A stretch of 64,000 nt of DNA, from assembly GCF_003096595.1 (NCBI RefSeq), contig NZ_QEKO01000001.1:434001-498000 (forward strand), written 5' to 3'. This document shows, piece by piece, positions 1 through 64,000 of this stretch. Source of the stretch: Pusillimonas noertemannii (GTDB taxonomy: Bacteria; Pseudomonadota; Gammaproteobacteria; Burkholderiales; Burkholderiaceae_B). Numbering within the stretch: position 1 is the first letter of the stretch; each line of letters opens with the position of its first letter. A program made the translations under genes and the position numbers. The notes under the pieces were generated by a model. The model saw only the letters and a program-made list of their open reading frames with translations. It did not search any database and was not told where the DNA came from.

Positions 1-617
1 CTTTCGGGCGAATACATGACAACCAGCGCGGTGGCCTCGCCGGACAAGCTGTGGCCGCGATGCGGCATTCTTGAATCAAAGTGAATCGCATCGCCCGCTT
101 CGAGCACGTACTTTTCCATGCCCACCTGCCATTCGATGCGGCCTGTCAGCACATACAGCATCTCTTCCCCTTCGTGCTGGAAGAAGGTGAACTTGTCGAC
201 TTCGGCGGGAAAAGAGAACAGGAAAGGCTGCAGCGCATGGGCCTCGGTGGCGTCGCTTAGGGCGAAGTAATCGTAGCCGAACGCGCTGCCTCCCAGGACT
301 GTGGGCCGTTTTTCAGTGTGCCGCACGATGCTTACGCCTTTGCGCGTGGCATGCCTGGCGCGGGACAGAAAGCTGGAGATGTCGGTGTTCAGCGCCGCGG
401 CCAGCCGCGAAAGCGTCGCAATGGGTGGCACCTTCTTGCCGTTCTCGATGCGGGACAAATAACCTTTGTCGAAACCCGCCTTGCTGGCCAGGCCTTCGAG
501 CGTAAGCCCTTGCGCAAGCCGGTGTTCACGCAAGCGCCGCCCCAACTCGTTGGGGAGCCGTGAGCCCGGCTCGGCATGTGCTGGTTCGATCGGCGCATTG
601 ACACTGTTGTTGTCCAT
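1..617 (-). CDS. XRE-family regulator with C-terminal cupin (3' end beyond window)
   Basis: This is a one-component transcriptional regulator of the HTH_3 plus cupin_2 architecture. Reading from an ATG at 617, 205 codons stay open to the window edge with no stop, so the gene is partial. Residues about 25-80 form a lambda-Cro type helix-turn-helix (GFDKGYLSRIENGKKVPP is the recognition region). Residues about 125-205 form a cupin barrel with the conserved HEGEEMLYVLTG motif and a GDAIHFDSRMPHRGHS motif. In this family the cupin senses a small molecule such as an amino acid, polyamine or aromatic compound, while the HTH binds DNA. The next gene on the same strand, the cysteine hydrolase, ends 34 bp upstream of this start, so the two may be co-transcribed. 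The ligand is unknown. Confidence 0.85.
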   Translation of the reverse strand, partial: MDNNSVNAPIEPAHAEPGSRLPNELGRRLREHRLAQGLTLEGLASKAGFDKGYLSRIENGKKVPPIATLSRLAAALNTDISSFLSRARHATRKGVSIVRHTEKRPTVLGGSAFGYDYFALSDATEAHALQPFLFSFPAEVDKFTFFQHEGEEMLYVLTGRIEWQVGMEKYVLEAGDAIHFDSRMPHRGHSLSGEATALVVMYSPE

Positions 618-651
618 GCGCCGATTTTACCCCTGATGCGCCTTTCGCAGC

Positions 652-1302
652 TCAAGCCACGGCGTCATAGGCGCCGCTAAGCGCCAGCAATTCTTGGCAG
701 GTCATCACATGGGCCGTCGAGAAGGCAAGTATGGTTAAGGTGGCCTTGTGCACCTCCTGGGCGGACATGGCGCCGTATCCTACGTCCGGGTAGTCGAAAG
801 TCCCGGTTGCGTCCGACAGAAACACCACCTTATAGTTGTGGAACATGGCGTCGCGCGCGGTCGCATGGCAGCAGTTCTCGGTGGTGGTGCCCGTGATGAT
901 TACCGTCTCGATGCCCCATTCGCGCAGGATCAGGTCCAGGTCGGTGGCAAAAAAGGCGCTGTAGCGGTGCTTTTTGATGACATGTTCGCCGGCTTGGGGC
1001 GCCAGGGGCTTGTAGATGTCGCCGCCCGCTGTTTCATCCACCAGCGCGCTGCGGTCTGCGATAGGCGGATACAGGTCGTCGTATAGCCCCATGTCGCTGC
1101 CGTCGCGGCGATGCACGTGAGCCGTATAGATCACCCGCATGCCTTGGCCGCGGCAGGCCTGCAGGGTTTCGGCCAGGCGCGGCACCATGTCTTGCGCCTG
1201 CTGCGACAGCAGCGGCGCGCCGGGTGCTACAAAGTCATTCTGCATGTCGACCACGATAACCACGGTTTTCCTGGGGTCGATTGTGTCGCATTGATAGGGC
1301 AT
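652..1302 (-). CDS. isochorismatase-family cysteine hydrolase
   Basis: This is a 216-residue cytoplasmic hydrolase of the isochorismatase-like fold (nicotinamidase, ureidoacrylate or biuret amidohydrolase group). The expected Asp-Lys-Cys triad is visible: D19 in VVIVVDMQNDF, K111 in KKHRYSAF, and C144 in TTENCCHATARDA. The ATG at 1302 is chosen over an upstream in-frame ATG at 1350 because it is preceded by AAGGAGACAACC and gives the usual family length. It is transcribed away from an AraC-type gene starting at 1437, which suggests that regulator controls it. The substrate, probably an amide or ureide, cannot be assigned. The catalytic class is secure and the specificity is not. Confidence 0.85.
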   Translation of the reverse strand: MPYQCDTIDPRKTVVIVVDMQNDFVAPGAPLLSQQAQDMVPRLAETLQACRGQGMRVIYTAHVHRRDGSDMGLYDDLYPPIADRSALVDETAGGDIYKPLAPQAGEHVIKKHRYSAFFATDLDLILREWGIETVIITGTTTENCCHATARDAMFHNYKVVFLSDATGTFDYPDVGYGAMSAQEVHKATLTILAFSTAHVMTCQELLALSGAYDAVA

Positions 1303-1436
1303 GGTTGTCTCCTTGGATTGGTTCGGAAGGGGCAAAGAACTTGCCCGCATGCACCTACTCTATTACGGAGCGCTTTGGCCTGCTTGTCTTGAACCGCCAG
1401 TTTTCTTCATCTTCAGCCCGTCTCAAGGAGCCCGGC

Positions 1437-2390
1437 ATGAATGCTTACGATACTGTCAACCCCGGCGATGGTTTTGAACGCTGGCATCATGCAACCTGCC
1501 GCAATTATTCGCATACCGAGGCGCAATCCCTCAGCGAACCCGGCTTCAGCGCGAGCGTGGCCGTGCATCGGTTCGGGCGATTGGCGATCAGCCGGAACTC
1601 CTCGCTTGTGCCGGGTGCCGGCCAGTGGCGCGTTACCCGCGGGCCATCGGATATCCGCCGCGACCATCGAGACGACTTCTTCCTGTGGATCGGCCGTGGC
1701 GGCACTGTCGCCCTCGAACAGCAGGGGCGTGCCGTTACGCTGCAGGCCGGCGACCTCATGCTAATGGACCAGGCCCGGCCGTTCACGCTTACCTTCGGCC
1801 AGACTTCGGCCTATACCATTGTCATTGTTTCCCGCGAGCTGATGCAGTCTCACCTGGCCGGGGCGCAGGACATGGTCTCGCGTTGCATCGACGGCCGTTC
1901 TCCGCTGGCCAGGCTGGGCGCCAGTCTGGCCGAAGAATGCATGGCGTTAAGCGCTTCGGCCGATCCCGCCTGGCCTCATGAGCGAATCGATACGGCCGCG
2001 CTCGACATCTGGAGCAGCGCCATCGGCTCGGCCCTGGCCCGCCCGGAACCCCGGGCCGAGAGGCGCGGCCAGCGCCTGGCGCAAGTCAAGGCGTTTCTTT
2101 CCAGCCGCCTCGACGACGCAGACCTGGACGTGGCGTCCATTGCCCGCGAAACCTATATGTCCGACCGCACCCTGCTGCGCTTGTTTGCCGCGGAAGGCAC
2201 CACGCCCATGCGTTGGCTGTGGGCGGAAAGGCTGCGCGCCAGCCGCCAGGCGCTCGAGCACGGAAGATTCCTGCGCGTTACCGATGCGGCGGTGGCTTTC
2301 GGCTTCAAGGATCTTTCCCACTACAGCCGTGTCTTCAAGGCGGCATACGGGCAAAGCCCGCAGCAAGTACTGAAATCGCGTGCGCCATAG
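1437..2390 (+). CDS. AraC-family transcriptional regulator
   Basis: This is a 317-residue regulator. The N-terminal two thirds form an AraC-binding-like ligand domain (residues about 20-190), and the C-terminal 100 residues hold the two helix-turn-helix motifs. The first lies around DVASIARETYMSDRTLLRLF and the second ends in VAFGFKDLSHYSRVFKAAYG-Q-SP, the family signature. The ATG at 1437 follows AAGGAG at 1425-1430, so the longer open frame that begins at 1281 is not used as the start. The gene is divergent from the cysteine hydrolase at 652-1302 and is probably its regulator. The domain layout resembles activators of aromatic-compound genes (FeaR/NphR type), but the effector is unknown. 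Confidence 0.88.
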   Translation: MNAYDTVNPGDGFERWHHATCRNYSHTEAQSLSEPGFSASVAVHRFGRLAISRNSSLVPGAGQWRVTRGPSDIRRDHRDDFFLWIGRGGTVALEQQGRAVTLQAGDLMLMDQARPFTLTFGQTSAYTIVIVSRELMQSHLAGAQDMVSRCIDGRSPLARLGASLAEECMALSASADPAWPHERIDTAALDIWSSAIGSALARPEPRAERRGQRLAQVKAFLSSRLDDADLDVASIARETYMSDRTLLRLFAAEGTTPMRWLWAERLRASRQALEHGRFLRVTDAAVAFGFKDLSHYSRVFKAAYGQSPQQVLKSRAP

Positions 2391-2502
2391 GCATGCGCCC
2401 GCACATATTTTGAATCCAGTTGTTCCAGGCGCGGTAATCCGTGCCTGGCGCCGGGGCCCGTTGTGTATCATGCCTGCACGGATATGCTCCAGGAGACCCG
2501 GA

Positions 2503-4464
2503 ATGCGTTTGGCGGCTGTATTCAAACCAGTGATCACGACTCTTGCCGCGTCGGTCATGGCATGTGGCGGCGGAGCCCTGGCGGCCCAAAGCGGCGACCG
2601 CATCACTTCCTTTGTGCTGTCTTCTGGCGGGCTGGCCCAGATCGAGCGCCGGGTAGGCGTCGAAGACCAGCCCTTCGTGCAATTGTCCGTTCCCCTCGAG
2701 CAGGTCGACGACGTCCTGAAAAGCCTCGTCGTCCACGACCCCGGCGGCCATGCCACCAGCATCGTGCTCGATGGCGAGGCCCCGGTGCAAGAAGCCTTTT
2801 CCCGCTTGCCCTTCGGCCCCGAGGCGCTTTCATCGCCCGCCGAGCTGGCGGCGGCACTGCCGGGCATGCGGGTGCGGGCCTCATCAGGGGGGCGCACGGT
2901 GCAGGGCAGGGTACTGGGCGTAGAGCCCGCCCGCGAAGACGAACCCGGCGCCCTGCTGTCGGTCATGACACCGGAAAACCAGGTCCAGGCGCTGCGGCTG
3001 GGCGCCGACACGGTGCTCGAGCTTCTGGACGATTCCCTGCAACAGCGCTTGCAGGCGGCGCTTCAGGCCAGCGGGCAGCGCCAGGCCGACACCCGGCGCA
3101 GCTTGAACATAGGCCTTGCCGGCAAAGGCGCGCGCGACGTCACGTTCTCTTATGTCGTGGCTGCGCCCGTATGGAAAAGCGCCTATCGCCTGTCCACGGG
3201 CGAACAAGACCAGGCCAGGCTTCAGGCCTGGGCCGTGCTCGAGAACGCCAGCGGCCAGGACTGGGACGGCGTCAAGGTGACGCTGGTGTCGGGTGTCCCC
3301 GTTACGCTGTCGCAAAAGCTGTATCAACGCTATTGGCATGTCCGCCCCGAGCTTCCCGTGGCGGTCGGTGCAGCCGAGGCGCCGCGCGCCGATACCTCGG
3401 CCATGATGGAAGCGGCCGATGCCGTGATGCCCAAGGCTGCTGCGCCGGCACTCAGGTCGTTCGCGGCCGGCAGGGCGGCCCCGCCCGCACCCGCGCCCGA
3501 GGCTCCGTCCATGGCGACGGAAGGGCAGACCGATGTGCGCTATGAACTGCCCCGGCCCATCACCGTGGCGGCGGGCCAGACGGCCTCTGTGCCCTTCATC
3601 GACGCCCAGGTGCAGGCCGAGCGGGTGTCCGTATTTCAGGCCGATCGTGGCGGCCTTCACCCCGTGGCGGCGGTTTGGCTCAAGAACACCACGCAGGGCA
3701 GCCTGCCGCCGGGCATACTTACCGTATACGACGAGCGGGGCGGACATCTGGGCGATGCCCAGCTGCCAGCCATTCCGGTGGGCGAAAGCCGCTTCCTGTA
3801 TTTCGCCGAAGACGGCAAGGTCGAGGTACGCGCCGAGCAGCATCCGCAAGAGCGCCTGTCCGAACTCAGCATCAGCCAGGGGGTGTTGCGCGCCCAGCGC
3901 CTGTTGCGCCGGGAAAGCGTCTATACCATCAAGGGCGCGCCCGATGCGCCGCGTACCGTCATCATCGAGCAGCCGCGCAGGCAGGGCTGGAAGCTCGAAT
4001 CCGATCAGCTTGCGGGCGAAACAGTCACGCATTACAGGCTGCGCGCAGAGGTGCCCGCGCAGGGCACCGCCACGGTGCGTGCCGTGGCGTCGCGCCAGGA
4101 ACAGCAGACCGTGGCCCTGGCCGACACCAATGAACAGACCCTGGCGGCATGGAGCGCAAACGCCGCCGACGAGCGCAGCAAGAATGAGTTGCGCCGGCTG
4201 GCCGATCTGCGCCGCGAGCTGTCCGACGCCCAGCGCCAGGAGCAGATGCTTGAAGAGCAATTGGGCGAAGCCGCCGAGAACCAGGCGCGCGTGCGCGACA
4301 ATCTGGCGGCCGTGCCCCCCGATAGCGCCCTGGGCCAGCGCTATCTGGCCGCGCTCGAGAAGGAAGAAGACCATATCGGCACTTTGCGCGAGCGCAGGCA
4401 GGCCGCGCAGCAAGAAACCGCCAGCCGGCGCAAGGCGCTTGAAGGGGCGCTGGCCGAACGTTGA
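2503..4464 (+). CDS. exported DUF4139 domain protein
   Basis: This is a 653-residue protein of unknown function that carries the DUF4139 domain over its central and C-terminal parts. Residues 1-28 form a signal peptide with a hydrophobic core and an ALA-A type cleavage site. A cysteine in VMACGG could instead make it a lipoprotein, although the lipobox is poor. After residue 30 there is a beta-rich region beginning ITSFVLSSGGLAQIERRV. A low-complexity Ala/Pro linker lies around residues 315-335, and the last 80 residues are charged and predicted coiled coil (ELRRLADLRRELSDAQ). The start at 2503 is supported by AGGAG at 2491-2495. Relatives are sometimes called mucoidy-inhibitor-like. No enzymatic motif was recognised. 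Confidence 0.75.
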   Translation: MRLAAVFKPVITTLAASVMACGGGALAAQSGDRITSFVLSSGGLAQIERRVGVEDQPFVQLSVPLEQVDDVLKSLVVHDPGGHATSIVLDGEAPVQEAFSRLPFGPEALSSPAELAAALPGMRVRASSGGRTVQGRVLGVEPAREDEPGALLSVMTPENQVQALRLGADTVLELLDDSLQQRLQAALQASGQRQADTRRSLNIGLAGKGARDVTFSYVVAAPVWKSAYRLSTGEQDQARLQAWAVLENASGQDWDGVKVTLVSGVPVTLSQKLYQRYWHVRPELPVAVGAAEAPRADTSAMMEAADAVMPKAAAPALRSFAAGRAAPPAPAPEAPSMATEGQTDVRYELPRPITVAAGQTASVPFIDAQVQAERVSVFQADRGGLHPVAAVWLKNTTQGSLPPGILTVYDERGGHLGDAQLPAIPVGESRFLYFAEDGKVEVRAEQHPQERLSELSISQGVLRAQRLLRRESVYTIKGAPDAPRTVIIEQPRRQGWKLESDQLAGETVTHYRLRAEVPAQGTATVRAVASRQEQQTVALADTNEQTLAAWSANAADERSKNELRRLADLRRELSDAQRQEQMLEEQLGEAAENQARVRDNLAAVPPDSALGQRYLAALEKEEDHIGTLRERRQAAQQETASRRKALEGALAER

Positions 4465-4696
4465 TGCGAGGCGTTTCCCGGTATCGCCATGGCTGCTTTC
4501 TTTGGCGGCTCTGCAGGCCGGATCAGCGCAATTCAAGGCCGTTCCTGTCGTCCGCGGGAATGGCGTGTCTTGCTGCGACAGCGTTATCATCGGAATGATG
4601 CCGGCATCCCGAATTCGCCGCCCGCATCCGGCTTCCGTGGCGCCGACGCCCCGCGCCGCTTCCCGACTTCTTGAATACACGTATAGGTAAAACGCC

Positions 4697-6142
4697 ATGA
4701 GCAGCCCCGCCTACCCCGATACGCAGCTTCTGATCGCAAACGAATGGGTGGAGGCGGCCAGCGGCAAGACCATCCCGGTGCGCAACCCGGCCACCGGCCA
4801 GGCCATCGGCACCGTGGCCCATGCCGGCATTACCGACTTGGACCGGGCCCTGGCCGCAGCGCAAAGCGGCTTCGAGGTCTGGCGCAATGCGTCGGTGTAT
4901 GAACGCGCCACCGTCATGCGCCGTGCAGCGGCCCTGCTGCGCGAGCGTGCCGAGGACGTCGCCCGCCTGCTGACCCAAGAGAACGGCAAGCCGCTGGCCG
5001 AGGCCAGGGGCGAAGTCAATGCCGGCGCCGACATCATCGACTGGTTCGCCGACGAGGGACGTCGCGTATACGGCCGCATCGTGCCGGGCCGCAACGTGGC
5101 CGCCCAGCAGTGGGTGCTCAAAGAGCCCGTGGGGCCGGTGGCGGCTTTTACGCCCTGGAACTTTCCGGTCAACCAGATCGTGCGCAAGCTGGGCGCCGCG
5201 CTGGCCACCGGCTGCTCATTCCTGTGCAAGGCGCCCGAAGAAACGCCCGCCTCGCCGGCCGCGCTGCTGCGCTGCTTTGTCGATGCCGGCATTCCGCCCG
5301 GCGTCGTGGGCCTGGTCTTCGGCGACCCAGCCGAGATTTCAGGCTATCTGATCCCGCATCCGGTCATACGCAAGGTCACGTTCACCGGCTCCACGGCGGT
5401 GGGCAAACAACTGGCCGCTCTGGCGGGCCAGCACATGAAGCGCGTCACCATGGAGCTGGGCGGCCACGCGCCCGTCATCGTCGCCGAAGACGCCGACCTC
5501 GAGCTGGCTGCCAAGGTGGCCGCCGCTTCCAAGTTCCGCAACGCCGGGCAGGTGTGCATCTCGCCCACCCGCTTCCTGGTCCACGGCAGCGTCGCGGACG
5601 AATTCACCAGGGCGCTGGCCCAGTATGCGCAGTCGCTCAAGCTGGGCGACGGGCTGGCCGAAGGCACGACGCTGGGGCCGCTTGCCAACCCGCGCCGCGT
5701 CGCGGCCATGGAAAAAATGGTGGCCGACGCCCGCCAGCGCGGCGCGCGCATCCTGACGGGGGGCGAGCGTGTGGGCGAAGCGGGCAACTTCTTTGCGCCC
5801 ACCATCGTCAGCGAGCTGGCGCTGGAGTCGGATCTGTTCAATGAAGAACCTTTCGGTCCCATCGCCGGCGTGCGCACATTCGACCGCCTCGAAGAAGCCA
5901 TCGCCGAAGCCAACCGCCTGCCCTACGGCCTGGCGGCCTATGCCTTTACGCGCTCATTCAAGAATGTGCAGCTGCTGTCGAACAAGGTCGAGACCGGCAT
6001 GCTGTGGATCAACCAGCCCGCGACCCCTTCGGCCGAAATGCCCTTTGGCGGCGTCAAGGATTCGGGCTACGGCACCGAGGGGGGGCCCGAGGCGCTCGAG
6101 GCTTATCTCAACACCAAGGCAGTGTCGGTGGTCGGCGCATAG
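4697..6142 (+). CDS. NAD(P)-dependent aldehyde dehydrogenase, succinate-semialdehyde type
   Basis: This is a full-length 481-residue aldehyde dehydrogenase. It oxidises a semialdehyde to the acid using NAD(P)+ through a covalent thiohemiacetal. The catalytic residues are visible: N155 in FTPWNFP, E253 in TMELGG and C287 in [12 protein letters not shown]. The coenzyme loop [10 protein letters not shown] lies at 228-237. The ending, an [13 protein letters not shown]-type motif followed by an LNTKAV tail, matches the succinate- or glutarate-semialdehyde dehydrogenase group (GabD). A 232 bp untranslated gap precedes it, with a TATAGG element shortly before the start. No transaminase or other GABA gene is adjacent, so the physiological aldehyde remains uncertain. 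Confidence 0.85.
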
Positions 6143-6174
6143 AAGGAAAGCCGCCGCACGCAGGGTAGGGCCGT

Positions 6175-7524
6175 TCAGCCGGTATGGACGGGCGAACCAC
6201 TGGGCTCTTCCATCTGCCGATATATGCTCGGCCCTAGCGCCAGCTTCAGCCCCGCCCCGCGCAGGCCGTTGAATATCAGGAACGACAGCCACAGGCCGTG
6301 GTTGCCCAGAAGCGGAAGCAGCGCCAGCGACAGCGCCAGGAAGGCGGCCGAGCATCCCAGCATGATGAGCATCAAGGGCTTGGTGCGCGTTGCACCGATG
6401 AACACGCCGTCGTACAAATAAGCGGGCATGGAGACCAGGGGTGCCAGCACGGCCCAGACCAGGTACAGGCGGGCCAGGCTGGCGATTTCCGGCTGGTCGG
6501 TGAGCAGGCCGATCAGCTGCGTCCCGGCGGAGCTGTAAACCAGCGTATACATCACCGAGCCGATCAGGCCCCACACCATGCAGACGCGAATCACGCGTGC
6601 AAGCTGCCGGGCATTGCGCCGCCCCACGGCGGCCCCGGCCAGGGTCTCCGCCGCATGCGCGAAGCCGTCCAGGCCGTACGAGGTAAAGCTTAGAAAGTTC
6701 ATCAAGATGGCGTTGGCCGCCAGCAGGGCGTCGCCCTGCCTGGCGCCCAGGTGCGTGAACCAGGCGAATGTGGCCAGCAGGCAGGCGGTGCGAATGAAGA
6801 TGTGGCCGTTGATCTGGACGAGCCGGCGCAAGGCGGTGGGTTCGAAGATCTCGATCCAGCGTATGGCGTCCAGTTGCGGCCGGTAGCTGCGCCATAGCAG
6901 TACGGCCCCCACGGCCATGCCGCTGAAGTCGGCCAGCGCCGTGGCGCGGCCGATTCCGCTTACCCCCCAGTCCAGCCCATACACGAAAGCCAGCACCGCG
7001 GCCAGGTTGACGATATTGATCAGTATCTGGATGGCCAGCGCAATGCGTACCCGCTGGCAGCCCAGCAGCCAGCCCAGGATGACGTAGTTCGTCAGCGTGA
7101 AGGGCGCCGACCAGACCCGGCCGTAGGCATAGAGGCGCGCCTGCTCGGCCGCCTCGTTCGACGCGCCCAGCAGGGCGAGCCCGCCGTTGATCAGGGGGCG
7201 CTGCAGCAGCAGTATCAACAGGCCGATGGCAACGGCAAGGAGCACGCCTCGTCCGACCGTCAGCACGATGGACTCGGCCTTGCCCGCGCCGAAATACTGC
7301 GCCACCACGCCCGTGGTGCCCATGCGCAGGAAGCCGAACACCCAGAACAGGAGGTTGAAGAACAGGCTGCCCAGTGCCACCCCCGCCAGATGGTGGGCGC
7401 CCGGTAGATGGCCGGCGACGGCCGTGTCCACCGCCGACATCAAGGGCTGGGTCAGGTTGGCCAGAATGATGGGAACGGCCAGGTACAGGACCTTTCGGTA
7501 GCTGATCGGATGGGCGGAGGTCAT
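6175..7524 (-). CDS. MATE-family efflux transporter
   Basis: This is a 449-residue inner-membrane protein with about twelve hydrophobic segments in two halves of six, as expected for the multidrug and toxic compound extrusion family. These pumps are cation-coupled antiporters. The N-terminal stretch LAVPIILANLTQPLMSAVDT and the MGTTGVVAQYFGAG loop are typical of the DinF-like branch. It converges on the aldehyde dehydrogenase gene and is divergent from the AraC-type gene at 7624. A short perfect inverted repeat, TAGCG-TTAT-CGCTA, at 7574-7587 in the shared upstream region could bind a regulator. The substrate is unknown. Confidence 0.88.
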   Translation of the reverse strand: MTSAHPISYRKVLYLAVPIILANLTQPLMSAVDTAVAGHLPGAHHLAGVALGSLFFNLLFWVFGFLRMGTTGVVAQYFGAGKAESIVLTVGRGVLLAVAIGLLILLLQRPLINGGLALLGASNEAAEQARLYAYGRVWSAPFTLTNYVILGWLLGCQRVRIALAIQILINIVNLAAVLAFVYGLDWGVSGIGRATALADFSGMAVGAVLLWRSYRPQLDAIRWIEIFEPTALRRLVQINGHIFIRTACLLATFAWFTHLGARQGDALLAANAILMNFLSFTSYGLDGFAHAAETLAGAAVGRRNARQLARVIRVCMVWGLIGSVMYTLVYSSAGTQLIGLLTDQPEIASLARLYLVWAVLAPLVSMPAYLYDGVFIGATRTKPLMLIMLGCSAAFLALSLALLPLLGNHGLWLSFLIFNGLRGAGLKLALGPSIYRQMEEPSGSPVHTG

Positions 7525-7623
7525 GGTGGAGTCGATGGTACGCTATTCCCGGCCGGAACGCCGTTTTGCGGATTAGCGTTATCGCTAGTACCGGATGCCC
7601 GGCCAACCCTCCAAAATAATCTT

Positions 7624-8658
7624 ATGGAGACAAACGTGATCATTGGGCCAGACGCCAACCGCCGCCTTTCGCCAGCCCCGGATTCCCCCGGCTTGGCCGA
7701 CGACGTCATGCAAGGCGGCAATATCGGGCAATATCAGCATCTCATGGCCAGCCGCATCGCAAAAATCGAGGCCAGCCGGCAGCCCTGCCAGGACGATTTC
7801 AAATGCCGCGTCACACAGGCCACGGTGGGACAGATACGCATCATGCACATACAGTCCAGCCCGCTCGAACTCATCCGCAGCCCGCGATGCATCGCCTCCG
7901 ACAGCCACAACGAATACCTGGTCGGGCTCAATCTGTCGGGCGACATGCTGGTCGATCATTATCGCTATCAAACTTCGGTCAAGGCCGCCCAGATGTTCCT
8001 GCTCGACAAGGCGGCGCCATACCAGACCACCTTCACCGATGATTCAGACCGCATTATTTTCTCGATTCCGCGCAGGCTGGTCGAGCACCAGCTGCCCGAT
8101 CCGTCGCGTTACTTCCAGTACACGCCTTCGATCTCCGGCGGGATAGGCGGCCTGGCCTACAGCCATCTTGCGTTGCTGATGAAAGAAAGCCATCAGCTCA
8201 ACGACGTCACCCGCATGCAGCTCATACAAATGTGCCTCGATCTGGTCGTGCTGTCGTTTCGATCGTTCGACGATGCCCCCATGCGTTCCGCCTACGGCAA
8301 CGGCAATGTGAGCGTCCTGCTGGCCCGGGTCAAGGCCCATGTGCGTTCCGTCTTGTGCGACCCGGAGCTCACCCCCAGCATGGTGGCCGACAGCATGGGG
8401 CTTTCCAAGCGCTACCTGCACAAGCTGTTTTCCGACAGCGGCACCACCTTCGGCGCCTGGGTGCGCGACGAGCGCCTGATGCGCGCCCGAACGCTGCTTG
8501 CCGACCCGCGCTTCAACTATCTTTCCATCAAGGAAATCGCCTTCCAGCAGGGCTTTAACGACATTCCCAATTTCAGCCGGCAGTTCAAGGCACAATACCA
8601 GCAGACGCCCAGCGAGCTGCGCCAGAACGCCTGCCAGAATGTCATCGCTCCAGGGTGA
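7624..8658 (+). CDS. AraC-family transcriptional regulator with AraC-binding-like domain
   Basis: This is a 344-residue regulator. The N-terminal ligand domain (residues about 50-220) has the sequence pattern of activators for aromatic or amide catabolism (LIRSPRCIASDSHNEYLVGL). The C-terminal region carries the AraC double HTH (SMGLSKRYLHKLFSDSGTTF and FQQGFNDIPNFSRQFKAQYQ). The start is ambiguous. The ATG at 7624 has no clear ribosome binding site, whereas an in-frame GTG at 7636 is preceded by GGAG at 7626-7629 with six bases between, so the protein may be four residues shorter. It converges with the VOC gene and lies just before the esterase operon, of which it could be the regulator. Confidence 0.85.
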   Translation: METNVIIGPDANRRLSPAPDSPGLADDVMQGGNIGQYQHLMASRIAKIEASRQPCQDDFKCRVTQATVGQIRIMHIQSSPLELIRSPRCIASDSHNEYLVGLNLSGDMLVDHYRYQTSVKAAQMFLLDKAAPYQTTFTDDSDRIIFSIPRRLVEHQLPDPSRYFQYTPSISGGIGGLAYSHLALLMKESHQLNDVTRMQLIQMCLDLVVLSFRSFDDAPMRSAYGNGNVSVLLARVKAHVRSVLCDPELTPSMVADSMGLSKRYLHKLFSDSGTTFGAWVRDERLMRARTLLADPRFNYLSIKEIAFQQGFNDIPNFSRQFKAQYQQTPSELRQNACQNVIAPG

Positions 8659-9528
8659 TCATTCCTGAACGAACTCATGCACCACGCCCAGCGCCTGCTC
8701 GGCGGGCACGTGGAAGCGGCCTTCGCCTTCCACCACATGAAAGCCCGCCTGCTTCACGAGTTCCCGCGCCTTTGCCAGGTCCTTCACTGAAAAGCTTGCG
8801 GCCACGATCGAGGGCGACGGCGAAAAAAGGGAGCCCGGGAAGCGCTTGTTGAGATCGTCGGGGCGGGTGAAGCACAAGGTGCTTACCAGGGGCAGGCTGA
8901 CTGCCGGCAAACCGTCCTGCTCGATAACCGGCCGGCCGGTAAGGCGTGAGTACTTTTGTGCCATTTCATCGGGTTTGTCGCTGACCAGCAGTAGCCTGGC
9001 CAGGCTGGTGGCGCCGTTGGGATGGGTCAGGTAGCGGGGCTGGTGCACGTATTCGGGGTAACGGTGGTGTGCCGCCTGGATCAGGCCCTCGGGGTTGATG
9101 TCGCTGTCGAAGTGGACGCAGTCGAACACCGCCGTGCGCACGCCGTCCTGGGTGCCGATGTCCCTTTGCAGGGTAATCACGCCTGAATTCTTGATACTGG
9201 TCTGGTCGAGCCGCTTGGCCACCACCGAGGCGTCGCCGCAGCCGAAGCAGATAATGTGGGCGCCCTGGAACTTGTCGATGAACGTCGCCCAGCTCCAGTC
9301 GAGTGCGCCCGGGTTTACCACGCCCAGGATCTCGATATAGTTGTTGGGAAACACCGCGCATCGATTCCCCGTGGCCATGGGCCGCACAGGCTCTCCGGGC
9401 TTGTTCGAGCCCGAATGCACAGAGAGGGGCGTAAGCTGGAAGCCCAGCCTTTCATACAGCGCCGAGGCTTCGTCCATGTCGCGCACGGCGATGCCCAGAT
9501 GATTCACGGAATCAATGTCACCCTTCAT
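8659..9528 (-). CDS. VOC-superfamily protein (glyoxalase-like domain)
   Basis: This is a 289-residue cytoplasmic protein of the vicinal oxygen chelate fold, with two glyoxalase-like halves. The first begins SVNHLGIAVRDMDEASALYERLGFQLTP, and the second repeats the betaalphabeta pattern around residues 150-280 (ASFSVKDLAKARELVKQAGF). The ATG at 9528 follows a GGAG sequence and is preferred over an upstream in-frame ATG at 9654. Family members bind a divalent metal and catalyse isomerisation, dioxygenation or thiol transfer. The reaction here is not predictable. It is divergent from the esterase gene at 9729 and shares a 200 bp control region with it, which suggests a common regulon. Confidence 0.75.
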   Translation of the reverse strand: MKGDIDSVNHLGIAVRDMDEASALYERLGFQLTPLSVHSGSNKPGEPVRPMATGNRCAVFPNNYIEILGVVNPGALDWSWATFIDKFQGAHIICFGCGDASVVAKRLDQTSIKNSGVITLQRDIGTQDGVRTAVFDCVHFDSDINPEGLIQAAHHRYPEYVHQPRYLTHPNGATSLARLLLVSDKPDEMAQKYSRLTGRPVIEQDGLPAVSLPLVSTLCFTRPDDLNKRFPGSLFSPSPSIVAASFSVKDLAKARELVKQAGFHVVEGEGRFHVPAEQALGVVHEFVQE

Positions 9529-9728
9529 ATTCAGTTCTCCTGGTCTGTTCAACAATGGTGTCTGCAACCTGATGGCCACCATAATCCAAGCGCGAGCCAA
9601 GGGCTTGTCTTTCCGTGCAATATCGTTTGTTTTGGCGCCGGGCCGAAAATACAAGTTCTATTGCACTCCCAGGCAAGGGGGCATCGACGGGCATCCATTA
9701 AGCTGCTTTTGACCAAGGAGGCCAGAAA

Positions 9729-11207
9729 ATGGATGTGCAAGTTCAGCTTTCGTGCGGGCGCCTGCAGGGCGTCCGGCAAGAGGGGGTGTATCAGTTTTCC
9801 GGTGTGCCCTACGCCGAAGATCCCGTCGGAGCCCTGAGGTTCAGGCCTCCTGTTCCCAAGGCGCCCTGGAATGGAATCCTGGACGCCACCCGGCCGTCGG
9901 TCGTAGCCCCCCAGGCTGCGTCCCGCCTGGCCGCCGTCATGGGCGAGTTCACAGGCACGCAGGACGAAGCCTGCCTGCAACTGACGATCAGCACACCGGG
10001 ACTGGACGACAAGAAGCGTCCCGTGCTTGTGTGGCTGCACGGCGGAGGATTCTCCAGCGGTTCGGGGGGCATCGATTGGTACGATGGCCGCGAGCTGGCC
10101 AGGCTTGGCGACCTGGTGGTGGTGGGCGTCAACTACCGCCTGGGCGCCCTGGGCTTTCTGGTGGCAGAGGGCGTAAGCGAGGGCAACCTGGGCCTTCTGG
10201 ACCAGGCCCTGGCGCTGGAATACATTCGCAAGAATGTTGCGTCGTTTGGCGGAGACCCCGGCAACCTGACACTCATGGGCCAGTCGGCCGGCGGCAATTC
10301 GATTGCCGCCCTGTTTGCCGGCAAGCACGATGTGTCGGGAGTGCGGCGCGTCATACTGCAAAGCCCCGCCCTGGGCATGGCGCCTCAAACTGCGCGGGCC
10401 GCCCGGGCTTCGGGGCACGAATTCCTGAAGGCTCTGGGGCTGTCGCCCGATGCGGCTGACTTGCGTTCCCAGCTGCAGAAGCTGCCGGTTGCCCAGATAC
10501 TTGCGGCCCAGTCCGAAGTTGCCCGTGGCGGAGCCCGCTACGGGGACACCACTCCGCCCTTCCAACTTTCCCAGGGCGAAGAGGGTGCGACGCAGCAGGA
10601 TTTTCATCTGAGCGCCGCCGAGGCATTGCAGGGGGTCGATGTGCTGATCGGCATTACCGCCGACGAGGCCCATGCCTTCCTGATGCAGGCGCCCCGCACG
10701 CAGATCGTCAGCGCCGAAGAGGTGGCGCATTGCGTGCGCGACATCTACGGTGCGTCGGCGGTGGATTGCCTGTTGCAGATCGAGGCCAGGCATCCCCACG
10801 AATATGCAGGCCTGCATTTCAGCCGCCTGATCACCCACGCGGTGTTCGCGCATCCCACCCGCCAGTTTGCGCAGCGCGCCCATCAGTGCGGCAGCAGAAC
10901 CTATTTCTATATTTTCGACTGGCAGCCCGAGGCTTCGCCCTTCAAAAGCTGTCATTGCCTGGAGCTTCCGTTTGTCTTCGGGCCCTCGGACGCATGGGCG
11001 CACGCGCCGATGCTGGGCGGAGGGGACGGCGAGCTGCTTGCCGACATTGCGCGCAAGGTGCAGTCGGCATGGCTTTCCTTCGTGCATGCCGGCGACCCCA
11101 GTACCGACTCGCTGCCGCCGTGGCAATGTTTTACCGAGCAAACGCCTTTGGTGATGCACCTGAGCGACTCGCCCCATATGCGGACAGAGGAGCTTTGCCT
11201 GCCATGA
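9729..11207 (+). CDS. type-B carboxylesterase/lipase
   Basis: This is a 492-residue serine hydrolase of the carboxylesterase type-B family. The oxyanion-hole HGGG lies at 104-107 and the nucleophile S186 in GQSAGG. An acidic residue follows in a TADEAHAF segment, and the catalytic His is in CHCLELPFVFG, the usual H..EL.FVF context. There is no signal peptide, so it acts in the cytoplasm. Its stop overlaps the ATG of the amidohydrolase (ATGA), indicating translational coupling. A ribosome site (AAGGAGG) lies just upstream of the start. As first gene of the esterase-amidohydrolase-Liv unit, it probably cleaves an ester or carbamate taken up by the downstream transporter. The substrate is unknown. 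Confidence 0.87.
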   Translation: MDVQVQLSCGRLQGVRQEGVYQFSGVPYAEDPVGALRFRPPVPKAPWNGILDATRPSVVAPQAASRLAAVMGEFTGTQDEACLQLTISTPGLDDKKRPVLVWLHGGGFSSGSGGIDWYDGRELARLGDLVVVGVNYRLGALGFLVAEGVSEGNLGLLDQALALEYIRKNVASFGGDPGNLTLMGQSAGGNSIAALFAGKHDVSGVRRVILQSPALGMAPQTARAARASGHEFLKALGLSPDAADLRSQLQKLPVAQILAAQSEVARGGARYGDTTPPFQLSQGEEGATQQDFHLSAAEALQGVDVLIGITADEAHAFLMQAPRTQIVSAEEVAHCVRDIYGASAVDCLLQIEARHPHEYAGLHFSRLITHAVFAHPTRQFAQRAHQCGSRTYFYIFDWQPEASPFKSCHCLELPFVFGPSDAWAHAPMLGGGDGELLADIARKVQSAWLSFVHAGDPSTDSLPPWQCFTEQTPLVMHLSDSPHMRTEELCLP

Positions 11208-12796
11208 CCACCGCGCCTGTCCCTGCAGCCATTCCGGCCGGGCGGCCGAAGAAGGCCGTCCTCATCAAGAACGCTACGCTCGTCGACCCCTGCGAAGAGA
11301 CGATGGCGGATTCGGTCCAGGACATACTGATTCTGGATGACGCAATCGCCGCCGTGCAGCCGGGGCTTGATCGGCTGGCGCAAGAGCACCATGCCCAGGT
11401 CATCGACGGCGGCCGCTGGCTGGCGCTGCCCGGCCTGGTCAATGCCCATTACCATTCCCACGACGTGCTGCTGAAGGGGCGGTTTGACGTCATGTCGCTC
11501 GAGAAATGGGCGTTCCGGGCATTGCCCCGCTTCTTTCCGCCGCGCTCCGACCAGGAGCTGCGCTTGCGGACATTGGTCGGCGCGGCAGAGTGCCTGCGCA
11601 GCGGCATCACCACCGTGCAGGACATGCTGAGCCTGTGGCCGCTGACCGCGCATCAGGCCCAGGTCGTTCGCCAGGCCTATCTGGATTCCGGCTTGCGCGT
11701 GGTGCTGGGAATTCAAATGGCGGATGTCGGGCCGCTGGATACCATTCCGTTCTTTGCGCAAGGACTGGACGACTCGACGCGCGAGCTGGCAAAGGGCCCC
11801 GCGGCGCCGGCGGATATGCCCGACCCGATGGCTGAACTGCAAAGCATTCTGCGCGACAGCCCCGCGGGGCAGGGCGACCTGCTTACCTGGGCCGTATGTC
11901 CATCGAGCCCCGAGCGCTGCAGCCGCGAGCTCTTGACGACAATGCGCGATATCGCCCTGAAGCACGGCCTGAGGCTTTTTTCCCATATCGCCATTTCCCG
12001 CCTGGAGGCGGTGGCTGCGCAGCAGATCTTCGCCCAATGGGGCGGCTCGCCGGTGCGCTACCTGCAATCCATGGAAGTGCTGGGCCCGCATCTTACGCTG
12101 GCCCACGGCGTGTGGCTCAACGCCGATGACCGCCGCATTCTGGCCGAGACCGGCACCCGCATGGTGCTGAACCCCATGAGCAACCTGAAGACCAGAAACG
12201 GCATAGCGCAGTTTCAGGGCTATCGGCAGGACGGCATCCACTTCGGCCTGGGCTGCGACAACTGTTCCTGCTCGGATGCGCAGAATATGTTTCAGGCGAT
12301 GAAGTTCGCCACACTGCTCTCGGGCGTGAACAGCCGCGTGGACAATGGACTGACGGCCCGCGAAGCGATCCATGCCGCCACGATGGGGGGCGCCCGCGCG
12401 CTGGGCATGGAAGACCGCATCGGCCGGATATGGCCCGGCTACCGCGCCGACATCACCTTCATCGATAAAGACGACCTCGTCTATAAGCCGCTGAACAATC
12501 TCAAGCGCCAGCTGGTGTATGGCGAAGGCGGGCGCGGCGTGGACAGTGTCATGGTCGCCGGCCGCTTCCTGGTGCGCGAAGGCCGGCTGCAGGGCATCGA
12601 CCAGGCCGTGCTCGAGGCCGAGCTGCTGTCGCTGATGCCGGTGCTGCAGCGCGACGCCGACGCCGCCGAGGCCCGGGCTCGCGCGCTGGACGACGTCATT
12701 GCCCAGGTGGAGCAGCGATGCATGGGCATGCCTGTCGGCATGCAGCGCATGGCTTGTGACGCCGCTGAGCCTGATGCGTGCAGGATCAACCGATAG
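11204..12796 (+). CDS. amidohydrolase-superfamily protein, TRZ/ATZ-like, lacking the deaminase Glu
   Basis: This is a 530-residue metal-dependent hydrolase with the fold of cytosine, guanine and triazine deaminases. Metal ligands are visible: H82 and H84 in NAHYHSH, H261 in FSHIAISR, H301 in TLAHGV and D352 in GLGCDNCSCSD. In aminohydrolases of this family the motif around the third ligand is HxxE, the Glu acting as proton shuttle. Here position 264 is Ile, so deaminase activity is doubtful. The start at 11204 overlaps the esterase stop. The long upstream extension of this frame lies inside the esterase gene and was rejected. It probably acts on the product of the esterase or on an amide or cyclic compound. 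Confidence 0.8.
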   Translation: MTTAPVPAAIPAGRPKKAVLIKNATLVDPCEETMADSVQDILILDDAIAAVQPGLDRLAQEHHAQVIDGGRWLALPGLVNAHYHSHDVLLKGRFDVMSLEKWAFRALPRFFPPRSDQELRLRTLVGAAECLRSGITTVQDMLSLWPLTAHQAQVVRQAYLDSGLRVVLGIQMADVGPLDTIPFFAQGLDDSTRELAKGPAAPADMPDPMAELQSILRDSPAGQGDLLTWAVCPSSPERCSRELLTTMRDIALKHGLRLFSHIAISRLEAVAAQQIFAQWGGSPVRYLQSMEVLGPHLTLAHGVWLNADDRRILAETGTRMVLNPMSNLKTRNGIAQFQGYRQDGIHFGLGCDNCSCSDAQNMFQAMKFATLLSGVNSRVDNGLTAREAIHAATMGGARALGMEDRIGRIWPGYRADITFIDKDDLVYKPLNNLKRQLVYGEGGRGVDSVMVAGRFLVREGRLQGIDQAVLEAELLSLMPVLQRDADAAEARARALDDVIAQVEQRCMGMPVGMQRMACDAAEPDACRINR

Positions 12797-12890
12797 TGCA
12801 CTACGCGACAAGGGGGGGCTGACGTACGTCTATATACTCAAGTCATTATTAATAAAAGAATTTCGACTATTCCACCATCGGAGAGACATC
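12797..12890 (+). promoter_or_regulatory. AT-rich leader before the Liv binding-protein gene
   Basis: These 94 bases separate the amidohydrolase from the transporter genes. The segment 12837-12872 is strikingly AT-rich for this genome, with an ATTATTAATAAAAG core. It ends in GGAGAG, the ribosome site for the start at 12891. It could hold an internal promoter giving extra transcription of the periplasmic binding protein, which is needed in excess. No clear -35/-10 pair was identified, so this is a suggestion only. Confidence 0.3.
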
Positions 12891-14114
12891 ATGGAACTCA
12901 AGTTCAAGGCTTTATGCGCCGCCGTGACACTATCCCTGTTTGGCGCCTCGGGCGCCGCCGCGGAAACCATCAAGGTCGGTGTGCTGTCGCCCAATACCGG
13001 GCCCTACGCGGTCATTGGCGAAGACGTCAAGAACGGCTTTCAGCTGTATTTCGACAGTGTCGGCAACAAGGCGGGCGGCGATGACATCAAATTGATATTT
13101 GAAGATTCGCAGGCCAAGCCCGACGTCGGCCTGACCAAGGCACAGAAGCTCGTCGAAAGCGACAAGGTCGCCTTTGTGGGCGGCATCGTGTCTTCGAGCG
13201 TGGCCTATGCCGTGCGTGACTATCTGGTCGAAAAGAAGGTGCCCCTGCTTGTTTCGGTCTCGAGTGCCGACGGCCTTACCCAGAACCTGGCGGCGCCGAA
13301 CATCTTCCGCACCAACAGCTCGGGCAGCCAGACCAGCCACCCGATGGGCCAATGGCTGCTCGACCAGGGCTACAAGCGGGTCATCATCGTTGCACCCGGC
13401 TATTCGATGGGTTTTGAACAAACCGGCGGCATCGCCCGCGTCTTTACCGAGGGCGGCGGCAAGGTGGTGCAGGCCTTGTACCCGCCTTTGGGTACGACCG
13501 ACTATGCGCCTTACTTGACGCAGCTCAAAGTGGACGATGCCGATGCCGTCATCGCAGTGTTTGCGGGTTCCGAGGCCATACAGTTCGTGAAGCAGTTCGA
13601 AGAGTATGGCCTGAAGGGCGAGATACCGCTTGTCGGCACCAGCCTGCTGACCGACGATCTGATTCTTGAAAAAGAGGGCGACGCCGCGCTTGGCGTCATT
13701 ACCTCGTCTCATTATTCAAGCCAGGTCGATACGCCCGAGAACAAGGAGTTCGTCGCGGCCTACAAAGAGCGCTACAAGAGGCCTCCCACCTTGTACGCCG
13801 AGGCGTCTTATGTGGCGGCAAGAGTCATACACGACGCGCTGGACAAGCAGGGTGGCGACATCGGCAACCAAGAGGCCCTGCTCAAGGCCATATCCGACGT
13901 GTCCTTCAAGGCGCCCCGCGGCAATTTCAAGTTCGACGACTACAACAGCCCCATTCACGACATCTACATCCTGAAGGTCGAGCGCACCGAAGACGGCCTG
14001 GTCAACAAGCCCTTCCACCGCTATGAAAACATCTCGCAGTTCTATACCTGGACTCCCGAGGAATTCATGAAGCTCCCGCCGTATCGGGACATCGCCGACA
14101 CTTGGGTCAAGTAA
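12891..14114 (+). CDS. Liv-type ABC transporter substrate-binding protein
   Basis: This is a 407-residue periplasmic binding protein of the peripla_BP_6 (LivJ-like) family. Residues 1-24 form a signal peptide ending GAAAE, and the mature protein begins with the family pattern IKVGVLSPNTGPYAVIGED. It delivers its ligand to the LivH/LivM-type permease encoded immediately downstream. The ATG at 12891 has a GGAGAG ribosome site, and the upstream frame extension is spurious. Family members bind branched-chain amino acids, amides, urea or aromatic acids. The linkage to an esterase and an amidohydrolase suggests a xenobiotic- or amide-type ligand. Confidence 0.88.
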   Translation: MELKFKALCAAVTLSLFGASGAAAETIKVGVLSPNTGPYAVIGEDVKNGFQLYFDSVGNKAGGDDIKLIFEDSQAKPDVGLTKAQKLVESDKVAFVGGIVSSSVAYAVRDYLVEKKVPLLVSVSSADGLTQNLAAPNIFRTNSSGSQTSHPMGQWLLDQGYKRVIIVAPGYSMGFEQTGGIARVFTEGGGKVVQALYPPLGTTDYAPYLTQLKVDDADAVIAVFAGSEAIQFVKQFEEYGLKGEIPLVGTSLLTDDLILEKEGDAALGVITSSHYSSQVDTPENKEFVAAYKERYKRPPTLYAEASYVAARVIHDALDKQGGDIGNQEALLKAISDVSFKAPRGNFKFDDYNSPIHDIYILKVERTEDGLVNKPFHRYENISQFYTWTPEEFMKLPPYRDIADTWVK

Positions 14115-14135
14115 CTCAATAAGCTGAAGACCGGT

Positions 14136-14990
14136 ATGGCTTTCTACGCAATCCAGTTTCTCAACGGCCTCTCGCTGGCGATGCTTTTGTTTTTGATTTC
14201 GTCGGGCCTGTCGGTGATATTCGGCATGATGAGGATAGTGAATCTGGCTCACGGCTCGTTCTACTTGCTCGGCGGCTATATCGGCCTGACAGTGCTTTCG
14301 TGGCTGGGCAATTTCTGGCTGGCCATCCTGGCGGCAGCGATCGTGGTGGGCTTGTTCGGCATCGTGCTGCAGCGCACATTGCTTCGGCGCGTGTCGGACA
14401 ACGAGCTGGGCCAGGTGTTGATGACTTTCGGCATTTTGCTGATAGTGGCCGACCTGGCCTTGTGGGTCTGGGGTGGCCTGCCCCAGACCCTGTCCAAGCC
14501 GAGCTGGCTCAACGGTTCCTTCCGCTATGCCGGTCTGGTGTTTCCGAAATATCGCGTCGCCATGATTCTTCTTGGGCTTGTCGTCGCGGTCCTGATCTGG
14601 CTCGTCATCGAGCGCACGCGAATCGGCGCCATCATTCGCGCCGGCGTCGACGACAGCGAGATGGTCCGGGGCATCGGCATCGACATCCGCAAGGCGTTCC
14701 TTCTGGTCTTTGGCGCCGGCGCGGCGCTGGCCGGGGTGGCCGGCGTGCTGGGGGGAGCCATGCTGGGCGTGTATCCGGGGGTCGATTTCGACGTGTTGCT
14801 GCAGGCCTTTGCCGTGGTGGTCGTGGGAGGCCTGGGCAGCCTGCGCGGGGCCTTCGTGGGCAGCCTGCTCATCGGCTTCAGCGACACGCTGGGCAAAGTG
14901 TGGTTCACCGACTTCGCCCTGTTCACCATATTCGTGCCCATGGTCATCATGCTTGTCATCCGTCCTGAAGGGTTGTTCGGCCGTGAGTAA
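14136..14990 (+). CDS. Liv-type ABC transporter permease (LivH-like)
   Basis: This is a 284-residue inner-membrane subunit with about eight transmembrane segments. It has the LivH-type signatures SGLSVIFGMMRIVNLAHGSFYLLG near the N-terminus and the cytoplasmic EAA-like region VVVGGLGSLRGAFVGSLLIG near residue 230. It forms the translocation pore together with the LivM-type partner. It starts 21 bp after the binding-protein gene, and its last eight bases overlap the next gene, which points to translational coupling. Confidence 0.88.
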   Translation: MAFYAIQFLNGLSLAMLLFLISSGLSVIFGMMRIVNLAHGSFYLLGGYIGLTVLSWLGNFWLAILAAAIVVGLFGIVLQRTLLRRVSDNELGQVLMTFGILLIVADLALWVWGGLPQTLSKPSWLNGSFRYAGLVFPKYRVAMILLGLVVAVLIWLVIERTRIGAIIRAGVDDSEMVRGIGIDIRKAFLLVFGAGAALAGVAGVLGGAMLGVYPGVDFDVLLQAFAVVVVGGLGSLRGAFVGSLLIGFSDTLGKVWFTDFALFTIFVPMVIMLVIRPEGLFGRE

Positions 14991-15944
14991 AAACGCTTAT
15001 ACCCAACGGGCCTTGCTGGCCCCCGCGGCCACAGTCCTTCTGTTCGCGATCATCGCCGTGGTGGGCTGGCTATCGCCCTCGTACACCACCGGCCTGCTCA
15101 TCGACTGCCTCATCTTTTCCATCTTTGCCCTGGGCCTGAACCTGCTGTTGGGCTACACGGGCCTGCCTTCGCTGGGGCATGCCGCATATTTCGGCGTGGG
15201 GGCCTACACCGCGGGGCTGATGATACTGCACGTCACGCCCAGCTTCTGGTGGTGCGCCCTGGCGGCCATCGGCGTCAGCCTTGCGTTCGGCGCTTTGTAC
15301 GGCTTGCTGTCGCTACGCACGTCGGGTGTGTTTTTCCTGATCATCACGCTGGCATTGGGGCAGATCACCTGGGCCATTGCGTTTTCCTGGAGAAGCCTTA
15401 CGGGCGGCGACGACGGCCTGCGGGGCATCGGCCGCCCGGACCTGGGGCTGGGCCTGTCGCTGCAGAGCAATAACGATTACTTTCTTTTTGCCCTGCTGGC
15501 CCTGGCACTTACCCTGTTCGTGGTGCGCCTGATCGTGCGCTCGCCGTTTGGCGCCGCGCTGCGCGGCGACAGCCAGAATCCCGAGCGGCTGGCGGCGCTG
15601 GGCTACAACGTGTGGCTGTGCCGATTCCTCAGCTTTGTCATCTCGGCCGGCATCTCGGGCTTTGCCGGAGTGATCTTCGTCTTCTACAAGGGCTTCGTAA
15701 GCCCCGAGGCCGTCGGCATCGTCATATCGGCCGAAGTCATGCTGATGGTCATCATTGGCGGGGCGGGCACCTTGCTCGGCCCCATCCTGGGGGCTTTCCT
15801 GGTCGTGTATCTGGGGCACTCGGTAAGCAGCCACACCGATCGCTGGATGACCATATTGGGCATTCTGTATGTCGCGGTCGTGCTGTTCGCCCCGCACGGC
15901 ATCGTCCGCGCCATCGGCAACAAACTGGCTATCAGAAAATCATC

Positions 15945-15948
<4 letters not shown>
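14983..15948 (+). CDS. Liv-type ABC transporter permease (LivM-like)
   Basis: This is a 321-residue inner-membrane subunit with about nine to ten hydrophobic segments and the LivM motif LLLGYTGLPSLGHAAYFGVG. The start is a GTG at 14983 that overlaps the end of the LivH-like gene by eight bases. The longer frame that opens upstream lies inside that gene. The stop overlaps the ATG of the ATPase gene (ATGA). It pairs with the preceding permease. Confidence 0.87.
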
Positions 15949-16690
<742 letters not shown>

Positions 16691-16694
<4 letters not shown>

Positions 16695-17419
16695 ACACCT
16701 GGCCTGATGCGTTTTTCAGCGTTGCCGACCTGCACACCTATTATGGCGACAGCTATGTTCTGCAGGGCATCGACCTGCAAGTGCGGCCCGGCGAAGTGCT
16801 GGCGGTGCTGGGCAGGAACGGCGTGGGCAAGACCACGCTGGCCAAAAGCATCATGGGCTTCGTCGGCCATCGGCAGGGCGCGATCCATTTGCAGGGGGCC
16901 GACATCTCGCGTCACACACCCGAAGCGCGCAGCCGCGCGGGCATTGCCCTGGTTCCCCAGGGAAGGCGCACTTTCAAATCGCTCAGCGTGGCCGAAACGC
17001 TGGATCTGGCGGCGCACCTGAAACGTTTCGACCGCGACGGCCTTGCATGGTCGCCGGAAGAAGTCTACGCTGCCTTTCCACGCCTGGCAGAGCGGCGCAA
17101 CAATCGGGCCGGCAAACTGTCGGGCGGCGAGCAGCAAATGCTGGCGGTTGGGCGGGCGCTGGTCGGCAACCCCAAGCTGCTGGTTCTCGACGAGCCCACC
17201 GAAGGGCTCTCGCCCTTGCTGGTTCAAGAACTGCATGCCGTGCTGGGCAAGGTCAAGGCCCGCCGTTCAACGCTTATCCTGATCGAACAGCGGCTAAAAT
17301 TTGCCCTGGCCCTGGCCGATCGCGTCATCATCCTCAGCAAGGGAAAAGTGGTGTTCGAATCCACCCCCCAAGCGCTTGACGCCGACCCGGACACCAAGCA
17401 GCGTTATCTTGGCATATAG
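16691..17419 (+). CDS. Liv-type ABC transporter ATPase (LivF-like)
   Basis: This is a 242-residue ATP-binding subunit. Walker A is GRNGVGKT, the signature is LSGGEQQMLAVGRAL, and Walker B is LLVLDEPTEGLSP. This arrangement with PEGLSP-like wording is typical of LivF. It starts with an ATGA overlap at the end of the LivG-like gene. With the preceding gene it forms the heterodimeric ATPase of the importer. The hydrolase gene follows after six bases, so all are read as one message. Confidence 0.88.
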
Positions 17420-17425
17420 GACCTC

Positions 17426-18328
17426 ATGAGCAACCCCATCCGCAAATTCCAGATCGGCGCCGTCCAGGTCGATCTCGTCGTCGAGTCCAGCGGCCCCTTG
17501 CTGCATCCGGCCGAGATCTTTCCCGATTCCGATCCGCACACCATTGCCCGGCAGGGCGACTGGCTGTCGTCCAGGCTTTACGATCCGGCCAGCGACCGCC
17601 TGGTGATATGCATGCAAAGCTTCCTGCTGCGCAGCGCCGGAAAAATCATCCTGGTGGACACCTGCGTGGGCGACTGCAAGCAAAGGGTCAGGCCCGAGTT
17701 CGACGAAGCCCGCTGGAACTGGCTCGATCGCCTTGCGCAGGCGGGTGTTGCACCCGAACAGGTGGACATCGTACTGTCGACCCACCTGCACGTGGATCAT
17801 ATCGGCTGGAATACGCATTGGGCCGACGGGCGCTGGGTGCCCACCTTTCTCAATGCCAGATATCTTTTCGTCGATAAAGAATACGAGTACTGGAGCAACG
17901 AAGCGGGCCGCAGCGCGCTGCAGCGCACGGGCGACTATGTCGAAGACAGCGTGCGCCCGATCTTCGAGGCCGGGCTGGCCGAGGTCGTGGGTGTCGGCCA
18001 CCAGATCGACGGCTCCTTGCGCCTGCTGCATGCGCCGGGACATACCCCCGGCCATGTCTGCATAGAGATCAGCAGCGAAGGCCAGAACGCCATCATCACC
18101 GGCGACCTGATGCACCATCCCCTGCAATGCCGTTTCCCCGGCTGGAGCACCCGGTTCTGCTTTGATGCCGGCCAGTCGCGCAAGACCCGGCTCGCCTTCA
18201 TGGCTGAACATGCGGGGCGGGGCACACTGCTGTTCCCCGCGCATTTCCCCGACCCCACCGCGGGCTATCTCAGGGCGGTCGACGACAAAGACGAGCCGCA
18301 TTATCGGTACGAGTTCGTCCAGGACTGA
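17426..18328 (+). CDS. MBL-fold metallo-hydrolase
   Basis: This is a 300-residue metallo-beta-lactamase-fold hydrolase of the lactonase/AttM-like group. The dinuclear zinc motif HxHxDH is at 120-125 (STHLHVDHIGW). Further metal ligands are the His in LLHAPGHTPGHV near residue 200, the Asp in ITGDLMHH and the His in FPAHFPDP. There is no signal peptide, so it is cytoplasmic. It is the last gene of the esterase-amidohydrolase-Liv unit. Such enzymes open lactones or cleave esters and thioesters, so it may carry out another hydrolytic step on the imported compound. A GC-rich hairpin without a T-tract lies just after the stop. Confidence 0.85.
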   Translation: MSNPIRKFQIGAVQVDLVVESSGPLLHPAEIFPDSDPHTIARQGDWLSSRLYDPASDRLVICMQSFLLRSAGKIILVDTCVGDCKQRVRPEFDEARWNWLDRLAQAGVAPEQVDIVLSTHLHVDHIGWNTHWADGRWVPTFLNARYLFVDKEYEYWSNEAGRSALQRTGDYVEDSVRPIFEAGLAEVVGVGHQIDGSLRLLHAPGHTPGHVCIEISSEGQNAIITGDLMHHPLQCRFPGWSTRFCFDAGQSRKTRLAFMAEHAGRGTLLFPAHFPDPTAGYLRAVDDKDEPHYRYEFVQD

Positions 18329-18422
18329 AGGCCGCCCGCCAACGCGGCGGGGCGCACGCCTGTGCACCTGAACAGGACGTTAGCACGCCTGCCGAGGCGG
18401 GTTTCGCCGCGAGCCTATATCT

Positions 18423-18444
18423 AAATGAGAATTGTTGTTAATAT
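18423..18444 (+). promoter_or_regulatory. putative Fur box
   Basis: The sequence AAATGAGAATTGTTGTTAAT fits the Fur 7-1-7 consensus (TGATAAT-C-ATTATCA). The left arm TGAGAAT matches six of seven positions and the right arm GTTGTTA four of seven. It lies about 40 bp upstream of the ECF sigma gene start, where Fur sites control fecI-type genes. This implies iron-repressed expression of the sigma/FecR/receptor set. Confidence 0.6.
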
Positions 18445-18482
18445 TCGGGGCTCGATATGTATGCTCGCCGAATTCATCCGTC

Positions 18483-18986
18483 ATGTCTCGTCCGATTGCA
18501 CCCAAGAAAGGCTGGCTCGCTCACTACAGCGAGCTGTTGGGCCTGTGGGCAAAGCGTTCCAGCACGCCGCAGGATGCCGAAGATGCTGTCCAGGACGCCG
18601 CATTGAGCATGCTGGAAGCAAGCAGTTTTGCGCTGCGCGATCATGGGCATTATTTCCGGCGGGTCGCGGTCAACAGGTCCATCAGTATCTACCGGGCTGA
18701 ACGAGTTCGCGAAACGCAGGCGCTCGACCAGCTTCCAGAGGCATTGCACCCAACGGCTCCCAGTGCGCAAGAGCTATACGAGGCCGGAGAACTGGCCCGG
18801 ATCATGCTTTCGGCATTGAACGGATTGCCGCAGGCATGCCAGACCGCGTTCAAACTGCGTCAGGCCGAAGGCTTGTCCAATGGGGAGATCGCCCAGCGAA
18901 TGGGTGTTTCCCGCAATATGGTCGAGCGATATATGATGCGAACTCTGCGTCACCTGCAAGACGAGTTACAAAGAAATGCCCAGTAG
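18483..18986 (+). CDS. ECF RNA polymerase sigma factor, FecI type
   Basis: This is a 167-residue sigma-70 family factor of the FecI group. The sigma-2 region spans residues about 10-75 (STPQDAEDAVQDAALSML, FRRVAVNRSISIYRA). The sigma-4 region spans about 105-160 (LPQACQTAFKLRQAEGLSNG and the HTH IAQRMGVSRNMVERYMMR). The start at 18483 gives the usual family length. Alternatives upstream would extend through the Fur box region. It is followed by a FecR anti-sigma gene and a TonB receptor with an STN domain, the classic trans-envelope signalling trio. It should direct RNA polymerase to the receptor gene when the ferric ligand is present. Confidence 0.88.
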   Translation: MSRPIAPKKGWLAHYSELLGLWAKRSSTPQDAEDAVQDAALSMLEASSFALRDHGHYFRRVAVNRSISIYRAERVRETQALDQLPEALHPTAPSAQELYEAGELARIMLSALNGLPQACQTAFKLRQAEGLSNGEIAQRMGVSRNMVERYMMRTLRHLQDELQRNAQ

Positions 18987-19073
18987 CGATTCAGGAGCGC
19001 TGCGGTTTCAAGCGTCATATCTTATGAGAAAGTACGTTTTTCTTGCGCCCTCTTTCCAAGGGGGAGCCAAACG

Positions 19074-20066
19074 ATGACCGACCGCATTGACCCTGCAACA
19101 TTGACAGACAGCCGCGATCTCGCCGCCTATTGGTACGAGCGGATGCACTCTGACGACCTGACGGACGCAGAGCGCGCCGACTTCGGGCAATGGCTGCAGG
19201 CCGATGCCGAGAACGCCAGGCACTATCGGCAGGCGCAGCACGTCTGGGAAATGGCGTCTGCCTTGCCCGAACATGAAGTACGCAGCCTGGGCGCGACGAA
19301 GCCGGTGGCCAGGGAAAACCCCCGCCGCATGTTCCTGGGCTATGGCCTGGGCCTGGCCTGTAGCGCGGCGCTGGCCCTGGTTGTCGTCGATCCACTGGGC
19401 TGGCGAGAGTCTCCGCTTTACGAGGCCGAGTTCACCACCGCACACGGCGAGCGGCGTCAGGTCGCATTGCCCGATGGTTCCGTCTTGCTGATCAACACCG
19501 ACACCGTGGCCGTGGTCCGGTTTTTTCAAGACCGGCGCCTTGTCCAGCTAGCGAAGGGCGAGGTGCTGTTCCAGGTGAGTGGCTCCGAAGACAAGCCATT
19601 TATCGTAGATGTGGACACCGGCACCGTGCGTGTTACCGGAACGCAATTCAACGTGCGTCGCGACGGCCAGTCGTTTGCCGTGGGGGTGCTGCAAGGTTCG
19701 GTAGAGGTCAAGACCGGTTCCTGGTGGCGCAGCCGAACCGCCCAGCTTGGGCCAGGCAACGCTGCGCATGCCGACTATGCCGGAGACCTGGCCGTGCGCA
19801 TGGACGCGGACGTCGACAGCACGGTGGCGTGGCGTGAAGGCAAGGTGGTGTTTCGCGGCACCTCGCTAGCCGAGGCAGTGCAGGAGTTGAATCGCTACGG
19901 CGAACAGCGGTTGATCGTGCAAGATCCGCGCGTAGGTCTTTTGAAGATATCCGGTGTATTCGACATTGACGATTCCGGCTCTTTCATGACGGCCCTGCCT
20001 CAGATCGTGCCGGTCGTGCTGCGGCCTCGCGTCGATGGCGCAGCGATCGATATCCTGGCGCGGTAG
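19074..20066 (+). CDS. FecR-family anti-sigma regulator
   Basis: This is a 330-residue inner-membrane signal transducer. The N-terminal DUF4880 cytoplasmic domain (residues 12-62) holds the conserved Trp-rich pattern AAYWYERMHSDDLT and ADFGQWLQAD. One transmembrane helix lies at about 87-105, followed by a periplasmic FecR domain (about 115-215, from FTTAHGERRQVALPDGS) and a C-terminal STN-like region. In this family the protein holds the sigma factor inactive and relays the signal from the outer-membrane receptor. It lies 87 bp downstream of the sigma gene with a GGGGAG ribosome site. Confidence 0.9.
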   Translation: MTDRIDPATLTDSRDLAAYWYERMHSDDLTDAERADFGQWLQADAENARHYRQAQHVWEMASALPEHEVRSLGATKPVARENPRRMFLGYGLGLACSAALALVVVDPLGWRESPLYEAEFTTAHGERRQVALPDGSVLLINTDTVAVVRFFQDRRLVQLAKGEVLFQVSGSEDKPFIVDVDTGTVRVTGTQFNVRRDGQSFAVGVLQGSVEVKTGSWWRSRTAQLGPGNAAHADYAGDLAVRMDADVDSTVAWREGKVVFRGTSLAEAVQELNRYGEQRLIVQDPRVGLLKISGVFDIDDSGSFMTALPQIVPVVLRPRVDGAAIDILAR

Positions 20067-20238
20067 CTTTTGTTGCACCGGTTCCTGTAGTCCGGAAGAA
20101 AGCCGCTCGCTGCCTGGTGGCGCGCATGCTTCTCTCTTTAAACAAAAAGTTACAAATTAACGATACGCATTCATTCAGGAGTGGTGGGGGGGCAGGCGTC
20201 TTTACTTATGAAGCCCCATCGCCGCAATCTTTTCAAGG

Positions 20239-22656
20239 ATGAACCGAATCGTGAGTAACCGTACTAACCGGGCCATGGCCAAACGGCTGGCCCAGAGTGT
20301 TGCGTTGTGCCTGGAACTGGCCGCTTTGGGGGCGTTGCCCGCTTTCCTGCTGGCTGCCCCGCTGAAAGCGCATGCCCAGGACGCCGCTGTGCAGATCAAT
20401 CTTCCCGCACAGCCGCTGGACGATTCTCTCATTCAGTTGGGGCGGCAGACGTCCCTGCAGTTTTTCTATACGCCTGAAACGGTGGCCGGCCTTCGCGCCC
20501 CCGGCGTGGCGGGGCGCATGACCGCGGAGCAGGCGCTGCAGCAGCTATTGGCCGGCACGCCCGTTGAATACCGCCGCTCCGGAAGAAACATCACGCTGTC
20601 GAGGCAGGTCAGCGCCACCCAGCTCGAAACGGTGACGGTCGTCGGTAGAGACGGGAGCTTGCCGCCCGTGTATGCCGGAGGGCAAGTGGCGACAGGGGGG
20701 CGGATAGGGCTTCTGGGCAACAGGGGATTCCTCGACACCCCGTTCAGCGCGACGCAGTACACCTCGCAATTGATCGAGGACCAGCAGGCGCAGAACATAG
20801 GCGACGTGCTGGTGAACGATCCGGCGGTGCGCAACACATACTCCCGCGGCGCGGGCCGCGATGAATTCAACATTCGTGGCTTTACGCTGTTCAACCATGA
20901 CGTCTCGTTCAACGGTTTGTATGGTGTTGCGCCGCGCAATGCAAGCTCATTGATCGGGGTCGAGCGCGTAGAGGTCCTGCGCGGCCCCAATGCCCTGCTC
21001 AACGGCATGGCGCCGTACGGATCGATAGGCGGGTCGATCAACCTGGTGCCCAAGCGCGCCGGCGCCGAGCCGCTCAACCGCCTGACCCTCTCTTATATCG
21101 AAGACAGCCAGATCGGCGCCCATGCCGACGTGGCACGCCGCTTTGGCGACGAGCAGCAATTGGGTGTGCGCCTCAATGTGTTGCGCAGCGGCGGCGATAT
21201 GAACATCGACGGCGCCGGCGAGGATATGGGCGTCGTTGCCTTGGGTGTCGATTACCGGTCAGGCCGGTTCCGCATCGACGGAGATCTGAACTATCAGAAC
21301 CGGGTCACCGATGCGCGCAGCGGGCTGCTGTTCCCGCCCGCGGCGGGCGTGGAGATTGGCGACGCGCCGAATCCGCGCAACAATTTCTTCCCGTCGTGGA
21401 CATACTGGAAGGCCAAAGAATGGTCTGGGGCGGTGCGGGCCGAGTATGACCTGGCCCCCGACTGGACAGTGTACGGCGCCCTGGGCGGGCGCAAGCACGA
21501 TTTCGAAAGCATGCAGGCAAACTGGCTCATGCTTGACGACGCGGGCACGATAGGCGCAAGGCCCAATCGCCTGAGGGAGTCATTGCTTAGCAAAACGGCC
21601 GAGGCGGGGCTGCGGGGCAGGTTCCAGACCGGTGCGCTGGTGCACGAGCCCACGCTGTCGGTCAGCGCGCTGGATATCGACTATTCATCCAGGCGGGCCA
21701 ACTCGGACATCATCCTTTCCAATCTGTATGAACCGGCCGACCTGGCCAAGCCCAGCATCACCCTGCCGGGAGGCCTGGGCAAGACCAGTGAAACGCGCTT
21801 GTACAGCGTGGCGCTTGCCGACACGATATCCATGGCCGATGGCCGGGTGCAGCTTACCGTGGGCTTGCGGCACCAGCGCGTGCGGGCCGACAACTTCAAT
21901 CCCGACACGGGCGACCGGATTTCCGACTACGACAAATCCGCCCTGACGCCCACGGTGGCTCTGGTGGTGAAGCCGACAGAGCGGCTGACACTGTATGGCA
22001 ATTACATCGAGGGGCTGACCCAGGGCGGCACTGCGCCAGTGGGCGCGGTCAATGCGGGCGAAACGTTTGCCCCGGCCGTCTCCAAGCAGTTCGAGCTGGG
22101 CGCCAAATATGATTTCGGCGCGTTTTCCACGACGTTCAGCGCCTTCCAGATCGAACAGCCCAGCGCATTCCTTGACCCGGGCACGCTGCGTTATGTTGAA
22201 AATGGCATGCAGCGCAACCGGGGCCTGGAGCTGCTGGCGCAAGGCGAACTGCTTCGTGGCGTGCGCTTGCTGGGCGGTGTGGCCTACACCGACGGGCGCC
22301 TGACGCATACCGCCGGAGGGGTGAACGACGGCAACCACGCGCCGGCCGTGCCGCGCCTGCAGTTCAATGCAGCGGCCGAATGGGACACGCCTTTCTTGGA
22401 CGGCCTGACCCTGTCGCTGCGCATGCTGCGCACCAGCAGCCAGTATGTGGACGTGGCCAATACCCAGACCGTGCCGGGATGGACGCGTTTCGACGTGGGC
22501 GCGCGCTATGCATTCAGTGTCGACGGCACGCCGGTTGTGGTGCGGGCCACGATAGAGAACGCGCTGAACAAGCATTACTGGCTTTCAGCCGCCCGCGAAG
22601 GGCTGACGGTCGCCGCGCCGCGCACGTTTCTTCTGTCGGTGTCCGCAGAGTTCTAA
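20239..22656 (+). CDS. TonB-dependent siderophore receptor with STN signalling domain
   Basis: This is an 805-residue outer-membrane transducer. Residues 1-46 form a long signal peptide ending AHA. The STN (secretin/TonB) domain is at about 50-122 (QINLPAQPLDDSLIQLGRQ), a TonB-box-like ETVTVVG at 130-136 and the plug at about 155-290 (IRGF and VLRGPNALLNGM). The 22-strand barrel then runs to the terminal Phe (LLSVSAEF). The STN domain contacts the FecR periplasmic domain, so ligand binding can switch on the ECF sigma factor. The 172 bp upstream gap contains an AT-rich stretch at about 20136-20170. Sequence similarity is to ferric-hydroxamate or pyoverdine-type receptors, but the siderophore cannot be named. 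Confidence 0.9.
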   Translation: MNRIVSNRTNRAMAKRLAQSVALCLELAALGALPAFLLAAPLKAHAQDAAVQINLPAQPLDDSLIQLGRQTSLQFFYTPETVAGLRAPGVAGRMTAEQALQQLLAGTPVEYRRSGRNITLSRQVSATQLETVTVVGRDGSLPPVYAGGQVATGGRIGLLGNRGFLDTPFSATQYTSQLIEDQQAQNIGDVLVNDPAVRNTYSRGAGRDEFNIRGFTLFNHDVSFNGLYGVAPRNASSLIGVERVEVLRGPNALLNGMAPYGSIGGSINLVPKRAGAEPLNRLTLSYIEDSQIGAHADVARRFGDEQQLGVRLNVLRSGGDMNIDGAGEDMGVVALGVDYRSGRFRIDGDLNYQNRVTDARSGLLFPPAAGVEIGDAPNPRNNFFPSWTYWKAKEWSGAVRAEYDLAPDWTVYGALGGRKHDFESMQANWLMLDDAGTIGARPNRLRESLLSKTAEAGLRGRFQTGALVHEPTLSVSALDIDYSSRRANSDIILSNLYEPADLAKPSITLPGGLGKTSETRLYSVALADTISMADGRVQLTVGLRHQRVRADNFNPDTGDRISDYDKSALTPTVALVVKPTERLTLYGNYIEGLTQGGTAPVGAVNAGETFAPAVSKQFELGAKYDFGAFSTTFSAFQIEQPSAFLDPGTLRYVENGMQRNRGLELLAQGELLRGVRLLGGVAYTDGRLTHTAGGVNDGNHAPAVPRLQFNAAAEWDTPFLDGLTLSLRMLRTSSQYVDVANTQTVPGWTRFDVGARYAFSVDGTPVVVRATIENALNKHYWLSAAREGLTVAAPRTFLLSVSAEF

Positions 22657-22659
22657 GGC

Positions 22660-23817
22660 GTGTCGTCGTCGACCGCGCGCATCAAGGCCTGGTCCGCCAT
22701 ACACAAATGGACCAGCCTGATCTGCATCTTTTTCATATTGATTGTCTCCGTCTCGGGCCTGCCGTTGATCTTCAATGACGAGATCAAAGGCTGGCTGGAC
22801 GATCATCCGCCTTATGCCGCCGTTGCACCCGATCGGCCGATGCCCGGTCTGGACAGTCTGGTGGATGCCGCGCGGCAACGGTATCCGGGGCACCGGATTA
22901 CCGGTGTTTTCGTCAGCAGCAAGGAGCCTAAGGTCGTTATTGACATGGCGCCGCTGCGCGAGGGGGCGGCGGGAGAAGCGCCGGCCGGCCATTGGCTTGA
23001 ATTCGACCAGAGGACCGGGGAGTTACGGCGCGAGTCGAGATCGGTGGCGCAGCCGGGTACCCAGTTCATGACATTGATGCTGCGCTTGCATATCGATCTC
23101 TTTGCGCGGCTTCCCGGCCAATTGTTTCTTGGCCTGATGGCACTGTTGTTCGTGGCCGCCGTGGTGTCCGGCACCGTTCTGTACGGCCCCTTCATGAGGA
23201 AGATTGAATTCGGCACCGTTCGAGCCGGCCGCTCCTCCCGGCTCCGATGGCTGGACCTGCATAATCTGCTCGGCATCGTCACGATTGCCTGGGCCCTGAT
23301 GATCGGCGCGACGGGTGCGCTTCACGAACTTGCGGTTCCTCTTTTCCGTTCGTGGGTAAGCACTGACGTAAGGCCGGCGACCGCGCCGTGGAACGGGAAA
23401 CCGGCTCCGGACCCCATGCATATGGCGTCTGTCCAGGGCGCCTATGATAGCGTGAAAGCGCTACTGCCGGGCAAGGTGGTGGAATCGTTGATGTTTCCCG
23501 ATGGCAAATACGGGCTGCCGCACCACTACCTGCTCTGGGTGAAGGGCGACTCGCCCCTGACCTCGCACCTGTTTGACGGCGTGCTGGTCGATGTGCGCAC
23601 CGGCCTGGTAAGCAGCGTCCTTGAAATGCCATGGTACATACGGGTTCTGCAGGTTTCGCGCCCCTTGCACTATGGAGACTTTGCGGGTTTGCCGCTCAAG
23701 ATCATTTGGGCCATTTTCGACCTCATCACGATTTTCCTTCTTGCCAGCGGCTTGTACCTTTGGGTCTCGCGCCGCAAGGCCGCGCGTCTTCGGCCCCATC
23801 ACATCAGCCGGGCTTAG
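22660..23817 (+). CDS. PepSY-associated transmembrane protein (iron-uptake type)
   Basis: This is a 385-residue inner-membrane protein. It starts with GTG three bases after the receptor stop, so it is co-translated with it. It has the PepSY_TM (PiuB-like) layout of one TM near residues 15-40 (WTSLICIFFILIVSVSGLPL), a periplasmic PepSY region, a central pair of helices with LFLGLMALLFVAAVVSGTVL and WLDLHNLLGIVTIAWALMIG, and a C-terminal TM before the end. Paired histidines in the helices (MLRLHIDL, LHNLLG) are typical. Relatives next to siderophore receptors have been proposed to act as ferric reductases or uptake helpers. Its stop overlaps the convergent YkgJ gene by four bases. Confidence 0.82.
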   Translation: MSSSTARIKAWSAIHKWTSLICIFFILIVSVSGLPLIFNDEIKGWLDDHPPYAAVAPDRPMPGLDSLVDAARQRYPGHRITGVFVSSKEPKVVIDMAPLREGAAGEAPAGHWLEFDQRTGELRRESRSVAQPGTQFMTLMLRLHIDLFARLPGQLFLGLMALLFVAAVVSGTVLYGPFMRKIEFGTVRAGRSSRLRWLDLHNLLGIVTIAWALMIGATGALHELAVPLFRSWVSTDVRPATAPWNGKPAPDPMHMASVQGAYDSVKALLPGKVVESLMFPDGKYGLPHHYLLWVKGDSPLTSHLFDGVLVDVRTGLVSSVLEMPWYIRVLQVSRPLHYGDFAGLPLKIIWAIFDLITIFLLASGLYLWVSRRKAARLRPHHISRA

Positions 23818-24290
23818 GCCGCCACGTCGCCATGTCCCGGCGGCGCCTGGCCGGGGTCCCGGTCGTCGTCGTGCGCGATGTGCGGCAGCGCTGCCAAGCC
23901 AAATTTCGCCCGCACCTTCTGGCAGTCGGGATTTGGCGTGCCGTCTTCCTCCCATGCCGGAAAGTCCCGGCACGGAGAGGGGCGCTGTTCGTAAATGGCG
24001 CAGTGCGTTCCTTCTTGCCCTACCTCGCCGCGCAGCGCCACACAGCGTTGCCCGCCGTACTCCGTGCCCTTCATACAGGCCCGCAAGGGGCCGACCTGGC
24101 TTACCAGATCCGGCGGCACCGTTCCGCCATTTTCGCCTGCGATTTCCCCGCAATAGAACGAGACGCGGAAATGCGCGCAGCACGCACCGCAACTCAGGCA
24201 GGGGTTAGTGTGAATGTCGTCGTTGGCGGCCGTGTGGCCGCGCGACGCGGGAAATGCAACCTGCGCAAAGAACATGCGCTTTTTGCTCAT
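23814..24290 (-). CDS. YkgJ-family cysteine cluster protein
   Basis: This is a 158-residue cytoplasmic protein of the YkgJ/CxxCxxCC family. The N-terminal CLSCGACCAHF motif is followed by further cysteines (YCGE, ACMKG, RCVAL, HCAIYEQRPSPCRDF), which together probably bind a zinc or iron-sulfur centre. The ending IYEQRPSPCRDFPAW is the family hallmark. The biochemical role is unknown. It is convergent with the PepSY gene with a 4 bp overlap of the two stops, so there is no room for a terminator between them. Confidence 0.8.
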   Translation of the reverse strand: MSKKRMFFAQVAFPASRGHTAANDDIHTNPCLSCGACCAHFRVSFYCGEIAGENGGTVPPDLVSQVGPLRACMKGTEYGGQRCVALRGEVGQEGTHCAIYEQRPSPCRDFPAWEEDGTPNPDCQKVRAKFGLAALPHIAHDDDRDPGQAPPGHGDVAA

Positions 24291-24424
24291 GATGGTCGGG
24301 CTCGAAAAATCCGGATGCCGATTTTACCCGTTCATTGGTTTGCGCGCGGGGCTCCCAGGGGCGAAGTAGGCCACTGAAATGGCGGATCTCATGCAGAGGC
24401 CCTGTTGATGGCTACGCCTGCGTC

Positions 24425-25663
24425 TCAGGTTTTTCGGAGCAGCAGCGTGCGATTGCGGGTGCCGGGAAGAAGCGCCGTTGCCAGCCCGAGCAAGGGCAGG
24501 AAAGACGTCAGCCCGTAGACCCAGACGACGCCGTAATGGTCGGCCAGCAGCCCCAGGCCGGCGGCGCCGATGCCGCTGATACCGAACATCAGGCCGAACA
24601 TCAGGCCTGAAACCAGGCCCACGCGGCCCGGCGCGGCTTCCTGGGCATAGACGACCAGGGCGGCGAACGCCGAGGACATGACCAGGCCGATCATGACGGC
24701 GAGCACGCCCGTCCAGAATAGATTGACATGCGGCAGCGCCAGGGCGAACGGCGCGACGCCAAGGAACGAAATCCAGATGACCGCCTTGCGGCCGATGCGG
24801 TCGCCCACGGGGCCGCCTGCAAAAGTGCCCAGGGCGACCGAGCCCAGGAAGAGGAACAGGAAAAGCTGGCTTTGCTGGATGGACAGGTCAAAGCGCTGGA
24901 TCAGGTAGAAGGTAAAGTAGTTGGTGAAGGAGCCGATGTAGATGAATTTTGCGAACATCAATATGCAGATGACCACGATGGCGCGGATCAGGCGGGAACG
25001 GCTCAGGCCTTCCTGCTGATGGCGGGCCAGCCCTTTCAATTGGGCCTGCCCGTGCTTGAGCGTCCATCGGGTCAGGCGGAACAGGACGGCGACGGCGACC
25101 AATGCCGCCACCATGAACCAGGCGATGGCGGGTTGCCCGCGGGGAATGACGATGGCTGCCGCAAGCAGGGGCCCCAGGGCCGAACCGGTGTTGCCGCCTA
25201 CCTGGAAGGTCGATTGCGCGGTGCCGAAGCGTCCGCCCGATGCCAGCCGGGCGACGCGCGAGGCTTCGGGGTGGAAAGTGGCCGAGCCCACGCCCACCAC
25301 CCCCGCGCCCAGCAGCAGCATGGGGTAGCTGGGCGCGCCGGCCAACAGCGCAATGCCCGCCAGGGTCACCATCATCCCGCAAGGCAGCAGGTAGGGTTTG
25401 GGATGCTTGTCTGTGTACAGGCCTATCCAGGGCTGCAGCAATGACGCCGTTACCTGGTAGACCAGCGTGATCATGCCGATCTGGCCGAAGCTGAGCGCAA
25501 ACTGCGACTTCAGCATGGGGAAGATCGCAGGCAGCATGGCCTGGATCATGTCATTGAGCAGATGCGCAAAGGCCGCTGCGCCAACGACGGCCGCTACAAA
25601 CTGCCCTTTTGCTGAGCGTGGGCCCGAAGCGCGGGCCGCGCGGGATAAAGCTGCTGTCTTCAT
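24425..25663 (-). CDS. fsr: MFS transporter, fosmidomycin-resistance (Fsr) type
   Basis: This is a 412-residue inner-membrane protein with about twelve hydrophobic segments. The segment AAFAHLLNDMIQAMLPAIFP at residues 31-50 and the FHPEASRVARLASGGRFG loop are distinctive for the Fsr branch of the major facilitator superfamily. E. coli Fsr exports fosmidomycin and acts on related compounds. It is monocistronic, divergent from nothing nearby, and transcribed toward the YkgJ gene. The physiological substrate in this organism is unknown. Confidence 0.85.
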   Translation of the reverse strand: MKTAALSRAARASGPRSAKGQFVAAVVGAAAFAHLLNDMIQAMLPAIFPMLKSQFALSFGQIGMITLVYQVTASLLQPWIGLYTDKHPKPYLLPCGMMVTLAGIALLAGAPSYPMLLLGAGVVGVGSATFHPEASRVARLASGGRFGTAQSTFQVGGNTGSALGPLLAAAIVIPRGQPAIAWFMVAALVAVAVLFRLTRWTLKHGQAQLKGLARHQQEGLSRSRLIRAIVVICILMFAKFIYIGSFTNYFTFYLIQRFDLSIQQSQLFLFLFLGSVALGTFAGGPVGDRIGRKAVIWISFLGVAPFALALPHVNLFWTGVLAVMIGLVMSSAFAALVVYAQEAAPGRVGLVSGLMFGLMFGISGIGAAGLGLLADHYGVVWVYGLTSFLPLLGLATALLPGTRNRTLLLRKT

Positions 25664-25735
25664 GGCGCTATTTTAGGCGGTGGCGAAATCTTGCGGCCGG
25701 CACCGCATGTACCGGTGCGGCGGTACTGCACTCAT

Positions 25736-25768
25736 GAAAAATGCCCGTTCGTTTTCGCGAACGGGCAT
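25736..25768 (-). terminator. intrinsic terminator of the gentisate dioxygenase-type gene
   Basis: A perfect 11 bp inverted repeat, ATGCCCGTTCG / CGAACGGGCAT (25741-25751 and 25758-25768), has a 6-base loop. On the minus strand it is followed by TTTTTC. It lies 43 bp beyond the stop of the gene ending at 25812 and fits a Rho-independent terminator for it. Confidence 0.85.
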
Positions 25769-25811
25769 AGGGCAAACCGGCAGGGCACAAGGCGCCCTGC
25801 TTTGCGCGGGC

Positions 25812-26948
25812 TCAGGCCTGCTGGACGACTTCGCTGCGCTGCTGGTGCAGGGCCTCGAAGATGGGCGTGTCGCTGAAGCGGAACAGGTCGAGCGAGGCCT
25901 GGCCGGCATCGGCCTTGGCCTGGAAGCTGACCCACGACGGCACGACGAACATGTCGCCGCGGCGCACCTGCCACGAGCGTTCGCCCACCGTTACACAGCC
26001 CTCGCCGTCGAACACCTGGAACACCGACGAGCCGACCTCGCGCCGCGCCAGCGTGCTGGCGCCGCCGCGGACGCGGTGCATCTCGGTGCGGATGGTGGGC
26101 AGCACGTCGCGGCCGTTGGTTGGGTTGGTGTAGCGCACGGCCGCATGGCCCGGGCTGAGCGTGGCGGCATGGCCTTCGTCTTCCAGGGCCAGCTGCTCGG
26201 TGAGCGCGCGGTCGGTGTCCACCCAGCGGTAGGCCAGCAGGGGCGAAGAGGGCGTGGATTCCAACTGCGAGACCGGCCGCAGGCCCGGGTGGCCCCACAG
26301 CCGCTCCGAGCGTGAGAACTCCGGCGCGACGCGCTCGGCCTGGCTCAGTTCGTCGCGGCCGAACTCGAAGAACTGCGATTCGGTGTAGTAGGCGAAGGGA
26401 ATGTCGAGCCCGTCGATCCAGGCCATGGGTTTGCTGGCGGCGTTGTGATGGGCGTGCCAGTTCCAGCCGCCCTGGGGCAGGAAGTCGCCGCGCGACATGC
26501 GGACCTCATCGCCGTTGACGACAGTCCACACGCCTTCGCCCTCGACGACGAAGCGGAAGGCGTGCTGGGTGTGGCGGTGCTCGGGGGCGTCTTCGCCGGG
26601 CATCAGGTACTGGATGGCGGCCCACAGCGTGGGCGTGGCATAGGGACGCCCGCCCAACGAGGGGTTGGCCAGGGCGATGGCGCGGCGCTCGCCGCCGCGG
26701 CCCACGGGCACGATGCGCCCGGCCTCGTCGGCCAGTTCAAGCAGCCGGTCCCAGCGCCACAGGTGGGGGCTGGCCTTGCTGTTCGGCGCAAGCGGCATCA
26801 GGCCGCCGATCTCGGTCCAAAGCGGCACCAGCAGCTCTTCTTCGAAGCCGCGGTAGAGTTTTTCCAGCGCGGGCGTGGGCTCGGGCTGGCCGGGCGCGGC
26901 CACGGCCGACAGGCGCACGGGAGAGGGAACGGTGTCTATCACGCTCAT
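25812..26948 (-). CDS. gentisate 1,2-dioxygenase-type bicupin (copy 1)
   Basis: This is a 378-residue ring-cleavage dioxygenase of the gentisate/1-hydroxy-2-naphthoate family. It opens a hydroxylated aromatic acid with O2 using a mononuclear Fe(II). The N-terminal cupin carries HxH ligands H124 and H126 in PEHRHTQHAFRFVVEG, and a further His lies in WNWHAHH. The second cupin is around residues 280-350 (VFQVFDGEGCVTVGER). The ATG at 26948 follows AAGAGGTCATC. The gene stands alone with its own terminator and an AT-rich upstream region. It is clearly different in sequence from the second family member at 61135-62181, so it is not a recent duplicate. Confidence 0.83.
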   Translation of the reverse strand: MSVIDTVPSPVRLSAVAAPGQPEPTPALEKLYRGFEEELLVPLWTEIGGLMPLAPNSKASPHLWRWDRLLELADEAGRIVPVGRGGERRAIALANPSLGGRPYATPTLWAAIQYLMPGEDAPEHRHTQHAFRFVVEGEGVWTVVNGDEVRMSRGDFLPQGGWNWHAHHNAASKPMAWIDGLDIPFAYYTESQFFEFGRDELSQAERVAPEFSRSERLWGHPGLRPVSQLESTPSSPLLAYRWVDTDRALTEQLALEDEGHAATLSPGHAAVRYTNPTNGRDVLPTIRTEMHRVRGGASTLARREVGSSVFQVFDGEGCVTVGERSWQVRRGDMFVVPSWVSFQAKADAGQASLDLFRFSDTPIFEALHQQRSEVVQQA

Positions 26949-27187
26949 GATGACCTCTTGTAGTCGGGTTGGGGTGCGGCGAAGTGGATTCAAACCCTGC
27001 GCAGGGCAGATCCTGGCCGCAAAATACATTTAAAGCACATACCAATGCGCTTAGCTATATGAATGAAAGTATACAGGCAGGGAAGCGTCGGGAGTTTGAC
27101 GAAGCTCAATCACGGCGAACAAGAATCACGATACCGGATCGCTTCGACATCTTTGAAGTCTCATACGTATATTCAGGTAAGAGGGTT
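26949..27187. other. low-GC intergenic segment
   Basis: About 240 bases separate the dioxygenase gene from vapC. From about 27020 the DNA is visibly AT-rich compared with the surroundings. It must hold the promoter of the minus-strand dioxygenase gene. A 60-codon plus-strand open frame from 27061 matches nothing I recognise and was not called. The segment marks the left edge of the lower-GC vapBC block. Confidence 0.4.
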
Positions 27188-27592
27188 TTAGACACTAATC
27201 CAATTCTCCACTTCGAGCGCTGGCACTCGCTCGAACTCTGACACATTGTTTGTAACCAGTACGAGGCCTTCACTGCGAGCGTGCCCGGCAATATGCAGGT
27301 CGTTCACCCCGATGTGTTGGCCCTGTTTTTCAAGGGCGGCGCGGATGGACCCGTAGTGCTGGGCCGCCTTGGCTCCATAGGGCAACACGTCCAGACGACT
27401 GCAAAAGTCCTCAATGACGGACAGATTCTCGCTGACGCGGCTACTTTTCTCAGCGCCGTGCAAAAGCTCGGCCAAGGTGATGGACGAGATCGCCATGCGG
27501 CTGGCGTTGGCATTGAAGTGGGCAAGCGCTTCGATAGGGCGACGTTTCAAGACATAGATGACGATGTTGGTATCAAGCAAGTAACGCAACAT
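27188..27592 (-). CDS. vapC: VapC-type toxin, PIN-domain ribonuclease
   Basis: This is a 134-residue PIN-domain endoribonuclease, the toxin of a type II toxin-antitoxin pair. The acidic metal-binding residues are visible: D7 in LLDTNIVIY, E42 in TLAELLHG, D98 in GVNDLHIAG, and the NNVSEFERV ending. VapC toxins of this tRNA(fMet)-endonuclease-like subgroup cleave initiator tRNA, but the target here is inferred only. It starts one base inside the vapB stop (TGATG), so the two are translationally coupled. Confidence 0.9.
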   Translation of the reverse strand: MLRYLLDTNIVIYVLKRRPIEALAHFNANASRMAISSITLAELLHGAEKSSRVSENLSVIEDFCSRLDVLPYGAKAAQHYGSIRAALEKQGQHIGVNDLHIAGHARSEGLVLVTNNVSEFERVPALEVENWISV

Positions 27593-27825
27593 CAGAGCGA
27601 CTCGCGTTCCGGCTGATCTTGGCTGGCGCGCTCGGGCATGAAATCGTCACTGACGGCAGGGCCGTCCCGAAAAAAGCTGTTCCAGGTTTCGCCAACTGGC
27701 GCGATGATGCGCTCATTCCCCCTTACTCGAATACTCACTTTATGCACGCCTTCGGGCAGACGCACGTCCAAGGGAAGCCGAACAGCCTGTGTGCGGTTAT
27801 TGATAAAGACGGTGCCAACAGACAT
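27592..27825 (-). CDS. vapB: VapB-type antitoxin (AbrB/SpoVT fold)
   Basis: This is a 77-residue antitoxin. The N-terminal half has the SpoVT/AbrB swapped-hairpin pattern (TVFINNRTQAVRLPLDVRLP). The C-terminal tail, rich in acidic and Phe/Trp residues (TWNSFFRDGP), should wrap the VapC toxin. A GAAGGAG ribosome site precedes the start. VapB normally neutralises VapC and, as a complex, represses its own promoter. A palindrome suited to that lies just upstream at 27845. Confidence 0.88.
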   Translation of the reverse strand: MSVGTVFINNRTQAVRLPLDVRLPEGVHKVSIRVRGNERIIAPVGETWNSFFRDGPAVSDDFMPERASQDQPERESL

Positions 27826-27844
27826 CTAACTGCTCCTTCAGAAT

Positions 27845-27860
27845 GACTATGTATATAGTC
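27845..27860 (-). promoter_or_regulatory. palindromic candidate operator of vapBC
   Basis: The inverted repeat GACTAT-GTAT-ATAGTC lies 20 bp upstream of the vapB start. It sits within an AT-rich run (27845-27872, including a second TATATA) that likely forms the promoter. Its position and symmetry fit autoregulation by the VapBC complex. Confidence 0.55.
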
Positions 27861-28070
27861 TTAGTATATAGCAAGTTGTTTCCAATCAAGTCCATTGATG
27901 TTGTGCAGTATCCGCCCGACTGGTAGGCGGCGCTCCGGCCTGTTGCGGCTGGATTCCTGGCGGCTGGGCGCAATCGTAGAACGGGTGAAGAAGTGTTGAC
28001 CGAACATTCGGAAGGCAAGCCCGGGCAATTGCTAGAATGGCGACCATTGCCGAACTGACTTCCCTTATCA

Positions 28071-29654
28071 ATGGCCAACATCAATCCGACGGAGGCGTCC
28101 AAGTCGTTTTTCCGCATCGACCTACGATGTCTCATCCTGTGCTTGTGTCTGTTCTTCGTGTTTCTGGCCCTGGCCAACAGCCTTCATGCCGCATACAAGG
28201 TGCAGCATGGCCTGCTGCTCAGGCATAGCTTCGACACGAACCGCGCCTATGCCGAGAAGCTTGCGCACGCGACGAATTCCTTCTTTGAATCATCCGCCCA
28301 GGCACTGCAGGCCGCCGCGTTGGACATTACTGAAACTCGGCTCGATCCTGCCGCCATACAAAATGAGTTCGACCAGCTTGCCAGCATTACCGATGCCTTC
28401 GACGCAATCATTGCCGTCGACATATCGGGCAAGATCATCGCCGCCAAACCCAGAAGCGCTTTCTTGAACGCCTTTCTAGAGGCGCCGCAAGCGAGAGAGC
28501 TGCTCAACGCGAAAGAAGCCACGGCGATCAGCGGGGCTTTCAAAGGGCCGGGCGACCGCTGGATGAGTATCGTCGCGCATCCGGTTTTTTCATCCGATGG
28601 CGGCTATGCAGGGTTTGTAGGCGGCACGGTGCTCTTGCAAAGCGGCAGTGCATTGCAAAGCGCTCTGACCAAGTTGCACTATCAGGAGGGGGCCTACTTC
28701 TACATCGTGGATGCAGAGAGAAGGATCGTCTATCACCCGACACAAGGTCTCATCGGTTCCCGATCGGAAGACATGGAATCCGCGCCGGCAGTGCCGCCTG
28801 GCGGAAGGGGAACTCAATACATGAGCGGCGTCGAGTCCGATGGCCAGCTTATCAGCTACGCGCCGATACCGTTCGCGGACTGGGGCGTTGTCGCCCAGCG
28901 GCCGGTCAAGCTGGCCTTATCCAACATTGATGAACTGTTTTGGCGGACTTTTTATTATTCATTGCCCATATTCATCATCAGCTTGCTGGCCATCGGGTGG
29001 CTGTCGCGACTCATTGCGAATCCTTTGCGCCAGTTGGCCGATGTTGCGGCTAATTTGGACAATCGCGCCAACTTCTCGCGCATCCGCTTTATCAAAGGCT
29101 GGTACCTCGAAGCGGCCATGATTCGAGAAGGCCTGATGCAGAGTTTTTCGGCGATCGGCAACCGGATGCGCAAACTCCACCGTGAAGGAACGACGGATCC
29201 GCTGACCGGCGTCGTCAACCGCAGAGGGCTGGAAACGGCCATCGAGGAACTGATGGAGACGGCGCGGAATGTGGCCGTGGTGATGATAGACGTCGATCAC
29301 TTCAAAGCGGTCAATGACAAATTTGGCCATGCCGTTGGCGATCAGGTTCTGAAGGCCATTACCGTCTTGATTATGGCTGAAGTACGGAGTGAAGACGTGG
29401 TAGCACGCATGGGCGGTGATGAATTCGTCGCCTTACTGCCTGACACGGGACTCGAGTCGGCAAGGCATTTTGCGGAACGACTGCGATCCACCATAGAGCA
29501 GACTCGCTTTGACATCATCGGAAATGTGACCATTTCTCTGGGCGTCGCTTGTTATCCTGCGCATGGAGACGACCTTCGCGGCGCGCTGGCTAGGGCAGAC
29601 GCTGCGCTTTACCGGGCAAAGGCGGTCGGGCGCAACCGCGTGCATCTGGCGTGA
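28071..29654 (+). CDS. membrane diguanylate cyclase with periplasmic Cache domain
   Basis: This is a 527-residue enzyme making cyclic di-GMP from two GTP. TM1 is at about residues 20-40. A periplasmic dCache sensor domain occupies about 45-280, TM2 is at about 290-312, a HAMP-like linker follows (RLIANPLRQLADVAANLDN), and the GGDEF domain is at about 365-525. The active-site motif GGDEF is at 448-452 and intact. An RSED motif at 439-442, exactly five residues upstream, is a classic allosteric inhibition site. There is no EAL domain. The signal sensed is unknown. The gene lies in a lower-GC block beside vapBC. Confidence 0.9.
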   Translation: MANINPTEASKSFFRIDLRCLILCLCLFFVFLALANSLHAAYKVQHGLLLRHSFDTNRAYAEKLAHATNSFFESSAQALQAAALDITETRLDPAAIQNEFDQLASITDAFDAIIAVDISGKIIAAKPRSAFLNAFLEAPQARELLNAKEATAISGAFKGPGDRWMSIVAHPVFSSDGGYAGFVGGTVLLQSGSALQSALTKLHYQEGAYFYIVDAERRIVYHPTQGLIGSRSEDMESAPAVPPGGRGTQYMSGVESDGQLISYAPIPFADWGVVAQRPVKLALSNIDELFWRTFYYSLPIFIISLLAIGWLSRLIANPLRQLADVAANLDNRANFSRIRFIKGWYLEAAMIREGLMQSFSAIGNRMRKLHREGTTDPLTGVVNRRGLETAIEELMETARNVAVVMIDVDHFKAVNDKFGHAVGDQVLKAITVLIMAEVRSEDVVARMGGDEFVALLPDTGLESARHFAERLRSTIEQTRFDIIGNVTISLGVACYPAHGDDLRGALARADAALYRAKAVGRNRVHLA

Positions 29655-29786
29655 CGCTTTGAGCCCCTTTCCGACGTCTGGCTCACGGATGTGCTTCTGA
29701 ATGGCGGGCCAATAGACTTATCGAAATGCAGCTTAGTTCCAGAGATGGGGTTCTGCAGAGTCGACTGTGCCGGATTTCCCGCAAAA

Positions 29787-29823
29787 GCAAAAGCCCTTGA
29801 TTCGCAAGGAATCAAGGGCTTTC
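29787..29823 (-). terminator. intrinsic terminator downstream of tRNA-Phe
   Basis: A perfect 14 bp inverted repeat has its arms at 29790-29803 and 29809-29822 (AAAGCCCTTGATTC / GAATCAAGGGCTTT) and a five-base loop. On the minus strand it is followed by TTTTGC. It lies ten bases beyond the 3' end of the tRNA and fits its transcription terminator. Confidence 0.85.
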
Positions 29824-29832
29824 TATAAACTC

Positions 29833-29908
29833 TGGTGGCCTGGGGCGGAATCGAACCACCGACACGCGGATTTTCAATCCGCTGCTCTACCGACTGAGCT
29901 ACCAGGCC
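29833..29908 (-). tRNA. tRNA-Phe (GAA)
   Basis: These 76 bases on the minus strand fold as a tRNA. The acceptor stem starts GGCCTGG and ends CCAGGCCACCA with CCA encoded. The D-loop is AGCTCAGTCGGTAGAGC. The anticodon arm CGGATTGAAAATCCG carries anticodon GAA, and the T-arm contains GGTTCGATTCC. The anticodon specifies phenylalanine. It is followed by an intrinsic terminator and faces the hemA operon, which is transcribed in the opposite direction. Confidence 0.97.
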
Positions 29909-30101
29909 AAGAAAGGCGAAATGATACACGAATTTTTGTTAGCCCGCTTGGAACCGGGCAGCCCCTGGGAAAAGAGGGAAGCGCTTAATCGTTGCTGTTT
30001 GTCATCCTTCCCCTCCGAGGCGTTTCAGGCTGCGGGAAAGGCGGCAGGAAGAATAGGGATGCCTGCAAAAATCTAGGGTTTTCCCGTAGACATCCTGGGG
30101 T

Positions 30102-30107
30102 TATAAT
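30102..30107 (+). promoter_or_regulatory. candidate -10 element of hemA
   Basis: A perfect TATAAT hexamer lies 52 bp upstream of the hemA start, in the gap between the divergent tRNA-Phe gene and hemA. The -35 position (about 30079-30084, TTTTCC) is weak, so only the -10 is proposed. Confidence 0.4.
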
Positions 30108-30159
30108 CGTGTTCTGTTGGGCCAACTATGTGCCGCCCGCCCCCAATTGCCTCCAATTT

Positions 30160-31434
30160 ATGTCCGTAGACGTTCTTACCTTCGGCTTGAACCACGTCTC
30201 CGCGCCGGTTTCGGTGCGCGAGCGCGTGTCCATGCCGCTCGACGTCCTGCGGCCGGCGCTCGATGGCTTGAAATCGGCGTTTGGTTCCTCGGTGCGCGAG
30301 GCGGCCATTTTGTCCACCTGTAACCGCACCGAGATCTATTGTGCGGCCGAGCCGCATGTGTCCGACAAGATCCCGGCCTGGCTGGCCGATTTCAATCGTG
30401 TCGAATCGGGCAGCCTGCAGCCCCACCTGTATCGCTACCAGCAGAACGAGGCGGTGCGCCATGCCTTCCGCGTGGCCAGCGGGCTCGATTCCATGGTGCT
30501 CGGCGAGCCGCAGATATTGGGCCAGATGAAAGACGCCGTGCGCGCCGCGAACGAAGCCGGCGCCCTGGGCACCTTGCTGCACCAATTGTTCCAGCGCACG
30601 TTCTCGGTGGCCAAAGAGGTCCGCTCGCAAACCGCGATTGGCGCGCATTCGGTGTCCATGGCGGCGGCGGCGGTGCGGCTGGCCGAGCGCGTGTTCGGCG
30701 ACATGACCCAAACCAATGTGCTGTTCGTGGGCGCGGGCGAGATGATCGAACTCTGCGCCACGCACTTTGCGGCGCTCAAGCCGCGCACCATGGTGGTGGC
30801 CAATCGCACTATAGAACGGGCCGATGTCCTCGCCTCGCGCTTCACGGCCAAGACCATGAAGCTTACCGACCTGCCCGACCGGCTGGCCGACTTCGACGTC
30901 ATCGTCTCCTGTACGGCCAGCTCCCTGCCCATCCTCGGGTTGGGGATGGTCGAACGGGCTACGCGCTCGCGGCGCCACAAGCCCATGGTCATGATCGACC
31001 TGGCCGTGCCGCGCGACATCGAAACCGAAGTCGGCCGCCTGGCCGACGTATACCTGTATTCGGTCGACGACCTGGGCCGCATGGTGCAAAGCGGCACCGA
31101 TGCCCGCCGCGCGGCGGTGGTGCAGGCCGAAGCCATCATCGAAACCCGGGTGCAGAACTTCATGCACTGGCTGCAAAACCGCCAGATCGTGCCGGCCATC
31201 GTCGACATCCACCAGGCGGCCGACCAAGTGCGGCAGGCCGAGCTTGAAAAAGCCATGCGCCTGCTCGCCCGGGGCGAGGCGCCCGAGGCGGTGCTCGAGC
31301 AATTGGCCCATAGCCTTACTCAAAAATACATGCACGGTCCGCTGGCGGCGCTCAACCGCAGCGAAGACACCGAGCGCGAGCAGCTTCTCAATCTGCTGCC
31401 GCGCCTGCTGCCCCGCGCCGAACGCCGTCGTTAG
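30160..31434 (+). CDS. hemA: glutamyl-tRNA reductase
   Basis: This 424-residue enzyme reduces glutamyl-tRNA(Glu) to glutamate-1-semialdehyde with NADPH, the first step of C5 tetrapyrrole synthesis. The catalytic C54 lies in [10 protein letters not shown], and the conserved [17 protein letters not shown] follows at about 107-123. The NADPH domain contains [12 protein letters not shown] and the dimerisation helices form the C-terminus. The ATG at 30160 gives the standard N-terminus ([13 protein letters not shown]). The longer upstream frame has no family support. It heads the run hemA-prfA-prmC-grxD-ubiX, an order conserved in betaproteobacteria. Confidence 0.97.
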
Positions 31435-31494
31435 CGGTGCCGCCCTGGCCCGTCTGCGCGTTCCTTTCTTCCAAAAACACAACCTCTTCCTCTT

Positions 31495-32574
31495 ATGAAA
31501 AGTTCCATGCGCAGCCGGTTGGAGCAGCTTGCTCGCCGGCTGATCGAGATCGATGCCATGCTTGCCGAGCCCGAAATAGCGGGCAATATGGACAAGTTCC
31601 GCAAGCTGTCGCGCGAGCGCGCCGAGATCGATCCCGTCGTCCAGGCCTTCAATGAATACGTTCGCACCGAGGCCGACGTCCAGGCGGCGCAAGAGATGAT
31701 GGCCGACCCCGAGATGAAGGCCATGGCCGAAGAGGAATACCAGCTTGGCAAGGACCGCATCGAGGTGCTTGAAGACGAGCTGCAGATATTGCTGCTGCCG
31801 CGCGACCCCGACGACGGGCGCAATGTGTTCCTGGAGATCCGCGCGGGCACGGGCGGCGACGAAAGCGCGCTGTTCGCGGGCGATTTGCTGCGCATGTATA
31901 GCCGCTATGCCGAAAGCCAGGGCTGGCGGGTCGAGCTCATGTCCGAAAGCGAATCCGAGGTGGGGGGCTATAAAGAGGTCATCGCCCGCATCGACGGTGA
32001 TGCGGTGTACGGCCACCTGAAGTTCGAGTCGGGGGCGCATCGGGTGCAGCGCGTGCCCGAGACGGAAACCCAGGGCCGCATCCATACGTCGGCGTGCACG
32101 GTGGCCGTGCTGCCGGAAGCCGACGAGCAAAGCGACATCACCATCAACCCATCCGACCTTCGGATCGACACCTTCCGCGCCAGCGGGGCGGGCGGGCAGC
32201 ACGTGAACAAGACCGACTCGGCGGTTCGCATTACCCACCTGCCCACCGGCCTGGTGGTAGAGTGCCAGGACGACCGTTCGCAGCATCGCAACAAGGACAA
32301 GGCCATGCAGGTGCTGGCCGCGCGCCTGAAAGACAAGCAGCAGCAAGAGCAGCAAAGCAAAGAGGCCGCCCAGCGCAAGAGCCTGGTGGGTTCGGGCGAC
32401 CGGTCCGAGCGCATCCGCACCTACAACTACCCGCAGGGGCGGGTTACCGATCACCGCATCAACCTTACCCTTTACAAGCTGCAGGCCATCATGGAAGGCG
32501 ACCTGCAGGAACTGACCGGCGCGCTGCGCGCCGAGCACCAGGCCGAGCAGCTGGCCGCCATGGGGGAAGCCTAG
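31495..32574 (+). CDS. prfA: peptide chain release factor 1
   Basis: This is a 359-residue RF1, which reads UAA and UAG and triggers peptidyl-tRNA hydrolysis. The GGQ motif is at 233-235 ([10 protein letters not shown]), and the codon-recognition tripeptide PxT at 188-190 reads P-E-T rather than the P-A-T of E. coli. The N-terminal domain 1, the [14 protein letters not shown] segment and the full length are normal. The downstream prmC product methylates the GGQ glutamine. No strong ribosome binding site is visible before the ATG. Confidence 0.96.
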
Positions 32575-32602
32575 GGCGCCGCGGGCGCCAAGGGGCGGCC
32601 GC

Positions 32603-33490
32603 ATGAAGACGCAAAAGGGCGATCCTCCGGGCCTGGGCGGCAGCCGGGCGCAAGCCGCGGCGACGGTGCGCGGCTTGCTGGCCGATGGCCGGCTGCCGCG
32701 GCTTGAAACGCAGATGCTGCTGCAGCACGTGCTGGGCGTGCCGCGCGCATGGCTCATCGCGCACGACACCGACCCGCTCGACGCGGCGCATGTGCGCCGG
32801 TTCGAAGCCTTGCAGGCACAGCGCCTGCAAGGCGAGCCCATGGCCTATCTCGTGGGCTTGCGTGAATTCATGGGCCACTGTTTCAACGTCCGTCCGGGCG
32901 TGCTGATTCCGCGCCCCGAGACCGAGCTTCTGGTCGAAACCGCGCTCGCCGAACTGGCGAGCTGCGCTGATGAGCGCCCCCGGGTGCTGGACCTGGGCAC
33001 GGGCAGCGGCGCCATTGCCGTCTCTGTGGCGCTGGCGCGGCCCGACGCCGAGGTGGTGGCCACCGACCTGAGCGACGAAGCGCTTGGCGTGGCGCGGGGC
33101 AACGCGCAGGCGCTGGGCGCGCGGGTCGAATTCCTGCGGGGCAACTGGTTCCAGCCCCTGGCGGGGCAGGCGCCTTTCGACCTCATTGTTTCCAATCCGC
33201 CCTATATCCGCAACGACGATCCGCACCTGGTCCAGGGCGACTTGCGTTTCGAGCCCGCCGCGGCATTGACGGATGGCGCAGACGGCCTGGACGCCCTGGC
33301 GCACATCGCCGCCCGGGCGCCGCAATGGTTGGCGCCGGGCGGCGTATTGTGGATGGAGCACGGCTACGACCAGTCGGCCGACGTGCGCCGGTTTTTGCTC
33401 GAGGCCGGCTTTGAGCAGGTGCGCAGCCTGAGCGACCTGGCCGGAATCGAAAGGATTTCGGGCGGGAAACTGAGGCGCCGGCCCGAATGA
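32603..33490 (+). CDS. prmC: peptide chain release factor N5-glutamine methyltransferase
   Basis: This 295-residue SAM-dependent methyltransferase modifies the GGQ glutamine of RF1 and RF2. It shows the PrmC helical N-domain, the linker motif RPGVLIPRPETELLVE, motif I LDLGTGSGAIAVSVAL and the catalytic NPPY at 198-201 (SNPPYIRNDD). It lies 28 bp after prfA, and the adjacency of enzyme and substrate genes is widespread. It ends with a basic KLRRRPE tail. Confidence 0.95.
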   Translation: MKTQKGDPPGLGGSRAQAAATVRGLLADGRLPRLETQMLLQHVLGVPRAWLIAHDTDPLDAAHVRRFEALQAQRLQGEPMAYLVGLREFMGHCFNVRPGVLIPRPETELLVETALAELASCADERPRVLDLGTGSGAIAVSVALARPDAEVVATDLSDEALGVARGNAQALGARVEFLRGNWFQPLAGQAPFDLIVSNPPYIRNDDPHLVQGDLRFEPAAALTDGADGLDALAHIAARAPQWLAPGGVLWMEHGYDQSADVRRFLLEAGFEQVRSLSDLAGIERISGGKLRRRPE

Positions 33491-33587
33491 AGAGCTTGCC
33501 GGCGGCAAGCCGCCCAGGCCGTCGAGGCAAAGCGGATTTTTGGCGGCGACCTATAATGAAGCATATTTCCTGGAGATACTTAACATC

Positions 33588-33920
33588 ATGAGCGAAGTCC
33601 AAGATTTCATTCGCGAGACGGTCACCACCCATCCCGTCGTGCTCTTCATGAAGGGCACCGCGCAATTTCCCCAGTGCGGCTTTTCGGGCCGCGCCATCCA
33701 GATCCTGAAGGCCTCGGGCGTTACAAAGCTGGTTACGGTCAATGTGCTCGAAGACGAGGAAGTGCGCCAGGGCGTCAAAGAGTACGCCAACTGGCCCACC
33801 ATCCCCCAGCTTTACGTCAAGGGCGAGTTCCTGGGCGGCTCGGACATCATCGCCGAGATGCATGAAAGCGGTGAGCTGGTCGATGTGCTTAAAGAGGCCG
33901 GCGCGGTCGGCGATGAATAA
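33588..33920 (+). CDS. grxD: monothiol glutaredoxin, CGFS type
   Basis: This is a 110-residue Grx4-type glutaredoxin. The active site is C30 in CGFS, with the WPTIPQLYVKGEF and GGSDI glutathione-binding motifs following. It binds a glutathione-ligated [2Fe-2S] cluster and transfers it to target proteins. The ATG at 33588 gives the standard N-terminus. A TATAAT at 33552-33557 and GGAG at 33572 precede it, so it may have its own promoter in addition to read-through from prmC. ubiX follows after nine bases. Confidence 0.95.
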   Translation: MSEVQDFIRETVTTHPVVLFMKGTAQFPQCGFSGRAIQILKASGVTKLVTVNVLEDEEVRQGVKEYANWPTIPQLYVKGEFLGGSDIIAEMHESGELVDVLKEAGAVGDE

Positions 33921-33929
33921 GCGCCCGGC

Positions 33930-34514
33930 ATGAGCGCAAAGCGCCGCCTGGTCGTGGGCGTCACTGGCGCCACCGGCGCCATTTATGCCACACGCCTGTT
34001 GCAGGCGGTGCGCAGCGTGGGCGGCATCGAAACGCATCTGGTGGTTTCGCCGCCCGGCGTGCTGAACATCAAGTACGAGCTGGGTCTGGTGCGCCAGCAG
34101 GTGTACGACATGGCCGACCATGTGTACAGCTTTCGCGACGTGGGCTCGGCCCTGGCCAGCGGCGGCTTTGCCACCATGGGCATGGTCGTTGTGCCCTGCT
34201 CGATGCGCACCCTGTCGGCCGTGGCCCATGGCCTGTCCGACAACCTCATTACCCGCGCGGCCGACGTAACGCTGAAAGAGCGCCGCCGCCTCGTCATGAT
34301 GGTGCGTGAAACACCGTTCAACCTGGCGCATTTGCGCAATATGACGGCGGTCACCGAAATGGGCGGCATCGTGTTTCCGCCGCTGCCCGCCTTCTACCAT
34401 CATCCGGCCACCATCGAAGAGATGGTCGACCACACCATCGTGCGGGTGCTGGACCTGTTCGACATCCACATCGAAGGCCCCCGCTGGGAAGGCATGGATC
34501 AGCCCGCGGGCTGA
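33930..34514 (+). CDS. ubiX: flavin prenyltransferase UbiX
   Basis: This 194-residue enzyme attaches a dimethylallyl group to FMN, making the prenylated flavin cofactor of UbiD-type decarboxylases in ubiquinone synthesis and aromatic metabolism. The flavin-binding N-terminus VVGVTGATGAIYATRLLQAV and the conserved PCSMRTLSAVAHGLSDNLITRAADV and KERRRLVMMVRETPFN motifs are all present. No ubiD-like gene lies in the window. It is the last gene of the hemA run and is convergent with ttcA. Confidence 0.95.
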   Translation: MSAKRRLVVGVTGATGAIYATRLLQAVRSVGGIETHLVVSPPGVLNIKYELGLVRQQVYDMADHVYSFRDVGSALASGGFATMGMVVVPCSMRTLSAVAHGLSDNLITRAADVTLKERRRLVMMVRETPFNLAHLRNMTAVTEMGGIVFPPLPAFYHHPATIEEMVDHTIVRVLDLFDIHIEGPRWEGMDQPAG

Positions 34515-34649
34515 TCGCTGCAGGGCCCGCATGCGGCCCGGCGCTTCATGCAAGCATTCCAGGCACACAGGCCGAGCCGGAAGGCCGGGCCCCGGGCCGG
34601 TTGCCCGGCGGTGGCCGCCAGTGGGCTGCGGCAACGCGGCAGCCGCCGA

Positions 34650-35702
34650 TCAGGCCTTGCGGTCCGCCCGCAGGTCGGTCATGAAGACGACCGGTCGCTT
34701 TGCTGCGGCCGGTTTTGTTTCCAGGCCGCCATCCTGGGCGGCCCCGCCGCCGTCTTCATCTTCGAAACCCGCAATCGGGGCATCGAAGTCTTCGGCATCA
34801 AAGGCCATGTCGCCGTCTTCGTCGGCCACGCCCGTGGCCTTCAGGCCGGCAAAGTCGAACAGCCGGTTGTCCATCAGGTGCGAGGGCACCACCCGATTCA
34901 GCGCCCCGAACACGTTCCACGAGCGGCCGGGCATCTTCTTGTCCCACTCGGCGATCATGCGGTTCATTTCCTGGCGCTTGAGGTTCTCTTGCGAGCCGCA
35001 CAAGTTGCAGGGAATGATGGGGAACTGCTTGAGGCTGGCGTAGGCGATCAGGTCTTTCTCGGCCACATAGGCCAGCGGGCGTATGACGATGTTCTTGCCG
35101 TCATCCGACATCAGCTTGGGCGGCATGGCCTTCATGCGCCCGCCGTAGAACAGGTTCAGGAAGAAAGTGGCCAGGATGTCGTCGCGGTGATGGCCCAGCG
35201 CGATCTTGGTGGCACCCAATTCAGAGGCGACGCGGTACAGAATGGCCCGGCGCATGCGCGAGCACAGCGAGCACATCGTCTTGCCTTCCGGAATGACGCG
35301 CGTCACCACAGAATAAGTGTCCTGGGTTTCGATATGAAAGGGCACGCCCAGCGATTCCAGGTACTGGGGCAGCACGTGGTCGGGAAAGCCGGGCTGCTTC
35401 TGGTCGAGGTTTACCGCGACGATGTCGAACTTGAACGGCGCGCGCGACTGATGCGTCAGCAGGATGTCGAGCAGGCTGTATGAATCCTTGCCGCCCGACA
35501 GGCACACCATGACTTTGTCGCCTTCTTCGATCATGTTGAAGTCGGCAATGGCGCGGCCGGTTTCGCGCATCAGGCGCTTGGTCAGCTTGTTGTCGTGGGT
35601 GCGCTGGCGACGGTCGCGCAGGGTGCGGGTGGCCGCGTCGGCGGCATGAGCGCCGGCATCGTCCCGGTGCGGGGCCGGCGAGGTAGGGGTGAAGGTGTCC
35701 AT
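34650..35702 (-). CDS. ttcA: tRNA 2-thiocytidine biosynthesis protein TtcA
   Basis: This 350-residue PP-loop ATPase thiolates cytidine 32 of certain tRNAs. The PP-loop is [13 protein letters not shown], and the two CxxC pairs that bind the [4Fe-4S] cluster are visible ([10 protein letters not shown] and PCNLCGSQ). The C-terminal 45 residues, rich in Asp/Glu and Gly, extend beyond the core and look disordered. The folB gene lies immediately upstream on the same strand, 45 bp away. Confidence 0.94.
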
Positions 35703-35747
35703 GGCTTTGGGCCGGCGTGGGGCGCCGGGCAGTGGGGCCGCGTTTGG

Positions 35748-36107
35748 CTATCGGCTGTGTTCAAGCTCGATGCCCACCGCGGCGCAGTCAGAGAATGCGC
35801 TGGGCTTGCTGATGCGGATTTTAACCCGCCGCACCTCGGCGAATTCTTCCAGCAGCCGCTCGGCCACCCGCTCGATCAGGGTTTCCAGCAAATTCACGTG
35901 CGCGCGCGTGCATTCGTCGACGATGGTGTTGCGCAGCAGGCGGTAGTCGAGCACGGTCTGGATGTTCTGGTCGTGCACCGGCTGGCTTACGTCGACGTCG
36001 AGTTCGGCGTCGATATGCAGGGGCTGGGTGGCGCGAAGCTCGTGCTCAAGTATGCCGATGCGGGCGTCCAGGGCCAGTTGGGTAAAGAATATGCGTCGTG
36101 TGGGCAT
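35748..36107 (-). CDS. folB: dihydroneopterin aldolase
   Basis: This 119-residue enzyme of folate synthesis converts 7,8-dihydroneopterin to 6-hydroxymethyl-dihydropterin and glycolaldehyde. The family pattern is visible in LDARIGILEHELRATQPLHID, in the conserved YRLLRNTIVDE segment, in the LLETLIERVAERLL helix and in the KISKP-like end (RISKPSAFSDC). The ATG at 36107 was chosen because longer upstream frames extend into the divergent oxidoreductase gene. Confidence 0.9.
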   Translation of the reverse strand: MPTRRIFFTQLALDARIGILEHELRATQPLHIDAELDVDVSQPVHDQNIQTVLDYRLLRNTIVDECTRAHVNLLETLIERVAERLLEEFAEVRRVKIRISKPSAFSDCAAVGIELEHSR

Positions 36108-36162
36108 GATGTGCGAGGCTGCAAAAAGAAGGGCGTTGTTGGATGATATAACATTGGCCTCA

Positions 36163-37086
36163 ATGGTAAATAGACTGATGCACGACGAACAGATATACGA
36201 CGCCATCATCATCGGCGCCGGCGCTGGTGGAGCGTCATGCGCGCTGTGGCTCGCGCGCCTGGGCTTTGCGCCGCTGCTGGTCGAGGCGGGTGCGCAGGTG
36301 GGCGGCTTGTGCCTGGCCCACCCGTTTCCCGACGACTGGAACGCATCCCTGCCCGGGCATACGGGCCCCGAGGTGGCCGAGAATTTTGCGATCAGCCTGC
36401 GGCGCGCGCAGGTGCCCTTGCTGCTTTCGCAGCCAGTAATGGCCGTCGAGTCGATCAACGGCGGTTTTGCCGTCACTACCCGCGAGGGCGCGTTGCGCGG
36501 CCGCCATCTGGTGCTGGCCACCGGCACGCGCGCCCGCACGCTTGCGGACGCCGATGCGGAAACCGCCTCCGACCGGGGGCGCCCCTTTGCGGGAGTGCTG
36601 GTGGGGCCGGGCGACCATATCGTGGCCCAGAATTTCAACGGGCTGCGGGTGGCGGTGCTGGGGGGCGGCGACAACGGTTTTGAGAATGCGCTGTATGCCC
36701 TGGACCACGGGGCCGAAGAGGCCCATGTTTATGCGCGCACGATCAGGGCGCAGCGCCAGTTCGTGCGGCGCTTGCCCTCGAGCCAGGTGATGCTGGGCGA
36801 ATACAGGGTCGATCCACGGGCGCGTACGGTGAATGGCCGGGCTTACGATCTCATCATGGTGTTCTACGGCTGGGAGCCCTGCGTGGGGTTTGCCCAGGGC
36901 CTGGGGCTGGCGCGCTCTGGGCGGGGGTTCATCGAAACGGACATGGCGACGGCCCAGACCAGTTGCGAGGGCGTCTACGCGGTGGGCGAAGTGGCGCAGC
37001 GCTTTCACCCTTGCGTGGTCACGGCCATGGCCGATGGGGTTACGGCGGCCAAGGCGATCCAGGCCCGGATCGAGGCTTTGTCCTAG
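36163..37086 (+). CDS. FAD/NAD(P)-dependent oxidoreductase, thioredoxin reductase-like fold
   Basis: This is a 307-residue flavoprotein with the two-dinucleotide-fold layout. The FAD-binding GAGAGG motif is at about 21-26, the NAD(P) motif VAVLGGGDNGFENALYAL is in the middle, and the C-terminal FAD motif is GVYAVGEVAQ. The redox-active CxxC of true thioredoxin reductases is absent, placing it with ferredoxin/flavodoxin-NADP+ reductase-like or uncharacterised members. A second in-frame ATG at 36178 is an equally possible start. It is divergent from folB, and the 55 bp between them holds an AT-rich GATATAACATT element. The electron acceptor is unknown. Confidence 0.75.
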   Translation: MVNRLMHDEQIYDAIIIGAGAGGASCALWLARLGFAPLLVEAGAQVGGLCLAHPFPDDWNASLPGHTGPEVAENFAISLRRAQVPLLLSQPVMAVESINGGFAVTTREGALRGRHLVLATGTRARTLADADAETASDRGRPFAGVLVGPGDHIVAQNFNGLRVAVLGGGDNGFENALYALDHGAEEAHVYARTIRAQRQFVRRLPSSQVMLGEYRVDPRARTVNGRAYDLIMVFYGWEPCVGFAQGLGLARSGRGFIETDMATAQTSCEGVYAVGEVAQRFHPCVVTAMADGVTAAKAIQARIEALS

Positions 37087-37113
37087 TGTTCTTTGTCCAG
37101 CGCCGTGGGCCGA

Positions 37114-38880
37114 TCATTCCACCGACAGCACGCACTCGCCCTGATCGGGTTCGGCAAGAACCACCTCGAAGGCTCGCAGCTCATCTCTGCGGAACACATG
37201 GATGGTTGCCGTTTGCCCCGCCTGGTAGGCCGACAGCAAGCGGTCCAGCCCGCCGTCGCGGCTGACGCGCAGGCCGTCAACGGCGACCAGGGTGTCGCCT
37301 GCGGAAAGCCCGCCGCGATGTCCGGCGCCGCCTTCATACACCGTCGCGACCTGCACTTCTTCGTGATTGACGCGAGTGCGGATGTCGAGCGTCGGTATGC
37401 TGGAAGAGGCCTTCCAGTTCAGCGCGATGCCCTGGCTGGCAAACAGCGACTCAAGCGGCACATCGTCGCGGCCGTGGGCATAGCGCTGGATGAAGCCCGA
37501 GGCGTCGACGCCCGTGGCTTCGAGCACCAGTCCGGCCATGGCGTCTTCGGGCACGCCCTTGCCCTGGCCCTGGTAGAAGCGCCTGCCGTAGCGGCGCCAC
37601 ATCAGCCTCATGACGTCGTCGAGCGACTTGGCGCCTCTGGTTTCGCGGCGGATGAGCATGTCCAGCCCCGCAGCCACCAGCGAACCCTTGGTGTAGTAGC
37701 TGACCAGTGCGTTCGGCGAGTTTTCGTCCTGCTTGTAGTAGCGCGTCCAGGCGTCGAAGGAGCTTTCGGCCACCGACTGCTTGTACCGGCCCGGCCCGCG
37801 CCGCACGGCGGTGATCGTCTTGGCCAGGCGGGCCAGGTAGGCTTTCTGGTCTATGGCGCCCGAGCGCATCAGCATCAGGTCGTCGTAGTACGAAGTGAAC
37901 CCCTCGAACACCCAAAGCAGCTGTGTCTGATTCTCGCGCGCGAGATCGTAGGGCGCGAAAGCCGCCGGCTTGATGCGCTTGACGTTCCAGGTATGAAAGT
38001 ACTCGTGGCTGACCAGGCCCAGGAAGTTCTCGTAGGCTTCGCCGGCGTCGGCGCGGCCCACGGTGGGCAGATCGCGGCGCGAAGCCATCAAGGCGGTGCT
38101 GGCGCGATGTTCGAGCCCGCCGTAGCCGTCGCCCACCACCATGGTCATGAATACATAGCGATCAGCCGAATCGAGAAAGGGCGCGCGCAGCGACTCGGGC
38201 TCGAACAGGGCGATCTGCGCTTCGCAGATCTTCTTGACGTCGGCGGCGATGCGCTTGATGTCGAGATTGGGCAGGACGCCGGTGAAGACCAGTTCGTGCT
38301 CGGCGCCGTGCGCCGTGAAGCGGGCGACCTGGGGCATACCCATCTCGACCGGATGGTCGATGAGTGCGTCATAGTCGGGTGCGGAATACAGCCCGAAGCC
38401 ATGCCGCCTGGCCGCCGCGGCGCGGCCGCTTGCCAGCGGAAGGCTGGTGTATACCTTCCAGTTGCGGGCGTGCGCGGGCGGGTACAGGTGCAGCAGGCAG
38501 GGCGCTCGCTCGTGGCCGGTGGGCGAAAGAAAGACGCTGGTGCCGTTGAAGAAGGCGTGGGTTTCGTCCAGGTGCGCGCCGCGCACGGACAGATCCCAGG
38601 CATAGACGATGTATTCCACATGCAGGGGGCCGTTGCAGGGCTCGCACTGCCAGCTGTGGTTGCCGCTTTTGCGCACGGCCACGGGCTTGCCGCCGCTGCG
38701 CGCGCTGATGGTCTCGATCTGGCGCGAGAAGTCGCGCACCAGGTAGCTGCCCGGAATCCAGGCGGGCAGGGTCAGTTGCTGGCCGCGCGCATGAGGGCGG
38801 GGTATGCGCAGCTCGACGCGAAAACGGTGGCCGGCGGGATCGAAGGGCGTTAGGCTGTAAAGTATGGGTTCTGTTTTCAT
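37114..38880 (-). CDS. M61-family metallopeptidase with PDZ domain
   Basis: This is a 588-residue zinc aminopeptidase of the glycyl aminopeptidase family. The N-terminal beta domain starts at residue 1 without a signal peptide. The catalytic domain has the HExxH motif H292-E293-Y-F-H296 (SHEYFHTWNVKR), and a Glu ligand is expected downstream (WVFEGFTSYYDDL). A C-terminal PDZ domain (about 490-575) contains the GGLSAGDTLVAVDGL loop. The role in the cell, presumably peptide turnover, is not established. It is convergent with the oxidoreductase gene and divergent from the enoyl-CoA hydratase gene, 32 bp away. Confidence 0.9.
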   Translation of the reverse strand: MKTEPILYSLTPFDPAGHRFRVELRIPRPHARGQQLTLPAWIPGSYLVRDFSRQIETISARSGGKPVAVRKSGNHSWQCEPCNGPLHVEYIVYAWDLSVRGAHLDETHAFFNGTSVFLSPTGHERAPCLLHLYPPAHARNWKVYTSLPLASGRAAAARRHGFGLYSAPDYDALIDHPVEMGMPQVARFTAHGAEHELVFTGVLPNLDIKRIAADVKKICEAQIALFEPESLRAPFLDSADRYVFMTMVVGDGYGGLEHRASTALMASRRDLPTVGRADAGEAYENFLGLVSHEYFHTWNVKRIKPAAFAPYDLARENQTQLLWVFEGFTSYYDDLMLMRSGAIDQKAYLARLAKTITAVRRGPGRYKQSVAESSFDAWTRYYKQDENSPNALVSYYTKGSLVAAGLDMLIRRETRGAKSLDDVMRLMWRRYGRRFYQGQGKGVPEDAMAGLVLEATGVDASGFIQRYAHGRDDVPLESLFASQGIALNWKASSSIPTLDIRTRVNHEEVQVATVYEGGAGHRGGLSAGDTLVAVDGLRVSRDGGLDRLLSAYQAGQTATIHVFRRDELRAFEVVLAEPDQGECVLSVE

Positions 38881-38912
38881 TCCCCTATATTACTGTGCAA
38901 GAGGAAAAGGGC

Positions 38913-39689
38913 ATGACCGAAGCGTTGGTAAAGATCGAGACCCGTGGCAGGGTAGGGCTGCTTACCTTGAACCGTCCCAAGGTATTGAATGCGTTGAACA
39001 ACCAGGTGGTCGACGAGCTGGCCGAAGCCCTGCGGGCCTTCGACGCCGACGACGGCATCGGCGCCATCGTGATTACCGGCAATGAAAAGGCCTTCGCGGC
39101 GGGCGCCGACATCGCCGCCATGAAAGATTGGTCGTACGCCGATGTGTACAGCCAGGATTACCTGGGCCACAACTGGGAATCGCTGCGCCGCATCCGCAAG
39201 CCCATCATCGCCGCGGTGTCGGGCTATGCGCTGGGCGGCGGCTGCGAGCTCGCCATGCAATGCGACTTCATCATCGCCGCCGACAACGCGCGTTTTGGCC
39301 AGCCCGAAATCAATCTGGGCATCATCCCGGGCTTTGGCGGCACGCAGCGCCTGCCCCGCGCGGTGGGCAAGGCCAAGGCCATGGACATGGTGCTGACCGC
39401 GCGCATGATCAAGGCCGACGAGGCAGAGCGCGCGGGCCTGGTGGCGCGCGTGGTGCCGGCCGAAAAACTGCTCGACGAGGCACTGGAAGCCGCACGCGTC
39501 ATTGCCTCCAAATCGCTGATTTCGGTCATGATGGCCAAAGAGTGCATCAACAGGGCCTACGAAATGCCGCTGAACGAAGGCATGCTGGCCGAGCGCCGCA
39601 ACTTCCATGCGCTATTCTCCACTGAAGACCAGAAAGAAGGCATGGCCGCCTTCATCGAAAAGCGCGAACCCGACTTCAAGCATCGCTGA
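38913..39689 (+). CDS. enoyl-CoA hydratase (crotonase family)
   Basis: This 258-residue enzyme hydrates trans-2-enoyl-CoA esters to 3-hydroxyacyl-CoA in fatty-acid or amino-acid degradation. The oxyanion-hole motifs KAFAAGADIAAM and SGYALGGGCELAM are present, together with both catalytic Glu contexts (GGGCELAMQCD and FGQPEINLGIIPGFGGTQRL). The ATG at 38913, with GAGGAAAAGGG before it, gives the standard length. An in-frame GTG at 38895 is less likely. It is monocistronic between the M61 peptidase and the ATP synthase operon. Confidence 0.93.
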   Translation: MTEALVKIETRGRVGLLTLNRPKVLNALNNQVVDELAEALRAFDADDGIGAIVITGNEKAFAAGADIAAMKDWSYADVYSQDYLGHNWESLRRIRKPIIAAVSGYALGGGCELAMQCDFIIAADNARFGQPEINLGIIPGFGGTQRLPRAVGKAKAMDMVLTARMIKADEAERAGLVARVVPAEKLLDEALEAARVIASKSLISVMMAKECINRAYEMPLNEGMLAERRNFHALFSTEDQKEGMAAFIEKREPDFKHR

Positions 39690-40061
39690 TCGGCAAGGGC
39701 CCGCGAAGATGGCTGCGCGCCCAGGTCGCGGCCGCTCTTCGCCGATTCTTGAGAACCCGTGCGCCGTCGCCCCCGCGGCGCCTGGAAACTGTTGTTTTAC
39801 AAGCTGACAATTTGCTTACTGCCAAAAAATAAAGTTATACTCTACGAGTTTGACGCAACACGCTTTAGCGATGCTGATTCAAAGCCTTTTTGCCTAGTGG
39901 TGGCCTTATGGCTGCCTTACGGTGGCGGGGCGCTGCCCTTGTAGCGGCAGGGCTTTGGCAGGCGAAAGCGGGCTTGAAAAAAGTTGCTTTAAGCGGGTTG
40001 GTACGCAGCGGCGAAAGCGGCGGGCGGTATTCCTGCCCACAAGCGAATACGCGGGGAAAGC
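39690..40061 (+). other. upstream control region of the ATP synthase operon
   Basis: These 372 bases carry no gene I can support. The first 90 bases are GC-rich and lie beyond the hydratase stop. From about 39790 to 39860 the DNA becomes AT-rich and contains a good sigma-70 promoter (listed separately). The remaining 200 bases form a GC-rich leader up to atpI, ending in GGGAAAGC as the ribosome site. Short open frames here have no recognisable product. Confidence 0.6.
39812..39841 (+). promoter_or_regulatory. sigma-70 promoter of the atp operon
   Basis: A TTGCTT -35 (39812-39817) and a TATACT -10 (39836-39841) are separated by 18 bp inside an AT-rich stretch. They lie about 220 bp upstream of atpI. 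No other comparable pair was seen before the operon. Confidence 0.6.
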
Positions 40062-40526
40062 ATGCAAAACAGTGGCGGCGCGCAAGAATCCGGCGCGGGT
40101 CGTCCGGGCCCCGATGCAGCCATCGTGCTTAGCGATGCCGACCGCGAGCGGCTCAGGTACAAGGCGGGACGAGGCTTGCTTCGCGCCCTGGCGGCCCAGG
40201 CTGCTATGGGTTTGGCGGCAGGCGTTATTTCCTGGCTTGTGGCGGGGGTAGAAGCAGGGGCGTCGGCGCTTATCGGGGCGGGTGCCTATTTCATACCCAA
40301 TGCGCTTTTCGCGATGCGGCTGCTCATGGGGTTATTAAGCTCCCGGCAAGCCAGTCCGTTCACTTTTTTCATGGGTGAACTCGTCAAGCTGGGTTCCGCA
40401 GTATTGCTTTTGGCCTTGGCCGCCTATTTGGGCCAAGGCTGGCTGGTGTGGCCTGCCCTGTTGTTCGGGTTGGTCTGCGTGTTGAAGGGTTATGTGCTGT
40501 TGCTGGCGTTTCGCCGCTTGCCATAG
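40062..40526 (+). CDS. atpI: ATP synthase subunit I
   Basis: This is a 154-residue inner-membrane protein at the head of the ATP synthase operon. After a hydrophilic 45-residue N-terminus it has about four hydrophobic segments (LRALAAQAAMGLAAGVISWL, ALIGAGAYFIPNALFAMRLL and two more). AtpI-type proteins help assemble the c-ring. The assignment rests on position and hydropathy more than on strong motifs. Confidence 0.85.
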   Translation: MQNSGGAQESGAGRPGPDAAIVLSDADRERLRYKAGRGLLRALAAQAAMGLAAGVISWLVAGVEAGASALIGAGAYFIPNALFAMRLLMGLLSSRQASPFTFFMGELVKLGSAVLLLALAAYLGQGWLVWPALLFGLVCVLKGYVLLLAFRRLP

Positions 40527-40606
40527 CTTGATGGGTATAAAGTTTTCGGGCGTGGCGTTCTGGCGAATGGCGCGTCCTTGTCATAAGTTTACAGGGTAGG
40601 GTACCA

Positions 40607-41491
40607 ATGGCTGCTGCTAGCAACGCGTCGTCGCCACAGTCTGATTACATTCAGCATCACCTGGTTCACTTGAACAGTCTGGGTGAAAAGCAGACCGCCA
40701 TCGCTGATTTCAGCGTCATCAACTACGACTCGCTTTTCTGGTCCATCCTGATGGGCGCCATCGTCATCTTCGTGCTGTGGCGCGCGGCCAGGTCGGCCAC
40801 GGCGGGAGTGCCCGGGCGCTTCCAGATGGGGGTCGAGATGCTGGTCGGCATGGTGGCCGACGAAGCCAAGTCCATCATCCCCAACGAGACCTCGCGCCGC
40901 TTCGTGGCGCCGCTGGCCCTTACCGTATTCCTGTGGGTCATTCTCATGAATACCCTCGACCTGATCCCGGTCGACCTGCTGGGCTGGGTCTTCATCAAGC
41001 TGGGCCTGGCGGTCGAGCATCACGATCCTCTTTATTATCACCGCATTCTTCCGACGGCCGACCTGAACGTGCCCATGGGCATGTCGCTGGGCGTGCTGGT
41101 GCTTACCCTTTGGTACGGCATCAAGATCAAAGGCGGCGGCGGCTTCGTCAAGGGCCTGTTCACCGCGCCTTTCCACGGGCATGGCGTCGTCGGTCTGCTA
41201 CTGGTTCCCTTCAATCTGCTTTTGAACCTCATGGAGTACGCCGCCAAAACGGTGTCGCTGGGAATGCGGTTGTTCGGCAACATGTTTGCCGGCGAATTGC
41301 TATTCATGCTTATCGCCCTGCTGGGCGGTGCATGGGCCGGATTTAATGGTGCAAGCATCGGCTTGGGTATCGGTCATGTTCTCGCAGGGTCGGTGTGGGC
41401 GATTTTCCACATCCTCATCGTCCTGCTCCAGGCCTATATCTTCATGATGCTGTCCCTCGTCTACGTAGGGTTGGCTCACGAAGACCATTGA
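40607..41491 (+). CDS. atpB: F0F1 ATP synthase subunit a
   Basis: This 294-residue membrane subunit forms the proton half-channels of Fo. The essential Arg lies in [17 protein letters not shown], and the C-terminal helix contains the conserved [20 protein letters not shown]. The length is slightly above the E. coli protein (271). It lies 80 bp after atpI and 111 bp before atpE. Confidence 0.97.
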
Positions 41492-41566
41492 TCGAATTCC
41501 GGTCCGGGGTGGCATTCGTCTCGGCCGGGGCGCAAGGTGTTCTTGCAAAGAAGTTTTCTTTTTTGA

Positions 41567-41845
<279 letters not shown>

Positions 41846-41977
41846 AGCGACCAAGCCCGCATCAATGCGGGTAAGCAGCCGCTTGGCGCGCTTCGCATAC
41901 GAGGCGCTGCCGGCGGCTTGGACATGGTGTCATGCAGCGGGGCTGTCTGGCACAAGTGGTATTAAAGGGAAACGACC

Positions 41978-42448
41978 GTGAATTTAAACGCGACTCTCTT
42001 TTTTCAGATGATCGTGTTTTTCGTGTTGGGCTGGTTTACGATGAAATTCGTATGGCCGCCCCTTACGAAGGCAATGGACGATCGCCGTCAGAAGATCGCC
42101 GACGGCCTTGCGGCCGCCGAAAAGGGCAAGGCCGACCTCGCCCAGGCGCAAGCGCGCATCAATGTGATCGAAGCTGCGGCCAAGACTGAAAATCATTCTC
42201 GCATGCTCGAGGCTGAGAAGCAGGCGGCCGGCATCATCGACGAGGCCCGCCGCGAGGCCGAAGCCGAGAAAGCGCGCATCCTCGCGCAAGCCAAGCAGGA
42301 CGCCGCCCAAGAGGTCCAGCGTGCCCGCGACGGCCTGCGCGCCGACGTGGCGGTTCTGGCGGTCAAGGGTGCAGAGCAGATCCTCCAGCGCGAGGTCGAT
42401 GCACAGGCACACGCCGAGCTGCTGGACCAGCTCAAGGCACAATTGTAA
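41978..42448 (+). CDS. atpF: F0F1 ATP synthase subunit b
   Basis: This 156-residue stator subunit has one N-terminal transmembrane helix (residues about 6-25) and a long charged helix rich in Ala, Glu, Lys and Arg that forms the peripheral stalk. It follows atpE by 132 bp and precedes atpH by 15 bp. Length and pattern are standard. Confidence 0.96.
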
Positions 42449-42463
42449 TCATCAGGGCAGGCA

Positions 42464-43003
42464 ATGGCTGAACTATCGACTATCGCAAGACCCTACGCCG
42501 AAGCGCTATTCCAGGCGGCCCGGAACGAAGGCGCCAATCTGGAGTCCTGGTCGGGGCTGCTCAACGAGTTCGCCTCGCTGGCAAAGCTCGAAGACGTACG
42601 AGAAGCACTTACCGACCCGCGCCTGAACGACGCCCAGCGCGTCGAGCTGTTTACAGGTCTGGTCAAATCGCCCGTTTCGGCAACGGCTCGCAACTTCATC
42701 GAATTGCTGGTCGGCAACGACCGTGTGCTGGTCCTGCCCGAAATCGCCGAGCAGTTCGACCTGCTGAAGAACCAACTCGAAGGTACCGCGCTGGCCGAGA
42801 TCACCAGCGCCTTCGCGCTGTCCGACGCTCAAGTGCAAGACCTGGTCGCTGCTCTCGAAAAGAAATTCGGCCTCAAACTCAAGCCGGCCGTCACGGTCGA
42901 CGCCGATCTCATCGGCGGCGTGCGTGTGGTGGTTGGCGACCAAGTACTCGATACTTCTGTGCGGGCCCAGTTGGTCCGCATGCGCGATACGCTGGCCGCC
43001 TAG
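42464..43003 (+). CDS. atpH: F0F1 ATP synthase subunit delta
   Basis: This 179-residue subunit links F1 to the peripheral stalk. The N-terminal helical bundle begins [14 protein letters not shown], and the C-terminal part carries [26 protein letters not shown] with the conserved GG. It is positioned as expected between atpF and atpA. Confidence 0.96.
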
Positions 43004-43038
43004 GGCGAGCCGGTCAACAGGATTCCAGGAGTCTGAAC

Positions 43039-44580
43039 ATGCAACTTAACCCGTCAGAGATCAGCGAGCTGCTCAAAAGCCGCATCGAAGGCTTGGGCGC
43101 GTCCACCGACGTACGTACGCAAGGCACGGTCGTTTCCGTGACCGACGGAATTACCCGCATCCACGGGCTGTCCGACGTGATGCAGGGCGAAATGCTCGAG
43201 TTCCCCAACAATGTATATGGTCTTGCGCTCAACCTCGAGCGTGATTCCGTCGGCGCCGTTATTTTGGGCGACTACACCGGCGTTTCCGAAGGCGACACGG
43301 TCAAGACCACCGGCCGCATTCTCGAAGTGCCCGTGGGTCCCGAACTGCGCGGCCGCGTGGTCGACGCCCTGGGCGCGCCCATCGACGGCAAGGGCCCGAT
43401 CAACGCCAAAGAAACCGACATCATCGAAAAGGTTGCGCCCGGCGTGATCGCCCGCCAGTCGGTCGACCAGCCGCTGCAAACCGGCACCAAGGCCATCGAC
43501 TCGATGGTGCCTATCGGCCGCGGCCAGCGCGAGCTCATCATCGGCGACCGCCAAACCGGTAAAACCGCCGTCGCGATCGACACCATCATCAGCCAGAAAG
43601 GCAAGAACGTCACTTGCGTGTACGTGGCCATCGGCCAGAAGGCGTCCACCATCAACAACGTGGTGCGCAAGCTCGAAGAGCACGGCGCCATGGAATACAC
43701 CATCGTCGTGGCGGCAGCCGCTTCCGATTCGGCCGCCATGCAATACCTGGCCGCTTACTCGGGCTGCACCATGGGCGAGTACTTCCGCGATCGCGGCGAA
43801 GACGCCCTCATCGTGTATGACGACCTGACCAAGCAGGCCTGGGCCTATCGCCAGGTGTCGCTGCTGCTGCGCCGTCCTCCCGGCCGCGAAGCCTACCCCG
43901 GCGACGTCTTCTACCTGCACTCCCGCCTGCTCGAGCGCGCGGCCCGCGTCAACGCCGACTACGTCGAGCAGTTCACCAAGGGCGCAGTCAAAGGCAAGAC
44001 GGGCTCGCTGACCGCGCTGCCCATCATCGAAACCCAGGCCGGCGACGTGTCCGCCTTCGTTCCGACCAACGTCATCTCCATTACCGACGGCCAGATCTTC
44101 CTGGAAAGCGATCTGTTCAACGCTGGTGTGCGTCCCGCCATCAACGCCGGTATCTCGGTGTCGCGTGTGGGGGGCTCGGCCCAGACCAAGGTCATCAAGA
44201 AGCTGTCCGGCGGTATTCGTACCGACCTGGCCCAGTATCGCGAACTGGCCGCCTTCGCGCAGTTTGCCTCCGACCTCGACGACGCCACGCGGCGCCAGCT
44301 CGAGCGCGGCAAGCGCGTGGTCGAGCTGCTCAAGCAGCCCCAGTACCAGCCGCTGCAGGTCTGGGAACTGGCCGTCTCGCTGTTCAGCGTTACCAAGGGC
44401 TATCTCGACGACCTCGAAGTCGACCAGATCCTGCCCTTCGAGAAGGCGCTGAAAGATTCCCTCAAATCCAAGAACGAAGCCCTGGTGCAGCGTATCGAAG
44501 ACAAGAAGGAACTGTCCAAGGAAGACGAGGCCGAGCTCGCCGCTGCCATTGAAGATTTCAAGAAGCACGGTGCTTTTTAA
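43039..44580 (+). CDS. atpA: F0F1 ATP synthase subunit alpha
   Basis: This 513-residue F1 subunit binds nucleotide non-catalytically. Walker A is GDRQTGKT (residues about 169-176), and the [20 protein letters not shown] region and the [14 protein letters not shown] signature are present. The length equals the E. coli protein. It lies 35 bp after atpH and about 100 bp before atpG. Confidence 0.98.
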
Positions 44581-44680
44581 GTGATTGGCGAGGACTCCCC
44601 GGGCCCGTGCCCCGGTAGTCCAAACGTAATGCGGGCCGGTTTTCATGCCAGCCCGCGACAACGCCCTGACAGGAAGTGCG

Positions 44681-45592
44681 ATGGCCGGAATTAAGGAAAT
44701 TCGAACCAAGATCAAAAGCGTGCAAAACACGCGGAAGATCACCAAAGCCATGGAGATGGTGGCTGCATCCAAGATGCGCAAGGCGCAAGACAGGATGCGG
44801 GCCGGCCGTCCCTATGCAACCAAGGTGCGCGAAATCGCTGCACACCTGATGCAGGCGCATCCCGACTACCATCACGCGTACATGGTTGAACGCAAAGATG
44901 TCAAAGCGGTCGGCGTCGTGCTGGTTACCACCGACAAGGGCCTGTGCGGCGGCCTGAACACCAATATCACCCGTCTGGCTCTGTCCCGCCTGAAAGAGTT
45001 CGAGCAGAAGGGCATCAAGGTGCAGGCCACGGCGCTGGGCAACAAGGGCCTGGGCTTTCTTACCCGCATCGGCGCAGACCTGGTGTCGCACGAAGTGCAG
45101 CTGGGCGATACGCCCAACCTCGAGCGGCTTATCGGCGCCATCAAGGTGCAGCTCGACGACTTCGTCGACGGCAAGATCGACGCCGTGTACCTGGCCACCA
45201 ACCGCTTCGTCAATACCATGAAGCAGGATCCCAGTTTCATCCGGCTGCTGCCTCTGCCCAGCGGCCTGAGCGATCCCTTCCAGTCCGCCGAAGCAGACAA
45301 GGCTCAAGAAGACGCCCAGGTCAAGTCGCAATACGGCTGGGACTACATCTACGAGCCCGATGCAAAATCCGTCATCGACGACCTGTTGCTCCGGTACGTC
45401 GAGGGCCTGGTGTATCAGGCCGTGGCTGAAAACATGGCGTCCGAGCAATCGGCCCGCATGGTCGCCATGAAGGCGGCCTCGGACAACGCCAAGAAGATCA
45501 TCGGCGATCTCGAGCTGGTCTACAACAAGACCCGCCAGGCTGCCATCACGAAAGAAATTTCAGAAATCGTCGGGGGCGCTGCCGCTGTCTAG
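44681..45592 (+). CDS. atpG: F0F1 ATP synthase subunit gamma
   Basis: This 303-residue subunit is the central rotor shaft of F1. The N-terminal helix begins [30 protein letters not shown], and the C-terminal helix ends [21 protein letters not shown], both conserved. The ATG at 44681 has ACAGGAAG before it and is preferred over an in-frame start at 44645. It is slightly longer than the 287-residue E. coli protein. Confidence 0.97.
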
Positions 45593-45629
45593 CAATAGGC
45601 AAACAAGGCATCCCGTCAAAGATATTTAG

Positions 45630-47060
<1,431 letters not shown>

Positions 47061-47072
47061 AAGGGATCAGTT

Positions 47073-47495
47073 ATGGCCAACCTGCATGTCGACGTCGTCA
47101 GCGCAGAAGAATCGATTTTCGCCGGCGAGGCGAAATTCGTGGTGCTGCCTGGCGAGTCGGGCGAACTGGGCATCATGCCCGGGCACACGCCGCTGATTTC
47201 ACGCATACGGCCGGGTACCGTCAAGATCGTCCTGGCCGATAGCGGCGAAGAGGTCAGCGTATTCGTCGCCGGCGGCATTCTTGAAGTGCAGCCCGGCGGG
47301 GTAACGGTATTGTCCGATACGGCCATCCGGGCCGAAGACCTGGACGAAGCCAAGGCCATCAAGGCGCGCGAGCGCGCCGAAGAGGCCCTGCGCAACGCCA
47401 AGGACAAAGCCGACATCGCCGTGGTCGAGGCCGAGCTTGCCATGCTGGCGGCACAGGTCGCGGCGGCGCGCAAGCTGTCCAAGATGCGCCGCTAA
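47073..47495 (+). CDS. atpC: F0F1 ATP synthase subunit epsilon
   Basis: This 140-residue subunit of the central stalk inhibits ATP hydrolysis. The N-terminal beta-sandwich contains [19 protein letters not shown], and the C-terminal helical hairpin ends in the basic KLSKMRR. It is the last gene of the operon and is followed by an intrinsic terminator. Confidence 0.96.
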
Positions 47496-47537
47496 GCGTT
47501 CGCGTCTGGCCGGCCCCGCTCTTGCGGAGCCGTCGCA

Positions 47538-47576
47538 AGAAAAGCCCCTCTGCCTAGGTAGAGGGGCTTTTTCTTT
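47538..47576 (+). terminator. intrinsic terminator of the atp operon, bidirectional
   Basis: The 11 bp inverted repeat AAAGCCCCTCT / AGAGGGGCTTT (47541-47551 and 47560-47570) has an eight-base loop. It is followed by TTCTTT on the plus strand and by TTTTCTT on the minus strand. It separates atpC from the convergent RidA gene and can end transcripts from both sides. Confidence 0.88.
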
Positions 47577-47586
47577 GGGCTGCGGT

Positions 47587-47979
47587 TCAGTTTGTGGCGG
47601 CGGCCGCGGGCAAAGCCGCGATCATCTGTATTTCAACCAGGCTGCCGTGGTGCAGTTCTGGCACGGGCACCACTGTCCGGGCAGGCTTGTGCTGTTCAAA
47701 GAACGAAGCATATACCTCGTTGAAGGCGGGCCAGTTGCCGGTACCGACAATGTAGGCGGTGCATTGCACCACATCGGCAAGGCCGCAGCCCGACCGGGCG
47801 AGTATCTTCTTGCTCTGCTCAAGAACCTGCCCGACCTCGGCCTTGAAATCGTCGGGTTGGCGCGTGGCGGGCAGTACGCCCGATAGAAAGACAAAGCCGT
47901 CGCACACCACCGCGGGTGAATAGTGGCCTGCGGGTGGATTGGCGGGGTTGTCGATAAGGCGCATAGTGGGTTGTTTCAT
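47587..47979 (-). CDS. RidA/YjgF-family protein
   Basis: This is a 130-residue Rid protein. RidA hydrolyses reactive enamine/imine intermediates such as 2-aminoacrylate. The conserved Arg lies in PARTVVPVPELHHGSLVEIQMIA, and the SGVLP segment is present. It is the last gene of the large minus-strand catabolic unit, 36 bp after the CoxG-type gene. Members in catabolic operons (e.g. the 2-aminomuconate deaminase type) act on pathway intermediates, so a nitrogen-containing intermediate is a reasonable inference. An internal ATG five codons in is a possible alternative start. Confidence 0.85.
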   Translation of the reverse strand: MKQPTMRLIDNPANPPAGHYSPAVVCDGFVFLSGVLPATRQPDDFKAEVGQVLEQSKKILARSGCGLADVVQCTAYIVGTGNWPAFNEVYASFFEQHKPARTVVPVPELHHGSLVEIQMIAALPAAAATN

Positions 47980-48015
47980 GTGCGTGGGCCGGAAAAGCCT
48001 GGAAGTGGCGAAGGT

Positions 48016-48669
48016 TCAGGTGGAAAAGGCATACAGGCCCAAGGCGATGGCCAGGACGATGATCGCCGCGGTGGCCCATCGTGCCCCGGGACTGCGCTTC
48101 GGGGATGCCTTGGCGGGGGTGTTTACACGGCCAGGGGTGTCGGCTCGGTCTTTGGCATCGGAAGCGTCCGCCCGTACTTGGGCCGGGTGGGCAATGCCGG
48201 CATCGGCTTCGCCGGCGCCGGGTTCGGCCACAGGCTCGAGTATGGCCTTGAAGCGAGTAAAGAACTGGTCGGCCATCTTCTTTGCCACGCCGTCGATCAG
48301 CCGGGCCCCCACTTGGGCAAGACGGCCGCTTACCGTGGCACCCACCGTGTAGTGCAACACAGTGCCCTCGGGGCTTTCCGACAGATGGACGTTTGCCGTG
48401 CCCTTGCCGGAGCCGGCTGCGCCGCCGGAGCCGTCGAACTGCAGTGTGTATGAGCTTGGCGGAGTGATGTCGGACAGCACCAGCTTGCCGGTAAACCGGG
48501 CCTTGATCGGCCCCACGGTGGCGGTCATGGCGATCTTGTACTGGTTCTGATCGGTAGCTTCGAAGGTGTCGCAGCCGGGGATGCATTGCTGCAGTATCGT
48601 CGGGTCGTTCAATGCAGACCAGACTGTGTCGATGGGCAATGAAAGTGTTTGCTGGCCAGTCAGTTCCAT
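48016..48669 (-). CDS. CoxG-type accessory protein (SRPBCC domain)
   Basis: This is a 217-residue protein with an N-terminal START/Bet v1-like SRPBCC domain of the CO dehydrogenase subunit G family. The domain starts MELTGQQTLSLPIDTVWSAL and includes the IPGCDTFE motif. An Ala/Pro/Asp-rich linker and one C-terminal transmembrane helix (ATAAIIVLAIALGLYAF) follow. In CO dehydrogenase systems CoxG anchors the enzyme to the membrane, and a similar anchoring role for the molybdenum hydroxylase encoded directly upstream is likely. It begins three bases after the [2Fe-2S] subunit gene. Confidence 0.85.
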   Translation of the reverse strand: MELTGQQTLSLPIDTVWSALNDPTILQQCIPGCDTFEATDQNQYKIAMTATVGPIKARFTGKLVLSDITPPSSYTLQFDGSGGAAGSGKGTANVHLSESPEGTVLHYTVGATVSGRLAQVGARLIDGVAKKMADQFFTRFKAILEPVAEPGAGEADAGIAHPAQVRADASDAKDRADTPGRVNTPAKASPKRSPGARWATAAIIVLAIALGLYAFST

Positions 48670-48672
48670 CGG

Positions 48673-49167
48673 CTATGCCTCTTGTTGTGCGGTGTTGATG
48701 CGGCTGGCGGCGAGCCGCACCGCCTGTATGATTTCCGGATACGCGGCGCAGCGGCAAAGATTGCCCGAAAGATGGTTCCGTATCTCGGCTTCAGAGGGGT
48801 CGGGGTTGGATTCGAGCAGTTGCTTGCTCATCAGCAGGAAACCCGAGGTGCAAAAACCGCACTGGAACGCGCCGCAGTCGATGAAGGCCTGCTGGATGGG
48901 ATGCAGGCTGCCGCCGGCATCGAGGCTTTCAACGGTTTGCACGGTGCAGCCGTCAAGCGCCGCGGCCAGGTAAAGGCATCCGCTGACACTCTTGCCGTCG
49001 ACGATCACGGTGCAACAGCCGCATAGCCCCTGCCCGCAGCTTTCCCGTGCGCCATAAAGCGAGAAGGTGTTGCGCAGGACATCGAGTACCGTGTGGTGGG
49101 TTTCAATGACCGCCTGGACCTTCTCGTGGTTGAGCACGAAGTTTATTTGCATGGTGTTGCTGCTCAT
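48673..49167 (-). CDS. molybdenum hydroxylase, [2Fe-2S] small subunit
   Basis: This is a 164-residue iron-sulfur subunit of a xanthine dehydrogenase-family enzyme. It has the two expected cluster motifs. The plant-type ferredoxin cluster has cysteines in ESCGQGLCGCC and SGCL near residues 43-65. The second, helical cluster has CGAFQCGFCTSG and GNLCRCAAYPEI near residues 100-145. It passes electrons from the Mo site toward the FAD subunit. Its start overlaps the stop of the large-subunit gene (ATGA). Confidence 0.92.
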   Translation of the reverse strand: MSSNTMQINFVLNHEKVQAVIETHHTVLDVLRNTFSLYGARESCGQGLCGCCTVIVDGKSVSGCLYLAAALDGCTVQTVESLDAGGSLHPIQQAFIDCGAFQCGFCTSGFLLMSKQLLESNPDPSEAEIRNHLSGNLCRCAAYPEIIQAVRLAASRINTAQQEA

Positions 49168-51476
49168 GGTGTCTCCGGGTTCAGGTGGGGCGCAGACTGG
49201 TGCAGTGCGCGGCAGAGTGTTTCGTACTTCATGGGCAGGCTCGTCAGCCGCACGCCCACGGCGTCTTCGATGGCGGCGGCCACCGCCGAGGCGACGCCGT
49301 AGCAGCCGGTTTCACCCACGCCTTTCGCGCCGAACGGGCCGTTGTGCTGATATGAATCGACGATCTCGGTATGAATATGGCGGGGCACGTCATGAATGCC
49401 GGGAATCTTGTATTCAGCGAAAGAGGCATTGCGCAGCTGGCCCTGGTCGTCGAAATCCATTTCCTCGTACAGGGCGGCCCCCAGCTGCATGATCGCCGCG
49501 CCCGACAACTGTGTTTCAACGATGGCGGGGTTAAGGGGCGTGCCAAGGTCGCCCACGTTTTCAAGGCGTACGATGCGGAATTGCCCGGTTTCAGTGTCGA
49601 CCTCGACCTCGACGCCCGTGGCGCCCACCATCCAGTTGGGTGTGATGTTGGGCGATTGTCCTGTTTGCTTGTCGGGCGAGACATAATCGGGAATGAAGCC
49701 GCCCGTGCCGATGATGTTGCCCGCCTGCATGCCATAGCGCTTTACCAGCAGCTTGGCAGCGTCGGGCTTTTCGTCTGGATCCATGCCCAGTTCCTGGGCC
49801 AGCGCCTGCATTTTCTGCAAGGCGTCTTCGGCGGCAAGGCGCACCGCGTGGCCCATATGGAAGGTAGACCTCGAGCCCAGCGTAGCCATGTCGTAGGGGG
49901 TGACGTCGGTGTCGGGGTGGATTACACGCACCACGGCAGGGTCCAGGCCCAGCACTTCGGCGGCGATCATGGCCAGGACGGTGTCCGAGCCCTGGCCCAT
50001 GTCTACGGTGCCGGCATGGACGAAGCAGCTTCCGTCCGCCGAAAGGTTCACGATGGCCATCGAGGTGGTGGGCGCCACCAGCGCCTTGTAGCCGATTCCA
50101 ACGCCGCGTCCCCGGCGGATGGCGTCCGTGCCATGGTCGAAGGGCTTATCCCAGTCCATGCGCTGGGCAAGGCAGTCGAGGGTTTGCACCAGGGCCGCAT
50201 CTTTCATGACGGTGCTCGTCGCATGGGGCCGTCCGTCGCGCAGCAGGTTGATGCGGCGAAACTCGACCGGGTCGATGCCCAGTTCGCGGGCAATGATGTC
50301 GGCCTGGCTTTCGTATGCCCACACCATCTGGGTAATGCCGAAGCCCCGGAATGCGCCGGCCGGCGGCAAGTTGGTGTAGATCTGGTACGAGTCGATGGAA
50401 ACGTTGTCGATGTCGTAGGGGCCGGCGGCCGTGAACCCCGACTTCTGGGTAACGCGCGGGCCTATGTCGGCAAAGGCGCCGCCGTTCCACCATACCTCGC
50501 ATTCGCGGCCCGTGATGCGGCCTTCTTTGCTGACCGCCGACTTGATCCGGAAGGTGGTGGCATGCTTTGTAATGGTGTAGAACTGCTCTTCCATGGTAAG
50601 CGCGACCCGCACGGGCAGGCGGCTGATCAGGCTGAGGGCGGCGGCAAGCGCCTCGAGCTTGACGTACAGCTTCGCGCCGAAGCCCCCGCCCAGAAGGGCG
50701 GTCCGCACCCGCACCCTGCTTTCGGGCCAGCCCAGCAGGCGCGCTACCTCGAGCCGCACGAAAGAGGGGCTTTGCGAGGCGGTGTGTATGGTTATTCCGC
50801 CCTCTTTGAGCTCGGCCAGCGACACCATGGGTTCAAGCGGGGTGTGCATGACCTGCTGGGTGCGGAAAGTGTGTTCAAAGACGTGGTCGGCCTGGGCGAA
50901 CGCCTTCGACACATCGCCGTGGCGAACATGGAAGTCGAGGGCGACGTTGGTTTCTTTTTTTCCGGCCAGATGCTTGAGATCGGGGAAGGTGCCCGCCGGC
51001 TTGAGCGCATCATGGACGAATACATTCGACGTGGCGGCCTCTACTTCGTTGAACACCGCCGGCAGTTCTTCGTATTCGACCTGTATCAGGTGCAGGGCTT
51101 CTTCGGCGACGTAGGGGTCGCGCGCCAGCACGACGGCCACGGGTTCGCCCACATAGTGCACTTTGTCGATGGCCAGTATGGGCTGGTCGTGAAAGGCGGG
51201 GCCGAAATAGGGTTCGGGTATGACACCCAGGATCTCTTGCGAGGTCACTACGGAATGCACGCCTTCAAGTGCTTTTGCCGCTTCGGCGTCGATGGACATG
51301 ATGCGGCCGTGCGCCACCGTGCTGCGCAAGATCTTGGCATGCAGCATGCCGGGCAGCGCCAGGTTGTGGATGTACTCGGCGCGCCCCGTTACCTTGGAAT
51401 GGGATTCGACGCGTGGCCGCGAATGCTTCAGCTGGCTCCACTGCGTGGCTTCAGGTTCAAGGTCAATGAGCGTCAT
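49164..51476 (-). CDS. molybdenum hydroxylase, molybdopterin-binding large subunit
   Basis: This is a 770-residue catalytic subunit of the xanthine dehydrogenase/aldehyde oxidase superfamily. It hydroxylates an activated carbon with water as oxygen source. The active-site motif is GAFRGFG, not the AYxCSFR of true CO dehydrogenases, and the catalytic Glu is in KGVGETGCYG near the C-terminus. The ATG at 51476 lies 14 bases inside the upstream FAD-subunit gene and has an AAGGGGGC ribosome site, so the longer frame to 51512 is not used. The subunit order FAD-Mo-FeS with CoxG following is that of Cox-like operons. The substrate is probably an aldehyde or N-heteroaromatic, but cannot be fixed. Confidence 0.9.
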   Translation of the reverse strand: MTLIDLEPEATQWSQLKHSRPRVESHSKVTGRAEYIHNLALPGMLHAKILRSTVAHGRIMSIDAEAAKALEGVHSVVTSQEILGVIPEPYFGPAFHDQPILAIDKVHYVGEPVAVVLARDPYVAEEALHLIQVEYEELPAVFNEVEAATSNVFVHDALKPAGTFPDLKHLAGKKETNVALDFHVRHGDVSKAFAQADHVFEHTFRTQQVMHTPLEPMVSLAELKEGGITIHTASQSPSFVRLEVARLLGWPESRVRVRTALLGGGFGAKLYVKLEALAAALSLISRLPVRVALTMEEQFYTITKHATTFRIKSAVSKEGRITGRECEVWWNGGAFADIGPRVTQKSGFTAAGPYDIDNVSIDSYQIYTNLPPAGAFRGFGITQMVWAYESQADIIARELGIDPVEFRRINLLRDGRPHATSTVMKDAALVQTLDCLAQRMDWDKPFDHGTDAIRRGRGVGIGYKALVAPTTSMAIVNLSADGSCFVHAGTVDMGQGSDTVLAMIAAEVLGLDPAVVRVIHPDTDVTPYDMATLGSRSTFHMGHAVRLAAEDALQKMQALAQELGMDPDEKPDAAKLLVKRYGMQAGNIIGTGGFIPDYVSPDKQTGQSPNITPNWMVGATGVEVEVDTETGQFRIVRLENVGDLGTPLNPAIVETQLSGAAIMQLGAALYEEMDFDDQGQLRNASFAEYKIPGIHDVPRHIHTEIVDSYQHNGPFGAKGVGETGCYGVASAVAAAIEDAVGVRLTSLPMKYETLCRALHQSAPHLNPETP

Positions 51477-52350
51477 GGTCGGCCCCCTTGTTCGATGTAT
51501 TGATGGCCGCATTTACGGTGCGGCCCAGGTAGATGCTGAGCAGGTGTTTCTTGTAGCCCGCCGAGCCATGCTGGTCGCTTACGATGTCCAGCGCATCGGT
51601 CGCCGCCATGCCCACCTGCTTGAGGTGCCCGGCCTCGGCGGCTGCGCCGCGCAGCATGGCCTCGGCCTTTGCCAGGCGCGTCGGCCTGTCGGTCGCGGCC
51701 CCCAGCACGACGCTGGCTTCCTGGATGACCTGGCCCTCGAGCCTGAGCGATACGGCCAGGCCCAGCGCGGGCCAGTCGTGGGCAGCACGGGTCGTTACTT
51801 TGCTGTATGCGGCACAGGCGCCATCCATGGCGGGCACGACGACCTCGGAAATGAGCTCGTTTCGTTCGAGCACTGTTTCGTAGTAGCCCACGCACAGGTC
51901 TTCGACGGCGATCTCGCGGCTGCCCGAAGGGCCGGTGGCGATGACCGTGGCGCCCAGGGCGGACAGGACCGGCGGCATGTCCATGTGCGGATCGGCATGG
52001 GCGAGGTTGCCCCCTATGGTTGCCACATTGCGCACCCGCTGGTTTGAAAGCGAGCGGAAGGTTCTTGCAAGCACGGGCCAGCCCGTACGCACCAGGGGCG
52101 AGTTCTCGAGCGAGGCCAGGGTTGCCATGCCGCCTATGCGCAGGGCGCCTTTCTGGTCGATTTGAATCTGCCCATGCCGGCCTTCGAGGCGCCGCAGGCT
52201 GACCAGCCGCGTGGGCCGCAGCACGCCGGCTTTCATCATGAGCATGACGGCGGTGCCTCCGCCCACCGGACGGATGTCGGGGTCTTCGGGGTCGAGCAGG
52301 CTGATCGCCTCATCGAGCGTATGCGGCGTCAAGTATTCGAATGGGATCAC
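51463..52350 (-). CDS. molybdenum hydroxylase, FAD-binding subunit
   Basis: This is a 295-residue medium subunit of the CoxM type. The FAD-binding motif is VGGGTAVMLMMKAG near residues 30-42, and the second flavin motif RNVATIGGNLAHADP is near 106-120. The C-terminal domain follows the CO_deh_flav_C pattern. It accepts electrons from the [2Fe-2S] subunit. The gene begins with an ATGA overlap at the end of the alpha/beta hydrolase gene. Confidence 0.9.
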   Translation of the reverse strand: MIPFEYLTPHTLDEAISLLDPEDPDIRPVGGGTAVMLMMKAGVLRPTRLVSLRRLEGRHGQIQIDQKGALRIGGMATLASLENSPLVRTGWPVLARTFRSLSNQRVRNVATIGGNLAHADPHMDMPPVLSALGATVIATGPSGSREIAVEDLCVGYYETVLERNELISEVVVPAMDGACAAYSKVTTRAAHDWPALGLAVSLRLEGQVIQEASVVLGAATDRPTRLAKAEAMLRGAAAEAGHLKQVGMAATDALDIVSDQHGSAGYKKHLLSIYLGRTVNAAINTSNKGADHDAH

Positions 52351-53222
52351 TCGGGGTCTCCTTGTGTTTGGGCGGCGGCCTGGCCCTGCTGCGCATCCAG
52401 GCCTTCCAGCAATCGTTCCAGCGTGTTGACGATTACGTCGGGTGTCTCGATGGGAGTCAGGTGGCAGGCCTCGGGAATGATCGTGAGCGTGGAGCCCTGG
52501 ATCGATTCATGCAGGTATCGGGACATTGCGACGGGGGCGGCGTAGTCGTTGGCGCCCACGACGACGGCTGTGGGGGCGCTTACCTGGGCGACTCGGGTGC
52601 TTGCATTGAAGCGGCCCAGTGCGCGGCATGCCTCGCCGTAGGCCTCGACGTCATTGGCAAGAAAGGTATCCACGCATTGCCGCAGCAGCTCTGGCTGGTC
52701 GGTGCGGAACTGTTCGCTGAACCATCGGGTGGCCTGGAACTGCACCATGCTGTCCAGCCCATCGGTCTTTGCCTTCTGTGCCCGCTTCGACCAGTCGTCG
52801 GGCGCGGTGGGTCCATACCACGAGGTGGTGTCGACCAGCCCCAGCGCCGCGGTCATTTCGGGGTGGTCTATGGCAAACTGAAGCGCAACGCAGCCCCCCA
52901 GCGAGGCCCCGGCCACAACGGCCTTGCGGTAGCCCAGGGCCTGGAGCACTTCTTTGACGTCTTGCGCGAAAAGCTCGATGGAATAGGGCCCGGGCGGCTT
53001 GCCCGACTGGCCATGGCCGCGCACGTCGACGCAAACGACGTGCGCCCTTGCCGCGATGGCCGGGGCGACCAGGCGCCAGAACCGGTGGTCGAGCGCCAGG
53101 GAGTGCACCAGCACGACACACTGGCTTGAAGAGGCCTGCCGATAGTGCTGGTAGTGTATGAGGGTGCCATCGCCGACGGCTACTTTGCCGGTCGTGACGC
53201 CCGTGCTGTCTGCTGCTGCCAT
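52347..53222 (-). CDS. alpha/beta-fold hydrolase
   Basis: This is a 291-residue cytoplasmic hydrolase resembling 3-oxoadipate enol-lactonase (PcaD) and C-C bond hydrolases. The oxyanion region is VVLVHSLALDHRFW, the nucleophile elbow GASLGG, the acid is in VVGANDYAAP and the His in PEACHLTPIE. It sits between the Mo-hydroxylase genes and the binding-protein-like gene, and overlaps the FAD-subunit gene by four bases. It may open a lactone or remove an acyl group in the pathway. Confidence 0.85.
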   Translation of the reverse strand: MAAADSTGVTTGKVAVGDGTLIHYQHYRQASSSQCVVLVHSLALDHRFWRLVAPAIAARAHVVCVDVRGHGQSGKPPGPYSIELFAQDVKEVLQALGYRKAVVAGASLGGCVALQFAIDHPEMTAALGLVDTTSWYGPTAPDDWSKRAQKAKTDGLDSMVQFQATRWFSEQFRTDQPELLRQCVDTFLANDVEAYGEACRALGRFNASTRVAQVSAPTAVVVGANDYAAPVAMSRYLHESIQGSTLTIIPEACHLTPIETPDVIVNTLERLLEGLDAQQGQAAAQTQGDPE

Positions 53223-53272
53223 GTTCTTCGTTGCTCCAGGATGGACGGCAGGCGGTCCTGCCGCTTGCTTGC

Positions 53273-54034
53273 CTACACGGTGCCGGGCGGCGGAATGAAC
53301 AGCGGCGGCTGGCCGCTGCGCTTGAAGCCGTCGGCGATAAACCCCGACTGCTTGGCCTGCCGCACATATTGCTGCAGGAATGCGGCGGCCAGCGGCCGGC
53401 CGCGCGGGCAGCCCACGGCTTGTTCGATCAGGGTGAAGCAGCCGTCCAGCACGCGAAAGCCGCCCTGGCTTTCGGCGAACTGCTCGAGTGGCTGGCGGAT
53501 ACCCGCAGCCACTTCCAGTCCGGCGCCCGAAAACTGCCGCAGGGAGGCCTCGGAGGTTTCAAAACGGACGATTTCGGCCTGTTGCAGGTGGCGGGTAAGG
53601 AAGAGGTCGTAGGCCGTGCCTTCCCCGACAGCCACCTTGATCCCTGGCTTGTCGACGTCTTCCTGGCTGCGTATGGATGACGATTCAATGACCATATAGG
53701 TGCCTTCGATGTGCACATAGGACTCGGAGTAAAGAATGTCGATGGCGCGCTTGGGGTCTATGGCCAGGAAGGCGATGTCCCAGACATCTTGCATGGCGCA
53801 TTGCGAGACCTTTCCGGCCGAATCGAATTCTTTGAACTCGACCGGCAGGCCCAGCCTATTGCCAATGTCGCGCGACATGTCCACCGTGACCCCGGCCAGT
53901 TGTCCGCTGGCCGGGTCTTTCTGCACCAGAATGGGGTTGCCCAGGTTAAGCGCCACCCGCAGGACTTTGGCCGGGGCAAGCTCGGCGATGGTTTGCCGGT
54001 CGGCGTCCAGCTTGCTGCTGTCTTTCATTGCCAT
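53273..54034 (-). CDS. family-3 solute-binding protein without signal peptide
   Basis: This is a 253-residue protein with the PBPb/SBP_bac_3 fold. It opens VLRVALNLGNPILVQKDPASGQLAGVTVDMSRDIGNRLG, including the usual VDMSRDI segment, and goes through ILYSESYVHIEGTYMV and GIKVAVGEGTAYDLFLTRHL. The N-terminus (MAMKDSSKLDADRQ) is hydrophilic and there is no secretion signal or lipobox in any in-frame extension I examined. The protein should therefore stay in the cytoplasm. No partner permease or ATPase of the amino-acid type is near. A cytosolic ligand-binding or cyclohydrolase-type enzymatic role is possible. Confidence 0.75.
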   Translation of the reverse strand: MAMKDSSKLDADRQTIAELAPAKVLRVALNLGNPILVQKDPASGQLAGVTVDMSRDIGNRLGLPVEFKEFDSAGKVSQCAMQDVWDIAFLAIDPKRAIDILYSESYVHIEGTYMVIESSSIRSQEDVDKPGIKVAVGEGTAYDLFLTRHLQQAEIVRFETSEASLRQFSGAGLEVAAGIRQPLEQFAESQGGFRVLDGCFTLIEQAVGCPRGRPLAAAFLQQYVRQAKQSGFIADGFKRSGQPPLFIPPPGTV

Positions 54035-54076
54035 ACTCTTTCTTTGTAGGGGGTTTCTGAAGGCTGCGCCCAGGCG

Positions 54077-55162
54077 TTAAACCTCTTCCAGCACAGCGAA
54101 GGAATGCTCGGGCACCAGGGGGGGAGGCGCAACGACATAGCGCGAGTCTTCGGCTTCGTGCTTCAGCCGCTGTTCAAGCAGGCGCCGGGCCCGAACCGGG
54201 GCTTCGTCAAGCTTGATGGCTACGTTCGGCACAGAAGTATTCATGCGCACCATTTGCTGCTGCTGGATTTCAAGCACCTCTTTGTCTTCGTCGAACGTGG
54301 CCGAAGACGCCTTGCGTATGCCTTCGGTAAGCTCGGCGTCGTCCAGCCGGTAGTTGCGCACGAACGCCCAGAAGTAGTGGGTGCTGCCCGGGGATTCGGG
54401 CGTAAGCAGGTGCAGCACATGGCCGATGCGCGCTTCGGTACGGTCTTCTTCGACGGGATGCACGCCCACCACCGTAAGATTGATGGAGGGCACGAGGTGT
54501 ATGGCCGATTGCCAGCGGTTGATGCGGCAGGGGTGGCCGATGACCAGGGCGAAAAAGGGCGGCGCCTCGATATTGGGCATTTCGCGGTGGGCCCGGACCA
54601 GGCTATCTTGCTCGACCGTCACCTTGGCGGTGTAGGCGGCAATGGTCTCTTCTTCGTCATTGCCGATGGTGCGGCTGTGCACATAGGTTTCATGGCTGAG
54701 GTCGAGCAGATTGTCGTTGAGCAGGGTGTAGTGCGCCTCGATGCGGTGATAGCCTTGGGACGACGCCCATCCGGGGCTGTTGTGCCAATGCACGTCGGGG
54801 ATCAGGCCGGGGTCGGCCAGCCCGGCATCGCCCATCCAGATCCAGACAAAGCCGTGGCGCGCCTGGACGGGGTATGTGGCAACGCGGGCCGCCGCGGGAA
54901 TGTTGGTCTGGCCGGGCACCGACGTGCAGGCGCCGTCGGCCGAGAAGCACATGCCGTGGTAGCCGCACTGCATGTCGTCGCCTACCCGCTTGCCTTTCGA
55001 AAGCGGCAGCAGGCGGTGCGGGCAGCAATCGTCCATCGCCGAGTAAACGCCCTGCGAGGTGCGATACAGCACCAGGGGAACGTCGAGTATGCGTCTTGAA
55101 ATGAAGGGCTCGTCGAATTCATGCTCGAAGCCCGCTACGTACCAAGTGTTTCGAATGAACAT
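54077..55162 (-). CDS. Rieske non-heme iron oxygenase, alpha subunit
   Basis: This is a 361-residue ring-hydroxylating or O-demethylating oxygenase of the VanA/TsaM-like class. The Rieske cluster ligands are C47 and H49 (CCPHR) and C66 and H69 (CGYHG). The mononuclear iron site is H157 and H162 in DNLLDLSHETYVH with bridging D154. It needs an electron-transfer reductase, which is not encoded in the window, so it must borrow one. It lies between the transporter genes and the binding-protein-like gene. The reaction is probably hydroxylation or demethylation of an aromatic acid. Confidence 0.9.
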   Translation of the reverse strand: MFIRNTWYVAGFEHEFDEPFISRRILDVPLVLYRTSQGVYSAMDDCCPHRLLPLSKGKRVGDDMQCGYHGMCFSADGACTSVPGQTNIPAAARVATYPVQARHGFVWIWMGDAGLADPGLIPDVHWHNSPGWASSQGYHRIEAHYTLLNDNLLDLSHETYVHSRTIGNDEEETIAAYTAKVTVEQDSLVRAHREMPNIEAPPFFALVIGHPCRINRWQSAIHLVPSINLTVVGVHPVEEDRTEARIGHVLHLLTPESPGSTHYFWAFVRNYRLDDAELTEGIRKASSATFDEDKEVLEIQQQQMVRMNTSVPNVAIKLDEAPVRARRLLEQRLKHEAEDSRYVVAPPPLVPEHSFAVLEEV

Positions 55163-55192
55163 TTTCTTGTCTCCTTTTAGTGTTGGCCAGCC

Positions 55193-55897
55193 CTAGACGC
55201 TTACGCCCAGCCAGCGATTCAGCAATGCCTGGTCGTGCCTGAGCTCGTGTGCCGGGCCCTGATGCACCACCGTGCCGCGGTCAAGGATTACCGCGCGCTG
55301 CGATATGGCCAGAATAAGTTGTGGGTGCTGTTCAACGATGATTACGCTCAAGCCTTCGTTCTTTGTGACGTTTTCGATGCCGCGCAAGACTTCTTCGACG
55401 AGTATGGGCGCCAGGCCTTCGGTGGGCTCGTCAAGCAGCAGCAGCCTGGGGTTGAGCACCAGGGCGCGCCCTATGGCAAGCATCTGCTGCTCGCCGCCCG
55501 AAAGCTGTGCGCCCATGTTTCCCTTGCGTTCGGCCAGCCTGGGGAAGGTGTCGTAGACCTTGGCCGGCGTCCAGGAGCCTGGCCGCGCCACGGCAGTGAG
55601 GTTTTCGTGAACGGTGAGCGACCTGAAAATATTGCGCTCTTGGGGTACCCAGCCTATGCCCGCCCTTGCGCGCACGTGGGGGGCCAGGTGCTCGAGGGGC
55701 TGGCCGCCAAGCTGTATCGAACCCTTGTGCCGCCGGGTTACGCCCACTACCGTATTGATCAGCGTCGTCTTGCCCGTGCCGTTGCGGCCCAGCAGCGCGA
55801 GTGTTTCGCCCTGGTCGAGCGACAGCGAGACGTCGTTAAGGACGATCGAGTCGGCGTAGCCCGCGTGCAGGCCTTCTATGTTCAGCATGTCAGGCAT
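55193..55897 (-). CDS. Liv-type ABC transporter ATPase (LivF-like), second system
   Basis: This is a 234-residue ATP-binding subunit. Walker A is GRNGTGKT, the signature is LSGGEQQMLAIGRAL, and Walker B is LLLLDEPTEGLAP. The start at 55897 is eight bases inside the LivG-like gene (ATGCCTGACATG arrangement), and the longer in-frame extension is spurious. It closes the five-gene importer of the catabolic unit. The Rieske gene follows after 30 bp. Confidence 0.88.
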   Translation of the reverse strand: MPDMLNIEGLHAGYADSIVLNDVSLSLDQGETLALLGRNGTGKTTLINTVVGVTRRHKGSIQLGGQPLEHLAPHVRARAGIGWVPQERNIFRSLTVHENLTAVARPGSWTPAKVYDTFPRLAERKGNMGAQLSGGEQQMLAIGRALVLNPRLLLLDEPTEGLAPILVEEVLRGIENVTKNEGLSVIIVEQHPQLILAISQRAVILDRGTVVHQGPAHELRHDQALLNRWLGVSV

Positions 55898-56684
55898 AGC
55901 GCACCTCGCTTTGCGCCGTTTCGTCCGTGCCGGCGCCATGGCCCAGGTAGACCTCTTTGACGCGAGGGTCGTTCGAGACGGTAAGCGGGTCGGCTTCCAT
56001 CAGCAGAGCGCCGTTCACCAGCACCGTCATGCGATTGGCAAAGCTGAAGACCAGGTCCATGTCGTGTTCGATGAGCAGAATGGACATGTCGGCCGGAAGC
56101 GCATTGATGATGGCCAGGATGTCGCTGCGCTCGCTGGCGGGCACGCCCGCCACGGGCTCGTCCAGCAGCAGCACCCGCGGCTCGCAGGCCAGGGCGATGG
56201 CGATTTCAAGCTGGCGCCGCTTGCCGTAAGGCAGCTGGCTGGTGGGGCGGCTCATGACGTCGAGCAGGCGAAACTGCTCGAGCAAGGCATGGCATCGTTC
56301 GGTGATGTTGCGGTCGGCGCCCAGCAGCCGCCACATCTTGCTTCCCAGGCCGCTGCGTTCGCCCACGACGGCAGCCAGGGTTTCCAGGGGCGTAAGGGTT
56401 TCGAACAGCTGGTTGATCTGGAAGGTGCGCACGAGGCCGCGCGCCGATCTTTTGTGCATGGGCAGCGTGGTGATGTCACGGCCGTCGAGGTGAATGGTGC
56501 CGCTTGACGGCCGCAAGACCCCCGTCAACAAATTGACGAAGGTCGTCTTGCCCGCCCCGTTGGGGCCTATCAGTGCGTGGCGGGCGCCTTTTTTCAGGTT
56601 CAGCGACACATTGTTGGTGGCCAGCAGGCCTCCGAATCGCATGACCAGGCCCGAGGCTGACAGCGCATAGGGTTCTTCAGCCAT
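55890..56684 (-). CDS. Liv-type ABC transporter ATPase (LivG-like), second system
   Basis: This is a 264-residue ATP-binding subunit with Walker A GPNGAGKT, the signature LPYGKRRQLEIAIAL and Walker B VLLLDEPVAGVPA. The RTFQINQLFETLTPLE segment identifies the LivG class. It overlaps the LivM-like gene by eight bases at its start and the LivF-like gene at its end. Confidence 0.88.
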   Translation of the reverse strand: MAEEPYALSASGLVMRFGGLLATNNVSLNLKKGARHALIGPNGAGKTTFVNLLTGVLRPSSGTIHLDGRDITTLPMHKRSARGLVRTFQINQLFETLTPLETLAAVVGERSGLGSKMWRLLGADRNITERCHALLEQFRLLDVMSRPTSQLPYGKRRQLEIAIALACEPRVLLLDEPVAGVPASERSDILAIINALPADMSILLIEHDMDLVFSFANRMTVLVNGALLMEADPLTVSNDPRVKEVYLGHGAGTDETAQSEVRYA

Positions 56685-57651
56685 GGGGGCCTCCTTTGAA
56701 CCAGGTCCAGGGGCGTATCAGGCGATCGCGTCCGACCCGCATCAGCAGCACCAGGAACACCCCCACCCAGAAGGTCCAGTACTGGGGAGTGAGATCGGAC
56801 AGCACATGGTGCAGGCCGATGAACACGATTGCGCCGATGACGCCGCCGTATATCCATGCCGTTCCGCCGATGACGACCATCAGCAGCACGTCGGCCGATC
56901 TTTCGAACGCGAAGGCATCGAGCGAGGCGAAGTTCATGCTGTGGGTTTGCACCGCCCCGGCCGCCGCCGCGATGGCGCCGGCCAATGTGTAGGCCAGCTT
57001 GATGCGCCGGTTGGTGTCGATGCCGATGGAGTAGGCCCGCAGGCGATTGTCGCGTATGACCCGCAGGCTGGTCCCGAACGGCGAGTTGACGATGCGCCGG
57101 TAGACAACCAGGAACACCGCCAGCACGGCCAGCGAGTAATAGGCTGCTGTGACGCCGTCGAATGTAAATGGAAACAGCCCCAGAACGGGATCCATGACGA
57201 CCCCTTGCAGGCCGTCCGCGCCCCCGGTGAGCCAGGTCATGTAGTTGCCGATCTCGAGCAAAATGAGCGACACGCCCAGGGTGACCATGACGACGGTAAG
57301 CGCACTGCCCCGCAGAATGGTGTAGCTGCAGACATAGGCGGTAAGGCCGCCCACGCCCATGGCGAAAACCAGCCCCACAATGGGCTCGGGCATGACGAAC
57401 TTGGCGAAAAGGCCCGCTGCGAAGGCCCCCATGCCGAAGAACGCGGCATGCCCCAGCGACATGATTCCGGCGTATCCAAGGACAAGGTCGAGAGAGATCG
57501 CAAACAGGGCCATGATGGCCATCTGGTTGACCAGGAAAGAGCTGCCCGGAAACAATGCCACCACCGCAAGCGGCGCAAGCCACAGAACGGGTTCCCAGAG
57601 CTTGACGCGGGTTTTCTCGCGCAGGGCGTCGTGAACGGCGGCGGGCGTCAT
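56677..57651 (-). CDS. Liv-type ABC transporter permease (LivM-like), second system
   Basis: This is a 324-residue inner-membrane subunit with about nine hydrophobic segments and the LivM motif LVLGYAGIMSLGHAAFFGMG. The ATG at 57651 overlaps the LivH-like stop (ATGA) and is chosen over one 13 codons upstream. The C-terminus is basic and cytoplasmic (PWTWFKGGPHG). Confidence 0.87.
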   Translation of the reverse strand: MTPAAVHDALREKTRVKLWEPVLWLAPLAVVALFPGSSFLVNQMAIMALFAISLDLVLGYAGIMSLGHAAFFGMGAFAAGLFAKFVMPEPIVGLVFAMGVGGLTAYVCSYTILRGSALTVVMVTLGVSLILLEIGNYMTWLTGGADGLQGVVMDPVLGLFPFTFDGVTAAYYSLAVLAVFLVVYRRIVNSPFGTSLRVIRDNRLRAYSIGIDTNRRIKLAYTLAGAIAAAAGAVQTHSMNFASLDAFAFERSADVLLMVVIGGTAWIYGGVIGAIVFIGLHHVLSDLTPQYWTFWVGVFLVLLMRVGRDRLIRPWTWFKGGPHG

Positions 57652-58520
57652 TTGGCACCTCTTCTGACAAACAGGCCATCGGGGCGCCACAGCAGGATCA
57701 TGATCATGACCGCATAGACGATGAAGGATCCGAGCTTAGGCATGTAGTACTTGCCCGCGACATCGGCAACGCCCAGTATCAGCGCGGCGAGCAGGGGGCC
57801 GGTAAGCGACGAGGTCCCGCCCAGGGCGACCACGATCAGAAAATAGATCATGAACTTGAACGGAAAGGTGGGGTCGAGGCCCAGCACCTCGGCGCCCATG
57901 GCGCCCCCCACTCCGGCCAGGCCCGAACCCACGGCAAATGTCGAAAAGAAGATGACATTGACGTTGATGCCCAGCCCGTCGGCCACGCGCTGGTCATCGA
58001 CCGCGGCGCGCAGCCGGCTTCCGAACCGGGTGCGCGTAAGGATGAACTGCAGCAGTATCGTCAGCACGATACAGACCGCGATGATCAGCAGCCGATAGTG
58101 CCCCATGCCCAGCACATGGCCGCCGAACGAAAGCTCGGTGCGGCCGCGCAGCCACTGGGGCAACTGGATGATCTGTTCGCTCGAGCCTATGCTGTAGTCG
58201 ACGATGGTCATGGCGATGAACGCCAGGCCGATGGAGAAAAGCACCTGGTCGAGGGGCGGCTTGCCGTACATGGGCCGGTACAGGGTGCGCTCGAGAATCG
58301 CACCCAGCACCGCGGTAACCACGAAGGCTATCGGCACGCACAGCAGGAAGGGCACGTTCAGGTGCTGCATGAGCAGCACCGTGACGTACCCGCCCGCCAT
58401 GGCAAAGGCCCCGTGCGCCAGGTTGATGAAGTTCATCAGCCCCAGCGTCACGGAAAGCCCTATTGCCAGTATGAACAGCAGCATCCCGTAGGCGACGCCG
58501 TCAAAGAGTATGGTCAGCAT
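57648..58520 (-). CDS. Liv-type ABC transporter permease (LivH-like), second system
   Basis: This is a 290-residue inner-membrane subunit with about eight hydrophobic segments, the N-terminal motif GLSVTLGLMNFINLAHGAFAMAGG and the C-terminal VVALGGTSSLTGPLLAALILG loop. It starts one base inside the stop of the binding-protein gene (TAATG), so it is translationally coupled to it. Confidence 0.88.
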   Translation of the reverse strand: MLTILFDGVAYGMLLFILAIGLSVTLGLMNFINLAHGAFAMAGGYVTVLLMQHLNVPFLLCVPIAFVVTAVLGAILERTLYRPMYGKPPLDQVLFSIGLAFIAMTIVDYSIGSSEQIIQLPQWLRGRTELSFGGHVLGMGHYRLLIIAVCIVLTILLQFILTRTRFGSRLRAAVDDQRVADGLGINVNVIFFSTFAVGSGLAGVGGAMGAEVLGLDPTFPFKFMIYFLIVVALGGTSSLTGPLLAALILGVADVAGKYYMPKLGSFIVYAVMIMILLWRPDGLFVRRGAK

Positions 58521-59704
58521 TATTTCGTTTCGCCGGCGGCGTTGACGCGTTCAATGACGTCGAACTCGACGTTCTGATATTCGTCTCCGACTTTCTCGAC
58601 CTTGCGCATGTAGATGTTCTGGATGAAATCGCGCGATTCAGGGTCGAGGGTGACCGGTCCGCGAGGGCTTTCGAACGAAAGGTTCTTCATGGCGTCGACG
58701 AAGGCCATGCCCTCGGCCTTGCCATCGGTCTTGCGCAAGGCCTCGTAGATGAGATGCATGCCGTCGTAGCCCGCGACGCCGAAGAAGTTGGGCCGGCTGG
58801 TGCCATCGATGCTTTTGTACGTTTCGATGAACTTGCGGTTCATTTCCGAATCGTGCGAGGTGGCGTAGTAATCAGAGGTGATGACGCCCAGCGCGGCGTC
58901 GCCGGCCTGGTTCAGGTTGTCGTCGTCGGTGATGGCGCCATGGCCGATAAGGCGTATGCCCGCGGCGGCCAGGCCTCGCTGGCCGTATTGCTTGAGCAGG
59001 GCCGCGCCGGGTCCCGAGGGCAGCATGACGAACAGGGCGTCGGGCTTTACGTCGCGAACGCGCTGCAGGAAGGGCGCAAAGTCGGGGTTGCGCATGGGCA
59101 CCCGGATCTCTTCAAGAATCTTTCCGCCCGCGGCCAGAAAGTATTTTTTGAAAGCCTCTTCGGATTCATACCCGGGCGCGTAGTCGGGTACCAGCGTGAC
59201 GGCGGTCTTGATGTCGTTTTCGACCGCCCACTGGGCAATGCCCGAGGTTACCTGCGTAATGGTTCCGCTGGAGCGCACCATGTACGGAGACGCCTCGGTA
59301 TTGGCCTGGGTCTGCGCGGCCATCAGCACCATCGGCGTTTTTGATTGTGTGGCGATGGGAGCCACGGCGAGGGTGATGGGTGTAAGGCCGAAGCCGGCAA
59401 TGACATCGACGTCGTCATTGACGATCAGTTCTTGCGCCAGCTTTCGCGAGTTGGCGGCGACGCCGTTGTCGTCCTTGAGAATGACCTGTATCTTGCGGCC
59501 AGCGACCGTGTCGCCGTGGTCCTTCATGTATGCCTGCACGGCCGAATGAAGCTGGCGTCCGGTAGAGGCGAAGGCGCCGGTCATGGGAACGATCAGGCCG
59601 ACCTTGAAGGGTTTCTCGGCGGCTTGGATTGCAGGGGCATGCAGGCCGGTGGCGGCGATGGCGAACGCGCACAGTGCCGTGCGCAGAAATAGCCTTTTTT
59701 TCAT
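58520..59704 (-). CDS. Liv-type ABC transporter substrate-binding protein, second system
   Basis: This is a 394-residue periplasmic binding protein of the peripla_BP_6 family. The signal peptide is at residues 1-29 (ending IQAAE) and the mature start FKVGLIVPMTGAFASTGRQL. The ATG at 59704 has GGAGACAAACGCC before it and is preferred over an upstream ATG at 59761. The presence inside a ring-cleavage operon suggests an aromatic or heteroaromatic acid as ligand rather than a branched-chain amino acid. It differs strongly from the binding protein at 12891-14114. Confidence 0.88.
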   Translation of the reverse strand: MKKRLFLRTALCAFAIAATGLHAPAIQAAEKPFKVGLIVPMTGAFASTGRQLHSAVQAYMKDHGDTVAGRKIQVILKDDNGVAANSRKLAQELIVNDDVDVIAGFGLTPITLAVAPIATQSKTPMVLMAAQTQANTEASPYMVRSSGTITQVTSGIAQWAVENDIKTAVTLVPDYAPGYESEEAFKKYFLAAGGKILEEIRVPMRNPDFAPFLQRVRDVKPDALFVMLPSGPGAALLKQYGQRGLAAAGIRLIGHGAITDDDNLNQAGDAALGVITSDYYATSHDSEMNRKFIETYKSIDGTSRPNFFGVAGYDGMHLIYEALRKTDGKAEGMAFVDAMKNLSFESPRGPVTLDPESRDFIQNIYMRKVEKVGDEYQNVEFDVIERVNAAGETK

Positions 59705-59812
59705 GGCGTTTGTCTCCGTTGTTTTATTTGATGAATCAGGAACTGCTAGGTCAAGGCACACCTCGGTAAGTCTGGATATTGCTGGGGTTTCGTTGCGGTG
59801 TTGCGGGTGTGT

Positions 59813-61006
59813 TCAGTACACCTTTTCTTCGAGCTCAAGGCCACGATACAGCCAGTCGAGCTCCCAGGGAATATCTACGTTTCGCTTGCGTGCCATCTCG
59901 TTGCGCAAGAGGCGCTCGCCGTCGGTGGCGTGCATGATGGCGCCGAACAGCCGGGCGGTGGTCACGACACGCGCCGTCCGGTTCAGGCGGCGGCCTTGAT
60001 AGTCGAGGAACGCCGCATTGACATTCTTGGGCTGGCGTTCAAGCGCGTCGCCAAGCACGACCGCGTCTTCCATGGCCATGATGGCCCCCTGGGCCAGGTA
60101 TTGCAGCGTTGCATGGGCGGCATCGCCCAGCAGGGTAACGTTGCCGTCGGTCCAGTTGCTGGCGGGCCGCAGGTCGTGCAGCAGCCAGTTCTTGTCCAGA
60201 GAGAAATACTTGAGCAGGTCCTGCACTTCGGGGGCGCAGTCGACATAGGCGGCCTTGAGCTCGTCGATGCCCCCGTAGTCGTGTTCCCAGCGCTTGAAGG
60301 CGGGGCTTTCGAACGTGGCGACGTTGTTCATAACGGTGCCTCCGCGCAGGCGGTATTGCACAAGATGGCAGCCCGGGCCCGCGTACATGACCATGGAATT
60401 TACATATCGCTGGTTGACGATGTCTTCGATGGGTACAAGCCCCCGGTACACCACATGCCCCGTATTGCGCGGGCCGCCGTCGTTGACGATGCGGGCGCGG
60501 GTTTTGGAGCGCAGGCCCTCGACGCCGATCATGGCCCGCCCCTGCAGCATCTTGCCATTGGTGCATGTTACGGTAACCCCGTTCGGGCGGTTTTCGTAGC
60601 TGTCCACCTCGCCTTCTTCGAAGCTGAAGCAATCCTGCTGCCTGCACGCCTCGATCAGCGCGGCATGCAGGTCGCGCCTGTGCACCACGAAATAGCGGTA
60701 TTTGTACCGCTCTTGAAAGCTGGCGCCCAGGTCGATGCGGGAAATCTCTTTCGCATCGACGGCATCGACCAGTACGAGGGCATCGGGATAAAAGACCTGG
60801 GACTCCAGGCGTTCCATTACGCCCATGCGGTCGAGAATGGCGTGGCCGTTTGGCGCTATCTGGATGCCGTAGCCAATTTCGCCGACCTCTGGAGCACGCT
60901 CAAGCACCTTTACTGGAAACCCCTTGCGTGTCAGTGCCAGGGCTGTGCAAAGCCCGCCGATGCCGCCACCGGCGATGATGAACGGTAAAGATTCCTGTGT
61001 ATCCAT
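59813..61006 (-). CDS. FAD-dependent monooxygenase, 3-hydroxybenzoate 6-hydroxylase type
   Basis: This is a 397-residue group-A flavoprotein monooxygenase. The FAD-binding GGGIGG is at 13-18, a DG-type region follows the middle sheet, and the second FAD motif VTLLGDAAHATLQYLAQGA is near residue 290. The segment GYGIQIAPNGHAILDRMG resembles 3-hydroxybenzoate 6-hydroxylase and salicylate hydroxylase-type enzymes. In its pathway context it would make a para-dihydroxylated ring (gentisate-like), the substrate for the dioxygenase encoded just upstream. Its start is separated from that gene by 128 bp with a hairpin. Confidence 0.85.
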   Translation of the reverse strand: MDTQESLPFIIAGGGIGGLCTALALTRKGFPVKVLERAPEVGEIGYGIQIAPNGHAILDRMGVMERLESQVFYPDALVLVDAVDAKEISRIDLGASFQERYKYRYFVVHRRDLHAALIEACRQQDCFSFEEGEVDSYENRPNGVTVTCTNGKMLQGRAMIGVEGLRSKTRARIVNDGGPRNTGHVVYRGLVPIEDIVNQRYVNSMVMYAGPGCHLVQYRLRGGTVMNNVATFESPAFKRWEHDYGGIDELKAAYVDCAPEVQDLLKYFSLDKNWLLHDLRPASNWTDGNVTLLGDAAHATLQYLAQGAIMAMEDAVVLGDALERQPKNVNAAFLDYQGRRLNRTARVVTTARLFGAIMHATDGERLLRNEMARKRNVDIPWELDWLYRGLELEEKVY

Positions 61007-61084
61007 AAACGTCTCCAGGGCGGGATGGAAAATTTTGGGTCAAGCCATCCCCTGGGGCGGTACAAGGCCCCATGCAAAAGTATT

Positions 61085-61121
61085 GGAAAACCCATTTCGG
61101 CCGGCTTGCCTGGCCGAAATG
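61085..61121 (-). terminator. hairpin between dioxygenase and monooxygenase genes
   Basis: The inverted repeat CATTTCGGCC / GGCCGAAATG (61093-61102 and 61112-61121) has a nine-base loop. On the minus strand it is followed by GGGTTTTCC. It lies just beyond the stop of the dioxygenase gene at 61135, so it can act as a partial terminator that lowers expression of the downstream genes. Confidence 0.6.
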
Positions 61122-61134
61122 TTTACTGGCGAGG

Positions 61135-62181
61135 CTAGCCGAACTGCTCGCGCCAGAGATCAAGCGCCTGCTGTACGGGTCGATCGGAATAGCTGAACAG
61201 CACGGCGTCGCCTTGGTCGGTGATGTCGAAGCGGTGGGGCATCCAGGAAGGGCAGACGAGCACGTCTTTGGGGCCGAATTCAAGGGTACTGTCGCCGACC
61301 ACGCAGCGGCCGTGGCCTTCAACCACCACGTACACGGTGGAATCGGTGGACCGATAGGGTTTTCCCTGGAACGACTTGGGCATCAGCTGCATGAAGGTGC
61401 CCATGGTGGGTATGGCCCAGCCGCCGGTTGCCGGATTGGTGTATTGCAGCTTGAGGCCCCAGCATTCGTGCCATTCATTGTGCTGCTTCATGGTTTCGAG
61501 TGCTTCGCGCGTACGCTCGTAGGGGTACCAGAACAGGGGCGATGTTTTCGAACGGGGCTGGTATTGAACCGGCTTCATGGAGTTGCCGAACTCGGCCAGG
61601 TTGGCGTGCGCCGTTATGTTCGTGCTTTGGCTCTCTTGGCTGCCTTTTTCCATGAATTGCGCATCGAGCAGCTCTACCAGCGGGACATCGAGCCCGTCGA
61701 GCCACACCATGGGTTCATCGCTGGGGTTGCCGTGGTCGTGGAATGTCCAGGAGGGCGTAATGACGAAGTCGCCTACGTTCATGAAGACTTTTTCGCCATT
61801 GACCGCCGTGTATGCGCCCGACCCGTGCATGATGAACCGCAGGGCGGATTGAGAGTGGCGATGCGCGGGGGCGATCTCGCCCGGCAGTATCAATTGAAGC
61901 CCCGCGTACAGGCTGTGTGTTATGCGAGTCTGGCCGCGCAGGCCGGGGTTCTCGAGTACCAGCACGCGGCGCTCTGCCTCTTGGGCCGATATGAGTTCGC
62001 CGGCCTGAAGCAGCCAGGGGAAGGCGGTTTCCCATTTCCAGACATGCGGCAGACAGGGGGTTTTGGGCAAGGGGGTGACCAGGCTGTGCAGGACCTCCCA
62101 GAGCGGGGTCATCTGGTCGTTGCTGATCTTCTGATAGAAATGCTCTCGGGCGGCGGTATCTGTTGCGACGGGTGTATCCAT
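61135..62181 (-). CDS. gentisate 1,2-dioxygenase-type bicupin (copy 2)
   Basis: This is a 348-residue Fe(II) ring-cleavage dioxygenase. The first cupin has HxH ligands H107 and H109 in PAHRHSQSALRFIMHG and a further His in WTFHDHG. The second cupin is around residues 260-330 (VYVVVEGHGRCVVGD). The ATG at 62181 is preferred because GGGGAG lies six bases upstream. An ATG five codons earlier is possible. It should cleave gentisate or a substituted relative between the carboxyl- and hydroxyl-bearing carbons. The FAH-type hydrolase gene is 23 bp upstream, the usual next enzyme. Confidence 0.85.
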   Translation of the reverse strand: MDTPVATDTAAREHFYQKISNDQMTPLWEVLHSLVTPLPKTPCLPHVWKWETAFPWLLQAGELISAQEAERRVLVLENPGLRGQTRITHSLYAGLQLILPGEIAPAHRHSQSALRFIMHGSGAYTAVNGEKVFMNVGDFVITPSWTFHDHGNPSDEPMVWLDGLDVPLVELLDAQFMEKGSQESQSTNITAHANLAEFGNSMKPVQYQPRSKTSPLFWYPYERTREALETMKQHNEWHECWGLKLQYTNPATGGWAIPTMGTFMQLMPKSFQGKPYRSTDSTVYVVVEGHGRCVVGDSTLEFGPKDVLVCPSWMPHRFDITDQGDAVLFSYSDRPVQQALDLWREQFG

Positions 62182-62204
62182 TGTGGGGCTCCCCATGGCG
62201 TGGT

Positions 62205-63062
62205 TCAGGCGGACGTGACGGCGACCTGCATGCGGCCGATTTTTTCGAACTCGGCCACGATGGTGTCGCCGGGCTTTACGGGGCCTACGCCTTCAGGCGT
62301 ACCGGTGTATATGACGTCGCCCGGGTGCAGGGTGTAGAAGCTGGAGGCGTATTCGACCAGTTCGGGTATGTTCAGGACGAGATCGCGCGTATTGGCTTTT
62401 TGGCGGGTTTCGCCGTTTACGGTGAGCTGGAAGTCGAGGTTTGTGGCGTCGCCCATTTCGTCGGCGGTGACCATCCAGGGGCCAAGCACGCTATAGCTGT
62501 CGACCGATTTGCGCAGGCTGCGTTCTTCGGGGCCGCGTACCGTCATGTCGAGCCCTATGGTGTAGGCCGCGATGTGGTCCCAGGCGTCTTGCTTCTTGAT
62601 GCCGGTGCCGGGCTTGCCGATGATGATGGCCAGTTCGATTTCGTGGTCGTTGCGGCGGTCGTGATGCCGCACCGACACGGGCTGGCTCGCGCCGATCAGG
62701 GAACTGGTGGCCTTGAGAAACAGGCCGATGCGCTGGATTTCAATGACCTGGCTGTTATGGTGGATTTCGGAGTCGGCCCGGGCCTCTTCGAGGTGCTTCA
62801 GGTAGTTGACCGGCGCAGCGACCAGTTTTCCGGGGTTGGCCACGGGGCTCAGCAGCTTTACCTGGTCTATTTTTTTGCGGGGAGCGTCGGGCATGAGCTG
62901 CCGTGCACGTGCACAGACTTCATCGAGATGCGCGATGAGGGGGTCGTGCCTTGGCAAGGGATAGGTGCTGGCTGGAATGACATCGAGAGCCGTTGTGATG
63001 TCCAGTACTTGATCACCCTCTATGACGCCCAGGCGGTCGTCATCAAATCTGCAAAGCTTCAT
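62205..63062 (-). CDS. fumarylacetoacetate hydrolase-family protein
   Basis: This is a 285-residue FAH-family hydrolase, the first gene of the catabolic unit. The N-terminal domain begins MKLCRFDDDRLGVIEGDQV. The catalytic domain has the metal-binding Glu in HDRRNDHEIELAIIIGKPG and the signature VIYTGTPEGVGPVKPGD. In gentisate pathways such proteins hydrolyse fumarylpyruvate to fumarate and pyruvate, or maleylpyruvate directly. No maleylpyruvate isomerase is encoded in the window. The start faces the divergent LysR gene, 106 bp away. Confidence 0.9.
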   Translation of the reverse strand: MKLCRFDDDRLGVIEGDQVLDITTALDVIPASTYPLPRHDPLIAHLDEVCARARQLMPDAPRKKIDQVKLLSPVANPGKLVAAPVNYLKHLEEARADSEIHHNSQVIEIQRIGLFLKATSSLIGASQPVSVRHHDRRNDHEIELAIIIGKPGTGIKKQDAWDHIAAYTIGLDMTVRGPEERSLRKSVDSYSVLGPWMVTADEMGDATNLDFQLTVNGETRQKANTRDLVLNIPELVEYASSFYTLHPGDVIYTGTPEGVGPVKPGDTIVAEFEKIGRMQVAVTSA

Positions 63063-63089
63063 GTTGTCTCCGTTCCTTCAGTTCAGTAC

Positions 63090-63113
63090 CATTGTCTGGT
63101 GCAGCACGATGGA
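63090..63113. promoter_or_regulatory. candidate LysR-type operator dyad
   Basis: In the 106 bp region between the divergent FAH and LysR genes there is an imperfect dyad CCATTGT-N10-ACGATGG (six of seven positions pair). LysR-type regulators usually bind interrupted dyads at such a position, although the textbook T-N11-A spacing is not exact here. The AT-rich bases at 63127-63157 probably hold the promoter of one of the genes. Confidence 0.35.
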
Positions 63114-63168
63114 GGGGCAATACGCTATTCCAAATAACTGGCATTGCGAATTTAAATGGCGAACAGGC

Positions 63169-64000
63169 ATGGCAGCAACCTCAAAACTGGATCTGTATGA
63201 TTTCTTGCTCTTGAAAGAAATCCGGGCCGCCCGCAGCATTACCGGGGCCGTGCCGCAAGTCGGCCTCAGCCAGCCCGCCATCAGCATCAGGCTGGGGCAC
63301 TTGCGGCAGCATTTTGGCGACCCCTTGTTTGTCAGGACCTCTGGCGGGCTGATGTCCACGCCCTTCCTGGAAAGCCTCATGGCCGATATCGAGCACGCCA
63401 TCAAGCTGCTCAGCCCCGAAGAGAACGCCCGCCGGGTGTTCGACCCGGCAACCTCAACCCGCCGGTTTCGGGTCGGCCTGAGCCACATTGCGCAAATGGT
63501 TATGTTGCCCGAGATACTGCGCCAGTTCAAAATGCTGGGACCGGGCCTGCATGTCGATTCCATCGACCTGGACGCCGCTACCGCGGGGCTGCTTGAAAGC
63601 GGCCAGCTCGATCTCGCCGTCGGCTATACCTTCGATCTGCACAATGGCTTTTATCAGCAGCGCCTGTTCGCCGAGAACTATTCCTGCATAGTCCGGCAGG
63701 CGCATCCGCGCATCGGCAGCACTTTGTCCAAGCAGCAATTCCTCGACGAAGAGCATCTTGCCCTGGTTGCGCCGGCAACAGGCCATTCATTGCTGGACAA
63801 GGTGCTCGAAGAGCGGGGCGTCCAGCGCAGGGTCACCGCCAGGGTGTCTTCCTATCTCGGGCTCGAGCAAATACTCGTCTCGACCGACCTGCTTGCGATG
63901 GTGCCCTCCCGGCTGGCGCGAACCCTCGCCCTGGGCGAGCGGATCAAGATCCTGGGGCTGCCGTTTCCTTCGCCCACCTATGAAGTACGCCAGTATTGGC
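63169..64000 (+). CDS. LysR-family regulator (3' end beyond window)
   Basis: From the ATG at 63169, 277 codons stay open to the window end, so the gene is partial. The winged HTH is at residues about 8-65 (LLLKEIRAARSITGAVPQVGLSQPAISIRLGHLRQHFGDPLFVRT, read in parts). The effector-binding domain follows from about residue 90 (RRFRVGLSHIAQM, LDLAVGYTFDLHNGFYQQRL). It is divergent from the 15.5 kb catabolic unit and is very likely its regulator, sensing a pathway intermediate. The subgroup looks like the NahR/NodD-like aromatic-responsive LysR proteins. Confidence 0.88.
   Translation, partial: MAATSKLDLYDFLLLKEIRAARSITGAVPQVGLSQPAISIRLGHLRQHFGDPLFVRTSGGLMSTPFLESLMADIEHAIKLLSPEENARRVFDPATSTRRFRVGLSHIAQMVMLPEILRQFKMLGPGLHVDSIDLDAATAGLLESGQLDLAVGYTFDLHNGFYQQRLFAENYSCIVRQAHPRIGSTLSKQQFLDEEHLALVAPATGHSLLDKVLEERGVQRRVTARVSSYLGLEQILVSTDLLAMVPSRLARTLALGERIKILGLPFPSPTYEVRQYW

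Follow-up and report, generated by a model that had tools for sequence, protein, structure and literature searches.

P0001, a protein encoded in a gene run with a gentisate dioxygenase in Pusillimonas noertemannii, is best explained as a cytosolic isomerase that uses the family-3 solute-binding-protein (SBP) fold to act on an unsaturated di- or tricarboxylate, a reading to which, taken whole, we give a probability of about 45%. That the protein is an enzyme of some kind is probable, and that it resides in the cytosol appears nearly certain. Its relatives make up a large family without a name, most members of which appear to lack an export signal. The features that we draw on, all legible in sequence, are the fold, the absence of a signal, the family, gene fusions, operon contexts and a set of conserved positions.

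Results

The gene of P0001 (T, a label that we also use for its relatives) lies on the minus strand of the window, the 64,000-nucleotide stretch of DNA analysed here; it starts with an ATG at 54034, and the plus-strand frame over the same positions is interrupted by a stop. A home-made codon-usage gene caller, the source of our start sites and gene calls, recovers the expected neighbours and also calls P0001, with its start at the second ATG (54028). P0001 has a hydrophilic N-terminus (MAMKDSSKLDADRQTIAELAPAK), and upstream of the ATG at 54034 only 14 codons are open (RLGAAFRNPLQRKS) before the TAA of the Rieske gene, with no ATG, GTG or TTG among them and no lipobox seen. There is therefore no upstream start that could supply a signal peptide, the point on which the original prediction of a protein with neither signal peptide nor lipobox could have failed, and a mis-called start is ruled out.

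At E ≤ 0.001 the sole Pfam match of P0001 is SBP_bac_3 (PF00497; E 2.9e-8, 34 bits against a cut-off of 26.4). The same search found neither a PrpF domain, which rules out a PrpF-type aconitate isomerase, nor the glutathione S-transferase (GST) domain of a GST-type maleylpyruvate isomerase. The structure prediction that had been proposed as a check gave an AlphaFold model (53-row alignment, without ligand; mean pLDDT 94.9) with the type II binding-protein fold, so that both profile score and fold bear out the family-3 pattern first read from the letters. The PDB matches listed by Foldseek for this model are amino-acid binding proteins, cyclohexadienyl dehydratases and glutamate-receptor ligand domains, with VIA-align Z of 18.8–21.1 among the 50 matches listed; they include ArgBP, LAO and CDT. 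By sequence, the best alignment among solved structures is to ancestral dehydratases (5jos, E 1.5e-22 with the family profile).

P0001 belongs to a tight minus-strand run of genes (Table 1) that begins with a fumarylacetoacetate (FAA) hydrolase, a gentisate dioxygenase, a FAD hydroxylase, a branched-chain ABC set (by eye) and a Rieske oxygenase and continues after P0001 with a PcaD-like hydrolase, a three-subunit Mo-hydroxylase and CoxG. Its position between a hydrolase and a Rieske oxygenase, and the lack of partner ABC genes of its own class, are as originally predicted: by eye, no permease or ATPase of the polar amino acid class occurs in the run, only the branched-chain-type set, which has its own binding protein (58520-59761) with an N-terminus (MKKRLFLRTALCAFAIAATGLHAPAIQA) that reads, by eye, as an export signal. 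Among the scanned proteins of the operon there is no aconitase or tricarballylate gene, and hence no aconitate-pathway gene of the kind expected beside an aconitate isomerase (EC 5.3.3.7). Directly after CoxG lies a RidA-family protein (47587-47979, minus strand; TIGR00004 80.1 bits, under the cut-off of 106.25) that may share the operon. A LysR-type regulator (by eye; 63169-64000, plus strand), divergent from the operon and running off the window, is a candidate regulator. Outside the operon, a second gentisate-dioxygenase-like cupin protein (by eye) is encoded at 25812-26948 on the minus strand.

Table 1 Genes of the minus-strand run that contains P0001, in gene order
Feature	Position	Strand	Remark
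Fumarylacetoacetate-hydrolase-family protein	62205..63062	-	
Gentisate 1,2-dioxygenase	61135..62196	-	508.4 bits, cut-off 442.1
FAD monooxygenase, 3-hydroxybenzoate 6-monooxygenase-like	59813..61006	-	405.5 bits, cut-off 459
Branched-chain-type ABC importer: two ATPases, two permeases and a binding protein	55193..59761	-	by eye
Rieske oxygenase, VanA_C domain	54077..55162	-	its TAA closes the upstream frame of P0001
SBP_bac_3-fold protein without signal peptide (P0001, T)	53273..54034	-	253 aa
Alpha/beta hydrolase, PcaD (3-oxoadipate enol-lactonase)-like	52347..53222	-	194.2 bits, under the equivalog cut-off of 255.85
FAD subunit, xanthine-dehydrogenase-type Mo hydroxylase	51463..52350	-	
Mo subunit, same hydroxylase	49164..51512	-	gene caller start 51476
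2Fe-2S subunit, same hydroxylase	48673..49167	-	
CoxG-like protein	48016..48669	-	

On a quick tree P0001 falls into a clade of seven members (SH-aLRT 95; the window clade), none of which carries a signal (0/7). The gene order of the window operon is kept in Pusillimonas caeni (L036) and, up to its contig end, in L037, and parts of it are kept in L038-L041. A Rieske gene lies within three genes of T in 7/7 of these loci, with an identity to that of the window of 67-86% in only three clade relatives and near 34% in the other three. No gentisate dioxygenase was found in the examined region of L036 and L039, both of which keep T. Directly upstream of T in L038 stands a 330-aa protein (L038:9190-10182, minus strand) with no Pfam or NCBIfam match at E ≤ 0.001, which we take to resemble 4,5-dihydroxyphthalate decarboxylase and which is possibly another enzyme on a binding-protein fold.

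A special case of the isomerase reading would make P0001 the missing maleylpyruvate cis-trans isomerase of the gentisate branch. The operon indeed holds a gentisate dioxygenase and an FAA-hydrolase-family gene, 0/11 TIGR01262 matches of the genome fall in the window, and a GST-type isomerase query matched nothing in nine clade loci, some of them overlapping. However, two GST-type isomerase genes over the TIGR01262 cut-off are present elsewhere in the genome, which makes the absence of such a gene from the operon weak evidence, and the two clade loci in which no gentisate dioxygenase was found nevertheless keep T; in addition, the protein to which T is fused in this clade is a hydrolase. We regard this special case as quite unlikely, with maleylpyruvate a possible but not favoured substrate of the window clade. 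The two genes, for maleylpyruvate/maleylacetoacetate isomerases, are cut by contig starts (C1:7-462 and C12:7-465; L133 and L134), and a genome devoid of GST isomerases is thereby ruled out. In both loci the isomerase is followed by hydroxylase-like or gentisate-dioxygenase-like genes and by branched-chain ABC genes (by eye).

At E ≤ 1e-20, 198 of the 268 genomes searched in the taxonomic family of P0001 (about three quarters) have a relative, as do 42 of 398 genomes sampled from the phylum; the genome of P0001 has one copy, and no paralog at E ≤ 0.001 besides P0001 itself. From the match lists 83 loci were picked by hand, spread over genera, before their contexts were known; for L045, L046, L049, L121, L145 and L147, which come from matches with one internal stop, the frame was used only up to its own stop. 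Sorting the N-termini of the 83 loci by a simple hydrophobicity rule left 71 without a signal, 9 flagged and 3 set apart as fused or read-through. Clear signals number 8 of 83, with the flagged L064, which has a normal internal start, judged an artefact of start choice; hydrophobic in-frame upstream extensions of L096 and L104 make a doubtful signal. The eight signal-bearing rows correspond to five state changes on the quick tree, where long branches meet at a chosen root: the outgroup (L122-L124) consists of the most distant signal-bearing rows and does not form one side of any branch. That P0001 is simply an exported ABC binding protein whose start was misread, or that its gene is dying, is very improbable, given the short upstream frame, the mostly signal-less family with its conserved positions and the clade of seven that keeps parts of its operon, even though four annotated plasmid records label relatives of P0001 'ABC transporter substrate-binding protein'; a fifth plasmid record carries no annotation at the corresponding place. 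Among the matches listed in open-licence PMC literature, we found none that deals with an SBP family lacking a signal or with a fusion of aconitase to an SBP.

For comparison with cyclohexadienyl dehydratase, the part of PMC10520331 available to us gives nine active-site residues of PaCDT: Y22, W60, K100, N128, T132, N133, N152, T169 and E173. The family profile was aligned to AncCDT-3 by sequence alone, with the W60 position beside a gap, and the PaCDT numbering was anchored on F156 and M167, both named in the accessible portion of PMC7683729. At the aligned sites P0001 has N33, A73, G111, G137, A141, Y142, S161, G178 and P182, keeping 0/9 residues, with the general acid Glu173 among those not kept, which rules out that P0001 is a cyclohexadienyl dehydratase. 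In the 53-row alignment the first eight of these positions are either invariant or conserved to 90% or more, and they are identical in 7/7 window-clade and 13/13 aconitase-context rows, and Arg96 is kept in 104/104 rows. The 14 remote signal-less rows keep N33, A141, Y142, G178 and R96 (14/14) and differ at 111 (A in 14/14), 137 (S 9, A 4, F 1) and 161 (P 10, L 4); these remote members, from the Tcu, Hpa, 4-oxalomesaconate (OMA) and LigK contexts described below, may therefore have another substrate. Variation at the aligned positions is greater among the eight rows with a signal, and the window clade differs from the aconitase-context rows at 138 (E in 4/7 versus K in 11/13), 140 and 182.

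In this fold we take the position of R96 to be that of the arginine that holds the carboxylate, and that of I179 to be the place of the aspartate that holds the amino group. The latter position is V, L or I in 100 of 104 rows, and P0001 thus lacks the alpha-amino-binding Asp of a polar amino acid ABC binding protein, along with its export signal or lipobox. Since Arg96 is kept and the Asp is replaced, a carboxylate without an alpha-amino group is the likely ligand.

We judge it unlikely that P0001 uses its fold for some other enzymatic reaction, such as the decarboxylation, dehydration or hydration of a ring-cleavage acid. Eliminations are known on this fold from cyclohexadienyl dehydratase (available parts of PMC7683729 and PMC10520331), whose ancestral forms give P0001 its best alignment among solved structures, but the dehydratase residues are absent from P0001, and one T operon, with HpaH and HpaI, already has a hydratase and an aldolase.

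Gene contexts were surveyed in 103 loci; outside the examples that were scanned, neighbours took their names from BLAST matches to these examples or by eye. One recurrent context is an AcnA-like aconitase together with a PF10282 lactonase, TctC and a GntR regulator; on a plasmid of Comamonas antarctica, acnA-GntR-T is annotated as such, with WP_175506326.1 as the aconitase-linked T protein. An AcnA-like aconitase lies within five genes of T in 11 of 83 loci, two fusions counted, against an expected 1.67 PF00330 genes, calculated from 20 chosen genomes (182 matches in 100.5 Mb). The Poisson P of this enrichment, 1.5e-6, ignores relatedness, and the 11 rows represent 10 changes on the quick tree; L150, which was chosen after the aconitase beside it was known, is kept out of the count. 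The link between aconitase and T could also be indirect, for example through a shared regulon. TctC genes are very numerous in these bacteria, and for this reason their presence near T in 34 of 103 loci was not counted as evidence. Many T loci have no informative neighbour.

Other arrangements recur as well. An Ldh_2 dehydrogenase-TctC-MBL hydrolase-T run is found in 12 loci (L064, L067, L073, L129, L151-L153, L156-L158, L160 and L161) and in the annotation of Achromobacter seleniivolatilans. Among the remote members, three (L120, L121 and L149) have an intradiol dioxygenase-HpaH-HpaI-T order, in which the HpaH and HpaI of L120 score over their cut-offs and the dioxygenase over none, and L148 has a LigK aldolase and a PIG-L protein divergent from T. 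In L119 the order is tcuA-tcuB-T, with gaps of -11 and +1 and a TcuA of 683 bits (cut-off 369); TcuA converts tricarballylate to cis-aconitate (title of J Bacteriol 2006, 188:5479, in the reference list of PMC10468695). In the related remote loci L145 and L147, T has a TcuA-family gene nearby as well as an OMA tautomerase. The flavoprotein of L145 reaches 548.9 bits with NF006130 (cut-off 369) and falls short of TIGR02485 (231.4 against 372.55), and the OMA tautomerase of L147 scores 472.8 bits (cut-off 440). A Tcu link as a general rule was dropped: in only one of the seven T-bearing genomes of the order of L119 is tcuA in the T operon, directly upstream of tcuB-T, and tcuA at E ≤ 1e-100 occurs anywhere in 3/7 of these genomes versus 23/114 other genomes. 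The theme common to the telling contexts is unsaturated di- and tricarboxylates.

Two kinds of fusion were found. L055 is a single 1110-aa frame with the Pfam domains Aconitase, Aconitase_C and SBP_bac_3, in which T is the C-terminal part, and L062, from another genus, has the same AcnA-type aconitase-T arrangement by translation (PF00330 match within a 1511-aa frame). At the junction of L055 no ATG precedes the T domain, but an in-frame TTG with GGAGG upstream makes a separate T product possible. In Pusillimonas caeni (L036 and L001, one assembly), the one genome from which the second kind is known, a 533-aa frame joins T, a 70% identical ortholog of P0001, to the PcaD-like hydrolase with no stop between them, where the window has two separate neighbours; here an in-frame GTG at the junction makes a separate hydrolase start possible. 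In L132 (2528-4036, minus strand) a membrane-transporter-like frame runs stop-free into T, which has its own ATG, and this may reflect either a fusion or read-through by the gene caller.

Aconitase acts in the cytosol, and its fusion to T therefore also supports a cytosolic location of T. Together, the mostly signal-less family, the two kinds of fusion and the operon contexts argue for cytosolic location and for recruitment as an enzyme, the part of the original prediction that stands; its analogy with dehydratases does not, given the 0/9 residues and the eight conserved positions of the family itself. The prediction had also allowed for an intracellular sensor or carrier, here a protein that binds the pathway acid, as a buffer or to pass or report it to the enzymes, without turnover. 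In favour of such a role, the fold originally served for binding, 8 of 103 loci have a GntR-type regulator resembling the one in L061 no more than five genes from T, and a carrier or an allosteric domain could equally be fused to an aconitase or a hydrolase. We nonetheless grade this role as less likely than an enzyme, and on its own as improbable, because the telling contexts share enzymes of unsaturated polycarboxylates and no regulator fusion is apparent, judged by the length of the N-terminal part in 83 loci and of the whole protein in a further 20, with C-terminal extensions checked in part; a cytosolic carrier, moreover, would seem rarely needed for small diffusible acids.

Discussion

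In the isomerase reading that we prefer, the two lobes of P0001 would close over an unsaturated di- or tricarboxylate, the invariant Arg96 would hold one of its carboxylates, and the protein would most likely shift a double bond by allylic or cis-trans isomerisation. Catalysis as such, this reaction and the substrate class are what we infer; isomerisation is proposed because it is the simplest reaction that fits the aconitase, TcuA, OMA-pathway and HpaH/HpaI partners. For many relatives the substrate would probably be aconitate or close analogues, and for the window clade a ring-cleavage acid of the gentisate/Mo-hydroxylase pathway, beside the PcaD-like hydrolase, or else an acid derived from a lactone.

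Allylic or cis-trans isomerisation in related metabolism is the work of PrpF enzymes (available parts of PMC5690661 and PMC11495376), and the aconitate isomerases TarA and TbrA belong to the PrpF superfamily (same part of PMC11495376). This superfamily, which also includes PrpF and 4-oxalomesaconate tautomerase, resembles the proposed function of P0001 in reaction type and metabolite class, with the tautomerase near T in L147, but differs in its PrpF domain. The family-3 amino-acid ABC binding proteins LAO, ArgBP and GlnH share the fold and the carboxylate-binding Arg, presumably in the same role as R96, whereas P0001 is without their signal, a partner permease or ATPase in the run and the alpha-amino-binding Asp. 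The aconitate isomerase Ais of Pseudomonas sp. WU-0701 is reportedly a small binding-protein-like enzyme, as P0001 would be, but with a signal peptide; if Ais were homologous to the P0001 family, the function of the family would be fixed. PaCDT/PheC is likewise an SBP_bac_3-type fold turned enzyme and the top sequence match among solved structures, but it is numbered after signal cleavage and thus exported (PMC10520331, in the part available), unlike the signal-less P0001, and differs in its operons and in all nine active-site residues.

More tentatively, this widespread family may be a new structural class of cytosolic isomerases of aconitate-like unsaturated polycarboxylates, an SBP-fold counterpart of the PrpF superfamily that is sometimes fused to aconitase, with the window clade recruited into aromatic degradation next to a hydrolase of the enol-lactonase type, with which it shares a frame in one case. 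Binding proteins turned enzymes are a model for the evolution of catalysis, and few cases are known to us. Here a family with members in about three quarters of the searched genomes of one taxonomic family carries a transport label but seems to function within the cell. If its members are isomerases, this would account for the operons in which aconitase, tricarballylate and aromatic ring-cleavage genes occur, many annotations would be corrected, and aconitate isomerases, which are wanted for trans-aconitate production, would gain a second fold.
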